Below are positions 1 through 64,000 of a stretch of DNA of 64,000 nucleotides, in pieces. Origin of the DNA: Lunularia cruciata (lineage: Eukaryota; Streptophyta; Marchantiopsida; Lunulariales; Lunulariaceae). The DNA is taken from contig OX419762.1 of NCBI GenBank assembly GCA_948567375.1, positions 3,850,001 through 3,914,000 of the forward strand. Direction: 5' to 3'. The notes under the pieces were generated by a model that was given only the letters and a program-made list of their open reading frames with translations, was not told where the DNA came from and searched no databases. A program made the position numbers and the translations under genes. The first letter of the stretch is position 1; every line of letters starts with the position of its first letter.

Positions 1-620
1 GAGAGTGCAGGGGAGAGAAATTCTCAAGAACTAAAGGGTTTGGACAAAGAGAGAATGTGCAGGAATTTTCGAGTTGGACAGGAGAGGGTTTGGCAGGAGA
101 GAAATTCTCAAGAGTGAAGGGTTTGGACAGAGAGAGAATGTGCAGGAATTTTTGAGTTGGACAGGAGAGGGTTTGGCAGGAGAGAAATTCTCAATAGTGA
201 AGGGTTTGGACAGAGAGAGAATGTGCAGGAATTTTTGAGTTGGATAGGAGAGGGTTTGGCAGGAGAGAAATTCTCAAGAGTGAAGGGTTTGGACAGAGAG
301 AGAATGTGCAGGAAATTTTGAGTTGGACAAAGAGAGAATGTGCAGGAATTTTTGAGTTGGACAGGAGAGGGTTTGGCACGAGAGAAATTCTCAAGAGTGA
401 AGGGTTTGGACAGAGAGAGAATGTGCAGGAAATTTTGAGTTGGACAGAGAGAGAATGTGCAGGAATTTTCAAGTTGGACAGGAGAGCGTTTGGCAGGAGA
501 GAAATTTTCAAGAGTGAAGGGTTTGGACAGAGAGAGAATGTGCAGGAATTTTTGAGTTGGACAAGAGAGGGTTTGGCAGGAGAGAAATTCTCAAGAAGTG
601 AAGGGTTTGGACAGAGGAAC
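1..620. repeat. Tandem repeat array, ~83-bp unit with extra 34-bp subunits, in C1 LTR
   Basis: The word gagaatgtgcagga recurs with its ATG at about 55, 138, 221, 304, 338, 421, 455 and 538, so spacings are 83 with two 34-bp short units. Each full unit contains the blocks ggtttggcaggagagaaatt and agtgaagggtttggaca. The same array lies in reverse orientation in C2 at about 43480-44110. The long open frames on both strands here follow from the repeat and show no protein homology. Confidence 0.93.
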
Positions 621-651
621 AATTAGATGAGGAATTTTTGAGTTGGAAGGA

Positions 652-960
652 ATGGAGCATGTGCAGGAGAGAAGTGTTGGGACAAAAGGAAAATTTTTGC
701 AGGGGGACTGTTAGGGCTTGAGAGTGCAAGGCAAAAGTTTTCCTCTCAAGAGAATTGAAGGAGAGAGTGCAAGAGAGAGAGGGCTGGGAGAAAGAAAATT
801 TTTGCAGGAGATGCTAGGGCTTGAGACAGCAAGGCAAGGGAGGGTTTTCTTCTCAAAGGAATGGAGCATGTGCAAGAGAGAAGTGTTGGGACATAGGGAA
901 AATTTTTGCAGGAGGACTGTTAGGACTTGAGAGTGCAAGGCAAAAAGTTTTCTTCTCAAG
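652..960. repeat. Two-copy ~209-bp tandem repeat in C1 LTR
   Basis: The block atggagcatgtgcaggagag at 652 recurs with small changes at 861, and gggcttgagagtgcaaggca near 714 recurs near 924. In C2 the corresponding region is expanded to a 314-bp period. Confidence 0.8.
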
Positions 961-1169
961 AGATTGAATGACTTTGCAGGAGAAAGAGGGCTGGGAGAAA
1001 GAGAAAGAAAATTTTTGCAGGAAGAAGAAGGGGTTTTGGTGAGGTGCAAGAAGGAGAAATTTTGCATGAATGTAGAGGCTGGAAAATTGCAGGAGTTGAA
1101 AGCTTGGACAGAGGGCAGATGTATGGAATGTAAGGGCAGGATTGTGAAAGGTTGTGAGTGGTTGGAGTA

Positions 1170-1600
1170 GAACATTTTCGCAGGTCTGAAGGGCAGGCTG
1201 CAGGAGTAGCAAAAGGAAACTCCCACAAAGGTGAGAACAGGACTGAAGAAGAGAGAATTCTGTGGGAAAATGTTGATAGAATGTTGAGGGACAGAATTGG
1301 AAAGGGAATTTTTGCAGGTCTGAAGGGCAGGCTACAGGAGTAGCAAAAGGAAACTCCCACAAAGGTGAGAACAGGACTGAAGAAGAGAGATTTTTGTGGA
1401 AAAATGTTAATAGAGTGTTGAGGGACAGAATTGGAAAGGGAATTTTTGTAGGTCTGAAGAACAGGCTGCAGGAGTAGCAAAAGGAAACTCTCACAAAGGT
1501 GAGCACAGGACTGAGGAAGGAAGGTTTCTGTGGGAAAAAGTGGACAGAGTGATGAAGGACAATGTTGGAGAGGAATTTTTGCAGGTCTGATGGGGATTTG
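1170..1600. repeat. ~132-bp tandem repeat, about 3.3 copies, in C1 LTR
   Basis: The block caggtctgaagggcaggct starts near 1181 and returns near 1313, 1446 and 1580. Each unit continues with aggagtagcaaaaggaaact and ends in a purine-rich stretch. The same set occurs in reverse in C2 near 42130-42430. Confidence 0.85.
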
Positions 1601-2511
1601 CTGCAGAAGTTGCCAAAGGATAATCTCCCGAAGGTGAGGATAGGAGTGAAGAAGAAAGATATTTTTTTTTGGGAAGATGTTGTGAAGAGTGACTGAACAG
1701 GCAGTGATAGGAGCTAGTCAGGAAGAAAAGGAGGAGAATTTCGAGGTGGCTCAGCTCATCTAGAGCAAAGGCAAGAAAAGATTTGAAGTTGGTTGGCCTG
1801 TCTGAATGGAGTGAAACTGATCTGCAAAACAGGGCATAGGAGAATGAAGAGGTTTGGAGGGTGAGTTGCCTTGTCTGTTGTCGGACAGAATATATGTGAA
1901 CTGCCGGCTGAGTTGATGATCAGTTGCAACCTTAGGGCAGGCATTGTCTTGACTAGAACTATTTGACTTATCCCACCTTGTGAACGTTGTTGTTGAAACT
2001 CCTGTGAATGATGAATCTTGGAAGCGGATTTGTGTTATGAATTGTGACTAGAGTTGAGGAAAACTCCATTCTAGGAACTCTCAGTCCGGTCCATGTGAAT
2101 AGCCTTATTAAATTATCTGGATGCCCGAGTTTATGTTTGGTTAGATCACTCAGTTGTCGTTTCTTTTATTTTATTAAAGGGCCACCTGACCTAGGTCTAT
2201 GAACTGCCAGATCCCGAACCATAGCTTGAACCTGACGTGAAAATAGAATATAAGACTAGGCAGAGGTAGAAACCATAACACCAGACTCGCATGACAAGAT
2301 TAATTTTATGAAAGTCAAGGATAAAACAAAACCTTTAGGGAGAGCCAACCTCAGGGAAACTGAAACAAGTTCATATAGAGACAAATTCCCGACAATCCAG
2401 GATTAGGGAAGGAATGTCAGTCTATGGGAAAGACCCAAAAGAAGGACAGTAGGGAAAACTAAGCACAAGCAGCCATGTGCTCGGCGCACCCTCGAGACCA
2501 AATGTTACCCA

Positions 2512-3989
2512 CAACAACGGACACACCACTTCCCGCAGGTACTCCACTCCATCACTCGGGATTACTTCTTCTTGTGTGGCCACTTCTCTTTGTACTTTGT
2601 GTTCATCCGATACCCGCCTTCTTCTCTGTAGTCTTTGTATCGGAAGTGACGCTTCACTTCCCAAGCTTTCTCCTACCTCTTCCTTCACTTTACTCAGCCC
2701 TGCTTCACACTTTGCCTTACGTCTCAAGCGAATTCCTTGCTGTACGGCGATCTTCTTTTCCTTGGGCATAGTTACTTCGTCTTCCAACTGTGTGTTGTCT
2801 TTGGCCACCATCTCGGCTTGCACTTCTTCTTCATATTTGTCAGCCGCCGGCACTGATGTCATCTCTCCCCCTTCATCACTATCACTCCTCGTATCTCTGC
2901 TTTGCAATGTTAGCTCAAGTTCCTCCTCATGTTCCGAGTCTCCCATTTTGAGCTTGGTCTCTCCTTTTGAGTCTTTGTCCTCCAACTCAATCACCATCAT
3001 ACTTCACCTTGGGTTACTTCTATGCACCTTCCGAGGTTTCTTGCTATCTTTGGCTTCTCCTTGCCAACTACTCTTCTTTGATTTTGGAGTGCTCGCTTGT
3101 ATCTCCATGCTCTTACCCGTCTTCATGTAGTATTCATCCGTGCTGCGGATTTGGAGAATGTATTGTTGTTCCTCCACGTCGACTTCTCTTCTCAAGTCGG
3201 GATGGAAGTGAGACACCATTCTATTTTGCTCCGCCAAGTTGAGAAAATTCAACCCAAGGTAAAAATGTAGTGCAAACGGCACGATGTAGTGTGGTGGCGA
3301 CTTATCCCACAAATTCCACACCATCTGTCTTGTCCTCCCATGGAAGCACCTCGCCCAATTTATAGGTTCTTCTGCAAACAACTTATGGAAGAACACCGCT
3401 TGGTGTTTCATCACATAAGTTGTTCTCTCTGGCTTCAAGATTGCCATGAGAGCACTCATGATCCCTCTCTTCACTGGATCCTTGTAACTCTCAACTTTAT
3501 ACCCATTCTCTTTGACGAGAAAGCGTCTCTCACCTCCTGAGTTTCCTGAGCTATCTCTCCTTTCCCTAAGAATGTGGCTCCCTGCTCCGAGCATGCCTCC
3601 TTCCCGAGTACAAGTCTCCAATCCGACTCTATCCAGCGAGCCGGATTTCCTCTCTTCCCTTCTTCCTCGGGTCCATCGAGACACTTACTCTTGATGATTT
3701 CTGTCATGAATCCTAGAAAACTTACATTCCAATTCCATGCCAGAAATGTGATCCGAAGTCGGCTCAAGACTTCGATCCTTGCTATCACATCTAACCTCCG
3801 AATTGCATGATTTCTCACTGCAAATTCGGAGTTCTTCTTTCCTCCTCCCATCTCTTCTACTTTCTCACTCTCTCTCGATTTCACTCTTGCGACTTCTCCC
3901 TTGCGCATTAACACAATTCCAACTCTATTTCCCTTCCCCCGATCACCTACAAGACGACTTCTCAATGGCAAAGGAAAATTACTCGACAT
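2512..3989 (-). pseudogene. U3-encoded protein of family B, N-terminal two thirds (B4)
   Basis: The likely start is the ATG at 3989-3987 (Met-Ser-Ser-Asn-Phe-Pro), 20 bases after a TATAAAAA. The frame carries the family blocks in order: ITFLAWNWNVSFLGFM, the Trp-rich segment WARCFHGRTRQMVWN, then an acidic Glu/Asp/Ser region and an Arg-rich QRLQRRRRV. It is broken by stops and frame changes near 3005 and 3480-3680. It is fused at 2511 to out-of-context C1 LTR codons, giving a chimeric tail. The coiled-coil third is missing. No function is known to me; the protein is discussed at 14052-16623. Confidence 0.82.
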
Positions 3990-4008
3990 TTCGTAGTTGC
4001 AAGTTTGA

Positions 4009-4016
4009 TTTTTATA
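4009..4016 (-). promoter_or_regulatory. TATA box upstream of the U3 reading frame (B4)
   Basis: On the minus strand the sequence is TATAAAAA, just upstream of the frame's ATG. The same box stands in the same place in every B LTR of the window (16643-16650, 26590-26597, 57749-57756, and TATAAAAT at 48187-48194). Confidence 0.55.
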
Positions 4017-4403
4017 GAGTTGTGCTTCTTTGTCTTTTGTCACTTTGAGTTTCTACCAAGAAATCACACCTCCGGCATGCACCTCTCATTGTCAATAAAC
4101 CTTCACGCGTATGGGCCGCCCGTTTTTAAACGGCCCCTTCTTGAATTTCTTGCCCCAACAAAAGGTTGTAAGACTATCTTCGCCTCAGGTTGAGCTCCCC
4201 TTGATACGAAGACATTTTACTTTGGGTTGTATGCTGACAAGGCATTTCCGAGTACTTTGCCTTATGACCCAAAGTCACTTTACTTTGGTTTTCACCCCGA
4301 AGACTCTTTTCTTTGCCTTCTTTGGCCATACAGGCGCAATCCGACTTCTCTATACACTTCTTCTCCTTTATTTTGAAAAAAAACAAAAAATGTAGGCACC
4401 ATA

Positions 4404-7400
4404 GGGCTGTACCAACCAAGAAAGAATGCTTTTCACAAATGGTTTCCTTGTGCAAGCTTATATTCAAAAGTAACAGGAGTGAACATGCATTAGGCATGAT
4501 TTTTGACTGAGTTTTGATTGAAGATTACAACTCAAAGATCAATAAAATTGAGACTTGGTAGAGTGAATTTTGTAATGTTGAATCAAATTTGCTTTGTTAA
4601 TTCATGGAGTCGGGTGGATTGGGTAAGAGTTGCAAGCCGAGTCATCAGGTTGTTGCACAAAATTGAGCAAGGAAGATCAAATTAGGATACCTTGCAAGGG
4701 AAGTTGCCAGGTTACTACCATCTTAGCCAGAAAATTTATCATTTGGAGAGTAGATATGATAGAAAAGTTCAAAGTACCAAGCCAACTCCAAATTACTTTC
4801 CTAGCATGGAATTGGAATTTTAGTTTCCAGTGTCATGACTAAGCTAGCTGCTAGTAATTGTGAAGATGGTCTGAGTGAGGAGGAGAAAAGAAGAAATACC
4901 ACATATTGGACCAAATTGGCCAATTGGAGATTGGTGTTGGGGGAATAATGTAAGAGAGCACACGGGGATTCCTTTCAAAAGTGTAATGCCTTGGAGGAAA
5001 CAAAGGTGTTGAAGGCATCATTTAGTATGCCAAGGAAGAAGAATGGGTACAAGGTGGATACTTATGTGGACCTTGCAAGGCAAAGCATCATTGGAGTAAT
5101 GGATGGCAATGATGAAGCATGAGCAAACCACATACTTAATGAAGCAACAAGCCGTTTTCTTCCACATGCTATTTGCAGGTAGGAGTGTAAATTGGACTGG
5201 TTAATTTTATGAATAGATGAAGTAGATGGTGGGGCAATGGAGGGTGGACCTACTGCCACATTATTTTGTGCCATTTGTGGCTCATTTTTATGTTGGATTG
5301 AACTTGCTTACACTCAAAGAATACGAGAGTATGGTGTTCCACTTGCATTCAAACTTACAATGAGTTGTGGATCCTAAAGAAACATGCTACATGGCTGAGG
5401 TGCATGACAATGACCACTACTTTGCTAGAATGGGACAAGAGAAGGTGATGTTAGCACTAGTCTCAAAGCTAGAGAAGCAAACCCAACATGAAGATGCTAT
5501 GTCCCTCACAATGGAGGAGGACAATCCAGAGACTGAACCTGAACTAAGATATAGGAATGGTGGAATTGTCATCAGGAGTAGAAGATGAAGAAGTTGAGTC
5601 AAACTTGGAGTTGGACAAGGAGTAGCTTATCCTCAAGAGTTGGGATTTGAGCAGTAGAAGCAAAGGCACACATGAGGTATAACAAGATGTTGAAGGAGCT
5701 GATGAGGATGGATGAGATCAAGAGTTCCATGAAGAAATCAAGTATATAGAAGGCATCAATGTTTATTTCATGGACTTGCCAAACAACAATATTCTGGAAG
5801 AGCAAGAAGAGGACCCAAGGATGGTGTTCCAATAGGGAACTTGATCATATCAAAGTAAGAAGCCAAGTCACATTGGGCTGAGTGAACCTAAGAAAGAGAC
5901 CTTTGAAGGACTTTGAATGGGCATAAGGTGATTGTGACTTTGGGCCAAAGTACAAATGGTCATGTCCAAAGAAGAAGGTGGATTGGAGGACAAGACATTC
6001 TAGGGAGTTAATTACTTGCCCAGTGTGATGTGTCCATTGTTGGCGTACCTACACAAGCAATTGTAAGAGATGAAAGAAGAGCATCCAAAGGCAATGATTA
6101 TGGAGGCAAATCAGTTGAAGGTAATGCTTATGAAATTTTGACATGAAGCCAAAGTATATTGGGTTGATGCACTAGTCCAACAATAGAGTTTGATAGATCT
6201 ATAGGAGAGTTATGACCAGCATGGAAGATACTTGGAGAGGCCAAGGGAAGAACTCCTAGAAAAAAAGGAAGCCCTCCAAAAAGATGAAGAATGAAGGAGG
6301 GGGTGTAGACCAATCTATTCCATCATACCACCCAAATCCAAATGCAAGATTAGACCATGGCGGAATTGAAACGGGTAGCTACAAAGAAGGATCAGGATTG
6401 GTAGAAGGAGATGGCCAACCAAGCCAACAAAGAACAATGCCTACATGACCTTGTCAAACATGCCAAAGCTCAAATATCCAAAGCAAGGCAAGCAAAGAAG
6501 GCAATGGAGGAGAAGCATTTGGTAGAATTGCAGAAATTTTGTATGTAGTTGGTAGAAGCGGTAACCCAATGTCAAGAACTCTCAATGAAGGAGGGTTTGG
6601 ATCTGATATGTGAAGTCACTTGGCATTTTAAGGCAATGCTTAGCATTGGAGCCAAGGTGGAACTTAAGGAGGGCATACTTGCATGAGTCAAAGTTGCTTG
6701 TGTAAGAGATAAGAAGAAAGAAAGCAAAGGAGGAGGATTTAAAGAAATTGCTTATTCATCTTAAGGATAAAGTAGATAGGAAGATGATAGAAGTAGGAGA
6801 TAATATTTGCCTTACATTAGATTTATTTTAAATGAATATAGATAGTCTTGCCAGTACTTTGAGCAAGAAGATAGTGAGAAAATCCAAAGTAGTTGAGATC
6901 AAAGTAAAGATAGACTCAACTAAGTTACCTAAGTCATTTGAGAAAGTTAGCATGGAGACAAAGGGGATTCTTAGGCCATATGACTTCAATTGTAGTGCAA
7001 ACTGATGAGGTGACAACAATAGATATAACCATAAAAGTAGGTGATGAACCCAAAGTACAAGAGACATTTGTAGTTGATTTGGGTGAAGTAGAGGTGATAC
7101 TTGGATTGGATCCAAGTTAGTAGTGGTTATAGATCCAAAGTAGTGTTTTTGTAAGTAGAGTCACTTTGTATCTACAATGTCATAGGAAGCAATTGTAACA
7201 ATTAAGTAGTTTAGGTAGGCTTTGTAACTTGCAAGTAGTTTGACTATTTAGAGCAACCATTTGGAGTGCTTTGTATTTAGTAATGAGCAGAAGATGATTA
7301 AAGCAACAAGCTATTGAAGCACTCATTGTTTTTATTAATTTCAAGTTTCAACTAAATGCCTTTGTTTATGACTGTATGAAGAAATTTGGATTGCAATTGA

Positions 7401-7621
7401 AGGAGTGTAAGATGTTGGATTTTAGAACCCTAAATTTCATTTTGTGTGTCTGATCTTCATGGAGCACATCCAAAGCAATACCTTGATGGATCTATGGGAA
7501 TTGTTTATATTTATCATATATAGCCATAGACAATAAGTTGATGCCAAGTCACTTTGAATTGGCACATTGTACCTTCATTGGAAGGGTAGAATGCAAATTT
7601 AAGGTGAAGTCACTTCATGGT
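4404..7621 (+). mobile_element. Old diverged family B LTR (copy B5), left part
   Basis: This plus-strand copy is much more decayed than the others. It keeps the U3-frame blocks LQITFLAWNWNFSF near 4785 and KKNGYKVDTYVDLARQSIIGV near 5040. Near 7390-7500 it keeps the R/U5-like stretch around ttttgtgtgtctgatcttca that all B LTRs share. It is cut at 7621 by A2 and resumes at 29612, where the remaining U5-like sequence ends in ggttggatggtca-like bases. Its exact 5' end is unclear: it directly abuts B4 at 4403, and the first tens of bases do not align well to the family start. Confidence 0.72.
4620..7120 (+). pseudogene. Decayed U3-encoded protein of family B (B5)
   Basis: Scattered short frames match the U3 protein in the right order. 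They are the Phe-Leu-Ala-Trp-Asn-Trp-Asn block near 4800, the Lys-Asn-Gly-Tyr-Lys-Val block near 5045, and a plausible coiled-coil region rich in Lys and Glu around 6100-6800. The tail near 6940-7120 resembles the C-terminal third only loosely. Many stops and frameshifts interrupt it. Base composition is more A/T-rich than in the young copies, as expected after long decay of methylated sequence. This is a dead copy, useful mainly as an outgroup for the family. Confidence 0.6.
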
Positions 7622-8309
7622 TGTGAGCCAGCCTATCTCTTACTCAAGATGAACCTCTGATGGCTATTATAGTTGTGCACCATGAACTAAGAAGGCGAGG
7701 AACCCCAACTCCATCATACTCCTCCAAGGCTAACACTCCAAGACTCAAGACATTGCTCACTAAATAACTCAATGAGAGAGAGATAGTTGTAAATAAAAGG
7801 ATTATGAGTACCTCCTCACCCCTAGTTTATATAATTGTGAAATAGTTACGCACCAAAGTTACTAATTACTAAAGTAACTCAAGTTACTAGGCTAAAAGTC
7901 AAATAAAGTCAAAAAGTATAAAGGAATATCCATCCACATGGGCATATTCTACTAAGCATATGATCTTATCTTGACCTTGCTACTAAGTCAAGGATTCCTT
8001 CACATGGGCTATCCTTGGATTGGAGAAGAATCCAAAATAAAAAGGCTTGCCCAAGAGTTCTCAACTCTTTTCTCAAAGCCAAACACCTAGGAATAATATC
8101 AAGTTAATACACTACAATCCAAAATAGTGGTGCTCATCTTTTTTACTTCATCTAAAGTAAGGTCCCTTCTATCTTAGCTATGACTAACTTCAGCTAATCA
8201 TGATTAATATAGAACCATCTTTTATCTCTTTATAAATAATATCTCTCAAGTATTTGTACTACTAAGCTAAATATCATAATACCACACACATGCACAAATG
8301 GGTGTTACA
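7622..8309 (-). repeat. A2 3' LTR (688 bp)
   Basis: It starts in minus sense with TGTAACACCCATTTGTGCAT at 8309 and ends with GGCTCACA at 7622. It is clearly homologous to the A1 LTRs at 51551-52240 and 62474-63165. A purine tract (ctgggggtaaa in minus sense, 8310-8320) adjoins the start, as expected for second-strand priming. Confidence 0.92.
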
Positions 8310-8321
8310 TTTACCCCCAGA

Positions 8322-10771
8322 CTAAGTTTTCACTTTGTCCTCAAAGTGAAGGTCTCCCTCCCTTCTATGATATATCTTCAACTTATCATGGTTAATTATA
8401 TCAAAGTTTCTTCCTCCCAATTCCTTGAGATCATAGGTGTAATTGCCCAACACCTTCCCCACTATGAAAGGTCCAAAGTACTCAGGAAAAAACTTCTTTT
8501 GCACTCTCTTGAATCAAATAAAATCAAACAACATTACCCAATCACCTTCTTTGAAAGGCTCTTTCTTCTTCTTGCCTTACCTCTTGTCATAACTCTCCTT
8601 TTTTTTCCTTTAGCCTTGCTCTACTTGAACCATACTGCTTTTGCCTCTTCCAATTCCATGAGTTGATCTTTCCTTGACTTCTCTGCATCACCTCCTTGTG
8701 CTTTCTTCAATCTCCTATGAATGCTTTGGAAGGTAGGAAGATCAAAGTGAATAGGTAAGGTAGACTCAATACCATATACCAATTGAAATGGAGAATATCC
8801 AGTGGAAGTCTTCATGGTTGTCCTATACTCCCACAAAATTGCATGAATCCTCTTGTCCCAATTTTTAGCCCCCTTCATTTTTGCATCTTTGGCCAATATC
8901 ATGAACAAAGTCTGATTGGTTCTCTCTACCAAGCCATTGGAATTTGGCTTATAGGATGTGGTTACTCTATGTGTGATAGAGAAATATCATAGCATGGCTA
9001 TAGTAATGCTTCCTATAAACTCTCCTCTCTATCAGAAACCAACTCCAAAGGGCATCTAAACCTAATAGTAGTGCGTTCATAAAGAAATCTCCCAATTTCA
9101 TCTTCATTCTTGTCCCTCAATGGTCAAGACTCAACCCACTTGGTAAGATAATCAATAACTACCACAATATATTAACTGTTCCTTGGGGTTCTATTGAGAG
9201 GACCTATAAAATCAATTCTCCACTTCTCAAAGGTCTTAGCAATGGAATTGATCTAAGTGGTGGAGTGGAAGTAGACTTCCTAGCAAAAGCTTGACAAACA
9301 TGACAAGTTTTTCAATAATCAAGATAGTCCTTGAAAATCCCTTTCCAATGGTAACCTGCATCTAGAATCTTGAAGGGTGTCACCTTTCCTGCAAAGTGTC
9401 CACTACAAACCCAACCTTCATGAAACTCCTTTATGAGTAAGATAGACTCTTCCTTACCCATTGCTCTTCAAAGTAGACCATCAACTCCTTGGTTAAAAAA
9501 ATATCCTCCACCATTGTGTAAGGTCTAGATCTTGTTGCAAGGGCCTTCGTCTCCCTAGCATGCATCTCTTCTGAATAGTTACCTCTTGTCACAAAATCCA
9601 CAATCTCCTTGTACTCCATTGGAACCTCTTGAGTGATTGAGATTGTCATGAGCTCCTCATCCGAGAAGGAATCATCCACTAGCTCATCTCCATCATGATC
9701 TTAGGCCTAGATAACAAATCAGCATATGCATGTTTCTTTCCTAACTTATCCTCAATGGTGTAGTCATACTCAGACAAGAGTATCATCCACCTTGCTAGTC
9801 TCCCTTCAACATTAGGCTTGTTGAAGATATACTTCAAAGCCTTGTAATCTATGACAATGGTGGCTTTCAAGTAGTGTCTAAACTTCTTGAGACCAAAGAT
9901 CATTGCCAACCCTTCTCTCTCCGTGATAGAGTAGTTCTTTTTAGCTGAAACCATCTGCCTACTAGCATAAGATTTTGGACAATCATGCCCATCTTGTTCT
10001 TATTGACTAAGAGTGCATACTATAGCTACATGAGAAGCATTAGTGTAAAGGATGAAAGGCTTACTCCAATCAGGTTTAGCAAGAATTGGAGCTACAACAA
10101 GGGATTGCTTGAGCTCCTCAAAAGCTTTGAGAGCCTCCTTGTCTTCCAAAATCACCATGTAATCTACACCCTTTTTTAAGTAGATGGTCAATGCATACGC
10201 CTTGTTGGAAAATGAAAAGATGAACCTCATATAGTACCCAACCATCTCCAAGAATTGATGTAACTTTGTCAAGCTTGGAGGGAATAGAAGGTCAAAGATT
10301 TTCCTCACCTTCTTAGATCAATTGCTATTCCATCCTTGGAGATGATGTGCTCCAAAAGAAAATCTTCTTTGCATCCAAAAATGCACTTCTCTAGGTTGAG
10401 TGATGCATTTGCCTTATCCAAGCATTGCAAGACCTTGATTAGGTGCTCAAAGTGCTCTTCCTTGCTCCCATAGACACGAAAGTCATCAATGAAGTCTCTC
10501 ACAAATTTCCCAATGAAAGGTTCAAATACCTTGTTCATGGATCGAAAGGTTCAAATACCTTGTTCGTGGATTGTTGGAATGTGGTTGGAGCATTGCAAAG
10601 CCCAAAAGGCATGACCTTGAAAGCATAAGTCCTCCAAGGTGTGGTGAATGTGGTGAGTTATTAATGCTCTAGTGTAAGATTGATTTGGTTATATCCATTA
10701 TAACCATCTCCAAAACTATACCTCTCATGATCTACAACTTCCTCCAAGATCTCATCAATGAATGGCAATGG
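8322..10771 (-). pseudogene. A2 pol: reverse transcriptase (part), RNase H, integrase
   Basis: Broken frames match the A1 pol in order from right to left. They are the RT tail with FIDDFRVYG near 10480, the connection with SFSNKAYALTIYLKKG near 10190, RNase H with YTNASHVAIVCTLSQ near 10020, and the EGLAMIFGLKKFRHYL block near 9900. Integrase pieces follow, with EYRTTMKTSTGYSPFQLVYG near 8790 and a C-terminal segment ending near 8322. Many stops and small indels separate them, for example a tandem duplication of aaaggttcaaataccttgtt around 10516-10560. The catalytic zinc and DDE parts of integrase near 9000-9400 are scrambled. The RT N-terminus is absent because of the 10772-12055 event. Confidence 0.88.
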
Positions 10772-11994
10772 TGTGGTACCCATATTTTTCATTTTGGACG
10801 AGTTTTGAAGAAGAATTGCCTTGTTGAAACCAAATTGAAACCAAATGGAGAAGAAATGACTAGAAACGTGTGTTTTGATCAAGCTCAAGGGAGTCGACTT
10901 TGTGTTAGAGGAAGAAGTACTCAGACTGGATCAAACCCGAAGAAACTTACTTTGTGTCAGAGAAGGGAAAAACTCGGACTAGATGCCGAAGGAGTGTTTC
11001 TTCGCATTGGAATGAAGGTTACAAGTCAGGAATACTATAGGGTTTATATCTCAATGACCACAAGTCCAAATCAAGCGTGTTATATCTCGTTAGAAGCGTC
11101 TTGTTCAGGCCTTTCCATTGCCGCCAAAACCGTAAATTTTGGAGGTTTTTACAAGAAGTTACAAGCATTTGAAGTTTTGGGAATAGATGTATAAAGTAGT
11201 TTGGTGTCTTTGGGTCAATGTGACTTTGGACTTTGTACTTCAGGTTTACATGACTTCGGGTCATGAGACTTCACCTCAAGACTAAGATGACCGACTAAAT
11301 CCGAGAAAGCCAGACCTTGGAGTGCAGTGAAGGTGACTTTGGGAATCTTACGGGAAGCATTAGAGGAAATTAGAGTAAGGAAAGAAGATATTTAGGATAC
11401 CCATGACTTCAATTTTAGTTCCGATTGAAGATAAGATAGAATTAGAGGAGAAATAGCAATAGTGAATAAACCCAAAGTGTAGGATCAGACAGTAAGTGTC
11501 TTTGGGTCAGTTACATGAGTGATTGGGGGAAAGTGGGTTACAAATTGAAGGTGTCGATAGTGTATTTATGCTTTCAATTATAATTCTTGATGATGACATA
11601 GTAGAATTAGTAAAGTAATTGATAGTAGTTAAACCCAAAGTAAGAGAAGTAGGAGTGCAGATGTCTTTGGATTTGACATTTGACACTATAGAGAAGAGTG
11701 GGTCGGAAGATAAAGTAGTAGAAAGGTTACCCATGACCTCAATTGTAGATCAGAATGAAGAAGTAGTAGAATTGATAGAAGAGTTAGGAGTTACGAAACC
11801 CGAGGACAGAGTAGTAGGAAGTGAAGTTACTTTGGGTTCGGGTTTGAAAGCCAAGGAAGAAGTAGACATTGGATCGGATTAGTAACCGATTTGAGATTTG
11901 AATAGGCAGATATGAAGAGGTGCATTGTCATTTTAGATCTATAGGTTTGTAGAGTCATTAGGAAGAGGTACATTCGTAGTCTTATGTTGTTCAG
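10772..11994 (+). mobile_element. Family D LTR-like fragment inside A2
   Basis: It starts TGTGGTACCCATATTTTTCA directly after A2's aatgg (10767-10771) and is homologous to the minus-strand fragment at 38633-39696, sharing cattttggacgagttt and acaaattggtttcaa-type blocks. It also shares the TGTGGTRCC start with family B and the last ~90 codons of B's U3 frame. D therefore looks like a B relative with most of the U3 frame deleted or diverged. It ends at the centre of a perfect palindrome, so its true 3' end is missing. Confidence 0.75.
11619..11882 (+). pseudogene. C-terminal remnant of a U3-encoded protein (family D)
   Basis: An open stretch of 87 codons ends with EEVDIGSD and a stop, the same ending as the B frames at 14052 and 23998. 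It also has the family blocks LDLTFDTIEKSGS and LGVTKPEDRVVGSEVT. Upstream in the same sense, shorter broken frames (about 11380-11620) continue the similarity only weakly. The tail is thus conserved between two LTR families of otherwise different U3 sequence, which argues that it was once translated. Confidence 0.7.
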
Positions 11995-12017
11995 TGAACA
12001 ACATAAGACTACGAATG
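11971..12017. repeat. Perfect palindrome, 23-bp arms around one base
   Basis: The left arm 11971-11993 reads cattcgtagtcttatgttgttca, a G sits at 11994, and the right arm 11995-12017 is its exact reverse complement. It joins plus-sense D sequence on the left to a short minus-sense LTR piece on the right. Confidence 0.97.
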
Positions 12018-12055
12018 CCACTCTTAAATAGTGAAGCAATCTACAATTATCTTCT
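11995..12055 (-). mobile_element. Short inverted LTR fragment after the palindrome
   Basis: In minus sense these ~60 bases read through cactatttaagagtggcatt, the core-promoter region of B/D-type LTRs (compare 55030-55050). They are opposite in orientation to the D fragment on their left. They abut A2 coding sequence at about 12055, with no sign of an LTR end. Confidence 0.7.
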
Positions 12056-13253
12056 TAATGTTGTTTGCCATGCTCACCACAAATGTTGAAGGTCTAGAGG
12101 GTATCATACCCAACTTCTTCATCAACCTTTCTGACATAGCATTCATGTCAATCCTCCATCAACTAATGCATCCTTGATGTTATGACCATTCACTCTCACA
12201 TCAATCTTAGAGGCATATTCACAAGCCTCTTATGATGTTGGTTTGGCATCCAACATCCCCATTGATATTGGAGCTTATGTTTTCTTCTTCCTCTTACTCC
12301 TTGTAGAACTCAAACCACCTCTAAGTTCATTTCTCAAGGTAGGGTTCAAAGCAATCAATTGGCCTATTGTGATGTTAGCCTTGTGACTACCAACATCCTC
12401 CAACACATTGTAGTTCCATTGTTGATTTGAAATCAAGAAATCCTCCATCTCCAACTTCTTCCTTGAAGTCTTTGTTGTTGATAGTGTTGAGGTGCAAGTG
12501 CTCCTCATAGCCATAGGAGTATCCTTGCTTGGAGTAAATTTTTTAGAAGAGTAAACATCCTTTGCAAAATGAGCTCTCTTCTTCTCTTGTGCCAAAAGCT
12601 CCTAATTAAGACCTTTGGAATTTGAGCAGTCTCCCTTCTCATACTTTCAACCACATCTATGGATCCTATCCCCTTACCTTTTTTTAGATTGGGAGCCACT
12701 TGGGTTTCATTACCTCCCTCTTTCTCTCTATTGGCTCCCTCATAACCCCTTCCTCCATGGTACGTGGAATTTGGGCAATTCCTTTGGATATGGCCTCTTC
12801 CTCCATAACCAAAACATTTTCTATAATTTAAATTATTGGCTGATTGGCCTCCTCTATATGGATATTTTCCATAACTCCTAGGCCCTCTCCCTACATTCTG
12901 ATCCACCTCTTTCTTCTCCTATAGTTGCACCATATTGATCTTGAGATCTACAACTTGTTTTGTGATGGTTTGTAGTGGATCCATTGGTAGGAGTGCAAGA
13001 ACTAGAGCAACTACTACTTGTGGTGCAACCCTTGTCACCAAATATCTAAAGTTCCATCATATTTCTAACCTTGAGGAGGATGCACAACTTCCTTCACCAC
13101 CAACTCACTCTCAGCTCCTTCCAAACTCTCCTCCGTACAAATTGCAATCTTGATAGCTTCAACCTTAGGAAGAAGGTTTCTCATATCTCCTTGTGACTTT
13201 GATTATAATTTGTGGTCTCAACCCTTCCACAAAATTCTTGGTGAGCATGACCC
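12055..13253 (-). pseudogene. A2 gag C-terminus, nucleocapsid and protease start
   Basis: It is homologous to A1 58150-59220. Recognisable in order (right to left) are the Pro-rich linker, the zinc knuckle CFGYGGRGHIQRNC near 12800 (second Cys changed to Tyr), the Ser/Thr/Lys segment, and the MEDFLISNQQWNYNVLEDVG block near 12430. The sequence ends just past the protease active-site region near 12110. Frameshifts and stops occur near 12505, 12600 and 12930. The left end at 12055 is the D rearrangement and the right end at 13253 is the B1 insertion. The missing Cys would disable zinc binding. Confidence 0.85.
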
Positions 13254-13258
13254 CTATG
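13254..13258. repeat. Target-site duplication of B1 (left), ctatg
   Basis: The pentamer ctatg precedes the TG at 13259, and the same ctatg follows the terminal CA at 26984-26988. Confidence 0.95.
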
Positions 13259-13921
13259 TGTGACAACCCCGCAAATATCACTTTTGCGGTAATCGGGTAA
13301 GTAAAGTTTGTTCCTGCAGAGATACGAGTCAGAATTGGTCAAATACAAAGCAAAGTAACAATTAAGTTCTTCTTGAGTTCTCCTTTAGTCTCTCAGGTAG
13401 AAACCACACCCAGAAGAGAGTAACAAGCACTGATTTGTAGTCTTGTCACAAATTAACACTTCTTAATCACAAATCCTTCAATTCTTTCCAAACAATCTTG
13501 ATTGTGATGATTCAAGCTCTCCCGAAAATGGCACTTCACTGCAAAATGACTTCGCCTCAAAAATTGTGTTCTACCCCTCCACTAAAGGCACAACTTCCTT
13601 GATCAAAATTGCTTCACATCAACTTTGCACTGCACTCACAAATGCAGAATACTACCAACACTACAATTCCTCTCAGATCTGTCAAGGCATTGCTTCGATT
13701 GCACTTCACTCAAGATCAAACACACAGAATGAAGATCAAGGCTGTGGAATCCAACATCCAACAAACACTCTGACTTGCACTTCAAATTTCTCCAAACACT
13801 CACAAACACAATTGCGAAATTGATACTGAGAATCAAGCTCAAGCAACGAGCACTGCTTTACAGCACTTCGCTTTATCTATTCTCAGAAATAATGAGCACT
13901 GAACAACAATTTCCTACAAAT

Positions 13922-13942
13922 GCCACTCTTAAGTAGTGAATC
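13922..13942 (-). promoter_or_regulatory. Probable core promoter for genomic RNA in B1 3' LTR
   Basis: In minus sense the sequence is ttcactacttaagagtggca. In sister copies the same spot reads tatttaag (55038-55045; 50820-50827 in B3), a TATA-like box lying between the stop codon of the U3 frame and the presumed R region. This copy has a T-to-C change in the box. Confidence 0.45.
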
Positions 13943-14051
13943 AATCGGCAGTTCTAACAACTATACCGTTCTACAACAACTGTTCTAACCTACAGATCCA
14001 AAATGAGAATGCACCTCTTCATATCTGCCCCTTCAAATCTCAAATTGGTTA

Positions 14052-16623
14052 CTAATCTGATCCGATGTCTACTTCTTCCTCGGCTTTCAAACCCAAACCC
14101 GAAGTAATCTTACTTCCTACTATCTTTTCCTCGGGTTTCAGATCTCCTACATCTTCTACCAGATCCAGCAATTCTCTTTCCTGATCTGAAATTGCACAAG
14201 TGGGTAGTCTATCTAACTCTTCATCTTTCGACCCACTCTTCCCTAATGTCTCTGAGGGCAGCTTTGAAGTCATTTGGATTCCTATATTATCTACTTTGGG
14301 TTTTGCCTTAACATCATGCCGAAGCTTTTCTAACTCTATTCTCACTAAGTCTAATCTAATTGCAATATTGTCTTCTACCTCAAATATCTTCCTATCTACA
14401 CGAGTTCTCACTTTAATCAACAAGGCGTTCATCTCGGTGTCTTTTGCTTGTCTTTGCCTCGTCTCCTGCACCAACAATTTCAACTCGTGCAGTCTCGTTG
14501 CCTCAATTCGAACGCTGGCCTCTGTACTTAACATCGTGTTCACTTTGAGGACTATTTCCCTCAATGGCTCCAATCTTGTCTTGCATTCTCGTTCCCGATC
14601 TACAAGCCATTCCTCTCTGTACATCACCAATTCTTCTTTGAATTCGGCCTTCACCGCTTCCTTCTCTTTCTCCTTCTGTTCAACCTTCTCTTCCTGATTA
14701 CGAAGTAATTCTTGTAATCTCTCTTCTTCTCTATATCTCGCAGCCAACTCTCGTTGCCAGAGTTGCTTCTTCTCCTCCATACTCTCCATCACTCAATCAA
14801 GCTCTTGATCCTTCGATGCTACCCTTGCCATAGCATGGATAAGTTCTACTCTTGAATCAGCAATTTGTTGCTTCAAGATTTTGTGCTCCGCTACCTGTCT
14901 TTCCCTTGCGATGTCACTCTTCCTTGCAAGATCTTCTCATAACTCACTTCTCTCTTCAGGTCTTTGATTACCTGACTCCTCTTGACTGCTTCCGCTCGTA
15001 GTACTTCTCTCTCTTCCTCACCTCGGGTTATACTCTTCTTCAACTCCGAGTTTTCTTCTTCTAATCTTGATAAGACCTGCAACACAGTCTTTACCTCTGG
15101 ACAAGTAGACTGCATCTCTTTCCTCTTCTTCTCCATCTTCACCAACAGCGGGCATACTACTATCTGTAGGTAATCTACTCCATTACTGGCAACTTCGTCC
15201 TCCCATGGAGTGGTCTCTCTTCTTTCCTCGTGTTCTCCCAATACTCGCCTTCTTCTCTGGAGTCTTTGTATCGGGACTGACGCCTCACTGCCCGAGCTTT
15301 CTTCTACCTCTTCCTTCACTCTACTCGGTCTAGCTTCACACTTTGCCTTACGTCTTGAGCAAATTCCTCGCTGTACTGCGATCTTCTTCTCCTTGAGCAC
15401 TGGAACTTCGTCTTCCTGCACCGCATTGTCTTTGGTTTCTACTTCGGCTTGCAATTCTTCTTCGTATTCTTCAGCTGCTGGTACCGATGTCATCTCCCCT
15501 CCTTCTTCACTATCGCTGCTCGTATCTCCACTCTGCAATGTCAGCTGAGGTTCCTCCTCACGTTCCGAGTCCTCCATCTTGAGCTCGGCTTCACCTTCTG
15601 AGTCTTCATCTTCTGACTCAATCACCACCATTCCTCGCCTCGGGTTATTTTTCTGCATCTTCCGAGGTTTCTTGTTTTCTTCAGCTTCTGCTTGCCGAGT
15701 TCTCTTCTTTGTCGGGTACTTTCAACGACCTCCACGTTCTTCCCTGTCTTTGCGTAGTAATCGTCCGTGCTACGGATTTGGAGAATGTATTGCTGCTCCT
15801 CCGCGTCGACTTCTCTTCTCAAATCAGGATGGAAATGAGACACCATTCTATTGCGCTCCGCCAAATTGAGCAAATTTAACCCGAGGTAAAAATGTGCTGC
15901 AAATGGTACGATGTAGTGTGGAGGTGACTTATCCTGCAGATTCCACACCATCTGCCTTGTTCTTCCGTGAAAGCACCTTGCCCAATTGATCGGTTCTCCT
16001 GCAAATAACTTGTGAAAGAACACCGCTTGGTGTTTCATCACATAGGTAGTTCTCTCCGGCTTCAGGATGGCCATTAGTGCACTCACAATTCCTCTCCTCA
16101 CAGGGTCTTTGTAGCTCTCAACTTTGTACCCATTCTTCGTCCTCTTTGACGAGAAGGCATCTCTCACCTCCTACGTTTCTTGGGCTATCTCTCCTTTCCC
16201 CAAGAACGTGGCTCCCTGCTCCGAACCTGCATCCTTCCCGAGTACAATTCTCCAATCCGACTTTGTCCAGCGAGCCGGATTTCCTCTCTTCCCTTCTTCC
16301 TCGAGACCATCAAGACATTTTCTCTCAATGATTTCTATCATGAATCTTGGAAAACTTACGTTCCCGTTCCATGCCAGAAAAGTGATCCGAAGTCGGCTCA
16401 AGACTTCGATCCTTGCTACTATATCTAATCTCCGAATTGCATGATTTCTCACTGCAAATTCGGAGTTCTTCTTCCCTCCTCCCATCTCTTCTGCTTTCTT
16501 ACTGTCTCTCAATTTCTCTCTCATGACTTCTCCCTTGCACACTAACACGAGTCCAACTCTATTTCCCTTTCCCCGATCACCTGCAAGATGACTCCTCAAT
16601 GGCAAAGGAAAATTGCTCGACAT
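14052..16623 (-). pseudogene. U3-encoded ~857-codon protein (B1 3' LTR copy)
   Basis: The chosen start is the ATG at 16623 (Met-Ser-Ser-Asn-Phe-Pro), the first ATG after a TATAAAAA. Order by approximate residue: ITFLAWNGNVSFP ~80, NPARWTKSDWRIVLG ~116, WARCFHGRTRQMVWN ~215, EEQQYILQIRSTDDYY ~275, an acidic Ser/Glu/Asp region 335-430, an Arg-rich possible nuclear signal QRLQRRRRV ~450, a long charged coiled coil 500-740, and the tail EEVDIGSD. This copy has a CAG-to-TAG stop near 16168, a frameshift near 15720, and another break near 14800-14940. Sister copies are broken elsewhere, so the ancestor was probably one open frame. No enzyme motif is visible. Additional reading frames are known in Tat-lineage plant elements, but those lie outside U3. 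Confidence 0.85.
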
Positions 16624-16642
16624 TTTGTTGTTGCAGTTTCGA

Positions 16643-16650
16643 TTTTTATA
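16643..16650 (-). promoter_or_regulatory. TATA box 20 bases before the U3 frame (B1 3' LTR)
   Basis: In minus sense it reads TATAAAAA followed by tcgaaactgcaacaacaaaATG. Position and spacing are conserved in all B LTRs here. A start about 30 bases downstream would fall at or just after the ATG, so either the leader is extremely short or a later ATG is used. Confidence 0.5.
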
Positions 16651-17037
16651 GAGTTGCAATTCTTCGTCTTCCGTCACTTCAAGTTTCTACCGAGAAATCA
16701 CACCTCATGCATGCACCTGTCACTGTCACTCAACCTTTATGCGTATGAGCCGCTAGTTTTGAAATGGCTCCTTCTTGAATTTCTCGCCCCGACAAAAGGT
16801 TGTTAGACTGTCTTTGCCTCGGGTTGAGCTCCCCCCCGAGCCAAAGACAATTTACTTCGTATTATATGCTGACACGGCATTTCCGAGTACTTCGCCTTAT
16901 GACCCGAAGTCACTTTACTTCGGGTTTCATCCTTAAGACAATTTTCTTTGCCTTCTTTGGCCATACAGGCGCAATCCGACTTCTCTATACACTTCTTCTC
17001 CTTTATTTTGAAAAAAACAAAAAATGTGGGCACCACA

Positions 17038-17052
17038 TACCCCCTCCCTCAA
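17038..17052 (-). promoter_or_regulatory. Polypurine tract of B1
   Basis: In minus sense the bases before the 3' LTR read gagggagggggta, directly followed by TGTGGTGCCC. This is the expected primer for plus-strand DNA synthesis. Confidence 0.85.
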
Positions 17053-17137
17053 ATGTGAGCGTCCTCGCGCACATAGACCTCGGGTGTCTTAGAAACTTCC
17101 GAGTCTATGGTCCAATATCTCCAAACTCTCCACCCGT

Positions 17138-19526
17138 TTACTCAAGTGGCAAAGGATTACCTTCCAAATCAATGAGTTGCATGGATCCATTTTCGTAAAG
17201 ATGAAGAACTCGATAGGGACCCATCCATCTCAAATACAACTTGCCTGGAAAAAATATTCGGCGATTGTCATATAACAAAACCAAATCCCCTTCTGGTACA
17301 GTCACAGGCTTGATCTCTGATTGTGCCTGACTTTCCTCAATGCTTGTACTTCTTTTGTGGTTTGCATTGCATTGTCTCTTTTCTCTTCTAACCACATCAG
17401 TTGATGAATCTGAAGATCCTGACTTTCCTCTTCCGACATTTGTTCTTTGCACAGAACCCGATAAGTTGGAACTTCAAATTCAACTGGCAATATGGGATGC
17501 AAGCCATATGTCAAGAAGTATGGGGTTTGTTTGGTTGTAATCTTCTCTGTCGTCCGATAGACCCATAACGCGGCTGGTAATTTTGTATCCCAATCATAGG
17601 CATAATTGACAGTCACCTTATTCAAAATTTTACAAAGTAACCCATTTGCTTTTCCGTTAAGCCATTTGCTTTTGGGTTATAAGGAGTCGTCTTCCAATGT
17701 TTAATCTGAAAATACTTGGTTAATGCCTCCATTACAGAGTTCAAAAAATGTGTTCCTCGGTCACTGACCAATTCCAGAGGACACCCATATTGGGAGATGA
17801 TGTTTTGAAAGAAAAATTCCGCCACAGTTTCAGCATCATCTCTGCGAGTTGCTTCCGCTTCAACCATCTTGGTAGCATAGTCAGTGCAAACCAAAATGTA
17901 GCGCTTTCTTGTGACTCGGGTCACTGGTTGAATGGGACCCACAAAATCAATCCCCCATTTCTCAAAGGGGACCAAAGGAAAAATTGGTCTCAAAGGCCAT
18001 TGAGAAGTAGCCATCGGCTTCCCCGTTCTCTGACACGCATCACAGCTTCGGATATGAGCATTTACATCTTTGTACATTGTAGGCCACCAATACCCTGCCG
18101 AAAGAATTTTCTTTACAGTATTCTTCAGAGCATAGTGTCCTCCCAATGCCTCGGAGTGTAAAGATTCAATCACTCCTCCTACTTTGTATGACTCCAAGCA
18201 TCGCCGAAGTACTTCGTCTTCACCCATCTTAAATAAAATGATGTGTTTAAGCTGGTACGGCCCCATTTTCCGGAGAAAGACTGCCCGTTGTTCCGGATCC
18301 ATCCCCTCAGGACAATGGAGAGTATTCAAATAATTATATTCATCTGCATACCTCGTACTTCTCATTGCTGATAAGTGATACAACTCTTCGTCAAGGAACC
18401 GATCGTCAATTTCCCACTCCTGGTCTTGAGTGTCTAACCTGGACAAGAAGTCCGCATTCGAATGCAAAGCTCCCTTCCTCACTTGTACAGTATACGTGAA
18501 CTCTTGTAATAACAAGATCCATCTTGCAATTCGTCCCGATAAATCTGCCTTCTTGACCAGATGTTGCAATGCATAATGGTCAACATAGAAGACAAACTCA
18601 TACCTCAACAAATAATGATGATATTTCTTGCAGGCATACACCATTCCGAGTGCTTCTCTTTCAGTCGTTGAATAATTCTTTTCAGAAACTGAAAGTTGTT
18701 GGTTGGCATAATACATCGGGTAGTCCTTCTTCTTCTCGTCCTTCTGACTTAAGACAACCCCAATGGCCATGGACAAAGTGTCCACATACATATGAAAAGG
18801 GACGTCCCAATTCGGGGCCCTCATGACTGGTGCTTCAACCAGTTTCTTCTTCAACACTTTGAAAGCTTCTTCTTGATGTGCTTCCCACAGATAGTCTTTG
18901 GATTTCTTTAGAAGCTTTGTAAGTGGTGCAGCAAGCACTGCATAGTTTGACACGAAGCGTCTGTAATATCCAACATGTCCCAAGAAGGCTCTCAGCTCCC
19001 GGATGTTCTTCGGGGATTCCAAAGCTGCGATTATCTTAACCTTCTCAACATCGACTTCAATACCTCGGCTTGACACCCGATGCCCCAAAAGAATTCCCTC
19101 CTTCATTGCGAAGAAGCATTTCTCTGGGTGTAATGAAACGCCGGCAAAACAACACCTTTCAAACGTTTGGTGAAGGTAATCTATATGTACATCCCTTCGC
19201 CCAAACACACAAAAGTCATCAATAAAAACTTCAACAAATTTGCGTAGGAAATCTTTGAAGATCAAATTCATCATCCGCTGGAAAGTAGCGGGAGCATTAC
19301 ACAACCCAAAGGGCATTTGATTGTAAGTGAAAGTGCCCCAATCGGTCGTGAATGTAGTTTTATCCTTGTCTTCTTCTTGAGTGGATACTTGATTGTACCC
19401 TGAAAATCCATCGAGAAAACTATAACAAGGATGCCCAGCTACCTGATCTAAAATTGTATCGGTAAAAGGCAAGGGATGATGATCTTTCCTTGTGACTGCG
19501 TTCAATTTTTGGAAGTCTTGGCACAC
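17138..19526 (-). pseudogene. B1 pol: reverse transcriptase, RNase H, integrase
   Basis: This is the main catalytic part of the polyprotein. From right to left: RT with TFTTDWGTFTYNQMPFGLC and the catalytic FIDDFCVFG; the RNase H N-terminus MYVDTLSMAIGVVLSQ; a YSTTEREALGMVYACKKYHHY block; the integrase zinc site HYALKNTVKKILSAGYWWP followed by CDACQ; then the core Asp in GIDFVGP and in SDRGTHF, and the Glu region near 17660. A frameshift near 17630 separates the core from the integrase C-terminus, which ends at 17138 with GNPLPLE. A stop (CGA to TGA) at the 19526/19527 border cuts it from the upstream frame. There is no chromodomain. Confidence 0.94.
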
Positions 19527-21580
19527 TCAGATCTTCCCTGTTTTCTTCTTCGGGACAATGACAAAGGGGGAGACCCATTCACTGCTTAAGACAAGGAAGA
19601 TGATTCCGGCCCCTAAGTACTTATTGATTTCATCTTTTACCAAAAGCGAGTACTTCAGGTTCAGGCGGTATTGTCGCTGCCAAACCGGAACTGCACCTTC
19701 AATCAAATCAATCCGGTGTTCTCCGAATTCTCGTGGAATACCCGGCATTTGATCAATCGACCAGGCGAATACATCCTGGAACTCTATAAACAGGGCAGAG
19801 TATCCTGCCAACTCCTCCAAAGTAACTATCTTTGAGATTTTTAAAATTTTTCCTTCAGTGAGTAACACCTCTTGATAGTCATTGGGGTTGATGACTCCTT
19901 CAACGTGGCTTACTCGGCTTATCCCAAGGCGAGTGGCCATCAAACCCCCTTCCTCCAAGTCAGGTTCACCCGAGGCGAGGTCATATGGATCTTCGTCGTC
20001 AACCTCTACCTTGTAGCATTCCAAGTAATTAACTTGGACTTCTTCTTCGGATTCGTCTGAAGACGAAGACGATGAGTCTTCGGACTCGTCCTCCTCTTTT
20101 GACGAACTTGTTTCCCCGAGATGTGGAACCTTCGTCCAACTCACAATCACCAGCTTCTGATCTTCGGACGAAATGTCCTTGAATCTTAACTTCTGCTGAT
20201 GCCAATCCACTACAACTTGGGCACTATACAACCAGGGTCTGCCGATCAACAGAGGGTAACCAGTTTTTGTCACTGGCCGCAACACGATGTAATTCAACTT
20301 GAAGGGTACCCCTCCAATGATCGTGGTAATGTTCGACAGCATGCCCAAGGGCCGTCTCCTGGTTTGGTCTGCAAACTTCAAAACTTGGGGTATTGGTTCA
20401 AATGTATGATACTCGAGTCGATTTGCAGTATCTTCAGTCATGACATTCAGACCGGACCCAAAGTCAATGGGTATTGTTGTGATCATGCACCCTGCAATCT
20501 CCGCGTCTACCTCGGGAGATCCCAAATCTTCTTGTTCAATATGATAGATAGCAGGCAGGTCCTTCTTTGACATCGACCTCACCTTCTTGAGGGCCGAATT
20601 AAGCTGTCTCTTGTACAGCTTGTTATCTTCCCACAATTGCTTAAATGTAACATTGGCATTTGTGGTGGCCAAGTCGGCTACAATATCATATTGGGGAACT
20701 CCTCCCAATTTGACCGTCTTCGTCTTTGGCTTTGGGTCCGAGGACTCTCCATGCTCCCTCTTGACTTCGGGACGCTTCAAAATGGTGACGGGCTTGTTGA
20801 TGGCCTTAACCCAAGCTTCCTCGGGTTGGCCTACCTCGGCTTGGATCAGACCCTTTACTTCGGATCGGATGTCCACCAGAAAAATTGGAGACTTCGTCTT
20901 CGTCTCTTCTTCCAAACTCAGTTCCCGAGTCCTGAGTAATGCCTCCGTTAATTCTTTCTGCAAGGCTTTAGCTTTAGCTTTTGCAAGGATCTTTTCCTCC
21001 TTGGCCGAAAGAATGGCTTTTGGGCGCTGTCTCTTTGCCTTTCGGGAAGACGACGAGGTCGTACTCAGTTCTTCGGGATCACGCTTCTTCTTGGTGGAGC
21101 GTGTCTCAACTTTCAAAATTTCAAGGTCTGGCCATTCTCCTTCTGAGGTTGGACTCCCTTCTTGAGGTCTTTCTTCCTCAAGAATAATGCAATTTACATT
21201 CGTATCCCCTTTTGGCTGAAGTGCTACACGCTCAGCGGAGGTCTGTACATATTTTACAGGAGGCTTTGGGTTCGGCGGGTGAGGGCATTGGTTGCCCGTG
21301 TGCCCCGATCCTTTACAATTTCCACACATGGGAATGTACCCAATTTGCCTTCTTGGCTCGGGACAATTTGGAGACCAATGTCCCATCGAGCCACAATTAT
21401 AACAGGCTCTGGGTGCAACATTTTGAGGGCGATTTTGGTTGCTCATCGGTGGTCTTCGTGAAGGAGCATTGGGGTTATACTCCCTGGGTCCAAATCTTGG
21501 ATCTTGATACGATGTGCTCGGTTGAGGCTGTACCTCTTGAGTTTGGTACACCGCCTCTTCGTCCTCGTCTTGGTTCCATC
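19527..21580 (-). pseudogene. B1 nucleocapsid, linker, protease and start of RT
   Basis: This frame continues gag-pol after a one-base shift near 21600. It has two zinc knuckles in a row (CYNCGSMGHWSPNC near 21400 and CGNCKGSGHTGNQC near 21310). A Lys/Glu-rich linker follows, then an aspartic protease with the active-site run IPIDFGSGLNVMTED near 20460 and the LIGRPWL block near 20230. The acidic stretch EDESEDSSSSSSDESEEE lies near 20060. It ends inside RT at SEWVSPFVIVPKKKTGKI followed by TGA, where the Arg codon CGA is expected. That makes it a C-to-T change in an otherwise continuous polyprotein. Confidence 0.92.
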
Positions 21581-23116
21581 CTAGAACCCAATCAATTTGC
21601 TACACCGGGAATGCATTACGAGTATTTCATTCTGTGTTGGCGTGGCTGGATTTGCCACATGCGGTGCACCACACATTAGATCATCCAAATGTTGGGCCTT
21701 TCTTCGGTCCTTAGCCCCAATCATCTGGATCTTAAAATCCGAAAACTCCTTGATGAGGGCATCCAGCTTTGTATCCGCCTTATGTACACTCTTGGCTGGA
21801 GGAGTCACTGGTTTCTTGCCTCCACGTCTTCTGACTCGTCTTGGCTTTGATTCTTCTTCAGATTCCGAAGAAGAGCTCAAAGACGTAGAGGATTCGTCCG
21901 AAGAAGGAGAGGTGTTGCGTGAAGCTCTCCTTCTGGGCTTCTTGCCCTTCTTCTCCCGATTTCTCCGGTTACCGGCAGAGTGAGAGTGGGCCGCTTCATA
22001 ACGAGTGACATGTTTGAGTACTTTGTCCAGGGAAGTTACGTTCCTCTCCCTGGCAAAGATTTGTATCTCTGGTGAAAGGCCCCCAAGGAACCAGGTAATG
22101 GCTTGGGCATCGGAGTATCCCACCACCCCCGATTGCTTGGGAACTCGGTTCAATAATGCCATGAACCGCTCAGAGTAGTCTCTCAACTTCTCCTTCTTGC
22201 CCCGGTCCAAATCGTTGACTGCCGTGAAGACACTCGTATCATAGTCAACCTCCCGGAATCGTTCTAGGAAGTTGTTTCTCAAGTCTGCCCAGTCCAATGG
22301 TACAAACCCCTTCTGAGTCACATGGGTGTACCAGCTCTGAGCTTTCTTGCAAAGCAGACTTGGAAAAATTCTTAGTCGATCCGCCGAGTCATGCTCCTTG
22401 TTAGCAAAGGAGATGACTTCGAATTCTTTGATGAATTCATCGGGGTCTTCGCCTTGTTCTGTCCCCTTATACTTCTGATATGCGTGTCGGGTGATAGGAA
22501 TCAAAGTCATCATTCGATGCACTGGGATCGGTTGAGGTAATGTGGAACCTAACGGAACGGAAGAATTGGCTGGAATTGACGCCATGTTGTCAGCCCAGGG
22601 ATTCCAATTTGTCAAATTCAACATAGGGTCTTCTTCGACAATTTCTACTATGAGAGGGTCGACTTCAACCCGAGTGGAAGATTTAGGATCAACACCTTCG
22701 ATGGGTTCTTCAAAATTCCTTCGGGACAACCGAGGAATCGTTCGTAGAAGATATTGACACTAGTCTTTAGTAAGTGTGCGTGCTGTCTTTTCTTGAACAA
22801 AGGTCTTCAAGGAAAAAACTTGCTTTACAGCTCTAGGGGAAGTTGGTGTACTGGGCCGCAATGCATATGTTTGCCCACTCGATTCTTTCTTCTTCTTGGA
22901 AGAAGAGGGAGATGCAAAGTAGCCTTGCCAACCGCCTTTGTGTTTCTTGTGGTCAAGTTCTCGTAGGGCTTCTTGCACTTTGTGAAGGAGTTGAAACTCC
23001 AACGCCTCTCGATCAGTTTCGTCAATGATGGATGGGACATTCAGACATTCATCTTCTTCATGCTGAAGTGCTCGTCTTTGAGCTCTCTCTTCCCGTTGTT
23101 CTTTCAATCCAGACAT
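21581..23116 (-). pseudogene. B1 gag (matrix/capsid)
   Basis: The start is taken as the ATG at 23116 (Met-Ser-Gly-Leu-Lys-Glu), 65 bases after the primer site. An N-terminal Glu/Arg-rich ~120 residues is followed by a TAG near 22758 (CAG in the ancestor). The retrotransposon gag domain follows, with EDPDEFIKEFEVISF near 22440, KKAQSWYTHVTQKGFVPLDW near 22300 and LRDYSERFMALLNRVP near 22170. A basic Ser/Arg stretch lies at 21980-21800. The frame shifts into the nucleocapsid frame near 21600. Gag forms the cytoplasmic particle that packages element RNA. Confidence 0.92.
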
Positions 23117-23180
23117 TAGATATTGCCTTGATACCCAGTTTCCAATTTGGCTTTGTATTCTTCCACTTCTGAGATTTGTA

Positions 23181-23198
23181 TCCCCGGCAGCGGCACCA
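23181..23198 (-). promoter_or_regulatory. Primer-binding site of B1
   Basis: In minus sense it reads TGGTGCCGCTGCCGGGGA, seven bases after the 5' LTR. It closely matches the TGGCGCCGTTGCCGGGGA site (complement of a tRNA-Asp 3' end) common in plant Ty3/gypsy elements, with two differences. Confidence 0.88.
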
Positions 23199-23997
23199 AA
23201 AATCATATGACAACCCGGCAAATATCACTTTTGCGGTAATCGGGTAAGTAAAGTTCGTTCCCGCAGAGATACAAGTCAGAATTGGTCAAATACAAAGCAA
23301 AGTAACAATTTAGTTCTTCTTGAGTTCTCCTTTAGTCTCTCAGGTAGAAACCACACCCAGAAGAGAGTAACAAGCACTGATTCATAGTCTTGTCACAAAT
23401 TAACACTTCTTAATCACAAATCCTTCAATTCTTTCCAAACAATCTTGATTGTGATGATTCAAGATCTCTCAAAAATGGCACTTCACTGCAAAACGACTTC
23501 GCCTCAGAATTGTGTTCTACCCCTCCACTGAAGGCACAACTTCCTCAATCTAAATTGCTTCACATCAACTTCGCACTGCACTCACAAATGCAGAATACTA
23601 CCAACACTACAATTCCTCTCAGATCTATCAAGGCATTGCTTCGATTGCACTTCACTCAGGATCAAACACACAGAATGAAGATCAAGGCTGTGGAATCCAA
23701 CATCCAACAAACACTCTAACTTGCACTTCAAATTTCTTTAAACACTCACAAACACAATTGCGAAATTGATACTCGGAATCAAGCTCAAGCGACGAGCACT
23801 GCTTTACAGCACTTTGCTTTATCTATTCTCAGAAATAATGAGCACTGAACAACAATTTCATGCAAATGCCACTCTTAAGTAGTGAATCAATCGGCAGTTC
23901 TAACAACTATACCGTTCTACAACAACTATTCTAACCTGCAGATCCAAAATGAGAATGCACCTCTTCATATCTGCCCCTTCAAATCTCAAATTGGTTA

Positions 23998-26570
23998 CTA
24001 ATCCGATCCGATGTCTACTTCTTCCTTGACTTTCAAACCCGAACCCGAAGTAATCTTACTTCCTACTATCTTTTCCTCGGGTTTCAGATCTCCTACATCT
24101 TCTACCAGATCCAGCAATTCTCTTTCTTGATCTGAAATTGCCCTAGTGGGTAGTCTATCTAACTCTTCATCTTTCGACCCACTCTTCCCTAATGTCTCTG
24201 AGGGCAGCTTTGAAGACATTTAGATTCCTATATTATCTACTTCGGGTTTTGCCTTAACATCCTGCCGAAGCTTTTCTAACTCTATTCTCACTAAGTCTAA
24301 TCTACTCGCAATATTGTCTTCTACCTCCAATATCTTCCTATCTACACGAGTTCTCAATTTAATCAACAAGGCGTTCATCTTGGTGTCTTTTGCTTGTCTT
24401 TGCCTCGTCTCCTGCACCAACAATTTCAACTCGTGCAGTCTCGTCTCCTCAATTCGAACGTTGGCCTTTGTACTTAACATCACATTCACTTTGAGGACTA
24501 TTTCCTTCAATGGCTCCAATCTTGTCTTGCGTTCTCGTTCCCGATCTGCAAGCCATTCCTCTCTGTACATCGCCAATTCTTCTTTGAATTCGGCCTTCAC
24601 CGCTTCCTTCTCTTTCTCCTTCTGTTCAACCTTCTCTTCCTGATTACGAAGTAATTCTCGTAATCTCTCTTCTTCTCTATATCTCACAGCCAACTCTCGT
24701 TGCCAAAGTTGCTTCTTCTCCTCCATACTCTCTATCACTCGATCGAGCTCTTGATCCTTCGATGCTACGCTCGCCATAGCATGGATAAGTTCTACTCTTG
24801 AATCAGCAAACTGCTGCTTCAAGATTTTGTGCTCCGCTACCTGCTCTCCCTTGCGATGTCACTCTTCCTCGCAAGATCTTCTTGATAACTCACTTCTCTC
24901 TTCAGGTCTTTGATTACCTGACTCCTCTTGACTGCTTCCGCTCGCAGTACTTCTCTCTCTTCCTCACCTCCGGTTATACTCTTCTTCAACTCCGAGTTTT
25001 CTTCTTCTAATCTTGATAAGACCTGCAACACAGTCTTTACCTCTGGACAAGTAGATTGCATCTCTTTCCTCTTCTTCTCCATCTTCACCAACAGCGGGCA
25101 TACTACTGTCTACAGGTATCTTACTCCATTACTGGCAACTTCGTCCTCCCGCGGAGTGGTCTCTCTTCTTTCCTCGTGTTCTGCCGATACTCGCCTTCTT
25201 CTCTAGAGTCTTCGTATCGGGACTGATGCCTCACTGCCCTAGCTTTCTTCTACCTCTTCCTTCACTCTACTCGGTCCCGCTTCACACTTCACCTTACATC
25301 TCGAGAAAATTCCTCACTGTACTGAGATCTTCTTCTCCTCAAGCACTGGTACTTCGTCTTCCAGCGCCGCATTGTCTTCGGTTTCTACTTCAGCTTGCAT
25401 TTCTTCTTCGTATTCTTCAGCTGCTGGTACCGATGTCATCTCCCCTCCTTCTTCACTATCACTGCTCGTATCTCCACTCTGAAATGTCAGCTGAGGTTCC
25501 TCCTCATGTTTTGAGTCCTCCATCTTGAGCTCGGCTTCACCTTCTGAGTCTTCATCTTCTGACTCAATCACCACCATTCCTCGCCTCGGGTTATTTTTTT
25601 GCATCTTCCGAGGTTTCTTGTTTTCTTCAGCTTCTGCTTGCCGAGTTCTCTTCTTTGTCGGGGTACTTTCAACGACCTCCACGTTCTTCCCTGTCTTCGC
25701 GTAGTAATCGTCCGTACTACGAATTTGGAGAATGTATTGCTGCTCCTCCGCGTCGACTTCTCTTCTCAAATCATGATGGAAATGAGACACCATTCTATTG
25801 CGCTCCGCCAAATTGAGCAAATTTAACCCGAGGTAAAAATGTGCTACAAATGGTACGATGTAGTGTGGAGCCGACTTATCCCGCAGATTCCACACCATCT
25901 GCCTCGTTCTTCCGTGAAAGCACCTTGCTCAATTGATCGGTTCTCTTGCAAATAACTTGTGAAAGAACACCGCTTGGTGTTTCATCACATAGGTAGTTCT
26001 CTCCGGCTTCAAGATGGCCATTAGTGCACTCACAATTCCTCTCCTCACAGGGTCTTTGTAGCTCTCAACTTTGTACCCATTCTTTGTCCTCTTTGATGAG
26101 AAGGCATCTCTCACCTCCTGCATTTCTTGGGCTATCTCTCCTTTCCCCAAGAACGTGGCTCCCTACTCCAAACCTGCCTCCTTCCCGAGTACAAGTCTCC
26201 AATCCGACTCTGTCTAGCGAGCCGGATTTCCTCTCTTCCCTTCTTCCTCGGGACCATCGAGACATTTTCTCTCAATGATTTCTGTCATGAATCTTGGAAA
26301 ACTTACGTTCCAGTTCCATGCCAAAAAAGTGATCCGAAGTCGGCTCAAGACTTCGATCCTTGCTACTATATCTAATCTCCGAATTGCATGATTTCTCACT
26401 GCAAATTTGGAGTTCTTCTTCCCTCCTCCCATCTCTTCTGCTTTCTTACTGTCTCTCGATTTCTCTCTCACAACTTCTCCCTTGCGCACTAACACGAGTC
26501 CAACTCTATTTCCCTTTCCCTGATCACCTGCAAGACGACTCCTCAACAGCGAAGGAAAATTGCTTGACAT
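23998..26570 (-). pseudogene. U3-encoded protein (B1 5' LTR copy)
   Basis: The start ATG is at 26570, and the tail is again Glu-Val-Asp-Ile-Gly-Ser-Asp at 23998. The same order of blocks is present as in the 3' LTR copy. The lesions differ: a stop near 26214 just before the Trp of the NPARW block, one near 25927 in the WARCFHGR block (Trp lost), breaks near 25314-25090, one near 24837, and a stop near 24220. The cag codon that became a stop at 16168 in the other LTR is intact here (26134). Independent lesions in two LTRs that were identical at insertion show decay after integration. Confidence 0.84.
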
Positions 26571-26589
26571 TTCATCGTTGCAGTTTTGA

Positions 26590-26597
26590 TTTTTATA
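26590..26597 (-). promoter_or_regulatory. TATA box before the U3 frame (B1 5' LTR)
   Basis: TATAAAAA in minus sense, 20 bases before the ATG at 26570. The spacing equals that of the other LTR copies. Confidence 0.5.
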
Positions 26598-26983
26598 GAG
26601 TTGCAATTCTTCATCTTCCGTCACTTCAAGTTTCTACCGAGAAATCACACCTCCTACATGCACCTATCACTGTCACTCAACCTTCACGCGTATAAGCCGC
26701 TAGTTTTGAAACGGCCCCTTCTTGAATTTCTCGCCCCGACAAAAGGTTGTTAGACTGTCTTTGCCTCGGGTTGAGCTCCCCCCGAGCCAAAGACAATTTA
26801 CTTCGTATTGTATGCTGACATGGCATTTCCGAGTACTTCACCTTATGACCCGAAGTCACTTTACTTCGGGTTTCATCCCAAAGATAATTTTCTTCGCCTT
26901 CTTCGGCCATACAGGCGCAATCCGACTTCTCTATACACTTCTTCTCCTTTATTTTGAAAAAAGCAAAAAATGTGGGCACCACA

Positions 26984-26988
26984 CTATG
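26984..26988. repeat. Target-site duplication of B1 (right), ctatg
   Basis: It pairs with ctatg at 13254-13258. The A2 gag sequence continues directly after it. Confidence 0.95.
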
Positions 26989-27384
26989 CCAATCATAGTA
27001 GTCTCCACATCATCTCCACCCTTCCTCAACACTATGCAAAATCTGGACTCTAATTTCTCCACTCTTTCCATATAGACTCTCACTTTCTCTCCATTTCCTT
27101 GCTTGAGAAAGGTAACTTCACTCATCAATCTCTCAAAACTCTCATCTGGAAAAAAGTTCTCAATGAATGTTGAAGTCAAACTCTCCCAAGACTCTTCTTG
27201 CCCATCTCTCCTCTCTCTCTTTTGGTATTCTAACTCATACCATGTAAGTGCTGCATCTTCAAAGAAATCTGGTAATAATGAGGCCCACTCATTCTTCCTC
27301 CTCTCACTTTTTCCTATGCAAGTCTCTCACAAAGGCCTCCACATCTTCTCCATCTTTGCCAAAGAAAACCAAAAGTTTCCCCAT
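26989..27384 (-). pseudogene. A2 gag, N-terminal part
   Basis: From ATG at 27384 (Met-Gly-Lys-Leu) it matches A1 gag at 53810: a Phe-Gly-Lys-Asp-Gly-Glu-Asp-Val-Glu block at the start, then IENFFPDESFERLMSEVTFL near 27110, and ESRFCIVLRKGGDDVETTMI near 27010. Stops and a frameshift lie near 27320 and 27200. The frame is then broken by B1, and the rest of gag is at 12055-13253. Confidence 0.88.
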
Positions 27385-27590
27385 CTTAACTCCTCACTAT
27401 CTTTCTTTTCTCACACTCTATAACTAATAGAGTATGTATATGACTAACACCATTTGAAAGTAATTCACCCTAAGGAGAACAAAAGGTTCAGGTTGTTCCA
27501 TGATTTCTATAGCAATATCAAATCCTAAAGTGCATATTAATGGAACCCTCATGGATTGTTTATCCATAAGTTGAAAGATTATCTCCATCA

Positions 27591-28073
27591 CTAATCTTGA
27601 GAACTGGCTGATGAGGGTGGTATTATTTATATAGCTGTACTAAGACTCTCTCCATGATCCTTTACCAAAATCTCCAAAAGTGCTTTTACTCTAGTACACT
27701 CATGTCCCTTTGGAAGTCCTTCCACTCCACAAACCTCACACAACTCCTTGGTCTTAGATCTTCTTCCTCCCAATCTTGGTGAAGAAGGTCCAACATGCAA
27801 ACCCAAGTCAAGTACACCTGTCCTTCTCTCAATCTCTTGCTCTCAACAGTCAATGGACATGAAATTGCCTAATGTCTCTTCTCTTCACATAGAAAGCACT
27901 TAGACTCACTCTTTCCTCCAAGTGGTGTAGGTTTTTGGATACTCTCAACACTCTTTTCAAATTCTATTCTAAACTCTCTTTTCCTCAAATCCACCTCTAC
28001 AACCACCTCAAACCCTTGGAGAACCTTGCAAAGCCTCAATTTCCACTCTTGATGACCCTCCATGTTCCCAAGA
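27591..28073 (-). pseudogene. A2 copy of the zinc-knuckle frame upstream of gag
   Basis: The start ATG at 28073 (Met-Glu-Gly-His-Gln-Glu-Trp) and the stop at 27591 correspond to 53100-53573 in A1. The block KCFLCEEKRH near 27890 has lost the Gly and the final spacing of the CCHC knuckle, and stops follow near 27868. The second Cys cluster near 27730 (Cys-Glu-Val-Cys-type in A1) is still recognisable. Conservation of the reading frame outside the lesions is high for two elements whose LTRs differ visibly. Confidence 0.75.
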
Positions 28074-28710
28074 TGAATCTAAACACTCAAACATGCTTCT
28101 TGTTGCTCTCAAACTCCTCATGCATGAGATCTCAACTTTGCAGAATTGGCCCTTCCTCACAATGTCACTCAAATCTCTCAACTGGTATATCATAGTCCTT
28201 TGAAATTTTTCACACTTGATCACAACTCCAAGGCGTCCCTCTCTAGTAAATTTAAGATCTTTTCATGGAGCCATTTGACCTAAACACCTTTCTATTCAGC
28301 ACACATATTTCAAATTTGGTCTAAAAACCACCCCTCTCAATTTAAAAACTCATAACTCTCTATGAAAGAATGATGTCTCTCTAATTTTTATATAAGCAGG
28401 TAGGATAAAATGCACTTAATGTTTTTGGAAATTTTCAGAAAAATCCACTAAAAATTAAAGAAATGGTAGACTCTGTACAATTTTCCAAAGAGCATATAGT
28501 TGCAGGAGTAGTTTACCCAATCAAATTTCAAAACTTTTAGCCCAGTGTGCATAGTAGCTCTTATAATGATTTCAAGTGGTCTAACTGAAAGATAAACCAT
28601 GCTTTTATGTGTAGAAATTTTAAGTCCAGATCTCAAACTTGAGATTTTGCCTAAAATCACCTTAATCCCCAAAATCTGCAATCCACCTCACACAATCTCT
28701 CCAAATCCTC

Positions 28711-28890
28711 TCAAGTGTACAAGATGTAAAAAATCACCTCAAAGACATCATAATGAACTATAGGGTATAAAAATGGGTCCAAGTTCTCTAACATAATTTC
28801 AACCCTTGCCTCCTCTAAAGTTCTCTCCAAGTGAGCTCTCATAGCCTCCTTCTGTCTAACATAGAATTGTACATAGAACAATATTTTGCC
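28711..28890 (-). pseudogene. A2 copy of the short conserved frame after the primer site
   Basis: The codons VRQKEAMRAHLERTL and PFLYPIVHYDVFEVIFYILY align without gaps to A1 52282-52452. The ATG of A1 is ATA here. Nearly all differences leave similar residues. Confidence 0.6.
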
Positions 28891-28922
28891 TTCTAGAGAG
28901 GTCCAAGCAACAAAACCAAAAA

Positions 28923-29611
28923 TATGAGCCAGCATGTCTCTCACTCAGGATGAACCTATGATGGCTATTATGGTAGTGCACCATGAACTAAGAAGGAAAG
29001 GAACCCCAACTCCATCATACTCCTCCAAGGCTAACACTCCAAGACTCAAGACATTGCTCACTAAAGAACTCAAAGAGAGAGAGATAGTTGTAAATAAAAG
29101 GATTATGAGTACCTCCTCACCCCTAGTTTATATAATTGTGAAATAGTTATGCACCGAAGTTACTAATTACAAAAGTAACTCAAATTACTAGACTAAAAGT
29201 CAAATAAAGTCAAAAAGTATAAAGGAATATCCATCCACATGGGCATATTCCATTAAGCATGTGATCTTATCTTGACCCAACTACTAAGTCAAGGATTCCT
29301 TCACATGGGCTATCTTTGGACTAGAGAAGAATCCAAAACAAAAAGGCTTGCAGGCCTAAGAGTTCTCAACTCTTTCCTCAAAGCCAAACACCTAGGAATA
29401 ATACCAAGTCAACACACTAAAATCCAAAATAGTGATGCTTATCTTTTCCACTTCCTCTAAAGTAAGGTCCCCTCTATCTTAGCTATGACTAAATTTAGCT
29501 AATCATACTAGTGTAGAACCATCCTTTATCTATATAAATAATATTTCTCAAGTATTTGTAATACCAAGCTTAATATCATAATACCACAAACATGCACAAA
29601 TGGGTGTTACA
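28923..29611 (-). repeat. A2 5' LTR (689 bp)
   Basis: In minus sense it starts TGTAACACCC at 29611 and ends GGCTCATA at 28923 (CA mutated to TA). It is followed by tttttggttttgttgcttgg, a decayed primer site equivalent to 52241-52261. Confidence 0.92.
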
Positions 29612-29884
29612 TGGCAAAGTAGCGATCCTTGTATCAACTAAGTCATCATGATTGATATCAATTTGCATTCGAACTAAAAAATTGTGATTTTGAGTGATGG
29701 TTATTTGTAGTAAAACCCTTGCTTGCTACACTCTTTTGGGTGTTTTTTCCCAAGAGTTTAAAGATGTAACCAATAGAAATTAAGTTACTTTCAATATGTA
29801 TTTGAATATTCTTGATATATATCTGTATGTGAACAAATGATTACTCATACATTCCCACAAAATTAATATATGTTGGATGGTCAT
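29612..29884 (+). mobile_element. Old family B LTR (B5), right part
   Basis: It resumes after A2. It contains gctacactcttttgggtgtt followed by agagtttaaaga, matching the R/U5 block gttactctcttcagggtgta ... agagattaaaga of B3 (51329-51372). It ends in tgttggatggtcata, like the family end tttgtccggttgtcaca. Confidence 0.68.
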
Positions 29885-31440
29885 AGTGGCAATGGAGTAG
29901 TTAAGTTTGGTGAGGAACCTACTTAGCCATCCAAGACCCTTTGGAGTGAAATGGAGTAGGAGTAGGAAACTTTATATAAGGCTTTCACCCAATAAAAAAA
30001 AAGTCCACTTTTCTATACAAATTTTTTTCACACCAAAGTCCAATCTGATCAATCTTTATTCACCTATTTTGGCTTTAAATGCCCTTTTAAATGTAGAGGT
30101 ATGAATCTTGCTAAAGGATTATAGTTGTTGAATCCATGAGGAAGGGTTGTCAATTGGAGTTTGAATGTTTAAGTGGCCCAATGATGGATTTAATCAATCC
30201 TAAGTGCCATCAATAAAACAAAATTGAAGTTTAGGGACATTCATTTTCTAGTCAAGCCCCTTCAATGATAGGCATTTGGAGAAGGATAAAATATGCTATT
30301 GAGAATGGTGGCTTTGGAGCAAAGCAAAGTTTGAGGCCAAGTGAACCATCACCTTCAAGTTAACTTTGGTTACAATTAGTTCTAAGAGTGATTTAGGATA
30401 TTTTCAGGTTTCTATAGAGCACCATAGTAGGTTTTTCTACCCTTATATTGGGAGTGGCTTTTTCCCAAGATGTTAAATAGAAAACAATAAACAAACTACA
30501 ACTTATGATACTTTCTTCTCACTTCTAGTCATTTTTTATCCATATCCTTGTAGAATCAACTTGTTTTTACCATTCTACTATTAATACATCAACACTTGAT
30601 TATTATAGTGTACTTTAGCCATAGGAGTTTGCTTATAGGCCCCAACTCTCAGACTCCTCAATCTCCCAACCTTGTATTAGTATGAGTTTTCTCTAAGAGT
30701 CATAAACTACCACACATGCCTCAATCTCCTAACCTTATAGTTGCAAATTTTTTCTTAAAGTCATAGATGGTCACTTCTAGCTAATTTTATCACCCGTGTT
30801 CACTCTCAAACTCTTGATCTTGTAGCCCTTCAGCCGGTGAAGTTCTTTCCAAGAGCCACCTACTATCACCTCTTGCTCAATCTACCACACTTATAGTTCC
30901 TATAGATTCTATCACCACTTTAGATTCTACCATACTTGTAAAAGATCAAGGAGAGAAATAAAAGAATGGAAGACAGAAGTGGAAGATCATATTGGGACAC
31001 TTGAATGAGGGAAACTCCAAATGCCTAGCATGAGCTTGGGCTTTGGTATTTATAAGGAGCTTATAAGGCTCTTGAAAAGCTTCTCAAGGAGCCTCCTAAA
31101 GCCACTTTCTTGGATTGCAAGCCAAGTTAACTAGTAAGTTTCTCAAGAAGCTTCCTAAAGCCGCCTTCTTGGATTGCAAGCCAAGTTAGCCAATAAGCTT
31201 TCAATAAGCTTTCAAGAAGCTTCCTTCTAGAAGCTATGTACTTGGGGTGCAAGCTAAGCTAGCCAGAAAGTTTCCCAAGAAGCTTCCTCCTAGAAGTTAC
31301 CACTTGGTATGCACGTTACCTAATACTTGGAAGGTACCAGGTAGTTTCCTAGATGCTTTTAGAATATTCTAGGCTAATTTGGCCTATTTGTTACTTCATT
31401 AAGGCCACATTAGCCTTAGATAAACAACAAGAGAAATAAT
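29885..31440. other. Old non-coding repeat-derived sequence; possible LTR of a chromovirus remnant
   Basis: No coding frame is supported here. 30640-30880 holds two to three imperfect copies of a ~70-80 bp unit with ctcaatctcc-aaccttat. 31050-31320 holds imperfect ~65-bp units with agaagcttcctaaagcc and ggattgcaagccaagttagc. Because an integrase remnant on the minus strand ends near 31440, this interval is where that element's 3' LTR should be, but I could not fix TG/CA borders. Confidence 0.4.
31050..31320. repeat. Imperfect ~65-bp tandem repeat
   Basis: Blocks of the type aagcttctcaaggagcctcc, ggattgcaagccaagttaac and tttctcaagaagcttcctaa recur about four times with drift. Confidence 0.65.
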
Positions 31441-32040
31441 TTGGGTGACATCAAAGGATCTTATCCAATTAGGAGTAAGTTTATAGACTTGGATATCAAG
31501 TAGCAAGAGTAGGTTACTAGAGGAGAGTATGACCTTATCACCAAGTTGAGAGGTGAGACCACGACGATGGTGGTTCACATATTGTTTTTGCCAGTTCTGT
31601 GCAACAAGGAGATGAGATTTGGCTTGTTGGAGGGACTAGAATATGGTGGTCAAGAAAGTGGAAGTATCAAGAACATGAGATGGAAGAGGAGCAAGAAGAG
31701 AATATGAACAAGTGGGTCTTGGCCAAAATTAAGAAAGAAAGAGAGAATCTAGTGCTTGCATGTTTGGAATCATTGTATGCAAACTCAACAACTACAAGAC
31801 ATTCATCCTAGTTGGTTTGATAAAATTGACAAAGGCATGAAGCATATCCTCTAGGGTGTGATTTGCATGTTTGGTTTGTCCATTAATTTGAGGATGATAG
31901 GCCATGGAGAAAGCAAGCTTGGTGTTGAGTATCTAGAAGAGTGTTTACCAAAATTTTCCAATGAATCAAGGATCATGGTTGGAGATGCCATGATGCTTGT
32001 CATGCTATTTGTAGCATTGCACTTAGATTGCTAGGATGTT
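31440..32040 (-). pseudogene. Chromovirus-type integrase remnant
   Basis: In minus sense 32040-31790 encodes KHHGISNHDP, then FIGKFW, then LNTKLAFSMAYHPQINGQTK and ANHTLEDMLHAFV. This is the standard integrase core pattern (SDRDPRF...KFW...LGTKL.FSTAYHPQTDGQTER) with three stops. Further on, near 31600-31500, VNHHRRGLTSQLGDKVILSS matches the C-terminal HRR...FQVGDKVLLST pattern. The catalytic Glu (in the GQTER run) is altered: the codon after Thr is Lys. This belongs to the chromovirus branch and not to families A, B or C. No chromodomain could be followed. Confidence 0.82.
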
Positions 32041-33717
32041 AGAGTAGCAGTGTTTGTAGTCATGTGTATTTTGGTACTAACTTACGGACTACTTGTTGGT
32101 GGTCATATTTCATATTAGGGCTACTAATCACATGGTAGGCCCCATCATCACTTGCACTATTTGCACCATCAAATGTGCCATTTGTGGGATTGTTAGGGTT
32201 GGAGACCTTGGTCAAGATCAGGAGTATACTTTTGAAGTGCAGCTCCAAAGAGCTCTCTTCTCTAATGTTGTGCCCTCAAGTTCTTGGCTATGGTGAACAA
32301 AGGCTAGTGAGTGTCACTTGGAGTCTCTTAGCTAGAGAAGGTGTGGCTGGATTGTAATCAATACCTAGTTGTTTGCATATTGTTGAGTAAAAGATCAAGT
32401 TTTGATTTGATTGAGTGGGATTTGAGTTAATGAAGAATTAATTACATCATAAAAGTCAGGCCAAGTGGAAATTGGGTGTAGGAACTGAGGGTGTAAGTAG
32501 TATATCCAAGCCTTGTTGATTGTTAGTACCTCAATGGTACATGGTTCATATTTTCTATAAGAGTGATTGTGTACAAAAGCTCTTTTGAATTGATGTAGAT
32601 ATGGTAGTGAGGCATACAATATGTAGAAGGGCTGACCAAATTTCCTTGAGAATGAAGTCAATTTCAAGCAATGGTGTTTGATTTGAGAGCAAAAGGGTCA
32701 AATCAAGTTGAGTTGGTCTACCAAATGTAGAGAAATTATGTCAGATTTGGTGGAGGGTTAGCTCAAGTTGGGGAAGCTTGGCCAGATTTGGAGGAGGTTC
32801 ACTATTTTTAGAGAGGGTTTGAAGTGGCAAGAGGAAAGGCATCATTTGGGCATTTAGAGCTTTGAGGCATAGGGCTATGGGCTATGAGATACTACAAAGG
32901 CCTAGAAGATCCAACAAAGCCAACTTGTTGGCATGAGGCTAGCTAGTTCAGAGTAGTTTTGGCCATTGTTTGGCAAAATCTGCCCCACCTTGCTAGATTG
33001 TGCACAATAAGGTTTGAACTCCAGATTTTTGCTTCCTAATATGGTGCCTAAGCCAACTAGTCCACCTTCACTTATTGTCCGAGTGACTAGTGATTGTTCC
33101 ATTGATACCTATACACATGTAGCTTTGGATAGGAAAGACATTTTGATCCCATTCTTGGTGATACTAATAGCTTAAGAAGTAGATAAATACTCTTATTATA
33201 TCAAATGCCAAATGGTGCAAAGTCAATCCAATGTTGATTCATGAAATAGAGAATTTTTCTTAGCCTTCTTTTGATTGGACCCCCTCCATTCTTTACTTCT
33301 TGCTTGTGCACCATGTTTGTGTGAGGTGCCTTGAATTTAGAGCATTGGTGCTCTAGTGTGCTATTGGTAGTGAAGTTGGACTCATGACTAGTCAAACTAC
33401 ATATGTTTCTCTTTGGTGTGGCAAGAAGTGATGACCTGTAGACTATGAGAGTACGTGTTATGATGGCAGATTATAGGTTGCCTTTTTCCCTAGTGTAGTT
33501 GTTGTAGTTAAATCTACATTAGTAGGTAGTGGTTGTTGGTGGTGGTACTTGGTGGTGATTCTTGATGGGGTACTTGCGGTGGTAACAATTGCAATTTGTA
33601 GTTTATGTTACTTTTGTCACACTAAAGTTCTTTGGTGATTCCAAAGGAGATAGCACTGGAGTATATAGTGGGTTTACCTAAAATGTCACTTAATATTAGC
33701 CTATATTTCAAATCCCA
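32041..33717. other. Unassigned old sequence
   Basis: Only short frames with no recognisable motif occur, on both strands (for example 32395-32667 minus, 31599-31811 plus). It may hold decayed RT/RNase H of the integrase remnant, but I cannot see a Tyr/Phe-x-Asp-Asp box. 33490-33600 is rich in ggtggt triplets. Confidence 0.4.
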
Positions 33718-34370
33718 ATGAAAGAAGAGATTGACTATGAGTTGAAGTTTGACACAAGAGTTGATTCAATTGAGAGTGCACTTGGTATGTCCACATTGTT
33801 GTTATGGGACATGGACAAGATTTATAGGGCCTTCAAAGGCCCCAAGTGTTACTTTGTTACACTAGGTACTATTGATTTGGATGACTTCATCCAAGAGTTT
33901 GATAGTTGGTGTGATTTGCAACAGTTGCAAAACTCAACTTTTTTCACATCCTTCATGGCATAGAAATGGTTGTTTTAGCACTTGGAAGAGATTGAGCTAT
34001 GGAGATAGTATTGATCTCTGAACTATGTCTCCATCACTTCAAGCTTGGTTTCCAAGGATAGATTTGTAGTACCCATGAGTTCTAGCTCTAGTAGCATTGG
34101 TGGATCTATTGGAGATGGTGCTACTACAAGTGGAGGTATTATTACAAGAGGTGGTGTAGTACAGAGGTTTAACCCCATTGTGGAGTTCTTGTAATGTTTG
34201 ATGTGGAACTACCAGGGAGTGTGGATTGAAAAATTGAGGAGCTTGAAATAGTTCCAATGGAAGGCTCGAGAGAGCCTATACAAGGCATACACTCGCATGA
34301 GATGGCTAATCAATTTTACTTAAGGAGTTATTGAAGCCCAAGTAGTCTAGTTTTGGTATGGGATTTTGGA
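33718..34370 (+). pseudogene. Gag-like fragment, unknown family
   Basis: The open part (81 codons) includes GTIDLDDFIQEFDSWCDLQQ followed by Phe-Phe-Thr-Ser-Phe-Met-Ala, then a TAG and KWLFxHLEEIELW. This resembles the start of retrotransposon capsid domains, where a Phe-(x)2-Glu-Phe block precedes a Trp-rich segment. The downstream sequence to ~34370 is full of stops. It could belong to the same lineage as the PHD element at 39697, but no link is visible. Confidence 0.42.
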
Positions 34371-35017
34371 CAAGGAGTTACAATATAGAGTACGTGATGC
34401 TACATTGTTATAGGCTACTTCACCTACTTTGGCAATAATCTTTGGTTTGTTTGAGTGTATTGAGCTCAACATGGTGGAGGAGAGAGTGGTGACATCTAGA
34501 TCTGGTAAGGAGACCTCATCCATAGTTGTTATTTCTTCCAAAGTGCAACAAAGTGCTCTATGCCATGTTGGCTTCCAAGGGCAGAGTGGACATCCTAGAT
34601 CATATGGAGCAAGTAGAAAGCCTAGTGTAGCTAGATCCTTCCTTCATTTTCAGGTTAACAACAACCAATGAGTGGAGGTACTGCTTGTTGGACTTATGGT
34701 GGACTTCACCGCAACAGAGATTGCACTCAAGGCAGCAAACATGATACCTCTAGTGCATCATAGCTGGCATAACGATAGTGTGACCATTCCCATAGATTTG
34801 GTCACACTAGTGACCAATGCTTTGACCTACACTTGGAATTACGGAGTGTTAGGGTTGCTATAGTAGGTGGTAGATGAGCTCCAAGTCATGGAGATGAAGT
34901 GGTAGAGGTGGTGGTAGAAGATCCACACTTGGTAGGAGTGCTATACATGCTCTTACTTTTGATACAACCATGGTTACTCGGATTGAGCAATTAAAGTAGA
35001 GATTGGCTAGTATTGCT
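34371..35017. other. Unassigned sequence with short open frames
   Basis: Two adjoining plus-strand frames (34429-34671, 34672-34863) are separated by a single TGA and could be one former protein. I recognise no motif; a Cys-His pair near 34560 is too weak for a zinc knuckle. Confidence 0.35.
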
Positions 35018-35404
35018 TGTAACACCCATTTGTGCATGTGTGTACTATTCTGATATTTAGTTTAGTATTGTAAGTACTTGAGAGATATTATTTATATATA
35101 GATAAAGCATGGTTCTACATTAGTCATGATAAGCTAAACTTAGACATAACTAAGATAGAGAGGACCTTACTTTAGAGGAAATGGAAACTATAAGCACCAC
35201 TATTTTAGATTCTAGTGTGTTGACTTGGTATTATTCCTAGGTGTTTGGCTTTAAGGAAAGAGTTTAGAATTCTTGGATCCACAAGCCTTTTTTTAAAAGA
35301 TTTTCTTATAGTCCAATCATAGTCCATGTGAAAGAATCCTTGACTTAGTGGTTGGGTCAAGATAAGACCCCATACCTAGGAGAATATTCCTATGAGTATG
35401 GAAA
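35018..35404 (+). mobile_element. Family A LTR fragment (A4), 5' 387 bp
   Basis: It starts TGTAACACCCATTTGTGCAT and follows the A1 LTR to about its position 390 (tcctatgagtatggaaattc). There it breaks and joins minus-strand integrase sequence. The bases before it (ttgct) show no duplicate nearby. Confidence 0.88.
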
Positions 35405-38400
35405 TTCCATTTTTGCATCTTTGGCCAACATCATGCATATGGTTTTTTTGGTTCTCTTTGCCAAGCCATTGGAATTGGCTTATAGGATGTAGTTATTTTA
35501 TGTGTAATAGAGAAATGTCGCAGCATGGCTATAGTAATGCCTTTTGTAAACTCTTCTCCTCCATCAAAAACAAACTCCAAAGGGCACCTAAACCTAGTGA
35601 TAATGCGTCTATAAAAAATCTCCCAACTTCATCTTCATTCTTGTCCCTCAATGGTCTAGCCTCAACCCACTTGGTAAGATAATCAGTAACTACCACAATG
35701 TTCTTATTGTTCCTTGGGGTTCTATTGAGAGACTTTAATAAATTCAATTCTTAACTTCTCAAAAGGTCCTAGCAATAGAACTGATCTAAGTGGCAGAGTG
35801 GAAGTAAAATTTTTAGCAAAAGCTTGACAAACATGACAAGTTCTTCAATAATCAAGACAATCCTTGAAAATCCCTCCCCCCAAGAGTAACTTGTATCTAG
35901 AATCTTGAAAGCAGTCACCTTTCCTGCAAAGTGTCCTCCACATACTAAACCTTCATGAAACTCCTTTATGAGTAAGATAGACTCTTCCTTACCCACTGCT
36001 CTTCAAAGTAGACCATCTGCTCCTTGGTGAAAAAGAATATCCTCCACCATTGTGTAAGGTCTAGATGTTGCTGCAAGGGCCTTCCTCTCCCTAGTATGCA
36101 TCCCTTTTGGATAGTTACCTCTTGTCACAAAATCCACAATCTCCTTGTACTCCATTGGAATCTCTTGAGTGACTGAGATTGTCATGAGCTCCTCATCCGG
36201 GAAGGAATCATCCACTGGCTCATCTCCATCATGATCATAGGCTCTAGATAACAAATCAGCATTTGCATGTTTCTTTCCTGGCCTATCCTCAATTGTGTAG
36301 TCATACTCAGACAAGAGTAGCATCCACCTTGCTAGTCTCCCTTCAACATTAGGCTTGTTGAAGATGTACTTCAAAGCCTTGTGATCCGTGACAATTGTGG
36401 CTTTCCCTCCAATCAAGTAGTGTCTAAACTTCTTGAGACCAAAGATCACTGCCAACCCTTCTCTCTCTATGACAGAGTAGTTCTTCTCTGCTGAAACCAT
36501 TTGCCTACTAGCATAAGCTATTGGATGATCATGCCCATCTTGGTCTAATTGACTAAGAATGCATCCTATAGCTACATTAAAAGCATCAATGTAGAGGATG
36601 AAAGGCTTACTCCAATCAGGTTTAGCAAGAATTGGAGCTACAACAAGGGATTGCTTGAGCTCCTCAAAAGCTTTGAGAGCCTTCCTGTCTTCCAAAATCA
36701 CCATGTAATCTACACCCTTCTTCATGTAGATGGTCAATGCATAAGCCTTGTTGGAAAATGAGAAGATGAACCTCCTATAGTACCCAACCATCCCCAAGAA
36801 TTGGCATAACTTTGTCAAGCTTGAAGGGAATGGAAGGTCTGAGATTTTCCTCACCTTCTCAGGATCAACTGCTATTTCATCCTTGGAGATGATGTGCCCC
36901 AAAAGTAGACCTTCTTCCATCCAAAAATGCACTTCTTTGGATTGAGTGATGCATTTGCCTCATCCAAGCGTTGCAAGACTTTGATTAGGTGTTCAAAGTG
37001 CTCCTCCTTGCTCCCATAGACACAAAAGTCATCAATGAAGTCTCTCATAAAGTTCCCAATGAAAGGTTCAAATACCTTGTTCATGAACCGTTGGAATGTG
37101 GCTGGAGCATTGCAAAGCCCAAAAGGCATGACCTTGAAAGCGTAAGTTCCCCAAGGTGTGGTGAACGTGGTGAGTTGTTGATGCTCTGGTGCAATCTTGA
37201 TTTGGTTGTATCCACTATAACCATCTCCAAAACTGTACCTCTCATGACCTGCAACCTCCTCCAAGATCTCATCAATGAATGGCAATGGGTAGTAGTCCTT
37301 CTTGGTAACAACATTAAGCTTCTTGTAATCCACACATACCCGAAGCTTGCCATTCTTTTTCTTCACAATGACAATTGGAGACACCCATTCTGAATTCTCC
37401 ACCCCAAAGATAAATCCAGCCTCCTTGAGCTTATCAATCTACTCCTTCACAACCAAAGATATTGGTGGGCTAATGTGACGTTGCTTTTGGTGGATTGGTC
37501 TTGCATGTGACTCCACCTCTATCATGTGCTCCTCCAAGGTGACTTCCTTCAAATCCTTGTAACTAAAAGCAAACACATGGATGAACTTGCGGAAAATCTC
37601 CTCAAATCTCACCTTCTCCTCCTTGGTAACATTCGGGCCATACTTGAGGGTAGCTAACCTTCTCTCTACCTCCTCAAGTGTCAATGGTGATTTTTCTAGG
37701 TCCTTCAAAACCTCTAGCTTAGGTGCAAAATCCATAGCACACAAGGGATACACATTTGAATCAGATTCAGATTCATCCTCCTCCGTGGAAGTCTCTTCCT
37801 CCATGCTTGTGTCCACACCAAAAGCTCCTTCTTCAGAATCTGATTCCCAATAATCAGAAGATGGTGTATCTGAATGTGAAGTGTTGGTGGTGTAAGTCAC
37901 AAGAACTGTGACTCTATGGTTTGATGGCCCAATCCTCAAGTACCCTTTGTGCCATTGATCAGTTGTACGTGCTACTCTCAACCATGGCCTCCCAAGAAGT
38001 AAGTCATAGCTTGAATCCTTCAGGACTTGGAAAGTCATGAGATTTTGAACTCCCATAACTGAAACTACCACTTTATCCATCACCCCTACTGGTCAAACTT
38101 GTTGCTTGTTTGCCATGCTCACCACAAATGTTGAAGGTCTTGAGGGTATCATACCCAACTTCTTCATCAACCTTTCTGATATGGCATTTACTACTGATCC
38201 TCCATCAACCAATGCATCCTTGATGTTGTGACCATTCACTCTCACATCAATCTTGGAGGCATATTCACAAGCCTCCCATGGTGCTGGCTTGGCATCCACC
38301 ACCCCCATTGATATTGGAACTTTTGCCTTCTTCTTCCTTTTGCTCCTTGTAGAACTCAAACCACCTCTAAGCTCCTTTCTCAAGGTAGGGTTCAAAGTAA

Positions 38401-38632
38401 TTAATTGGCCCACTGTGATGTTAGCCTTGTGACTACCAACATCCTCCAACACATTGTAGTTCTATTGTTGCTTTGAGATCAAGAAGTCCTCCATCCCCAA
38501 CTTCTTCCTTGGAGTCTTTGTTGTTGATGGTGTTGAGGTGCGAGTGCTCCTAGTAGACATAGGAGTATCCTTGCTTGAAGTAAATCCTTGAGAAGAGTGA
38601 ACATCCTCTACAAAACGAGCTCTCTTCTTGTG
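35405..38632 (-). pseudogene. Family A internal fragment (A3): gag tail, protease, RT, RNase H, integrase N-half
   Basis: It is collinear with A1 58650-61900. Order (right to left): gag Thr/Ser-rich segment with MEDFLISKQQ near 38500; protease DALVDGGSVVNAISERL near 38210 and YDLLLGRPWLRVARTTDQWH near 37980, here without the A1 deletion; an acidic segment; RT with WVSPIVIVKKKNGKLRVCVD near 37370, [19 protein letters not shown] and FIDDFCVYG near 37030; RNase H with LYIDAFNVAIGCILSQ near 36560; HHCC and a decayed integrase core to 35405. RT is intact over ~175 codons. Integrase beyond the core and the 3' LTR are missing. Confidence 0.93.
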
Positions 38633-38896
38633 AGTAAATTTACTTCTTACTACTCTGTCCTCGGGTTTCAGATCTTCTACTTCTTCTACCAGATCTAGCA
38701 ATTCTCTTTCCTGATATGAAATTCCTATCATAGTTAAGCCTTCTAAATCTCTATCTCCCGACCCACTCTTCTCTAAAGTGTCAAATGTCAAATCCGAAGA
38801 CATCTGCACTCCTATCTCTCTTACTTCGGGTTTCACTACTATCAATTCTTTTACTAATTCTACTGTGTCATTGTCAAGAATTGTAATTGACAACAT
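38633..38896 (-). pseudogene. C-terminal remnant of the U3-type protein (family D, second copy)
   Basis: It shares VVKPEVREIGVQMSSDLTFD and LVEEVEDLKPEDRVV with 11619-11882 and with the B copies. The expected ending EEVDIGSD is lost because the frame runs into A3 gag (Lys-Lys-Arg-Ala-Arg-Phe-Val-Glu-Asp). Confidence 0.7.
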
Positions 38897-39696
38897 GGGT
38901 ACACTATCTACACCTTCAATTTGTAACCCACTTTCCTCTAATCACTCATGTTACTAGCCCGAAGACACTTATTGTCTGATCCTGCACTTCGGGTTTATTC
39001 ATTACTGTTATTTCTCTTTCAATTTCTATCATATCTTCAATCAGAACTGAAATTGAAGTCATAGGTATCCTAATTATCTTCTTTCCCTACTCTAACTTCC
39101 TCTGATCCCTTTGGCAAAACTCCCAAAAACACCTTCACTGCACTCCGAGGTCCAACTATCTTTGATTTAAGCATCTTCATCTTGAGGCGAAGTCTTTAGA
39201 CCCGAAGTCATATAAACCCGAAGTACGAAGTACGAAATCTGAAGTCACATTGACCCGAAGACACTTTGACCCGAAGTACATCTACTCCAGAAACTTCAAA
39301 TGCTTGTAACTTCTTTTACAGACCTCCAAAATTTGCGATTTTGGTGGCAATGGAAAGCCCTGAACGAGACGCTTTCAACGAGATATAGCACGCTTGATTT
39401 GGAGTTGTGTGCATTGAGATATAGCCCTCGCAAAAATCTTGACTTGTAACTTCTATTTCTCCTTCGGGTTTGCCCTCCTTAACGTCTGATCCGAGTTTTT
39501 CCCTTCTCTGACACGAAGTAAGCTTCTTTGGGTTGGATCCAGTCCAAATCCTTCTTCCTCTTACTTGAAGTCGACTTCCTCGGGTCTGATCAAATCACAG
39601 GTTTGCACTCATTTCTTCTCCATTTGCTTTCAATTTGGTTTCAGCAGTGCATTTCTTCTTCTAAACTCGTCCAAAATGAAAAATGTAGGTACCACA
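38633..39696 (-). mobile_element. Family D LTR fragment joined to A3
   Basis: In minus sense it starts TGTGGTACCTACATTTTTCA at 39696 and carries the same leader as 10772 (cattttggacgagttt, then aaccaaattgaaagcaaatg). It breaks at 38633, about 50 bases before the end of its U3 frame, where A3 gag codons begin. The junction creates a 144-codon chimeric frame (38462-38896). Confidence 0.78.
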
Positions 39697-40627
39697 CATG
39701 CTCATGAGGAGCTAGGACATTTTAGAGTAAAGCATACATATAGCTTACTCTAGAGTCATTATTGGTGGCACGGTATGCAAACCAAGGTACAGCAGTTTGT
39801 TGCCAGATGTGTGGTTTGTGATCGAGTAAGAGCATCATTCAATGCTCCTACGCCACAGTTACACCCATTACCTATCATGGGATTGGGTTACCGTTGGAGT
39901 TTGGACTTTGCCGGACCTTTACCATTGATTGTGAGACATCATCGGTATGTTTTGGTGATGGTGGAGCACTTCTCCAAGTGGATTGAGTTGGTGGTACTTC
40001 CTGACAAGTCTAGTGAAGGGATAGCTTACTCGTTCTTGGATCGAGTTCTTAGTCATTTTGGTGCACCAATTGAGGTTTTGATTGATCAGGGTACAGAGTT
40101 CTTGGGGGAGTTTCAGGTCTTGTGTGACAAGGCTTTGATTGATCATCATACTACATCATGAGATCACCTTGAGGTAGATGGCTTAGCAGAGAGAGTGGTT
40201 CAGACGGTGAAGAGAGGATTGCGAAAGTATGGTTTGCAGAGAGGCCACTTGGCAGATTGGGATCTCCAATTACCTTGGTTGGCCATGGGCTATCGGTTCA
40301 ACCGGCAAGCCTCCTTAGCATCTTTCTCTCCATGGACAAGATCCAGATTTACTAGCAACCATTTGTCGAGATGCTACTATAGTTTTGGACTTGGATGACC
40401 CTGATGTATGGATGAGTGCATGTTCTCAACGGGCAGAGATCTTTTGGAGAGTGATGCCGATGGCCTTTGAGAACTTGGCGATTGCTCAACATAGAGATAC
40501 TTTATGGTATGCTACCATTCGAGGAGGAGGTTATAGACCCTCAATCTGTCGATTTCATCCATGCAACTATGTATATCTATAGCAGACAACACCGACAACA
40601 CTTGATGTTTCTACAGGCCGCACTATC
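39697..40627 (+). pseudogene. Family E integrase
   Basis: The 5' part of the element was removed at the D fragment. The remaining reading has a zinc-binding N-terminus (HEELGHFRVKH ... CVVCDR, 39702-39840), then the core with Asp in WSLDFAGPLP (~39905), Asp in IDQGTEFLGEF (~40085) and Glu in DGLAERVVQTVKRGL (~40180). A GPY-like C-terminal region leads into the PHD finger. Stops occur near 39750, 40160 and 40580, and frame changes near 40390. It would insert element cDNA into chromosomal DNA. Its sequence is clearly different from the integrases of A, B and C. Confidence 0.88.
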
Positions 40628-40927
40628 TTGAGAGTGCGCAAGGTTTTGCCATCTGGAGTCCTTGTGTTAGAAGGACGTGATGGTGTTGTTTGGAAGGATC
40701 ATGTGCGCAATTGTGCACCATGCCACCTCCCAAACATTGATGGTACTATGGACCCAAGCTTGGCACTTGTACGTGCAGGCTTGAGGTGTATGTTATGTGG
40801 CTCTTCTGGTGGAGCTACTACTATGTTAGTGTGTGATAGCTGTTCAAGAGGATGGCATATGGCATGTATGACTCCTCCCCTCACGGTGGTTCCTCAGGGA
40901 CAGTGGTTATGTCCTAGATGTACTTGA
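40628..40927 (+). pseudogene. Integrase C-terminus with PHD-type zinc finger (family E)
   Basis: This 99-codon open stretch starts with a beta-rich segment (RKVLPSGVLVLEGRDGVVWK). It ends in a Cys4-His-Cys3 finger: CMLC, 11 residues, CDSC, 4 residues, HMAC, 14 residues, CPRC, then Thr and stop. The Trp two residues before the seventh Cys (QWLCPRC) is the PHD hallmark. The finger takes the place where chromoviruses have a chromodomain. PHD fingers bind histone H3 tails, so a targeting role is possible but inferred. The frame is continuous to its natural stop. Confidence 0.87.
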
Positions 40928-41082
40928 CCTATAGCTAGTTCATTCTTTATATGGTATAGACTGCAAATAGGCGATTAACAATGGGGCTCCATAGCACCCG
41001 GCCTCCTGATCTTTGCCCATTAGAGGGTATACCATATACTTAGAGAAGATGGCTATCTAGAGTTAGAGGGACCTAACTGCCA

Positions 41083-41097
41083 GCTAGGAGGGCAATT
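41083..41097 (+). promoter_or_regulatory. Possible polypurine tract of family E
   Basis: The bases gctaggagggcaat lie directly before tgtggcacttt, the presumed 3' LTR start, 150-170 bases after the PHD stop codon. Confidence 0.45.
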
Positions 41098-41225
41098 GTG
41101 GCACTTTAGAGTCTATGTATGACTTATGTGTGAGTTGTGCTTCTATAGTGTATGATGTTGACAACGATGTATGTTGTGTAGCAATGTATATACGCACGAC
41201 AAAGTCATCATTCGGTGCGGTGTCA
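41098..41225 (+). mobile_element. Start of family E 3' LTR, cut by C2
   Basis: It begins TGTGGCACTTTAGAGTCTAT after a purine tract and is interrupted at 41226, where the C2 LTR begins. No second copy in the window confirms the border. Confidence 0.45.
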
Positions 41226-42599
41226 TGGGGAACTTTTGGTCTCGAGAGTGCACCGAGCACAAGGCTACTTGTGCTTAGTTTTTCCTTACTATCCTTCTTT
41301 TGGATTTTTCCCATAGACTAACATTCCTTCCCTACTCTTGGATTGTCAGGAATTTATCTCTGTATGAACTTGTTGTTTCATTTTCCTTGAGGTTGGCTCT
41401 CCCTGAAGGTTTTGTTTTATCCTTGACTTTTGCAAAACTAATCTTGTCATGCGAGTCTGGTGTAATGGTTTCTACCTCTACCTAGTCTCATATTCTATTT
41501 TCACATCAAGTTCAAGCTATGGTTTGGGATCTGGCAGTTCATAGACCTAGGTCAGGTGGCCCTTTAATAAAAATAAAATAAATAAAATAAACGACAACTA
41601 AGTGATCTAACCGAACATAAACCCGGGCACCCAAATCATTTAATTATGCTATTCACATGGACCGGACTGAGAGCTCCTAGAATGGATTTTTCCTCAACTC
41701 TAGTCACAATTCATAACACAAATCCGCTTCCAAGACTCATCATTCACAAGAATTTCAACAACAAAGTTCACAAGGTTGGATAAGTCAAATAGTTCTAGTC
41801 AAGACAATGCCTGCCCTAAGGTTGCAACTGCTCATCAACTCAGCCCGGTACTTCACATATACTCTGTCCGACAGCAGACAAGGCAACTCACCCTCCAAAC
41901 CTTTTCATTCTCCTATGCCCTGTTTTGCAGATCAGATTCACTCCATTCAGACAAGCCAACCAACTTCAAATTTTTTCTTGCCTTTGCTCTAGATGAGCTG
42001 ATCCACTTTGAAATTCTCCTCCTCTTCTTTCTGACTAGCTCTTATCACTGCCTGTTTAGTCACTCTTCATAACATTTTCCCAAAAAAAATATCTTTCTTC
42101 TTCACTCCTATCCTCACCTTTGGGAGATTATCCTTTGGCAACTTCTGCAGCAAATCCCCTTCAGACCTGCAAAAATTTCTCTCCAATTTTTTCCTTCATC
42201 ACTCTATCCACATTTTTCCACAGAAATCTTCTTTCCTCAGTCATGTTCTCACCTTTGTGAGAGTTCCTTTATGCAACTCATGCAGCCAACCCTTCAAAAC
42301 TGAGAAAATTCCTCTCCAATTTTGTCCTTCATCACTCTATCCACATTTTTCCACAGAAACCGTCCTTCCTCAGTCCTGTTCGTGAGAGTTCCCTTATGCA
42401 ACTCATGTAGCCAACCCTTTAGACCTGCTAAAATTCTCTACTGCCTGAATCTCTTGTCCTCTTGCTTCCCTACAAAATTTTGTTCTCTTCAACTTCTGCC
42501 CAAACCCCTTCAGACCTGCAAAAATTCTCTACTGCCTGAATCTCCTGTCCTCTTGCTTCCCTACGAAATTTCATTCTCTTCAACTTCTGCCCAAACCTC

Positions 42600-43450
42600 T
42601 CAAGCCCTAGCATCTTCTTGTGAAAATTTCCTTTCTCCCAGCCCTCTCTCTCCTGCAAAGTCCTTCACTCTCTTGAGAAGAAAAACTTTTTGCCTTGCAC
42701 TCTCAAGCCCTAACAGTCCTCTTGCAAAAATTTTCCTTCTGTCCCAGCACTTCTCTCCTGCACATGCTCCATTCCTTTGAGAAGAAAACCCTCCCTTGCC
42801 TTGCTGTCTCAAGCCCTAGCATCTCCCTGCAAAAATTTTCCTTCTGTCCCAGCACTTCTCTCCTGCACGTGCTTCATTCCTTCGAGAAGAAAACCCTCCC
42901 TTGCCTTGCTGTCTCAAGCTCTAGCATCTTCCTGCAAAAATCTCCTTTCTCCCAGCCCTCTCTCTCTTGCAAAGTCCTTCACTCTCTTGAGAAGAAAAAA
43001 TTTTTGCCTTGCACTCTCAAGCCCTAACAGTCCTCTTGCAAAAACTTTCCTTCTGTCCCAGCACTTTTGTTCTGCACATGCTCCATTCCTTTGAGAAGAA
43101 AACCCTCCCTTGCCTTGCTGTCTCAAGCCCTAGCATCTCCCTACAAAAATTTTCCTTCTGTCCCAACACTTCTCTCCTGCACATGCTCCATTCCTTCGAG
43201 AAGAAAACCCTCACTTGCCTTGCTGTCTCAAGCTCTAGCATCTTCTTGTGAAAATTTCCTTTCTCCCAGCCCTCTCTCTCTTGCAAAGTCCTTCACTGTC
43301 TTGAGAAGAAAAACTTTTTGCCTTGCACTCTCAAGCCCTAACAGTCCTCCTGCAAAAACTTTCCTTCTGTTCCAACACTTCTGTCCTGCACATGCTCCAT
43401 TCCTTTGAGAAGAAAACCCTTTCTTGCCTTGCTGTCTCAAGCCCTAGCAT
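42600..43450. repeat. ~314-bp tandem repeat, about 2.7 copies, in C2 LTR
   Basis: The block gcactctcaagccctaacag occurs at about 42697, 43011 and 43325, spacing 314. Each unit contains two sub-blocks of the ~209-bp unit seen in C1. Confidence 0.88.
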
Positions 43451-43479
43451 CTTCTTGCAAACATTTCCTTCCTCCCAGC

Positions 43480-44110
43480 CCTCTCCTATTTGTTCCTCTG
43501 TCCAAAACCCTTCTCTTCTCAAGAATTTCTCTCCTGCCAAACCCCCTCTTGTCCAACTTGAAAATTCCTCTCCTCTTTGTTCTTCTATCCAAAACCCTTC
43601 TCTTCTCAAGAATTTCTCTTCTGCCAAGCCCCCTCCTGTCCAACTCAAAAATTCCTCTCCTCTTTGTTCCTCTGTCCAAACCCCTTCTCTTCTCAAGAAT
43701 TTCTCTCCTGCCAAAACCCCTCCTGTCCAACTCAAAAATTCCTCTCTTGTTTGTTCCTCTGTCCAAACCCCTTCTCTTCTTGAGAATTTCTCTCCTGCCA
43801 AACCCCCTCGTGTCCAACTCAAAAATTCCTCTCTTGTTTGTTCCTCTGTCCAAACCCTTCTCTTCTCAAGAATTTCTCTCTTGCCAAACCCCCTCCTGTC
43901 CAACTCAAAAATTCCTCTCCTGTTTGCTCTTTTGTCCAAACCCCTTCTCTTCTCCAACTCAAAAATTCCTCTCCTGTTTGTTTTGTCCAAACCCTTCTCT
44001 TCTTGAGAATTTCTCTCCTGCCAAACCCCCTCCTGTCCAACTCGAAAATTCCTCTCCTGTTTGTTCCTTTATCCAAACCCCTTCTCTTCTCAAGAATTTC
44101 TCTCCTCTCT
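43480..44110. repeat. Tandem repeat array, ~80-90 bp unit, in C2 LTR
   Basis: The blocks ctcttctcaagaatttctct and tgccaaaccccctcctgtcc alternate about seven times. It is the reverse complement of the array at 1-620, with drift and one shortened unit near 43940. Confidence 0.9.
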
Positions 44111-44530
44111 TGAGCTAAGTTACTTCACTGTCCTCTAACATTTTCATGTTGGTATTCCTCAAACCTTTCATTATCTAAACTCCACTAAAGCCTTCCAAAG
44201 TAGTTCCAACTCAAAAGACTCATTTTTTTTGCTCATCCACTAAGGAAAACATTGTTTCACTCCAATAACGTAAAACGTAAACTTGAGCTAGTGTAACCCA
44301 ACATCATTTCTTGGCTCAAGCCAGATTAAAAGACTCCTTGAGCTTATAATACCATAACTTTTTCTGGGCTTCACAATAATATAGGAAATATCTCCCGCAA
44401 CAAGGTAGCATAAACCATACCCGAGACATATTGACATAAATCCATGTTCCTTACAACAACTAAAAGAGAAAAAGAAAATTTATCACACCAAAAGCCTCAA
44501 GGGTACACGTGGGCTATTTTCCCAACGACA

Positions 44531-44546
44531 TCCACCCCCATCAATC
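44531..44546 (-). promoter_or_regulatory. Polypurine tract of C2
   Basis: In minus sense gattgatgggggtgga lies directly before the LTR start TGTCGTTGGG. Confidence 0.8.
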
Positions 44547-47500
44547 TTGTGCAGCCACCGGTCTGCACCAGCAAGTCCGGAGTGGTCAATATCAGCTTTC
44601 TTTAGTGGCATCTTCCAAATCACCTCCACAGCCAAAGTCACGATCTCTTTCCTCCTTGGCTCCCGATCGCCTCTTGAAAAGTTTAAGCCTTTTCCCTGCA
44701 TATGGCAGACGATGTTTAGTACCATCTAGCTCTCGCACACTGTAGGTGGCATTCCCGTGAACTTTGGTAACAACAAATGGGCCATGCCAACGGCGGGCAA
44801 ACTTCTTGAGGGTCGAATGTTGTACATCTAGGCTGTTATCAGAAATCAGCACCTAGTCCCCTTCATTGATAGGTATTGGTTGCAGTCGGTGAGTCTTGTC
44901 AAAGTATACTTTGTTCCTCAGCCGTGCTTCCTTCACCTTCTTGTGTGCCACTTGTATTCTCTATGGTGTCAGGTTAAAGTGCTCGATTCTGCATGTTATC
45001 AATTCCTCTGTAGACACATTATCCTCCCATTGAACAGTTCTCCAACTAACGATGTCCTCTTCCACAGGCATAATAGGTAAGTGCCTTGATACTAACTCAA
45101 TAGGTGGCATCCCAATTACCGAGCTGCAAGTTAACCTATCAGCCATAAGTGCTAAGGGCAGCAAATCAGGCCATCTGTATGTCTCACCTTAACAAGCCTT
45201 CACCAAAGCATTCACTATCGACGGATGACCTCATTCACTCTTACCATTGGCTTCCGGATTGTAGGCAGTAGTCAAGTTCAGCTTGATATTGAACTTAGCA
45301 AAGAAGTCAGCTGCTTCCCTTGCATCCAATTCACCTCAATTTGCCCTCATCCGGTAGAAACATCCGTGCCTGGCAATGATATCCTCTAAGACAAACCAAC
45401 ACACCTATTGGGTATGTGTAGACAAAAATGCTCTTCCTTCCACATAATTAGACAAGTCTTCCCTAGCTAGTACTAGATATTTAGCTCCTCGGACTCCTAA
45501 AGGCATATGAACCAAGTCCAAAACCCACTGAAAATGGAGATTCAGCGGATAAGTAGGTTTCAACCCATCTCTGTGCCTTACTTGGGAGTAGATCTGACAG
45601 ATTTCATAGGTTTCCACATACCACCATACCTCTGTATAAATACCTGGCCACCAGTACAAACCCCAGATGCGCTCGCATGTACCCTGAACCCCACAATGTT
45701 TGGCAGCATCCGTGTCGTGCGACTCCCATAGCACTCTTCGCTTCGTCTCCTCATCTCCCAACACTCTCAGTGGAACTCCATAGCTGCCCTTGGGCCTTTG
45801 CCAGAGATACCCGTCCTTCAACAAGAATTTTCCTGATCTCCTTCTAATCTTCTCAAATTCTTCCCTGGTCCATTTAGAGTTCTTCTCTAGAGAACTAAGA
45901 TACTTTCCAACAGCCAGAAGATTATCCTTGTACAGTTCTTCTCTAAAGGGTAAGTTCAAGTCCAGCTCATGCACATCCACCATACAGTCATTTTCAGCTC
46001 CTTCATAACATGCTCTAGACAACATATCAGCTACCGGATTGTCCTTCCCAGCTATGTACCTTAGCTATGGATTAAACATCCGAATGAATGCTATCTAGTG
46101 CAACATGGCAATGTCTGGAGTGTCACAGTTGGCAACCACTCCAAGCAGCGGCAAGCAATCTATCTCTAGGATGACATTGGTCCCTATTAGGCAGTTTCTA
46201 TCCTGTCTTAGTGTTATCTTGGCACCCCACAATTCCCGTTTGATCTAAGGGTACCTCCGTTGCCGTTCCGTGAAGATCTTTGCTCCAAACCTTGTTGCAA
46301 ATCTGCTGCCGTTCTCGTCGTCTTGGCCCATAGCCCAACCAGCAGCGTAGGGACTTGAGTCAACCATAACTATAATTGGTCATCCACAGTGGTAGTCAAG
46401 CGGGTGGAGCACAGGCGGGTTCTGCAGCACTTTCTTCAGTTTTGCCATAGCAACCAAATGTTCCGGTCTCCAAACAAACCTGATCCTTTTCCTCAAAAGC
46501 TGGTAGAGCGGCTCTGCAACATGACCAAAGTGCAGAATCCATATATGGTAGAAAACACATGCCCCTAAGAACCTTCTTACCTCCTGAACCGAGGAACAGT
46601 CCTTGGTCTTCCCAATTATGTCCACCTTCTCCGCATTTGGCTTCCTCCCATACGAGCCACATAGGTGTCCCACCACAAGGATTTCTCCAAGTCCAAATGC
46701 CGACTTCTCCCTAGAGAGAGTCACCCCCGCTTCCATCAACCTTCTCAGTATTGCTTCCACATCCTGAATATGATCCATGACAAACCTCCTAATACCTCCA
46801 TCCATCAAAGTTTCATCCTTCTCGCTCTCTATGCAGCCCTTGACAGGTATATCATCTAGGAATGGACGGGTCTTCTCGGAGTTAAAAGATTGTAGAATTT
46901 GATTCACAGTGCTATGCGCCACAGAGTTAGTAGCCCCCATTGGGAGAGTACACATACGCATCAGTCCTAACGGTGTTGGCATCGTGGTTGTGTCTCGGCT
47001 CCCTTCAGCAAGCTGAAATTGATCATAGCCTGAGTACAAATCTCCTATAGAGTAGATTGCCCTCCCTGCAAACTCCTCAGTGAACTCATCCACAGCCGGT
47101 CCAACACCAAAATTCCAAATTGTTACCTTATTTGGCGGTTGCATATCCTATATGAACCGCAACTTACCATTCTTCTTCCGGACGGTGAACCAGCAATTTG
47201 AGTATGGCGCTTCTGATGGTTCTAAAATCTTTGCCTGAACTTTCTCCTTCAATAGTTCTATCAGCTGGGGCAGAAGTGCCTTTGGCACTGGTATTGGCCT
47301 CAGATCCCATAGTATATGCAAAACCGTGAAAATTATCATCGATGTGATTTCATGTGGGTTCACACACCCAATCTCCTCAATCTTGAAAGCAAAAGCTTTC
47401 CCTCACTTCCCAATCATTTCCTTAAATGCATGGCACTCAACTTCTGTGAGCAAACCATCCCCTCCAACTGTAAGCTCACCCAAGGTCTTTTCAGTAAATG

Positions 47501-47809
47501 AATGACCAATATCCTTTTCCTGTCTTAGTCTCGGTTCCTCTCTAGTCCTACGCAACAATTTAGAAGCATCCAATGGCAATGGGACAGCAATAGGACAAAC
47601 CTTTTTTTCCACTATTTTGTATTTAGTGTCACATCTCACTTTATGAACCAACTTTGAAAGTGCTTCATGAAGCTCCCTTCCTATTTCAATCACGGGTTCT
47701 CCTTTCTCCATTGCCCCGATCACCTTCAAGATTGCCCTACCTTCTCCCCAATCCTCCAACACTCCAATGATAGTCTTGCTATCATCCATTTCCCTTGCTG
47801 TTTTCAGAA

Positions 47810-47814
47810 CTCTC
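47810..47814. repeat. Target-site duplication of B3, ctctc
   Basis: ctctc precedes TGTGGTACCC at 47815 and recurs at 51493-51497 after TTGTCACA. C2 sequence continues on both sides. Confidence 0.9.
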
Positions 47815-48186
47815 TGTGGTACCCACATTTTTTGTTTTTCTAGGGTTGGTAGTGTTTAAGAAACAAAGTAAGCACAGAAAAGTCAAATTTTGTACAAAGA
47901 TGGACAGAAGTAACTGCAAAGGAAAGCCGAAGAAGCTGACATTGGATCCGATGATGGAGGTACTCGGAAGAGGAGTACGCCGGGAACGGTCCGAAGATCA
48001 CCATCTTTGGATTGGAAAACACAGGAAAGACAAAGACCATTTAACAACCTCTGCACATGGCAAGAAAGTACATTTCAAGAAACGGCGGGGGCAGGAGAAT
48101 CATGTCTTGACAATGACCGGGAGTGCACGCAGAAGAGAGAAAATCACCGACAAAATTGACTGAAGAATGACTATAATTTGGGGCAA

Positions 48187-48194
48187 TATAAAAT
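48187..48194 (+). promoter_or_regulatory. TATA box before the U3 frame (B3)
   Basis: TATAAAAT, about 72 bases before the first long-frame ATG at 48266. It is not identical in surroundings to the box in the other subfamily but lies in the same relative place. Confidence 0.45.
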
Positions 48195-48265
48195 TGTGAT
48201 TGCACAGGAGGAATTTGAACACTCTAAGTAAATTTCCAATTCCTTTGAGTAGTTTTCCTATAGTA

Positions 48266-50699
48266 ATGCGTGTCCAGAAGCCCATCAAGAGTGAAATTTT
48301 CCGAAACCCTGAGGGAGTTAGAGCATCTCGTCCAAGAGAGGGTCTGATCTTCCAACAGCGTAGAACAAGAGAACAAATCATGGCAAAGAAGTTGGCCAAC
48401 GCGCTGGCAGTGAGAGGTTTTGCAATTTGAAGAGTAGATGTAGTAGCTAGAATCAAAGTCTTGGTTAGACTTTGTATTACCTTTTTAGCATGGAACTGGA
48501 ATTTCAGTTTCCCGAGAGTGATGGCAAAGATCACTGCCAATAATTGTGAGGAGGGTCCCGAGGTGGAGGGGAAGAGAGGCAATCCAGCTCGATGGACTGA
48601 GTCGGATTGGAAATTAGTATTGGGGAGAGAAGCAGGAGAGCCGACAGGGGTCACCTTCTATCGGAAGTGTGATGTTGCAGAAGAGACGGCAGAGATCCAT
48701 AACTCATTTTTTGCTCCGAGAACTACAAATGGTTACAAGGTGGAATCCTATCGGGACCCGATCCAAAGAAGTATCGTGGGGGCGATGATGGCCATGTTCA
48801 AGCCAGAGCAAACAACCTACGTGACCATGCAGCAAGCAGTCTTCTTTCATCAAATGTTTGCAAGAGTACCAGTGAATTGAGCAAAGTGCTTCCATCACCA
48901 AACAAGGCAGATGGTGGTGAATTGGAGAACAGGCTTGCCACCGCATTATTTTGCACCATTTGCAGCTCACTTCTACTTTGGGCTGAACTTGCTAACCAAA
49001 GATGAGCGTCATCATATGGTGTTGCACATGCACTCCGATTTGAGATGGGAAGCAAATGAAGAGGAGCGTTAGTATACGCTGCATCTGCGAGCGAATGACG
49101 AGTACTTTGCAAGGAAGATCAAAGATGTTACCAGTCCGAAGACAAAGAAGCAAAGTAAACCCGAAGAAGCCAAGTCGTCACCCATACAATGAAAGACTTG
49201 GAGGCTGATGTTGAAGACCGCTAAAGTTGTAAGAGGGGCATCATCGGGATCGGAGTCTGATGAAGAAATGAGTCGCAAGAAGAAGACTCGGAAGAAGAAG
49301 AGCTCACATTGAAAAGTGAGGAGTATGGGAGCAAAAGTGAGGGAGAACCAGAAGTCCAGCAATCGGTGGTAATAAGTGAGGCTGGTGAGGCAATGGTGGA
49401 GAACAGGCCAAGACCCAAAGCGAAGGAGGAGTATCTCGTAGGGCCAAGTTCAAGAGGCAAAGACAAAGACAGTGCCAATACAATGAAGATACAAAGATCG
49501 CGACTTCGGATGAAGGAGCTGATGACAGAGGAGAAGACTCCAGACAAAGGTGACAAGGAAGAAGTAGAACAGTTTGGGATATCGTATTTGACAAAGGTAG
49601 TAACACCACTGCTTGAATTGTTGAAGGAGCATCAAAGAGTAATTCCCCAAGATCGCATGAAGTGGATGAACGAATTGCAGATGGTGAAGTATCTGTTGAA
49701 GGAAGTGCATGAGCTGCAAGAGCATCAAGTCCGAAGAAATAAAGAAATTGAAGATCTTCGTAGGGAAGAAGACTCAAGGAAGAAAACGCTGAGCCTGATA
49801 CAAGGAAGCTGCATAGAGAAGGAGAAGGAATTGCTGAAGCAAGCCGGAGAATTGAAGGAGCAGGCAATGTGGCTGAGCAAGATGAAGGAGGAAGTGAGTG
49901 ATGTGCGCATCAAAAATTTTCATTTGAAGGCAATGATCATCGTGATGGAGCAGGAGTTGGACATCTTGAAGTAGAGTGCCGCCGCAAAAGATCAAGCATG
50001 GCAGAGAGAGTTGACATCCAAGCACAAAGAAGAAGAGCGATTGCAAGAACTTGTTAAGAGCGTGGAACAACAGAATATGCAGTGGTCAGAGAGAAGAAGA
50101 TACTAGCTGCAGAATACAAAGACGAGTTGAAGATGTATCGTGCGGAATTAAAGGTAGAACGCTCTTGAGGATATGAGTCGGATTCAGTAGGAGACCTTGC
50201 GGGGAAATTAAGAGCGATCTTAAGCATAGAGGCTGAAGGAAGATTGGAAGAAGCTTGCCTACATGAGTTGAAACTACTTGTGCAGGAGACTAGGAAATGA
50301 ACAGCCAAGGACGTGGACATGAACACCTTGCTAATTCGGTTGAGAGAGCGTGTAGATAGGAAAATGTTAGAGGTAGAGAATAATGTTAGTCTTAGACTAG
50401 ATTTAGTCAATTCCAAATAAGAGAAGATTTGGAAGAGTGTGACAGTGGAAATGAAACCCGATGTTGGAGAAGTAGGAACTCAAGTGTCATCAGACTTGCT
50501 AATTGACACTTAAGAGAAGAGTGGGTCAAGAAATAAGAGTGTAGAAGGAGTAACCCAGAGCTCAATTGTAGACTATAGTGTAGAAGTTGTAGAATTAGTG
50601 AAGAAATTAGTAGAATCAGTCATACCTGAAGAAGGTGAAATAGTAAGAAGATCATTGGGTTTGGAAGCCGATGATGAAGTCGACATTGGATTGGGATAG
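48266..50699 (+). pseudogene. U3-encoded protein, diverged copy (B3)
   Basis: The ATG at 48266 (Met-Arg-Val-Gln-Lys-Pro) starts a frame that shares the block order of the B1 copies: ITFLAWNWNFSFPRVM near 48478, RGNPARWTESDWKLVLGREA near 48573, NGYKVESYRDPIQRSIVGAM near 48728, FFHQMFARVPVN near 48840, a 220-codon coiled coil 49309-49974 (Lys/Glu-rich, heptad-like), and the tail DEVDIGLG ending at a TAG (50697). Single stops or shifts lie near 48430, 48879, 49070-49300, 49972 and 50165. Blocks are retained while the rest has changed much, the pattern expected of past selection on protein. Confidence 0.83.
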
Positions 50700-50819
50700 A
50701 AGTCAATTTTGAGATAGGAAAGGACAAATATGAAATGATAGTTTGTCACTTGGGATCTATAGGTAGGAAAAGATGTTAGGAAGCGGTGTCTAGGTAGGCG
50801 AGTCTACCGTTTGCTTCAG

Positions 50820-50827
50820 TATTTAAG
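50820..50827 (+). promoter_or_regulatory. Probable core promoter for genomic RNA (B3)
   Basis: TATTTAAG lies 120 bases after the U3-frame stop; the same box lies at the same place in B2. Confidence 0.5.
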
Positions 50828-51497
50828 TGGAGCATTCACAGTAAGATGTTATTCGGTATTCATATTTCTGAAGATAGATAAAGCAAAGTGTTGTTCTAAG
50901 TACTCGTTGCTTAAGCTTAATTCCAGTTGTCAATTTTGTGTTTGTATTTGTGAGTGTGTGAAGAATTCTAAAGAGCAAGTCAGTGTGTCTATGGATGTCA
51001 GAATCTGCAGCCTTGATCTTCATTCTGTGTGTTTGATCTTGAGTGAAGTGCATCGGAGCAATGCCTTGACAGGTTTGAGAGGAATTGTAGTGTTGTTAGT
51101 ATTCTGCATTGGTGAGTACAGTACAAAGTTGATGTGAAGCAATTTCAATCGAGGAAGTTGTGCCTTCAGTGGAGGGGTGGAACACAATTCTGAGGCGAAA
51201 TCAGTCTTCGCAGTGAAGTGCCGTCTTTGGGAGAATCTGAATCATCACAATCAAGAGTTGTTTGGACATAATTTACTATGATGTGATTATATGTGTGTAT
51301 TCGTGACAAGTTGTCAAGATTGTGAGCTTGTTACTCTCTTCAGGGTGTAGTTTCTACCTAAGAGATTAAAGAAGCCATCAAGAAGAACTGCAATTGTGAC
51401 TTTCGTATTTGACCAATTCTGGATAGTATCTCTGCAGGAATGAACTTTACTTACCCGATTACTGCAAAAGTGATATTTGTCCGGTTGTCACACTCTC

Positions 51498-51550
51498 TCT
51501 TTCCCTTTCATTCTCTTCTGCAAAATTCCCGTGGTACTCCCTACATGTGC
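51498..51550 (-). other. Short piece of C2 between two insertions
   Basis: In minus sense these 53 bases carry the codons Cys-Arg-Glu-Tyr-His-Gly-Asn-Phe-Ala-Glu-Glu-Asn, with no recognised motif. They link the C2 gag side (63166 onward) to the pol side (47814). Confidence 0.6.
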
Positions 51551-52240
51551 TGTAACACCCATTTGTGCATGTGTGTGATATTGTGATATTTAGCTTGGTA
51601 TTACAAGTACTTAAGAGATATTATTTATAGAGATAAAGGATGGTGCTATATTAGTCATGGTTAGCTAAAGTTAGTCATAGCTAAGATAGAGTGGACCTTA
51701 CTTTAGAGGAAGTAGAAAAGATGAGCACCACTATTTTGGATTTTAGTGTGTTGACTTGGCATTATTCCTAGGTGTTTGGCTTTGAGGAAAGAGTTGAGAA
51801 CTCTTGGGCCCGCAAACCTTTTTGTTTTGGATTCTTCTTTATTCCAAGGATAGCCCATGTGAAGGAATCCTTGACTTAGTGGTTGGGTCAAGATAAGACC
51901 ACATGCTTAGGGGAATATGCCCATGTGAATGGATATTCCTTTCTACTTTTTGACTTTACTTGACTTTTAGTCTAGTAACTTGAGTTACTACGGTAATTAG
52001 TAACTTTGGTACGTAACTATTTCACAAGTATATAAACAAGGGGTGAGGAGGTACTCATCATCCTTTCATTTGCAACTATCTCTCTCTCATTGAGTTCTCT
52101 AGTGAGCAATGTCTTGAGTCTTGGAGTGTTAGCCTTGGAGGAGTATGCTGGAGTTGGGGTTCCTTGCCTTCTTAGTCCATGGTGCGCTACCATAATAGCC
52201 ATCAGAGGTTCATCCCAAGTGAGAGACAGGCCGGCTCACA
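51551..52240 (+). repeat. A1 5' LTR (690 bp)
   Basis: It runs TGTAACACCC to GGCCGGCTCACA. A TATATAAA box is at 52029-52036, so U3 is about 0.5 kb; R/U5 ends at 52240. Confidence 0.95.
52029..52036 (+). promoter_or_regulatory. TATA box of A1 5' LTR
   Basis: TATATAAA followed by caagggg; the same sequence is at 62954-62961 in the 3' LTR. Confidence 0.75.
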
Positions 52241-52244
52241 TTTT

Positions 52245-52261
52245 TGGTTCCGTTGCCGGGA
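52245..52261 (+). promoter_or_regulatory. Primer-binding site of A1
   Basis: TGGTTCCGTTGCCGGGA, four bases after the 5' LTR. It is close to the tRNA-Asp-type plant gypsy site and to the B1 site. Confidence 0.85.
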
Positions 52262-52281
52262 CCTCTCTAGAAGGCAAGATA

Positions 52282-52452
52282 ATGTTCCGCGTCCAATTCT
52301 ACATTAGGCAGAAGGAGGCTATGAGAGCTCACTTGGAGAGAACATTAGGAGAGGAGAGGGCTGAACTTATGTTAGAGAACCAAGATCCATTTGTATACCC
52401 TGTAGTTCATTATGATGTCTTTGAGGTGATTTTGTACATCTTGTACACATGA
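52282..52452 (+). CDS. Short conserved open frame after the primer site (56 codons)
   Basis: Met-Phe-Arg-Val-Gln-Phe-Tyr begins 20 bases after the primer site, and the frame ends at TGA 52450. It contains RQKEAMRAHLERTLGEERAE (helical, charged) and VVHYDVFEVILYILYT (hydrophobic end). The A2 copy keeps 44 or so of the codons similar, although its ATG is lost. A role is unknown; it could be a leader peptide, or the 5' exon of a spliced gag-type protein. Confidence 0.5.
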   Translation: MFRVQFYIRQKEAMRAHLERTLGEERAELMLENQDPFVYPVVHYDVFEVILYILYT

Positions 52453-53099
52453 GAGGAATTGCAGAGATTGTGTGAGGTGGATTGCAAATTTTGGGGATTA
52501 AGGTGATTTTGGGAAAAAATCTCAAGTTTGAGATCTGGACTTGAGATTTCTACACATGATAGCTAGGGTTATCTTTCAGTTAGCACACTTGAAATTATTG
52601 TGAGAGCTTCTATGCGCACTGGGCTAGAATTTTTGAAAGTTGATAGGGTAAAGTGCTCCCGTAACTGCATGCTATCTGGAAACTTGTACAGAGTCTGCCA
52701 TTTCTTCAATTTTCAGTAAATTGTCCTGAAATTTCCAAGAAAATTCAGTGCATTGTATCCTACCTGCTGCCACAAAAATTAGAGACAGATCGTTCTTGCA
52801 CAGGGAGTAATGAGTTTTTGAAGTGAATGGGGTGGTTTTTAGACCAAATCTGAAATATGGGTGCTAAATAGAAAGGTGTCTAGGCCAAATGGCTTGATGA
52901 AAAGATCTGAAATTTTGCAAGGAGGGACGCCCTGGAGTTTTAATCAAGTGTGCAAAATTTCAAAGGACTGTGACATATTGGTCGGGAGATTTGAGTGACA
53001 TTGTGAGGAAGGGTCAATTCTGCAAAGTGGAGATCTCATGCATGAGAAGTTTGAGATCAACAAAAAGCATGTTTAAGTGTTTAGATTCATCTTGGGAAC
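52453..53099 (+). other. A1 leader region without a supported gene
   Basis: Stops occur in all plus frames. A 61-codon piece (52970-53155) is shared with A2 (blocks DLSDIVRKGQFCKVEISCMR and MFKCLDSSWEHGGSSRVEIE), overlapping the start of the next frame. It may be the remains of an upstream coding part. Confidence 0.45.
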
Positions 53100-53573
53100 A
53101 TGGAGGGTCATCAAGAGTGGAAATTGAGATTATGCAAGGTTCCCCAAGGGTTTGAGGTGATTGTAGGGGTTGATTTGAGGAAAAGAGAGTTTACAATAGA
53201 ATTTGAAGAAAGTATTGAGAGGATCCAAAAACCTACACCACTTGGAGGAAAGAGTGAGTCTAAGTGCTTTCTATGTGGAGAGAAGGGACATAAGGCAAGT
53301 TCATGTCCATTGACCTTTGAGAGTAAGAGATTGAGGGAAAGGAGAGGCTTACTTGACTTGGGTTTGCATGTTGGACCTTCTTCACCAAGATTGGGAGGGA
53401 GAAGATCTAAGACCAAGGAGTTGTGTGAGGTTTGTGGAGTTGAAGGACTTCCAAAAGGACATGAGTGTAGTGGAGTAAAAGCACTTTTGGAAACTTTGGT
53501 GAAAGATCTTGGAGAGAGTCTAAGTACAGCTACAGAAATACTACCACCTTCATCAGCTAGTTCTCAAGATTAG
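53100..53573 (+). CDS. Extra zinc-knuckle protein upstream of gag (157 codons)
   Basis: The ATG at 53100 sits in ggaacATGGAG, a fair start context; a TAG lies upstream in frame. The frame holds a basic/acidic N-terminus (DLRKREFTIEFEESIERI), a classic CCHC knuckle CFLCGEKGHKASSC at residues ~56-69, a basic linker, and a second Cys cluster CEVCGVEGLPKGHEC at ~108-122, and ends SSASSQD. It is separate from gag, which has its own capsid domain (53810) and its own knuckle (58446). The same frame exists, broken, in A2 at 27591-28073. It probably binds nucleic acid; placement before gag recalls the extra frames described in Tat-lineage elements, though I recognise no shared domain. Confidence 0.72.
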   Translation: MEGHQEWKLRLCKVPQGFEVIVGVDLRKREFTIEFEESIERIQKPTPLGGKSESKCFLCGEKGHKASSCPLTFESKRLRERRGLLDLGLHVGPSSPRLGGRRSKTKELCEVCGVEGLPKGHECSGVKALLETLVKDLGESLSTATEILPPSSASSQD

Positions 53574-53748
53574 TGATGGAGATAATCTTTCAACTTATGG
53601 ATAAACTATCCATGAGAGTTAGATTAATATGCACTCTAGGATTTGATGTTGCTATAGAAATCTTGGAGCAACTTGAACCTTTTGTTTTCCCTAGAGTGGA
53701 TTATTCTCAGATGGTGTTAGTCATGTATATACTCTATTAGTAATAGAG

Positions 53749-53778
53749 TGAGAGAAAAAAAAAAAGAAAAAAAAAATT
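53749..53778. repeat. Short A-rich stretch
   Basis: Two runs of A interrupted by single G, between the zinc-knuckle frame and gag. Confidence 0.8.
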
Positions 53779-53809
53779 TGAGAGAAAAGAAAGATAGTGA
53801 GGGGTTAAG

Positions 53810-54354
53810 ATGGGAAAACTTCCAGTTTTCTTTGGCAAGGATGGAGAAGATGTGGAGGCCTTTGTGATAGACTTCAAGAGAGCTTGCATAGGAAACAATG
53901 AGAGGAGGAAGAATGAGTGGGCCTCATTATTACCAGATTTCTTTGAGGATGCAGCACTTACATGGTATGAGTCAGAATACCAAAAGAGAGAGAGGAGAGA
54001 GGGGGAAGAGGAGTCTTGGGAGACTTTGACTTCAGCACTCATTGAGAACTTTCTTCCTGATGAGAGTTATGAGAGATTGATGAGTGAGGTTACATTTCTC
54101 AAGCAAGGAGATGGAGAGAAAGTGAGAGGCTATGTGGAAAGAGTGGAAAAGTTGGAGTCCAGATTTCGCATAGTGTTGAGGAAAGGTGGGGATGATGTGG
54201 AGACTACAATGATTGGCATAGGGGCCATGCTCACCAAGAATTTTGTGGGAGGATTGAGACCACAAATAAGAAGCAAGGTGAGATATGAGAAACCTTCTTC
54301 CAAGGTTGAAGCTATCAAGATCGCAATTCGTATGGAGGAGAGTTTGGAAGGGGA
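53810..54354 (+). pseudogene. A1 gag, N-terminal capsid part, interrupted by B2
   Basis: From ATG 53810 (aagATGGGA): GKLPVFFGKDGEDVEAFVID, NEWASLLPDFFEDAALTWY, then ENFLPDESYERLMSEVTFL and LRKGGDDVETTMIGIGAML, up to SLEGD at the insertion site. This is the retrotransposon gag/capsid layout, with the aromatic ALTWY motif at residue ~52. The frame is open until the B2 LTR; the target duplication gggga lies in the Glu-Gly-Asp codons. The rest continues in frame at 58148, so only the nested LTR breaks gag here. Confidence 0.92.
54350..54354. repeat. Target-site duplication of B2, gggga
   Basis: gggga precedes TGTGACAACC at 54355 and recurs at 58143-58147 after GGGCACCACA. Confidence 0.95.
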
Positions 54355-55162
54355 TGTGACAACCCGGCAAATATCACTTTTGCGGTAATTGGGTAAGTAA
54401 AGTTCGTTCCCGCATGGATACGAGTCAGAAATGTCCAAATACAAAGCAAAGTAACAATTTCAATTCTTCTAGGTTGCGTCTTTAATCTCTTAGGTAGAAA
54501 CCACACCCAGAAGAGAGTAACAAGCATTGATTCGCAGTCTTGTCACAAATTCACACTCCATAATCACAACTCCATAATCACAACTCCATCAAATCTTTCC
54601 AAACAATCTTGATTGTGATGATTCAGGCTCTCCCAAAAATGGCACTTCACTGCAAAACGACTTCGCCTCAGAATTGTGTTCCACCCCTCCACCGAAGGCA
54701 CAACTTCCTTGATCGAAATTGCTTCATATCAACTTTGCACTGCACACACAAATGCAAAATACTACCAACACTACAATTCCTCTCAGATCTGTCAAGGCAT
54801 TGCTTCGATTGCACTTCACTCAAGATCAAACACACAAAATGAAGATCAAGGCTGTGGAATCCAACATCCAACAAACACATTGACTTGCACTTCAAATTTC
54901 TCCAAACATTCACAAACACAATTGCGAAATTGATACTCGGAATCAAGCTCAAGCGACGAGCACTGCTTCACAGCACTTTGCTTTATCTATTCTCAGAAAT
55001 AATGAGCACTGAACAACAATTTCCTACGAATGCCACTCTTAAATAGTGAAACAATCGACAGTTCTAACAACTATACCGTTTCTACAACAACTATTCTAAC
55101 CTGCAGATCCGAAATGACAATGCACCTCTTCATATCTGCCCCTTCAAATCTCAAATCTATTA

Positions 55163-57729
55163 CTAATCTGATCCGATGTCTACTTCTTCCTTGGCTTTCA
55201 AACCCAAACCCGAAGTAATCTTACTTCCTACTACATTTCCATTAGGTTTCAGATCTCCTACATCTTCTACCAGATCCAGCAATTCTCTTTCCTGATCTGA
55301 AATTGCACTAGTGGGTAGTCTATCTAACTCTTCATCTTTTGACCCACTCTTCCCTAATGTCTTTGAGGGCAACTCCAAAGACATTTGGATCCCTATGTTA
55401 TCTACTTCGGGTTTTGCCTTAACATCCTGCCAAAGCTTTTCTAACTCTATTCTCACTAAGTCTAATCTAATCGCAATATTGTCTTCTACCTCTAATATCT
55501 TCCTATCTACACGAGTTCTCAATTTAATCAACAAAGCGTTCATCTTAGTGTCTTTTGCTTGTCTTCACCTTGTCTCCTGCACCAACAGTTTCAACTCGTG
55601 CAATCTCGTCTCTTCAATTCGAACACTGGCCTCTGTACTTAACATCGTGTTCACTCTGAGGACTATTTCCTTCAATGGCTCCAATCTTGTCTTGCGTTCT
55701 CGTTCCCGATCTGCAAGCCATTCCTCTCTATACATTGCCAATTCTTCTTCGAATTCGGCCTTCACCGCTTCCTTCTCTTTCTCCTTCTGTTCAACCTTCT
55801 CTTCCTGATTACAAAGTAATTCTCGTAATCTCTCTTCTTCTCTATATCTCGCAGCCAACTCTTGTTGCCAGAGTTGCTTCTTCTCCTCCATACTCTCCAT
55901 CACTTGATCGAGCTCTTGATCCTTCGATGCTACCCTCGCCATAGCATGGATAAGTTTGACTCTTGAATCAGCAAATTGTTGCTTCAAGATTTCATGCTCC
56001 GCTACCTGTCTCTCCCTTGCGATGTCACTCTTCCTTGCAAGATCTTCTCGATAACTCACTTCTCTCTTCAGGTCTTCGATTACCTGACTCCTCTCGACTG
56101 CTTCCCCTCGCAGTACTTCTCTCTCTTCCTCATCTCGGGTTATACTCTTCTTCAACTCTGAGTTTTCTTCTTCTAATCTTGATAAGACCTGCAACACAGT
56201 CTTTACCTCTGGACAAGTAGACTACATCTCCTTCTTCTTCTCCATCTTCACCAACAGCGGGCATACTACCATTAGGTAATCTACTCCATTACTGTCAACT
56301 TTGTCCTCCCACGGAGTGGTCTCTCTTCTTTCCTCGTGTTCTCTTGATACTCGCCTTCTTCTCTGGAGTCTTTGTATTGGGATCGATGCCTCACTGCCCG
56401 AGCTTCCTTCTACCTCTTCCTTCACTCTACTCGGTCCCGCTTCACACTTCACCTTATGTCTCAAGCGAATTCCTTGCTGTACTGTGATCTTCTTCTCCTT
56501 GCGCACTGGTACTTTGTCTTCTAGCGCCGCATTGTCTTCGGTTTCTACTTTGGCTTGCATTTCTTCTTCGTATTCTTCAGCCGCTGGTACCGATGTCATC
56601 TCTCCTCCTTCCTCATTGTCACTGCTCATATCTCCACTTTGCAATGTCAGCTCAGGTTCCTCCTTGCGTTCCAAGTCCTCCGTCTTGAGCTCGGCTTTGC
56701 CTTCTGAGTTTTCATCTTCCAACTCAATCACCACCATTCCTCGCCTCAAGTTTTTTTTCTGCATCTTCCGAGGTTTCTTGTTTTCTTCGGCTTCTGCTTG
56801 CCAAGTTCTCTTCTTTTTTGGGGTACTTTCAACGACCTCCACGTTCTTCCCTGTCTTCGCGTAGTAATCATCCGTGCTCCGGATTTGGAGAATGTATTGC
56901 TGCTCCTCCGCGTCGACTTCTCTTCTCAAATCAGGATGGAAATGAGACACCATTCTATTACGCTCCGCCAAATTGAGCAGATTTAACCCGAGGTAAAAAT
57001 GTGCTGCAAATGGTACGATGTAGTGTGGAGGCGACTTATCCTGCAGATTCCACACCATCTGCCTCGTTCTTCCGTGAAAGCACCTTGCCCAATTGATTGG
57101 TTCTCCTGCAAATAACTTGTGAAAGAACACCGTTGGTGTTTCATCACATAGGTAGTTCTCTCTGGCTTCAGGAGGGCCATTAGTGCACTCACAATTCCTC
57201 TCCTCATAGGGTCTTTGTAGCTCTCAACTTTATACCCATTCTTCGTCCTCTTCGACGAGAAGGCATCTCTCACCTCCTGCATTTCTTGGGCTATCTCTCC
57301 TTTCCCCAAGAACATGGCTCCCTGCTCCGAGCCTGCCTCCCTCCCGAGTACGAGTCTCCAATCCGACTCTATCCAGCAAGCCGGATTTCCTCTCTTCCCT
57401 TTTTCCTCGGGACCATCAAGACATTTTCTCTCGATGATTTCTGTCATGAATCCTGGAAAACTTACGTTCCAGTTCCATGCCAGAAAAGTGATCCAAAGTC
57501 GGCTCAAGACTTTGATCCTCGCTACTATATCTAATCTCCAAATTACATGATTTCTCACTGCAAATTAGGAGTTCTTCTTCCCTCCTCCCATCTCTTCTGC
57601 TTTCTTATTGTCTCTCGATTTCTCTCTTGCGACTTCTCCCTTGCACACTAACACGAGTCCAACTCTATTTCCCTTTCCCCGATCACCTGCAAGACAACTC
57701 CTCAACGGCGAAGGAAAATTGCTCGACAT
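55163..57729 (-). pseudogene. U3-encoded protein (B2 copy)
   Basis: The start is ATG 57729 and the end EEVDIGSD at 55163. Blocks as in B1, with longer open pieces: 302 codons (57130-56222) from the FFHKLFAGEPINWARCFHG region through the acidic part to the coiled-coil start, and 210 codons (56197-55565) of coiled coil. Lesions: a stop near 57565, a 1-base deletion near 57130 (caccgttggtg versus caccgcttggtg in sisters), a stop near 56222 and one near 55565. Each is a base the other copies have intact, supporting one uninterrupted ancestral frame. Confidence 0.86.
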
Positions 57730-57748
57730 TTCATCATTGCAGTTTCGA

Positions 57749-57756
57749 TTTTTATA
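57749..57756 (-). promoter_or_regulatory. TATA box before the U3 frame (B2)
   Basis: TATAAAAA in minus sense, 20 bases before the ATG at 57729. Confidence 0.5.
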
Positions 57757-58147
57757 GAGTTGCACTTCTTTGTCTTCCGTCACTTCAAGTTTCTACCAAG
57801 AAATCACACCTCCGGCATGCACCTGTCATTGTCACTCAACCTTCGCGCGTATGAGCCGCCAGTTTTGAAACGGCCTCTTCTTGAATTTCTCGCCCCGACG
57901 AAAGGTTGTTAGACTGTCTTTGCCTCAGGTTGAGCTCCCCCCGAGACGAAGACAATTTACTTTGTATTGTATGATGACACGGCATTTCCGAGTACTTCAC
58001 CTTATGACCCGAAGTCACTTTACTTCGGGTTTCATCCCAAAGACCATTTTCTTCGTCTTCTTCGGCCATACAGGCGCAATCCGACTTCTCTATACACTTC
58101 TTCTCCTTTATTTTGAAAAAAACAAAAAATATGGGCACCACAGGGGA

Positions 58148-59330
58148 TGAGAGTGATTTGGTGGTGAAGGAGGTTGTGCATCCTCCTCAAGGCTACAAGT
58201 ATGGTAGAACTTCTGATACTTTGGTGAGAAGGGTTGCACCACAAGTAGTAGTTGCTCCAGTTCTTGCACCTCCACCAAAAGATCCACTCCAAACCATCAC
58301 AGAACAACTTGCGGATCTCAAGATCAATGTGGTGCAACTATGGGAGAAGAGAGAGGTGGATCAAAATGTAGGGAGAGGGCCTAGGAGTTATGGAAACTAT
58401 CCATATAGAGGAGGCCAACCAGCCAACAATTTCAATGATAGAAATTGTTTTGGTTGTGGAGGAAGAGGCCATATCCAAAGGAATTGCCCAAATTCCACTT
58501 ACCATGGAGGAAGGGGTTATGAGGGAGCCAATAGAGAGAAAGAGGGAGGTAGTGAAACCCAAGTGGCTCCTAATCCCAACAAAGGTAAGGAGATAGCATC
58601 CATAGATGTAGTTGAGAGCAAGTATGAGAAGGGAGAGTGCTCAAACTCCAAGGGTCTTAATTTGGAGCTTTTGGCACAAGAGAAGAAGAGAGCTCGTTTT
58701 GCAGAGGATGTTCACTCTTCTCAAGGATTTACTTCAAGCAAGGATACTCCTATGTCTACTAGGAGCACTCGCACCTCAACACCATCAACAACAAAGACTC
58801 CAAGGAAGAAGTTGGGGATGGAGGACTTCTTGATCTCAAAGCAACAATGGAACTACAATGTGTTGGAGGATGTTGGTAGTCACAAGGCTAACATCACAAT
58901 GGGCCAATTAATTGCTTTGAACCCTACCTTGAGAAAGGAGCTTAGAGGTGGTTTGAGTTTTACAAGGAGCAAGAAGAAGAAGAAGGCAAAAGTTCCAATA
59001 TCAATGGGGGTGGTGGATGCCAAGCCAGCACCATGGGAGGCTTGTGAATATGCCTCCAAGATTGATGTGAGAGTGAATGGTCACAACATCAAGGATGCAT
59101 TGGTTGATGGAGGATCAGCAGTGAATGCCATGTCAGAAAGGTTGATGAAGAAGTTGGGTATGATACCCTCAAGACCTTCAACATTTGTGATGAGCATGGC
59201 AAACAAGCAACAAGTTCGACCAGTAGGGGTGATGGATAAGGTGGTAGTTTCAGTTATGGGAGTTCAAAATCTCATGACTTTCCAAGTCTTGAAGGATTCA
59301 AGCTATGACTTACTTCTTGGGAGGCCATGA
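58148..59330 (+). pseudogene. A1 gag C-terminus, nucleocapsid and protease
   Basis: It continues gag in frame after B2 with ESDLVVKEVV. A Pro-rich linker follows, then a Gly/Arg-rich segment, the zinc knuckle CFGCGGRGHIQRNC (58446-58487), a Ser/Thr/Lys-rich region with TSTPSTTKTPRKKLGMEDFL, and the aspartic protease with DALVDGGSAVNAMSERL (~59093-59145) and SYDLLLGRP. The Asp-Gly-Gly in place of Asp-Ser/Thr-Gly is shared with A3, so it is a family feature. The stop TGA at 59328 results from a 4-base loss compared with A3 (ccatggttgagag becoming ccatgagag), which shifts RT out of frame. Confidence 0.92.
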
Positions 59331-62300
59331 GAGCAACATGCACAACTGATCGATGGCACAAAGGGTACTTGAGGATTGGGCCATCAAACCATAGAGTCAC
59401 TGTTCTTGTGACTAACACCACCAACACTTCACATTCAGATACCCCATCTTCTGATTATTGGGAATCGGATTGTGAAGAAGGAGCTTCAGGTGTGGACACA
59501 AGCATGGAAGAGGAGACTTCCACGGAGGAGGATGAATCTGAATCTGATTCAGATGTGTATCCTTTGTGTGCTATGGATTTTGCACCTAAGCCAGAGGTTT
59601 TGAAGGACCCAAATAAATCACCATTGAAACTTGAGGAGGTAGAGAGAAGGTTATCTACCCTCAAGTATGGCCCAAATGTTACCAAGGAGGAGAAGGTGAG
59701 ATTTGAGGAGATTTTCCGCAAGTTCATCCATGTGTTTGCTTTTAGTTACAAGGATTTGAAGGAAGTCACCTTGGAGGAGCACAAGATAGAGGTGGAGTCA
59801 CATGCAAGACCAATCCGCCAAAAGCAACGTCGCATTAGCCCACCAATATCTTTGGTTGTGAAGGAGGAGATTGATAAGCTCAAGGAGGCTGGATTTATCT
59901 TTGAGGTAGAGAATTCAGAATGGGTGTCTCCAATTGTCATTGTGAAGAAAAAGAATGGCAAGCTTTGGGTATGTGTGGATTACAAGAAGCTCAATGCTGT
60001 TACTAAGAAGGACTACTACCCATTGCCATTCATTGATGAGATCTTGGAGGAGGTTGCAGGTCATGAGAGGTACAGTTTTGGAGATGGTTATAGTGGATAT
60101 AACCAAATCAAGATTGCACCAGAGCATCAACAACTCACTACATTCACCACACCTTGGAGAACTTACGCTTTCAAGGTCATGCCTTTTGGGCTTTACAATG
60201 CTCCAGCCACATTCCAATGGTTCATGAACAAGGTATTTCAACCTTTCATTGGGAAATTTGTGAGAGATTTCATTGATGACTTTTGTGTCTATGGGAGCAA
60301 GGAGGAGCACTTTGAGCACCTAATCAAAGTCTTGCAATGCTTGGATGAGGCAAATGCATCACTCAACCTAGAGAAGTGCATTTTTGGATGTGAAGAAGGT
60401 CTACTTTTGGGGCACATCATCTCCAAGGATGGGATAGCAGTTGATCCTGAGAAGGTGAGGAAAATCTCAGACTTTCCATTCCCTTCAAGCTTGACAAAGT
60501 TACGCCAATTCTTGGGAATGGTTGGCTACTATAGGAGGTTCATCTTCTCATTTTCCAACAAGGCTTATGCATTGACCATCTACATGAAGAAGGGTGTAGA
60601 TTACATGGTGATTTTGGAAGACAAGGAGGCTCTCAAAGCTTTTGGGGAGCTCAAGCAATCCCTTGTTGTAGCTCCAATTCTTGCTAAACCTGATTGGAGT
60701 AAGCCTTTCATCCTCTACATTGATGCTTCTAATGTAGCTATAGGATGCACTCTTAGTCAATTAGACCAAAATGGGCATGATCATCCAATAGCTTATGCTA
60801 GTAGGCAGATGGTTTCAGCAGAGAAGAACTACTCTGTCACGGAGAGAGAAGGGTTGGCAGTCATCTTTGGTCTCAAGAAGTTTAGACACTACTTGATTGG
60901 AGGGAAAGCCACAATTGTCATGGATCACAAGGCTTTGAAGTACATCTTCAACAAGCCTAATGTTGAAGGGAGACTAGCAAGGTGGATGATACTCTTGTCT
61001 GAGTATGACTACACAATTGAGGATAGGCCAGGAAAGAAACATGCAAATGCTGATTTGTTATCTAGAGCCTATGATCATGATGGAGATGAGCCAGTAGATG
61101 ATTCCTTCCCGGATGAGGAGCTCATGACAATCTCAGTCACTCAAGAGATTCCAATGGAGTACAAGGAGATTGTGGATTTTGTGACAAGAGGTAACTATCC
61201 AGAAGGGATGCATGCTAGGGAGAGGAAGGCCCTTGCAGCAAGATCTAGACCTTACACAATGGTGGAGGATATTCTTTTTCACCAAGGAGCAGATGGTCTA
61301 CTTCGAAGAGCAGTGGGTAAGGAAGAGTCTATCCTACTCATAAAGGAGTTTCATGAAGGTTTAGTATGTGGAGGACACTTTGCAGGAAAGGTGACTGCTT
61401 TCAAGATTCTAGATGCAGGTTACCATTGGAGAGGGATTTTCAAGGATTGTCTTGATTATTGCAAAACTTGTCATGTTTGTCAAGCTTTTGCTAGAAAGTC
61501 TGCATCCACTCCACCACTTAGATCAATTCCATTGCTAGGACCTTTTGAGAATTGGGGAATTGATTTTGTAGGACCTCTCAATAGAACCCCAAGGAACAAT
61601 CGGTACATTGTGGTAGTTACTGATTACCTTACCAAGTGGGTTGAGGCTAGACCATTGAGGGACAAGAATGAAGATGAAGTGGGTAGATTTCTTTATGAAC
61701 GCATTATCACTAGGTTTGGATGCCCTTTGGAGTTGGTTTCTGATAGAGGAGGAGAGTTTACAGGAAGCATTATTACAGCCATGCTACGACATTTCTCTAT
61801 CACACATAGAGTAACTACATCCTATAAGCCAAATTCCAATGGCTTGGAAGAGAGAACCAATCAGACCTTGTGCATGATGTTGGCCAAAGATGCAAAAATG
61901 GAGGGGGCTAAACATCATTGGGACAAGAGGATTCATGCAGTTTTGTGGGAGTATAGGACAACCATGAAGACTTCCACCGGATATTCTCCATTCCAATTGG
62001 TGTATGGTATTGAGTCTACCTTACCTATTCACTTTGATCTTCCTACCTTCCAAAGCATTCATAGGAGATTGAAGAAAGCACAAGGAAGTGATGCAGAGAA
62101 GTCAAGGAAGGATCAACTCATGGAGTTGGAAGAGGCAAGAGCAGTTGCTATGGTTCGAGTGGAGCAAGCCCAAAGGAAACAAAAGGAGAGCTATGACAAG
62201 AGGCAAGGCAAGAAGAAGGTGGAGCCTTTCAAAGAAGGTGATTGGGTAATGTTGTTTGATTCCATTCGATTCAAGAGAGTGCAAAAGAAGTTTTTGCCTA

Positions 62301-62425
62301 AGTACTTTGGACCTTTCATAGTAGAGAAGGTGTGGGGCAATTACACTTATGATCTCAAGGAGTTGGGAGGAAGACACTTTGATAGGATTAACTATGATAA
62401 GTTGAAGATGTACCATAGAAGGTAG
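59327..62425 (+). pseudogene. A1 pol: reverse transcriptase, RNase H, integrase (1032 codons open)
   Basis: Domains by residue from 59327: an acidic linker 40-75; RT 200-380 with WVSPIVIVKKKNGKLWVCVD, MPFGLYNAPATFQWF and the catalytic FIDDFCVYG (~315); RNase H 455-590 with LYIDASNVAIGCTLSQ and YSVTEREGLAVIFGLKKFRHY; integrase zinc site HFAGKVTAFKI...CKTCHVCQ (~683-715); core Asp GIDFVGP (~744), Asp SDRGGEF (~805), Glu GLEERTNQ (~838); C-terminal GDWVMLF and FGPFIVEKV module; stop at 62423. There is no chromodomain or PHD. The first codons come from the shifted frame; upstream fusion to protease is the ancestral state. Single substitutions such as CNAPATFQ to YNAPATFQ may also matter. A stray MEHHPW-type antisense frame is noise. 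Confidence 0.94.
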
Positions 62426-62457
62426 AGAGACCTTCACTTTGAGGACAAAGTGAAAAC

Positions 62458-62473
62458 TTAGTCCGGGGGTAAA
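62458..62473 (+). promoter_or_regulatory. Polypurine tract of A1
   Basis: tagtccgggggtaaa directly precedes the 3' LTR start TGTAACACCC; the same tract adjoins the A2 3' LTR. Confidence 0.8.
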
Positions 62474-63165
62474 TGTAACACCCATTTGTGCATGTGTGTG
62501 GTATTGTGATATTTAGCTTGGTATTACAAGTACTTAAGAGATATTATTTATATAGAGATAAAGGATGGTTCTATATTAGTCATGGTTAGCTAAAGTTAGT
62601 CATAGCTAAGATAGATGGGACCTTAATTTAGAGGAAGTAGAAAAGATGAGCACCACTATTTTGGATTTTAGTGTGTTGACTTGGCATTATTCCTAGGTGT
62701 TTGGCTTTGGGGAAAGAGTTGAGAACTCTTAGGCCCGCAAGCCTTTTTGTTTTGGATTCTTCTTTAGTCCAAGGATAGCCCATGTGAAGGAATCCTTGCT
62801 TTAGTGGTTGGGTCAAGATAAGACCACATGCTTAGGAGAATATGCCCATGTGAATGGATATTCCTTTCTACTTTTTAACTTTACTTGACTTTTAGTCTAG
62901 TAACTTGAGTTACAACGGTAATTAGTAACTTTGGTACGTAACTATTTCACAAGTATATAAACAAGGAGTGAGGAGGTACTCATCATCCTTTCATTTGCAA
63001 CTATCTCTCTCTCATTGAGTTCTCTAGTGAGCAATGTCTTGAGTCTTGGAGTGTTAGCCTTGGAGGAGTATGATGGAGTTGGGGTTCCTTGCCTTCTTAG
63101 TCCATGGTGCACTACCATAATAGCCATCAGAGGTTCATCCTGAGTGAGAGACAGGCCGGCTCACA
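62474..63165 (+). repeat. A1 3' LTR (692 bp)
   Basis: It runs TGTAACACCC to GGCCGGCTCACA with TATATAAA at 62954. It is collinear with the 5' LTR over its whole length. Confidence 0.95.
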
Positions 63166-64000
63166 GTACAGCAAAGACGTGTGTAGTCCTTCCTTGTAGA
63201 ATCATTTCTTCTTTGCCTTGACAAGGATAAGGTCCTACACATCCTTCCTCAAGCTACCAAAGAACTCTTCATTCGTGAAACCCCTCACCTCTTGCTTCCA
63301 GAACTTTTTGGCAATCTCTTGAGGATCTAGTTCCATTTCTATATCCCGGCTCAACAGCCAACCGGGCCCCTTCCTAGGAGATCTCTCTCCTAGCTTTTGG
63401 TTTGCTGCCCCTTCTGTATCCATTCGTGACTCTTCTCCAACACCCAAATTCTGATCCCTGCTCTTTTGTGCATCGCTGAACTGCACCTCTTTCCTTCTAA
63501 CCTGCCTCCTCTCCGGTTCCACTCGCTGTTGCTTTTCCTTGCTTGCCCTTCACTATCTGCCCGTTGATCAGATTTTTGTTTCTCTTCCACCATAGCATCC
63601 CAAGTGGCACCAACTTCCGTAGTGAAGGCAGTTATTACCACTGGCACATCCCACTTTGATCTCCTACGGACCTGCTCTGCTAGTCTCTTCTTCTCAACTT
63701 CTCCTAGGTCTGCACATTGCTTCACTTCACTCATTGCCCTATACACACTAGGCTCAAAGGCAGCAACTGCCATACTTACTTCATGTTTGCCCATGTGTCT
63801 TTCCAGCAGAGCCTTCATCCCTCCCCTATTACCGTTCAGCGGTATTGGCTCCCCAGTATCATAGAAGGCTATCTTCTTCATCCCAGGTTCTCCAACAAAC
63901 TTCACCCACTGTTTGCGTACTGCTTCTGATAGCTCTTGGCAATCTCTTTTGGCATGACTCTTACTATCACACCACATGCACCCATAGGGTTGCCTCCTCT
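63166..64000 (-). pseudogene. C2 gag and nucleocapsid, continuing past the window end
   Basis: In minus sense the visible part begins with a CCHC zinc knuckle, CMWCDSKSHAKRDC (~63981-63940). It continues open for about 195 codons with KQWVKFVGEPGMKKIAFYD, MKALLERHMGKHEVSMAVAA and a Lys/Arg/Glu-rich stretch, then shifts frame near 63530 and reads DPQEIAKKFWKQEVRGFTNE near 63290, the segment that usually precedes protease. A1 interrupts it at 63165. With 44531-47814 this shows C2 to be at least 6.5 kb long without insertions. Confidence 0.8.

What the first reader, a model, noticed from the sequence alone, without database searches (positions are those of the whole stretch)
13259..26983. A large protein-coding frame lies entirely inside the U3 part of a gypsy LTR
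Both LTRs of B1 (14052-16623, 23998-26570), the solo LTR B2 (55163-57729) and the diverged LTR B3 (48266-50699) carry the same ~800-860 codon frame, between the U3 start and the core promoter. Each copy is broken at different bases, so one open ancestral frame is likely. The protein has a conserved N-terminal domain, an acidic middle, an Arg-rich patch and a long coiled coil. It has no catalytic motif and is not gag (gag is separate at 21581-23116). Extra frames in plant gypsy elements are known next to gag or after pol. A frame this large within U3, which would sit at both ends of the provirus and in every solo LTR, is unusual and I know of no described case.
Basis: partly seen in the sequence, partly recalled or inferred. 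Interest (0 to 1): 0.88.

Follow-up and report, generated by a model that had tools for sequence, protein, structure and literature searches.

The report
Selected protein gene inside retrotransposon LTRs
The long end repeats of two abundant jumping-gene families in a liverwort-like plant contain a large protein-coding frame that natural selection kept intact while the elements were active; it starts right after a conserved promoter motif in the repeat, so even an isolated repeat could act as a small gene.

Summary
Three independent insertions carry it inside LTRs: B1 (TSD CTATG), solo LTR B2 (GGGGA), solo LTR B3 (CTCTC). In 40 B-type LTRs, variants private to one copy look neutral (omega 0.91); variants shared by copies show purifying selection (0.65-0.71; 0.39-0.47 without C>T/G>A), in the proposed reading phase only. 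In 13 B3-type LTRs shared variants give 0.25-0.55. Of the 63 best-scored genome places, 2 are open for all 878 codons.

Placement in U3 is probably wrong. The only TATAWAW motif in 41 B-type LTRs lies 27 nt before the first conserved ATG, in frame, intact in 40 of 40 copies that keep the site. B3-type LTRs have theirs at the same place (13 of 14). The frame therefore most likely lies downstream of the transcription start (R/U5), as first cistron of the genomic RNA. No known domain or relative was found. Coding inside an LTR has a retroviral precedent (MMTV sag); I found none for a plant element in the papers searched. Function as a trans-acting accessory factor is inferred.

The parts
13259..26983 (-). 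B1, full-length Ty3/gypsy element with 3.8-kb LTRs
   Evidence: LTR pair 95.4% identical and TSD CTATG; RT, RNase H, integrase in the ORF 17622-19526 and gag in the ORF 21581-22729
13259..17037 (-). B1 3' LTR, 3779 nt
   Evidence: preceded by a purine tract ending GGGGGTA
23208..26983 (-). B1 5' LTR, 3776 nt
16644..16650 (-). TATA motif of the 3' LTR, LTR position 388
   Evidence: only TATAWAW in any of 41 LTR copies, intact in 40 of 40 that keep the site; inside a 14-nt invariant run
26591..26597 (-). TATA motif of the 5' LTR
14052..16623 (-). LTR frame, 3' LTR copy, first conserved ATG to stop, broken in this copy
23998..26570 (-).
54355..58142 (-). B2, solo LTR with TSD GGGGA
57750..57756 (-). 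TATA motif of B2
55163..57729 (-).
47815..51492 (+). B3, solo LTR of a second family, TSD CTCTC
   Evidence: 150 of 150 scored genome places carry a relative at 85-100% identity
48187..48193 (+). TATA motif of B3, LTR position 373
   Evidence: only TATAWAW of this LTR; intact in 13 of 14 family copies that reach the site
48266..50690 (+). LTR frame in B3, from the first ATG after the TATA motif; 44% identical to B in its N- and C-terminal parts, 29-32% in between; broken in this copy
2512..4401 (-). Diverged B-type LTR fragment (84% identical) with a TATA motif at 4010-4016 and the N-terminal part of the frame; it also has a second TATAWAW at 3358-3364
4648..6849 (+). Decayed relative of the frame (38-43% identical)

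Best explanation
Two related high-copy families of gypsy elements in a liverwort-like plant carry an additional gene inside the LTR. It follows the LTR promoter directly: TATA motif, then the first conserved ATG, in frame, 27 nt (B) or 79 nt (B3) further on. It would be the 5'-proximal cistron of the element's RNA and encode an orphan protein of about 860 residues: a conserved N-terminal part, acidic linker, basic patch and coiled-coil stretch. Because promoter and frame are both inside the LTR, reverse transcription places a complete unit at both ends of every provirus and leaves one in every solo LTR. I infer that the protein is a trans-acting, probably nuclear accessory factor of the element (RNA handling, regulation or relief of silencing). 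SHOWN: frame, LTR location, independent insertions, selection on shared but not private variants in B, TATA and ATG conservation. INFERRED: transcription start, translation, nuclear location, function.
For: LTR location: TSDs and LTR pair; same-strand pairs 9.94 kb apart in B (two) and 9.85 and 9.89 kb in B3. Selection in B, 40 copies: singletons N385/S149, omega 0.91, z -1.0; variants in 2-5 copies omega 0.71 (z -3.1), in 6-20 copies 0.65 (z -3.3), stops there 5 against 12.6 expected; without C>T/G>A 0.39 (z -4.3) and 0.47 (z -2.5). Shifted phases: 0.79-3.5 for shared variants, none below 1 with z under -0.5. Deletions shared by copies: 0 in the frame (2634 columns), 7 in the flanks (1146 columns). 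B3 family, 13 copies: variants in 3-7 copies omega 0.36 (z -11), stops 6 against 20; without C>T/G>A 0.25; variants in 2 copies 0.55 and 0.49. B versus B3: dN 0.41, dS 2.50 over 330 codons. On a nucleotide-guided alignment differences at codon positions 1/2/3 are 53/36/97 (N-terminal) and 48/36/66 (C-terminal), but 46/38/39 beyond the frame. Open frames exist. Promoter. A neighbouring gypsy family without the frame (C) has a TATA motif near LTR position 480 in 3 of 3 copies.
Against: No RNA or protein data. None of 41 aligned copies is unbroken. Stop gains among variants in 2-5 B copies are not depleted (33, expected 21.6), nor among variants in 2 B3 copies (15, expected 14.4). B transversions alone are not significant (omega 0.78 and 0.46, z -0.7 and -1.7). 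Singletons in the B3 family are also below 1 (0.74 and 0.59). In B the ATG is only 27 nt after the TATA motif, so the start site could fall at or after it; then the second in-frame ATG (position 553, 40 copies) would start the protein. Out-of-frame ATGs lie 5 or 8 nt before position 415 in 7 and 6 copies. A TATA match per LTR is expected by chance at 0.36; its weight rests on conservation and position. How gag is reached more than 3 kb downstream is unexplained; a simple consensus scan of the LTRs found no splice site shared by both families (internal region not scanned). The polyadenylation site, hence the R/U5 border, is unknown. Nothing in sequence or fold identifies the function.
Confidence: 0.72

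Rival explanations
1. One reading: the frame lies in a long U3, upstream of a TATA-less genomic promoter near the LTR's 3' end, and is expressed from the 3' LTR, as MMTV sag is, with the TATA motif as its private promoter.
For: The last part of the LTR, after the frame, is the best conserved non-coding part between B and B3 (74 differences in the last 533 aligned sites) and could hold a promoter; Sag is expressed from the 3' LTR (PMC3026287).
Against: No TATAWAW lies after the frame in any of 41 B copies; the one TATA motif sits at a distance that fits a short U3, and neighbouring family C has a similar spacing without the frame.
Confidence: 0.2
2. The open frame is not a gene but a by-product of composition or RNA structure of a purine-rich LTR.
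For: The LTR is purine-rich (A 0.33, G 0.29), which favours open frames and charged, coiled-coil-like translations; no database relative.
Against: The other five phases hold 20-72 stops; codon-phase-specific constraint in two families and between them.
Confidence: 0.02
3. The frame was captured from a host gene or another transposon by an ancestor of both families.
For: It was not found in the C-family LTR segments of the window, and pol relatives in Riccia are found where frame relatives are not.
Against: No source gene or transposon domain found; predicted proteomes may leave LTR frames out. It concerns origin, and is compatible with the best explanation.
Confidence: 0.35

Closest known systems
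MMTV sag (superantigen encoded in the LTR)
   Same: A protein frame inside the LTR, with exceptionally long LTRs for that reason (PMC3026287, passages).
   Different: [quoted passage not shown] Here the frame follows the LTR's own TATA motif. No sequence relation was tested.
ORF0 of rice Retrosat2, RIRE3 and RIRE8
   Same: Extra, divergent frame of unknown function upstream of gag-pol in gypsy elements with LTRs of about 3 kb or more (PMC3485330, passages).
   Different: ORF0 is described as a separate frame upstream of ORF1; [quoted passage not shown]
Additional ORFs (aORFs) of plant LTR retrotransposons (Grande, RIRE2, Retand, PvRetro13, env-like)
   Same: Non-gag-pol frames kept across copies; the Grande product localises to the nucleus (PMC7264820, passages).
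   Different: That review places them in the internal region, most often between pol and the 3' LTR; four phrases for LTR-internal ORFs had no occurrence there.
[not shown]
   Same: Liverwort gypsy elements of the Tat lineage without additional RNase H (PMC10508981, passages); the B1 pol ORF shows a single RNase H and its best match is Riccia.
   Different: No tree was built here; no LTR frame is mentioned in the passages seen.

Membership tests
Ty3/gypsy LTR retrotransposon | gag, then RT-RNase H-integrase order, flanked by LTRs with TSD | tested here: met
Plant non-chromovirus (Tat/Athila) lineage | Primer-binding site not of tRNA-Met type | tested here: inconclusive
   PBS reads TGGTGCCGCTGCCGGGGAT; likeness to tRNA-Asp is recalled, no tRNA was compared; non-chromoviruses do not use tRNA-Met (PMC6317226, passages)
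Plant non-chromovirus (Tat/Athila) lineage | RT phylogeny | not tested
   no tree built
Additional ORF of plant LTR retrotransposons | Conserved non-gag-pol frame present in most copies | tested here: met
Additional ORF of plant LTR retrotransposons | Located in the internal region | tested here: not met
   inside the LTR of B1, B2 and B3
LTR-encoded accessory gene (MMTV sag type) | Frame within the LTR | tested here: met
LTR-encoded accessory gene (MMTV sag type) | Located in U3, upstream of the genomic promoter | tested here: inconclusive
   the only TATAWAW lies upstream of the frame; transcription start not measured

The most novel reading that the evidence does not exclude
Each LTR is a self-contained gene (promoter, first-cistron frame, probable 3' end). 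Solo LTRs, normally seen as dead leftovers, would then be a dispersed multigene family that makes a trans-acting protein, for example one that counters silencing, for the remaining full-length elements of two families.
Probability: 0.3. Interest if true: 0.88.

Novelty: new variant of a known kind. Interest (0 to 1): 0.72.

Why it matters
It puts a large, selection-maintained protein gene where plant elements are thought to hold only regulatory sequence. If transcription starts before it, LTR anatomy (U3 about 0.4 kb, R/U5 over 3 kb), the first cistron of the RNA and the meaning of solo LTRs all differ from the textbook picture. It would also explain why these LTRs are so long, as in MMTV.

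Tried and rejected
Pfam scans of frame pieces, protein database searches (the 7995 candidates sharing most words were scored, none at E 0.01, residues 50-330: 567 candidates, none at E 0.1), PDB sequences and Rfam gave nothing. Weak sub-threshold Pfam hits (ELL, YqhG and others) were discarded. I suspected a plant-transposon domain (PF20167) from memory; the genome search for it did not complete, and hmmscan did not report it. The AlphaFold2 model of the N-terminal part was useless (mean pLDDT 38), so no fold search was made. Splice-site scan of the LTRs: a donor-like site at B position 679 (38 of 41 copies) and acceptor-like sites in B3, none shared by both families. AATAAA at LTR position 31 (41 of 41 B copies) is not at that place in B3, so no polyadenylation claim is made. 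Short C-terminal fragments of other families (70-86 codons) gave omega 0.52-0.69, weaker than B versus B3. Dropped rows: L046 (86% outlier) from the B selection counts; L048 and L054 (rearranged) from the B3 counts. Sampling: the B copies are the best hits of one DNA search plus the window's; the B3 copies are 14 of 150 listed places, chosen by rank, open-frame length or pairing, plus B3 itself. Neither is random.

Full report
WHAT IS THERE. The window is C12:3850001-3914000 of a 565.8-Mb genome. The 634-aa pol ORF of B1 has its best protein match in Riccia sorocarpa (71% identity over the whole query; the four best matches are all Riccia, 67-71%), so the host is probably a liverwort or close to one. 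B1 is a complete gypsy element on the minus strand: LTRs 23208-26983 and 13259-17037, TSD CTATG, gag (PF03732), then RT, RNase H and integrase. B2 and B3 are solo LTRs with their own TSDs, GGGGA and CTCTC. So the window holds three independent insertions. A fourth, diverged LTR fragment lies at 2512-4401.

THE FRAME. One frame runs through each LTR. In the copy used as frame reference (L009) it is 878 codons from stop to stop with a single stop inside; from the first conserved ATG it is about 857 codons. In 41 LTR copies the frame has 4.3 stops on average, the other phases 20-72. The 175 stops lie at 68 different codons. The most widely shared stop, in 14 of 41 copies, is the only stop position upstream of the ATG, which is what a real start codon predicts. 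Of 63 scored genome places, 7 (the query copy among them) have no stop in the 709 matched codons and 2 are open over the full 878.

SELECTION. Copies that have landed decay neutrally, so selection must be read from variants inherited by several copies. In B (40 copies, L046 left out) private variants are neutral: N 385, S 149, stop 30, expected 393, 139, 32.6. Variants shared by 2-5 copies give omega 0.71 and by 6-20 copies 0.65; with C>T and G>A removed, because methylated C mutates repeatedly, 0.39 and 0.47. Transversions alone are too few to be significant (0.78 and 0.46). The two shifted reading phases serve as controls and show no significant deficit. Stop gains in the 2-5 class are not depleted (33 seen, 21.6 expected), which I attribute to recurrent C>T/G>A changes, since without them 2 are seen and 4.4 expected; in the 6-20 class 5 are seen and 12.6 expected. 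No deletion is shared by copies inside the frame, seven are in the shorter flanks (insertions not counted). An earlier run with a context-dependent mutation spectrum gave 0.96-1.12 for singletons and 0.53-0.75 for variants in three or more copies. In the second family (13 of 15 copies) the signal is stronger: variants in 3-7 copies give N 196, S 240, stop 6 against 292, 129, 20 expected (omega 0.36, z -11), and 0.25 without C>T/G>A. Variants in 2 copies give 0.55 and 0.49 with no stop depletion (15, expected 14.4), and singletons are also constrained (0.74 and 0.59), which I read as lineage changes in an older, thinly sampled family. Between the families dN is 0.41 and dS 2.50 over 330 N-terminal codons. 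That alignment was protein-guided, dS is near saturation, and several other segments had dS beyond estimation. A nucleotide-guided alignment gives differences of 53, 36 and 97 at codon positions 1, 2 and 3 in the N-terminal part, 48, 36 and 66 in the C-terminal part, and 46, 38 and 39 beyond the frame.

WHERE THE PROMOTER IS. TATAAAAAT lies at LTR position 388, the first conserved ATG at 415. The motif is intact in 40 of 40 B copies that keep the site (L042 has lost it by deletion) and is the only TATAWAW in any of the 41 LTRs. It lies in a 14-nt stretch without a single difference, among the three longest such stretches of the LTR. The next conserved ATG, at 553, is in frame too; 6 and 7 copies have an out-of-frame ATG at 407 or 410. 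In the B3 family the motif is at position 373, intact in 13 of 14 copies reaching it, with one other TATAWAW in one rearranged copy. In the window's B3 the first two ATGs after it are in frame. The 84%-identical fragment at 2512-4401 keeps the motif but has a second TATAWAW within the frame. The neighbouring gypsy family C (LTR start 51551), in which the frame was not found and whose two copies differ about equally at the three codon positions over most of the stretch, has a TATAWAW near 480 in 3 of 3 copies, one of which has two more. I conclude that U3 is about 0.4 kb and that the frame lies after the start site. This is an inference from sequence.

GENERALITY. B3-type frames were found on the eight contigs of 60 Mb or more seen here and on small ones: 150 of 150 scored places match at 85-100%, from 18842 candidates (scored places are the best ones, so this is a lower bound and not a census). 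Same-strand pairs 9.85 and 9.89 kb apart, with a GGGGTA tract before the downstream copy (L048, L050), show that the frame sits in both LTRs of full-length B3-type elements too.

THE PROTEIN. N-terminal part conserved between families (62% over residues 69-217); residues 351-400 carry 19 acidic and 3 basic residues; RRRR at 461; a heptad pattern at 480-600 reached by 1 of 200 shuffles, and in the matching part of another copy by none of 200, but not in the stretches after it. No Pfam, PDB or protein-database relative. The failed fold says nothing either way.

HOW IT PROBABLY WORKS. RNA starting after this TATA motif would carry the frame as its first cistron, with gag-pol more than 3 kb further on. 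Acidic linker, basic patches and coiled coil suggest a self-associating nuclear factor; this is a guess from composition. Maintenance by selection across many rounds of transposition indicates that copies with a working frame left more descendants. Solo LTRs would keep promoter and frame together.

WHAT IS KNOWN. MMTV's LTRs are long because the 3' LTR encodes Sag (PMC3026287, passages). Plant elements with extra frames are reviewed in PMC7264820 (passages), which places them in the internal region; Retrosat2 ORF0 is upstream of gag-pol (PMC3485330, passages). Tat-lineage elements occur in Marchantia, where no additional RNase H was detected (PMC10508981, passages). Text searches for an ORF inside a plant LTR showed no case: no hit, 20 of 103 papers listed, 3 of 3, 15 of 106, 1 of 1 (PMC1560396, a false match). 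Listings were judged by title and start of abstract. The library holds open-licence papers only, so a report elsewhere cannot be excluded.

Noticed in passing
window 13259-14052 and 50691-51492: The end of the LTR, after the frame, is more alike between B and B3 (74 differences in the last 533 aligned sites) than third codon positions of the frame (97 of 194 differ in an N-terminal stretch). Either a constrained RNA leader or exchange between families.
   Followed up: partly
window 13259-26983 and 54355-58142: B1 and B2 are inserted in two different copies of gypsy family C, at places about 133 nt apart in C, upstream of its zinc-knuckle and protease frame: chance or target preference.
   Followed up: no
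window 51551-54221, 26984-29612, 62474-64000: Family C, a gypsy family whose LTR starts TGTAACACCC, with a shared TATA motif near LTR position 480 and no sign of the LTR frame; used as a control. Its LTR end was not located.
   Followed up: partly
window 11622-11879 and 38633-38842: Two fragments with only the C-terminal 70-86 residues of the frame (51-61% identical), in stretches related to each other over about 1.07 kb: traces of further families.
   Followed up: no
LTR positions 28-44 of family B: The longest invariant stretch of the LTR (17 nt, contains AATAAA) lies near the start of U3, not around the frame.
   Followed up: no
window 1-1025 and 42598-44108: Repeat arrays (spacings 105 and 209 nt in the second), related to each other in inverted orientation.
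   Followed up: no
L048:2787-3269: A second stretch matching the frame's N-terminal part within one B3-type LTR locus, probably a nested or duplicated LTR.
   Followed up: no
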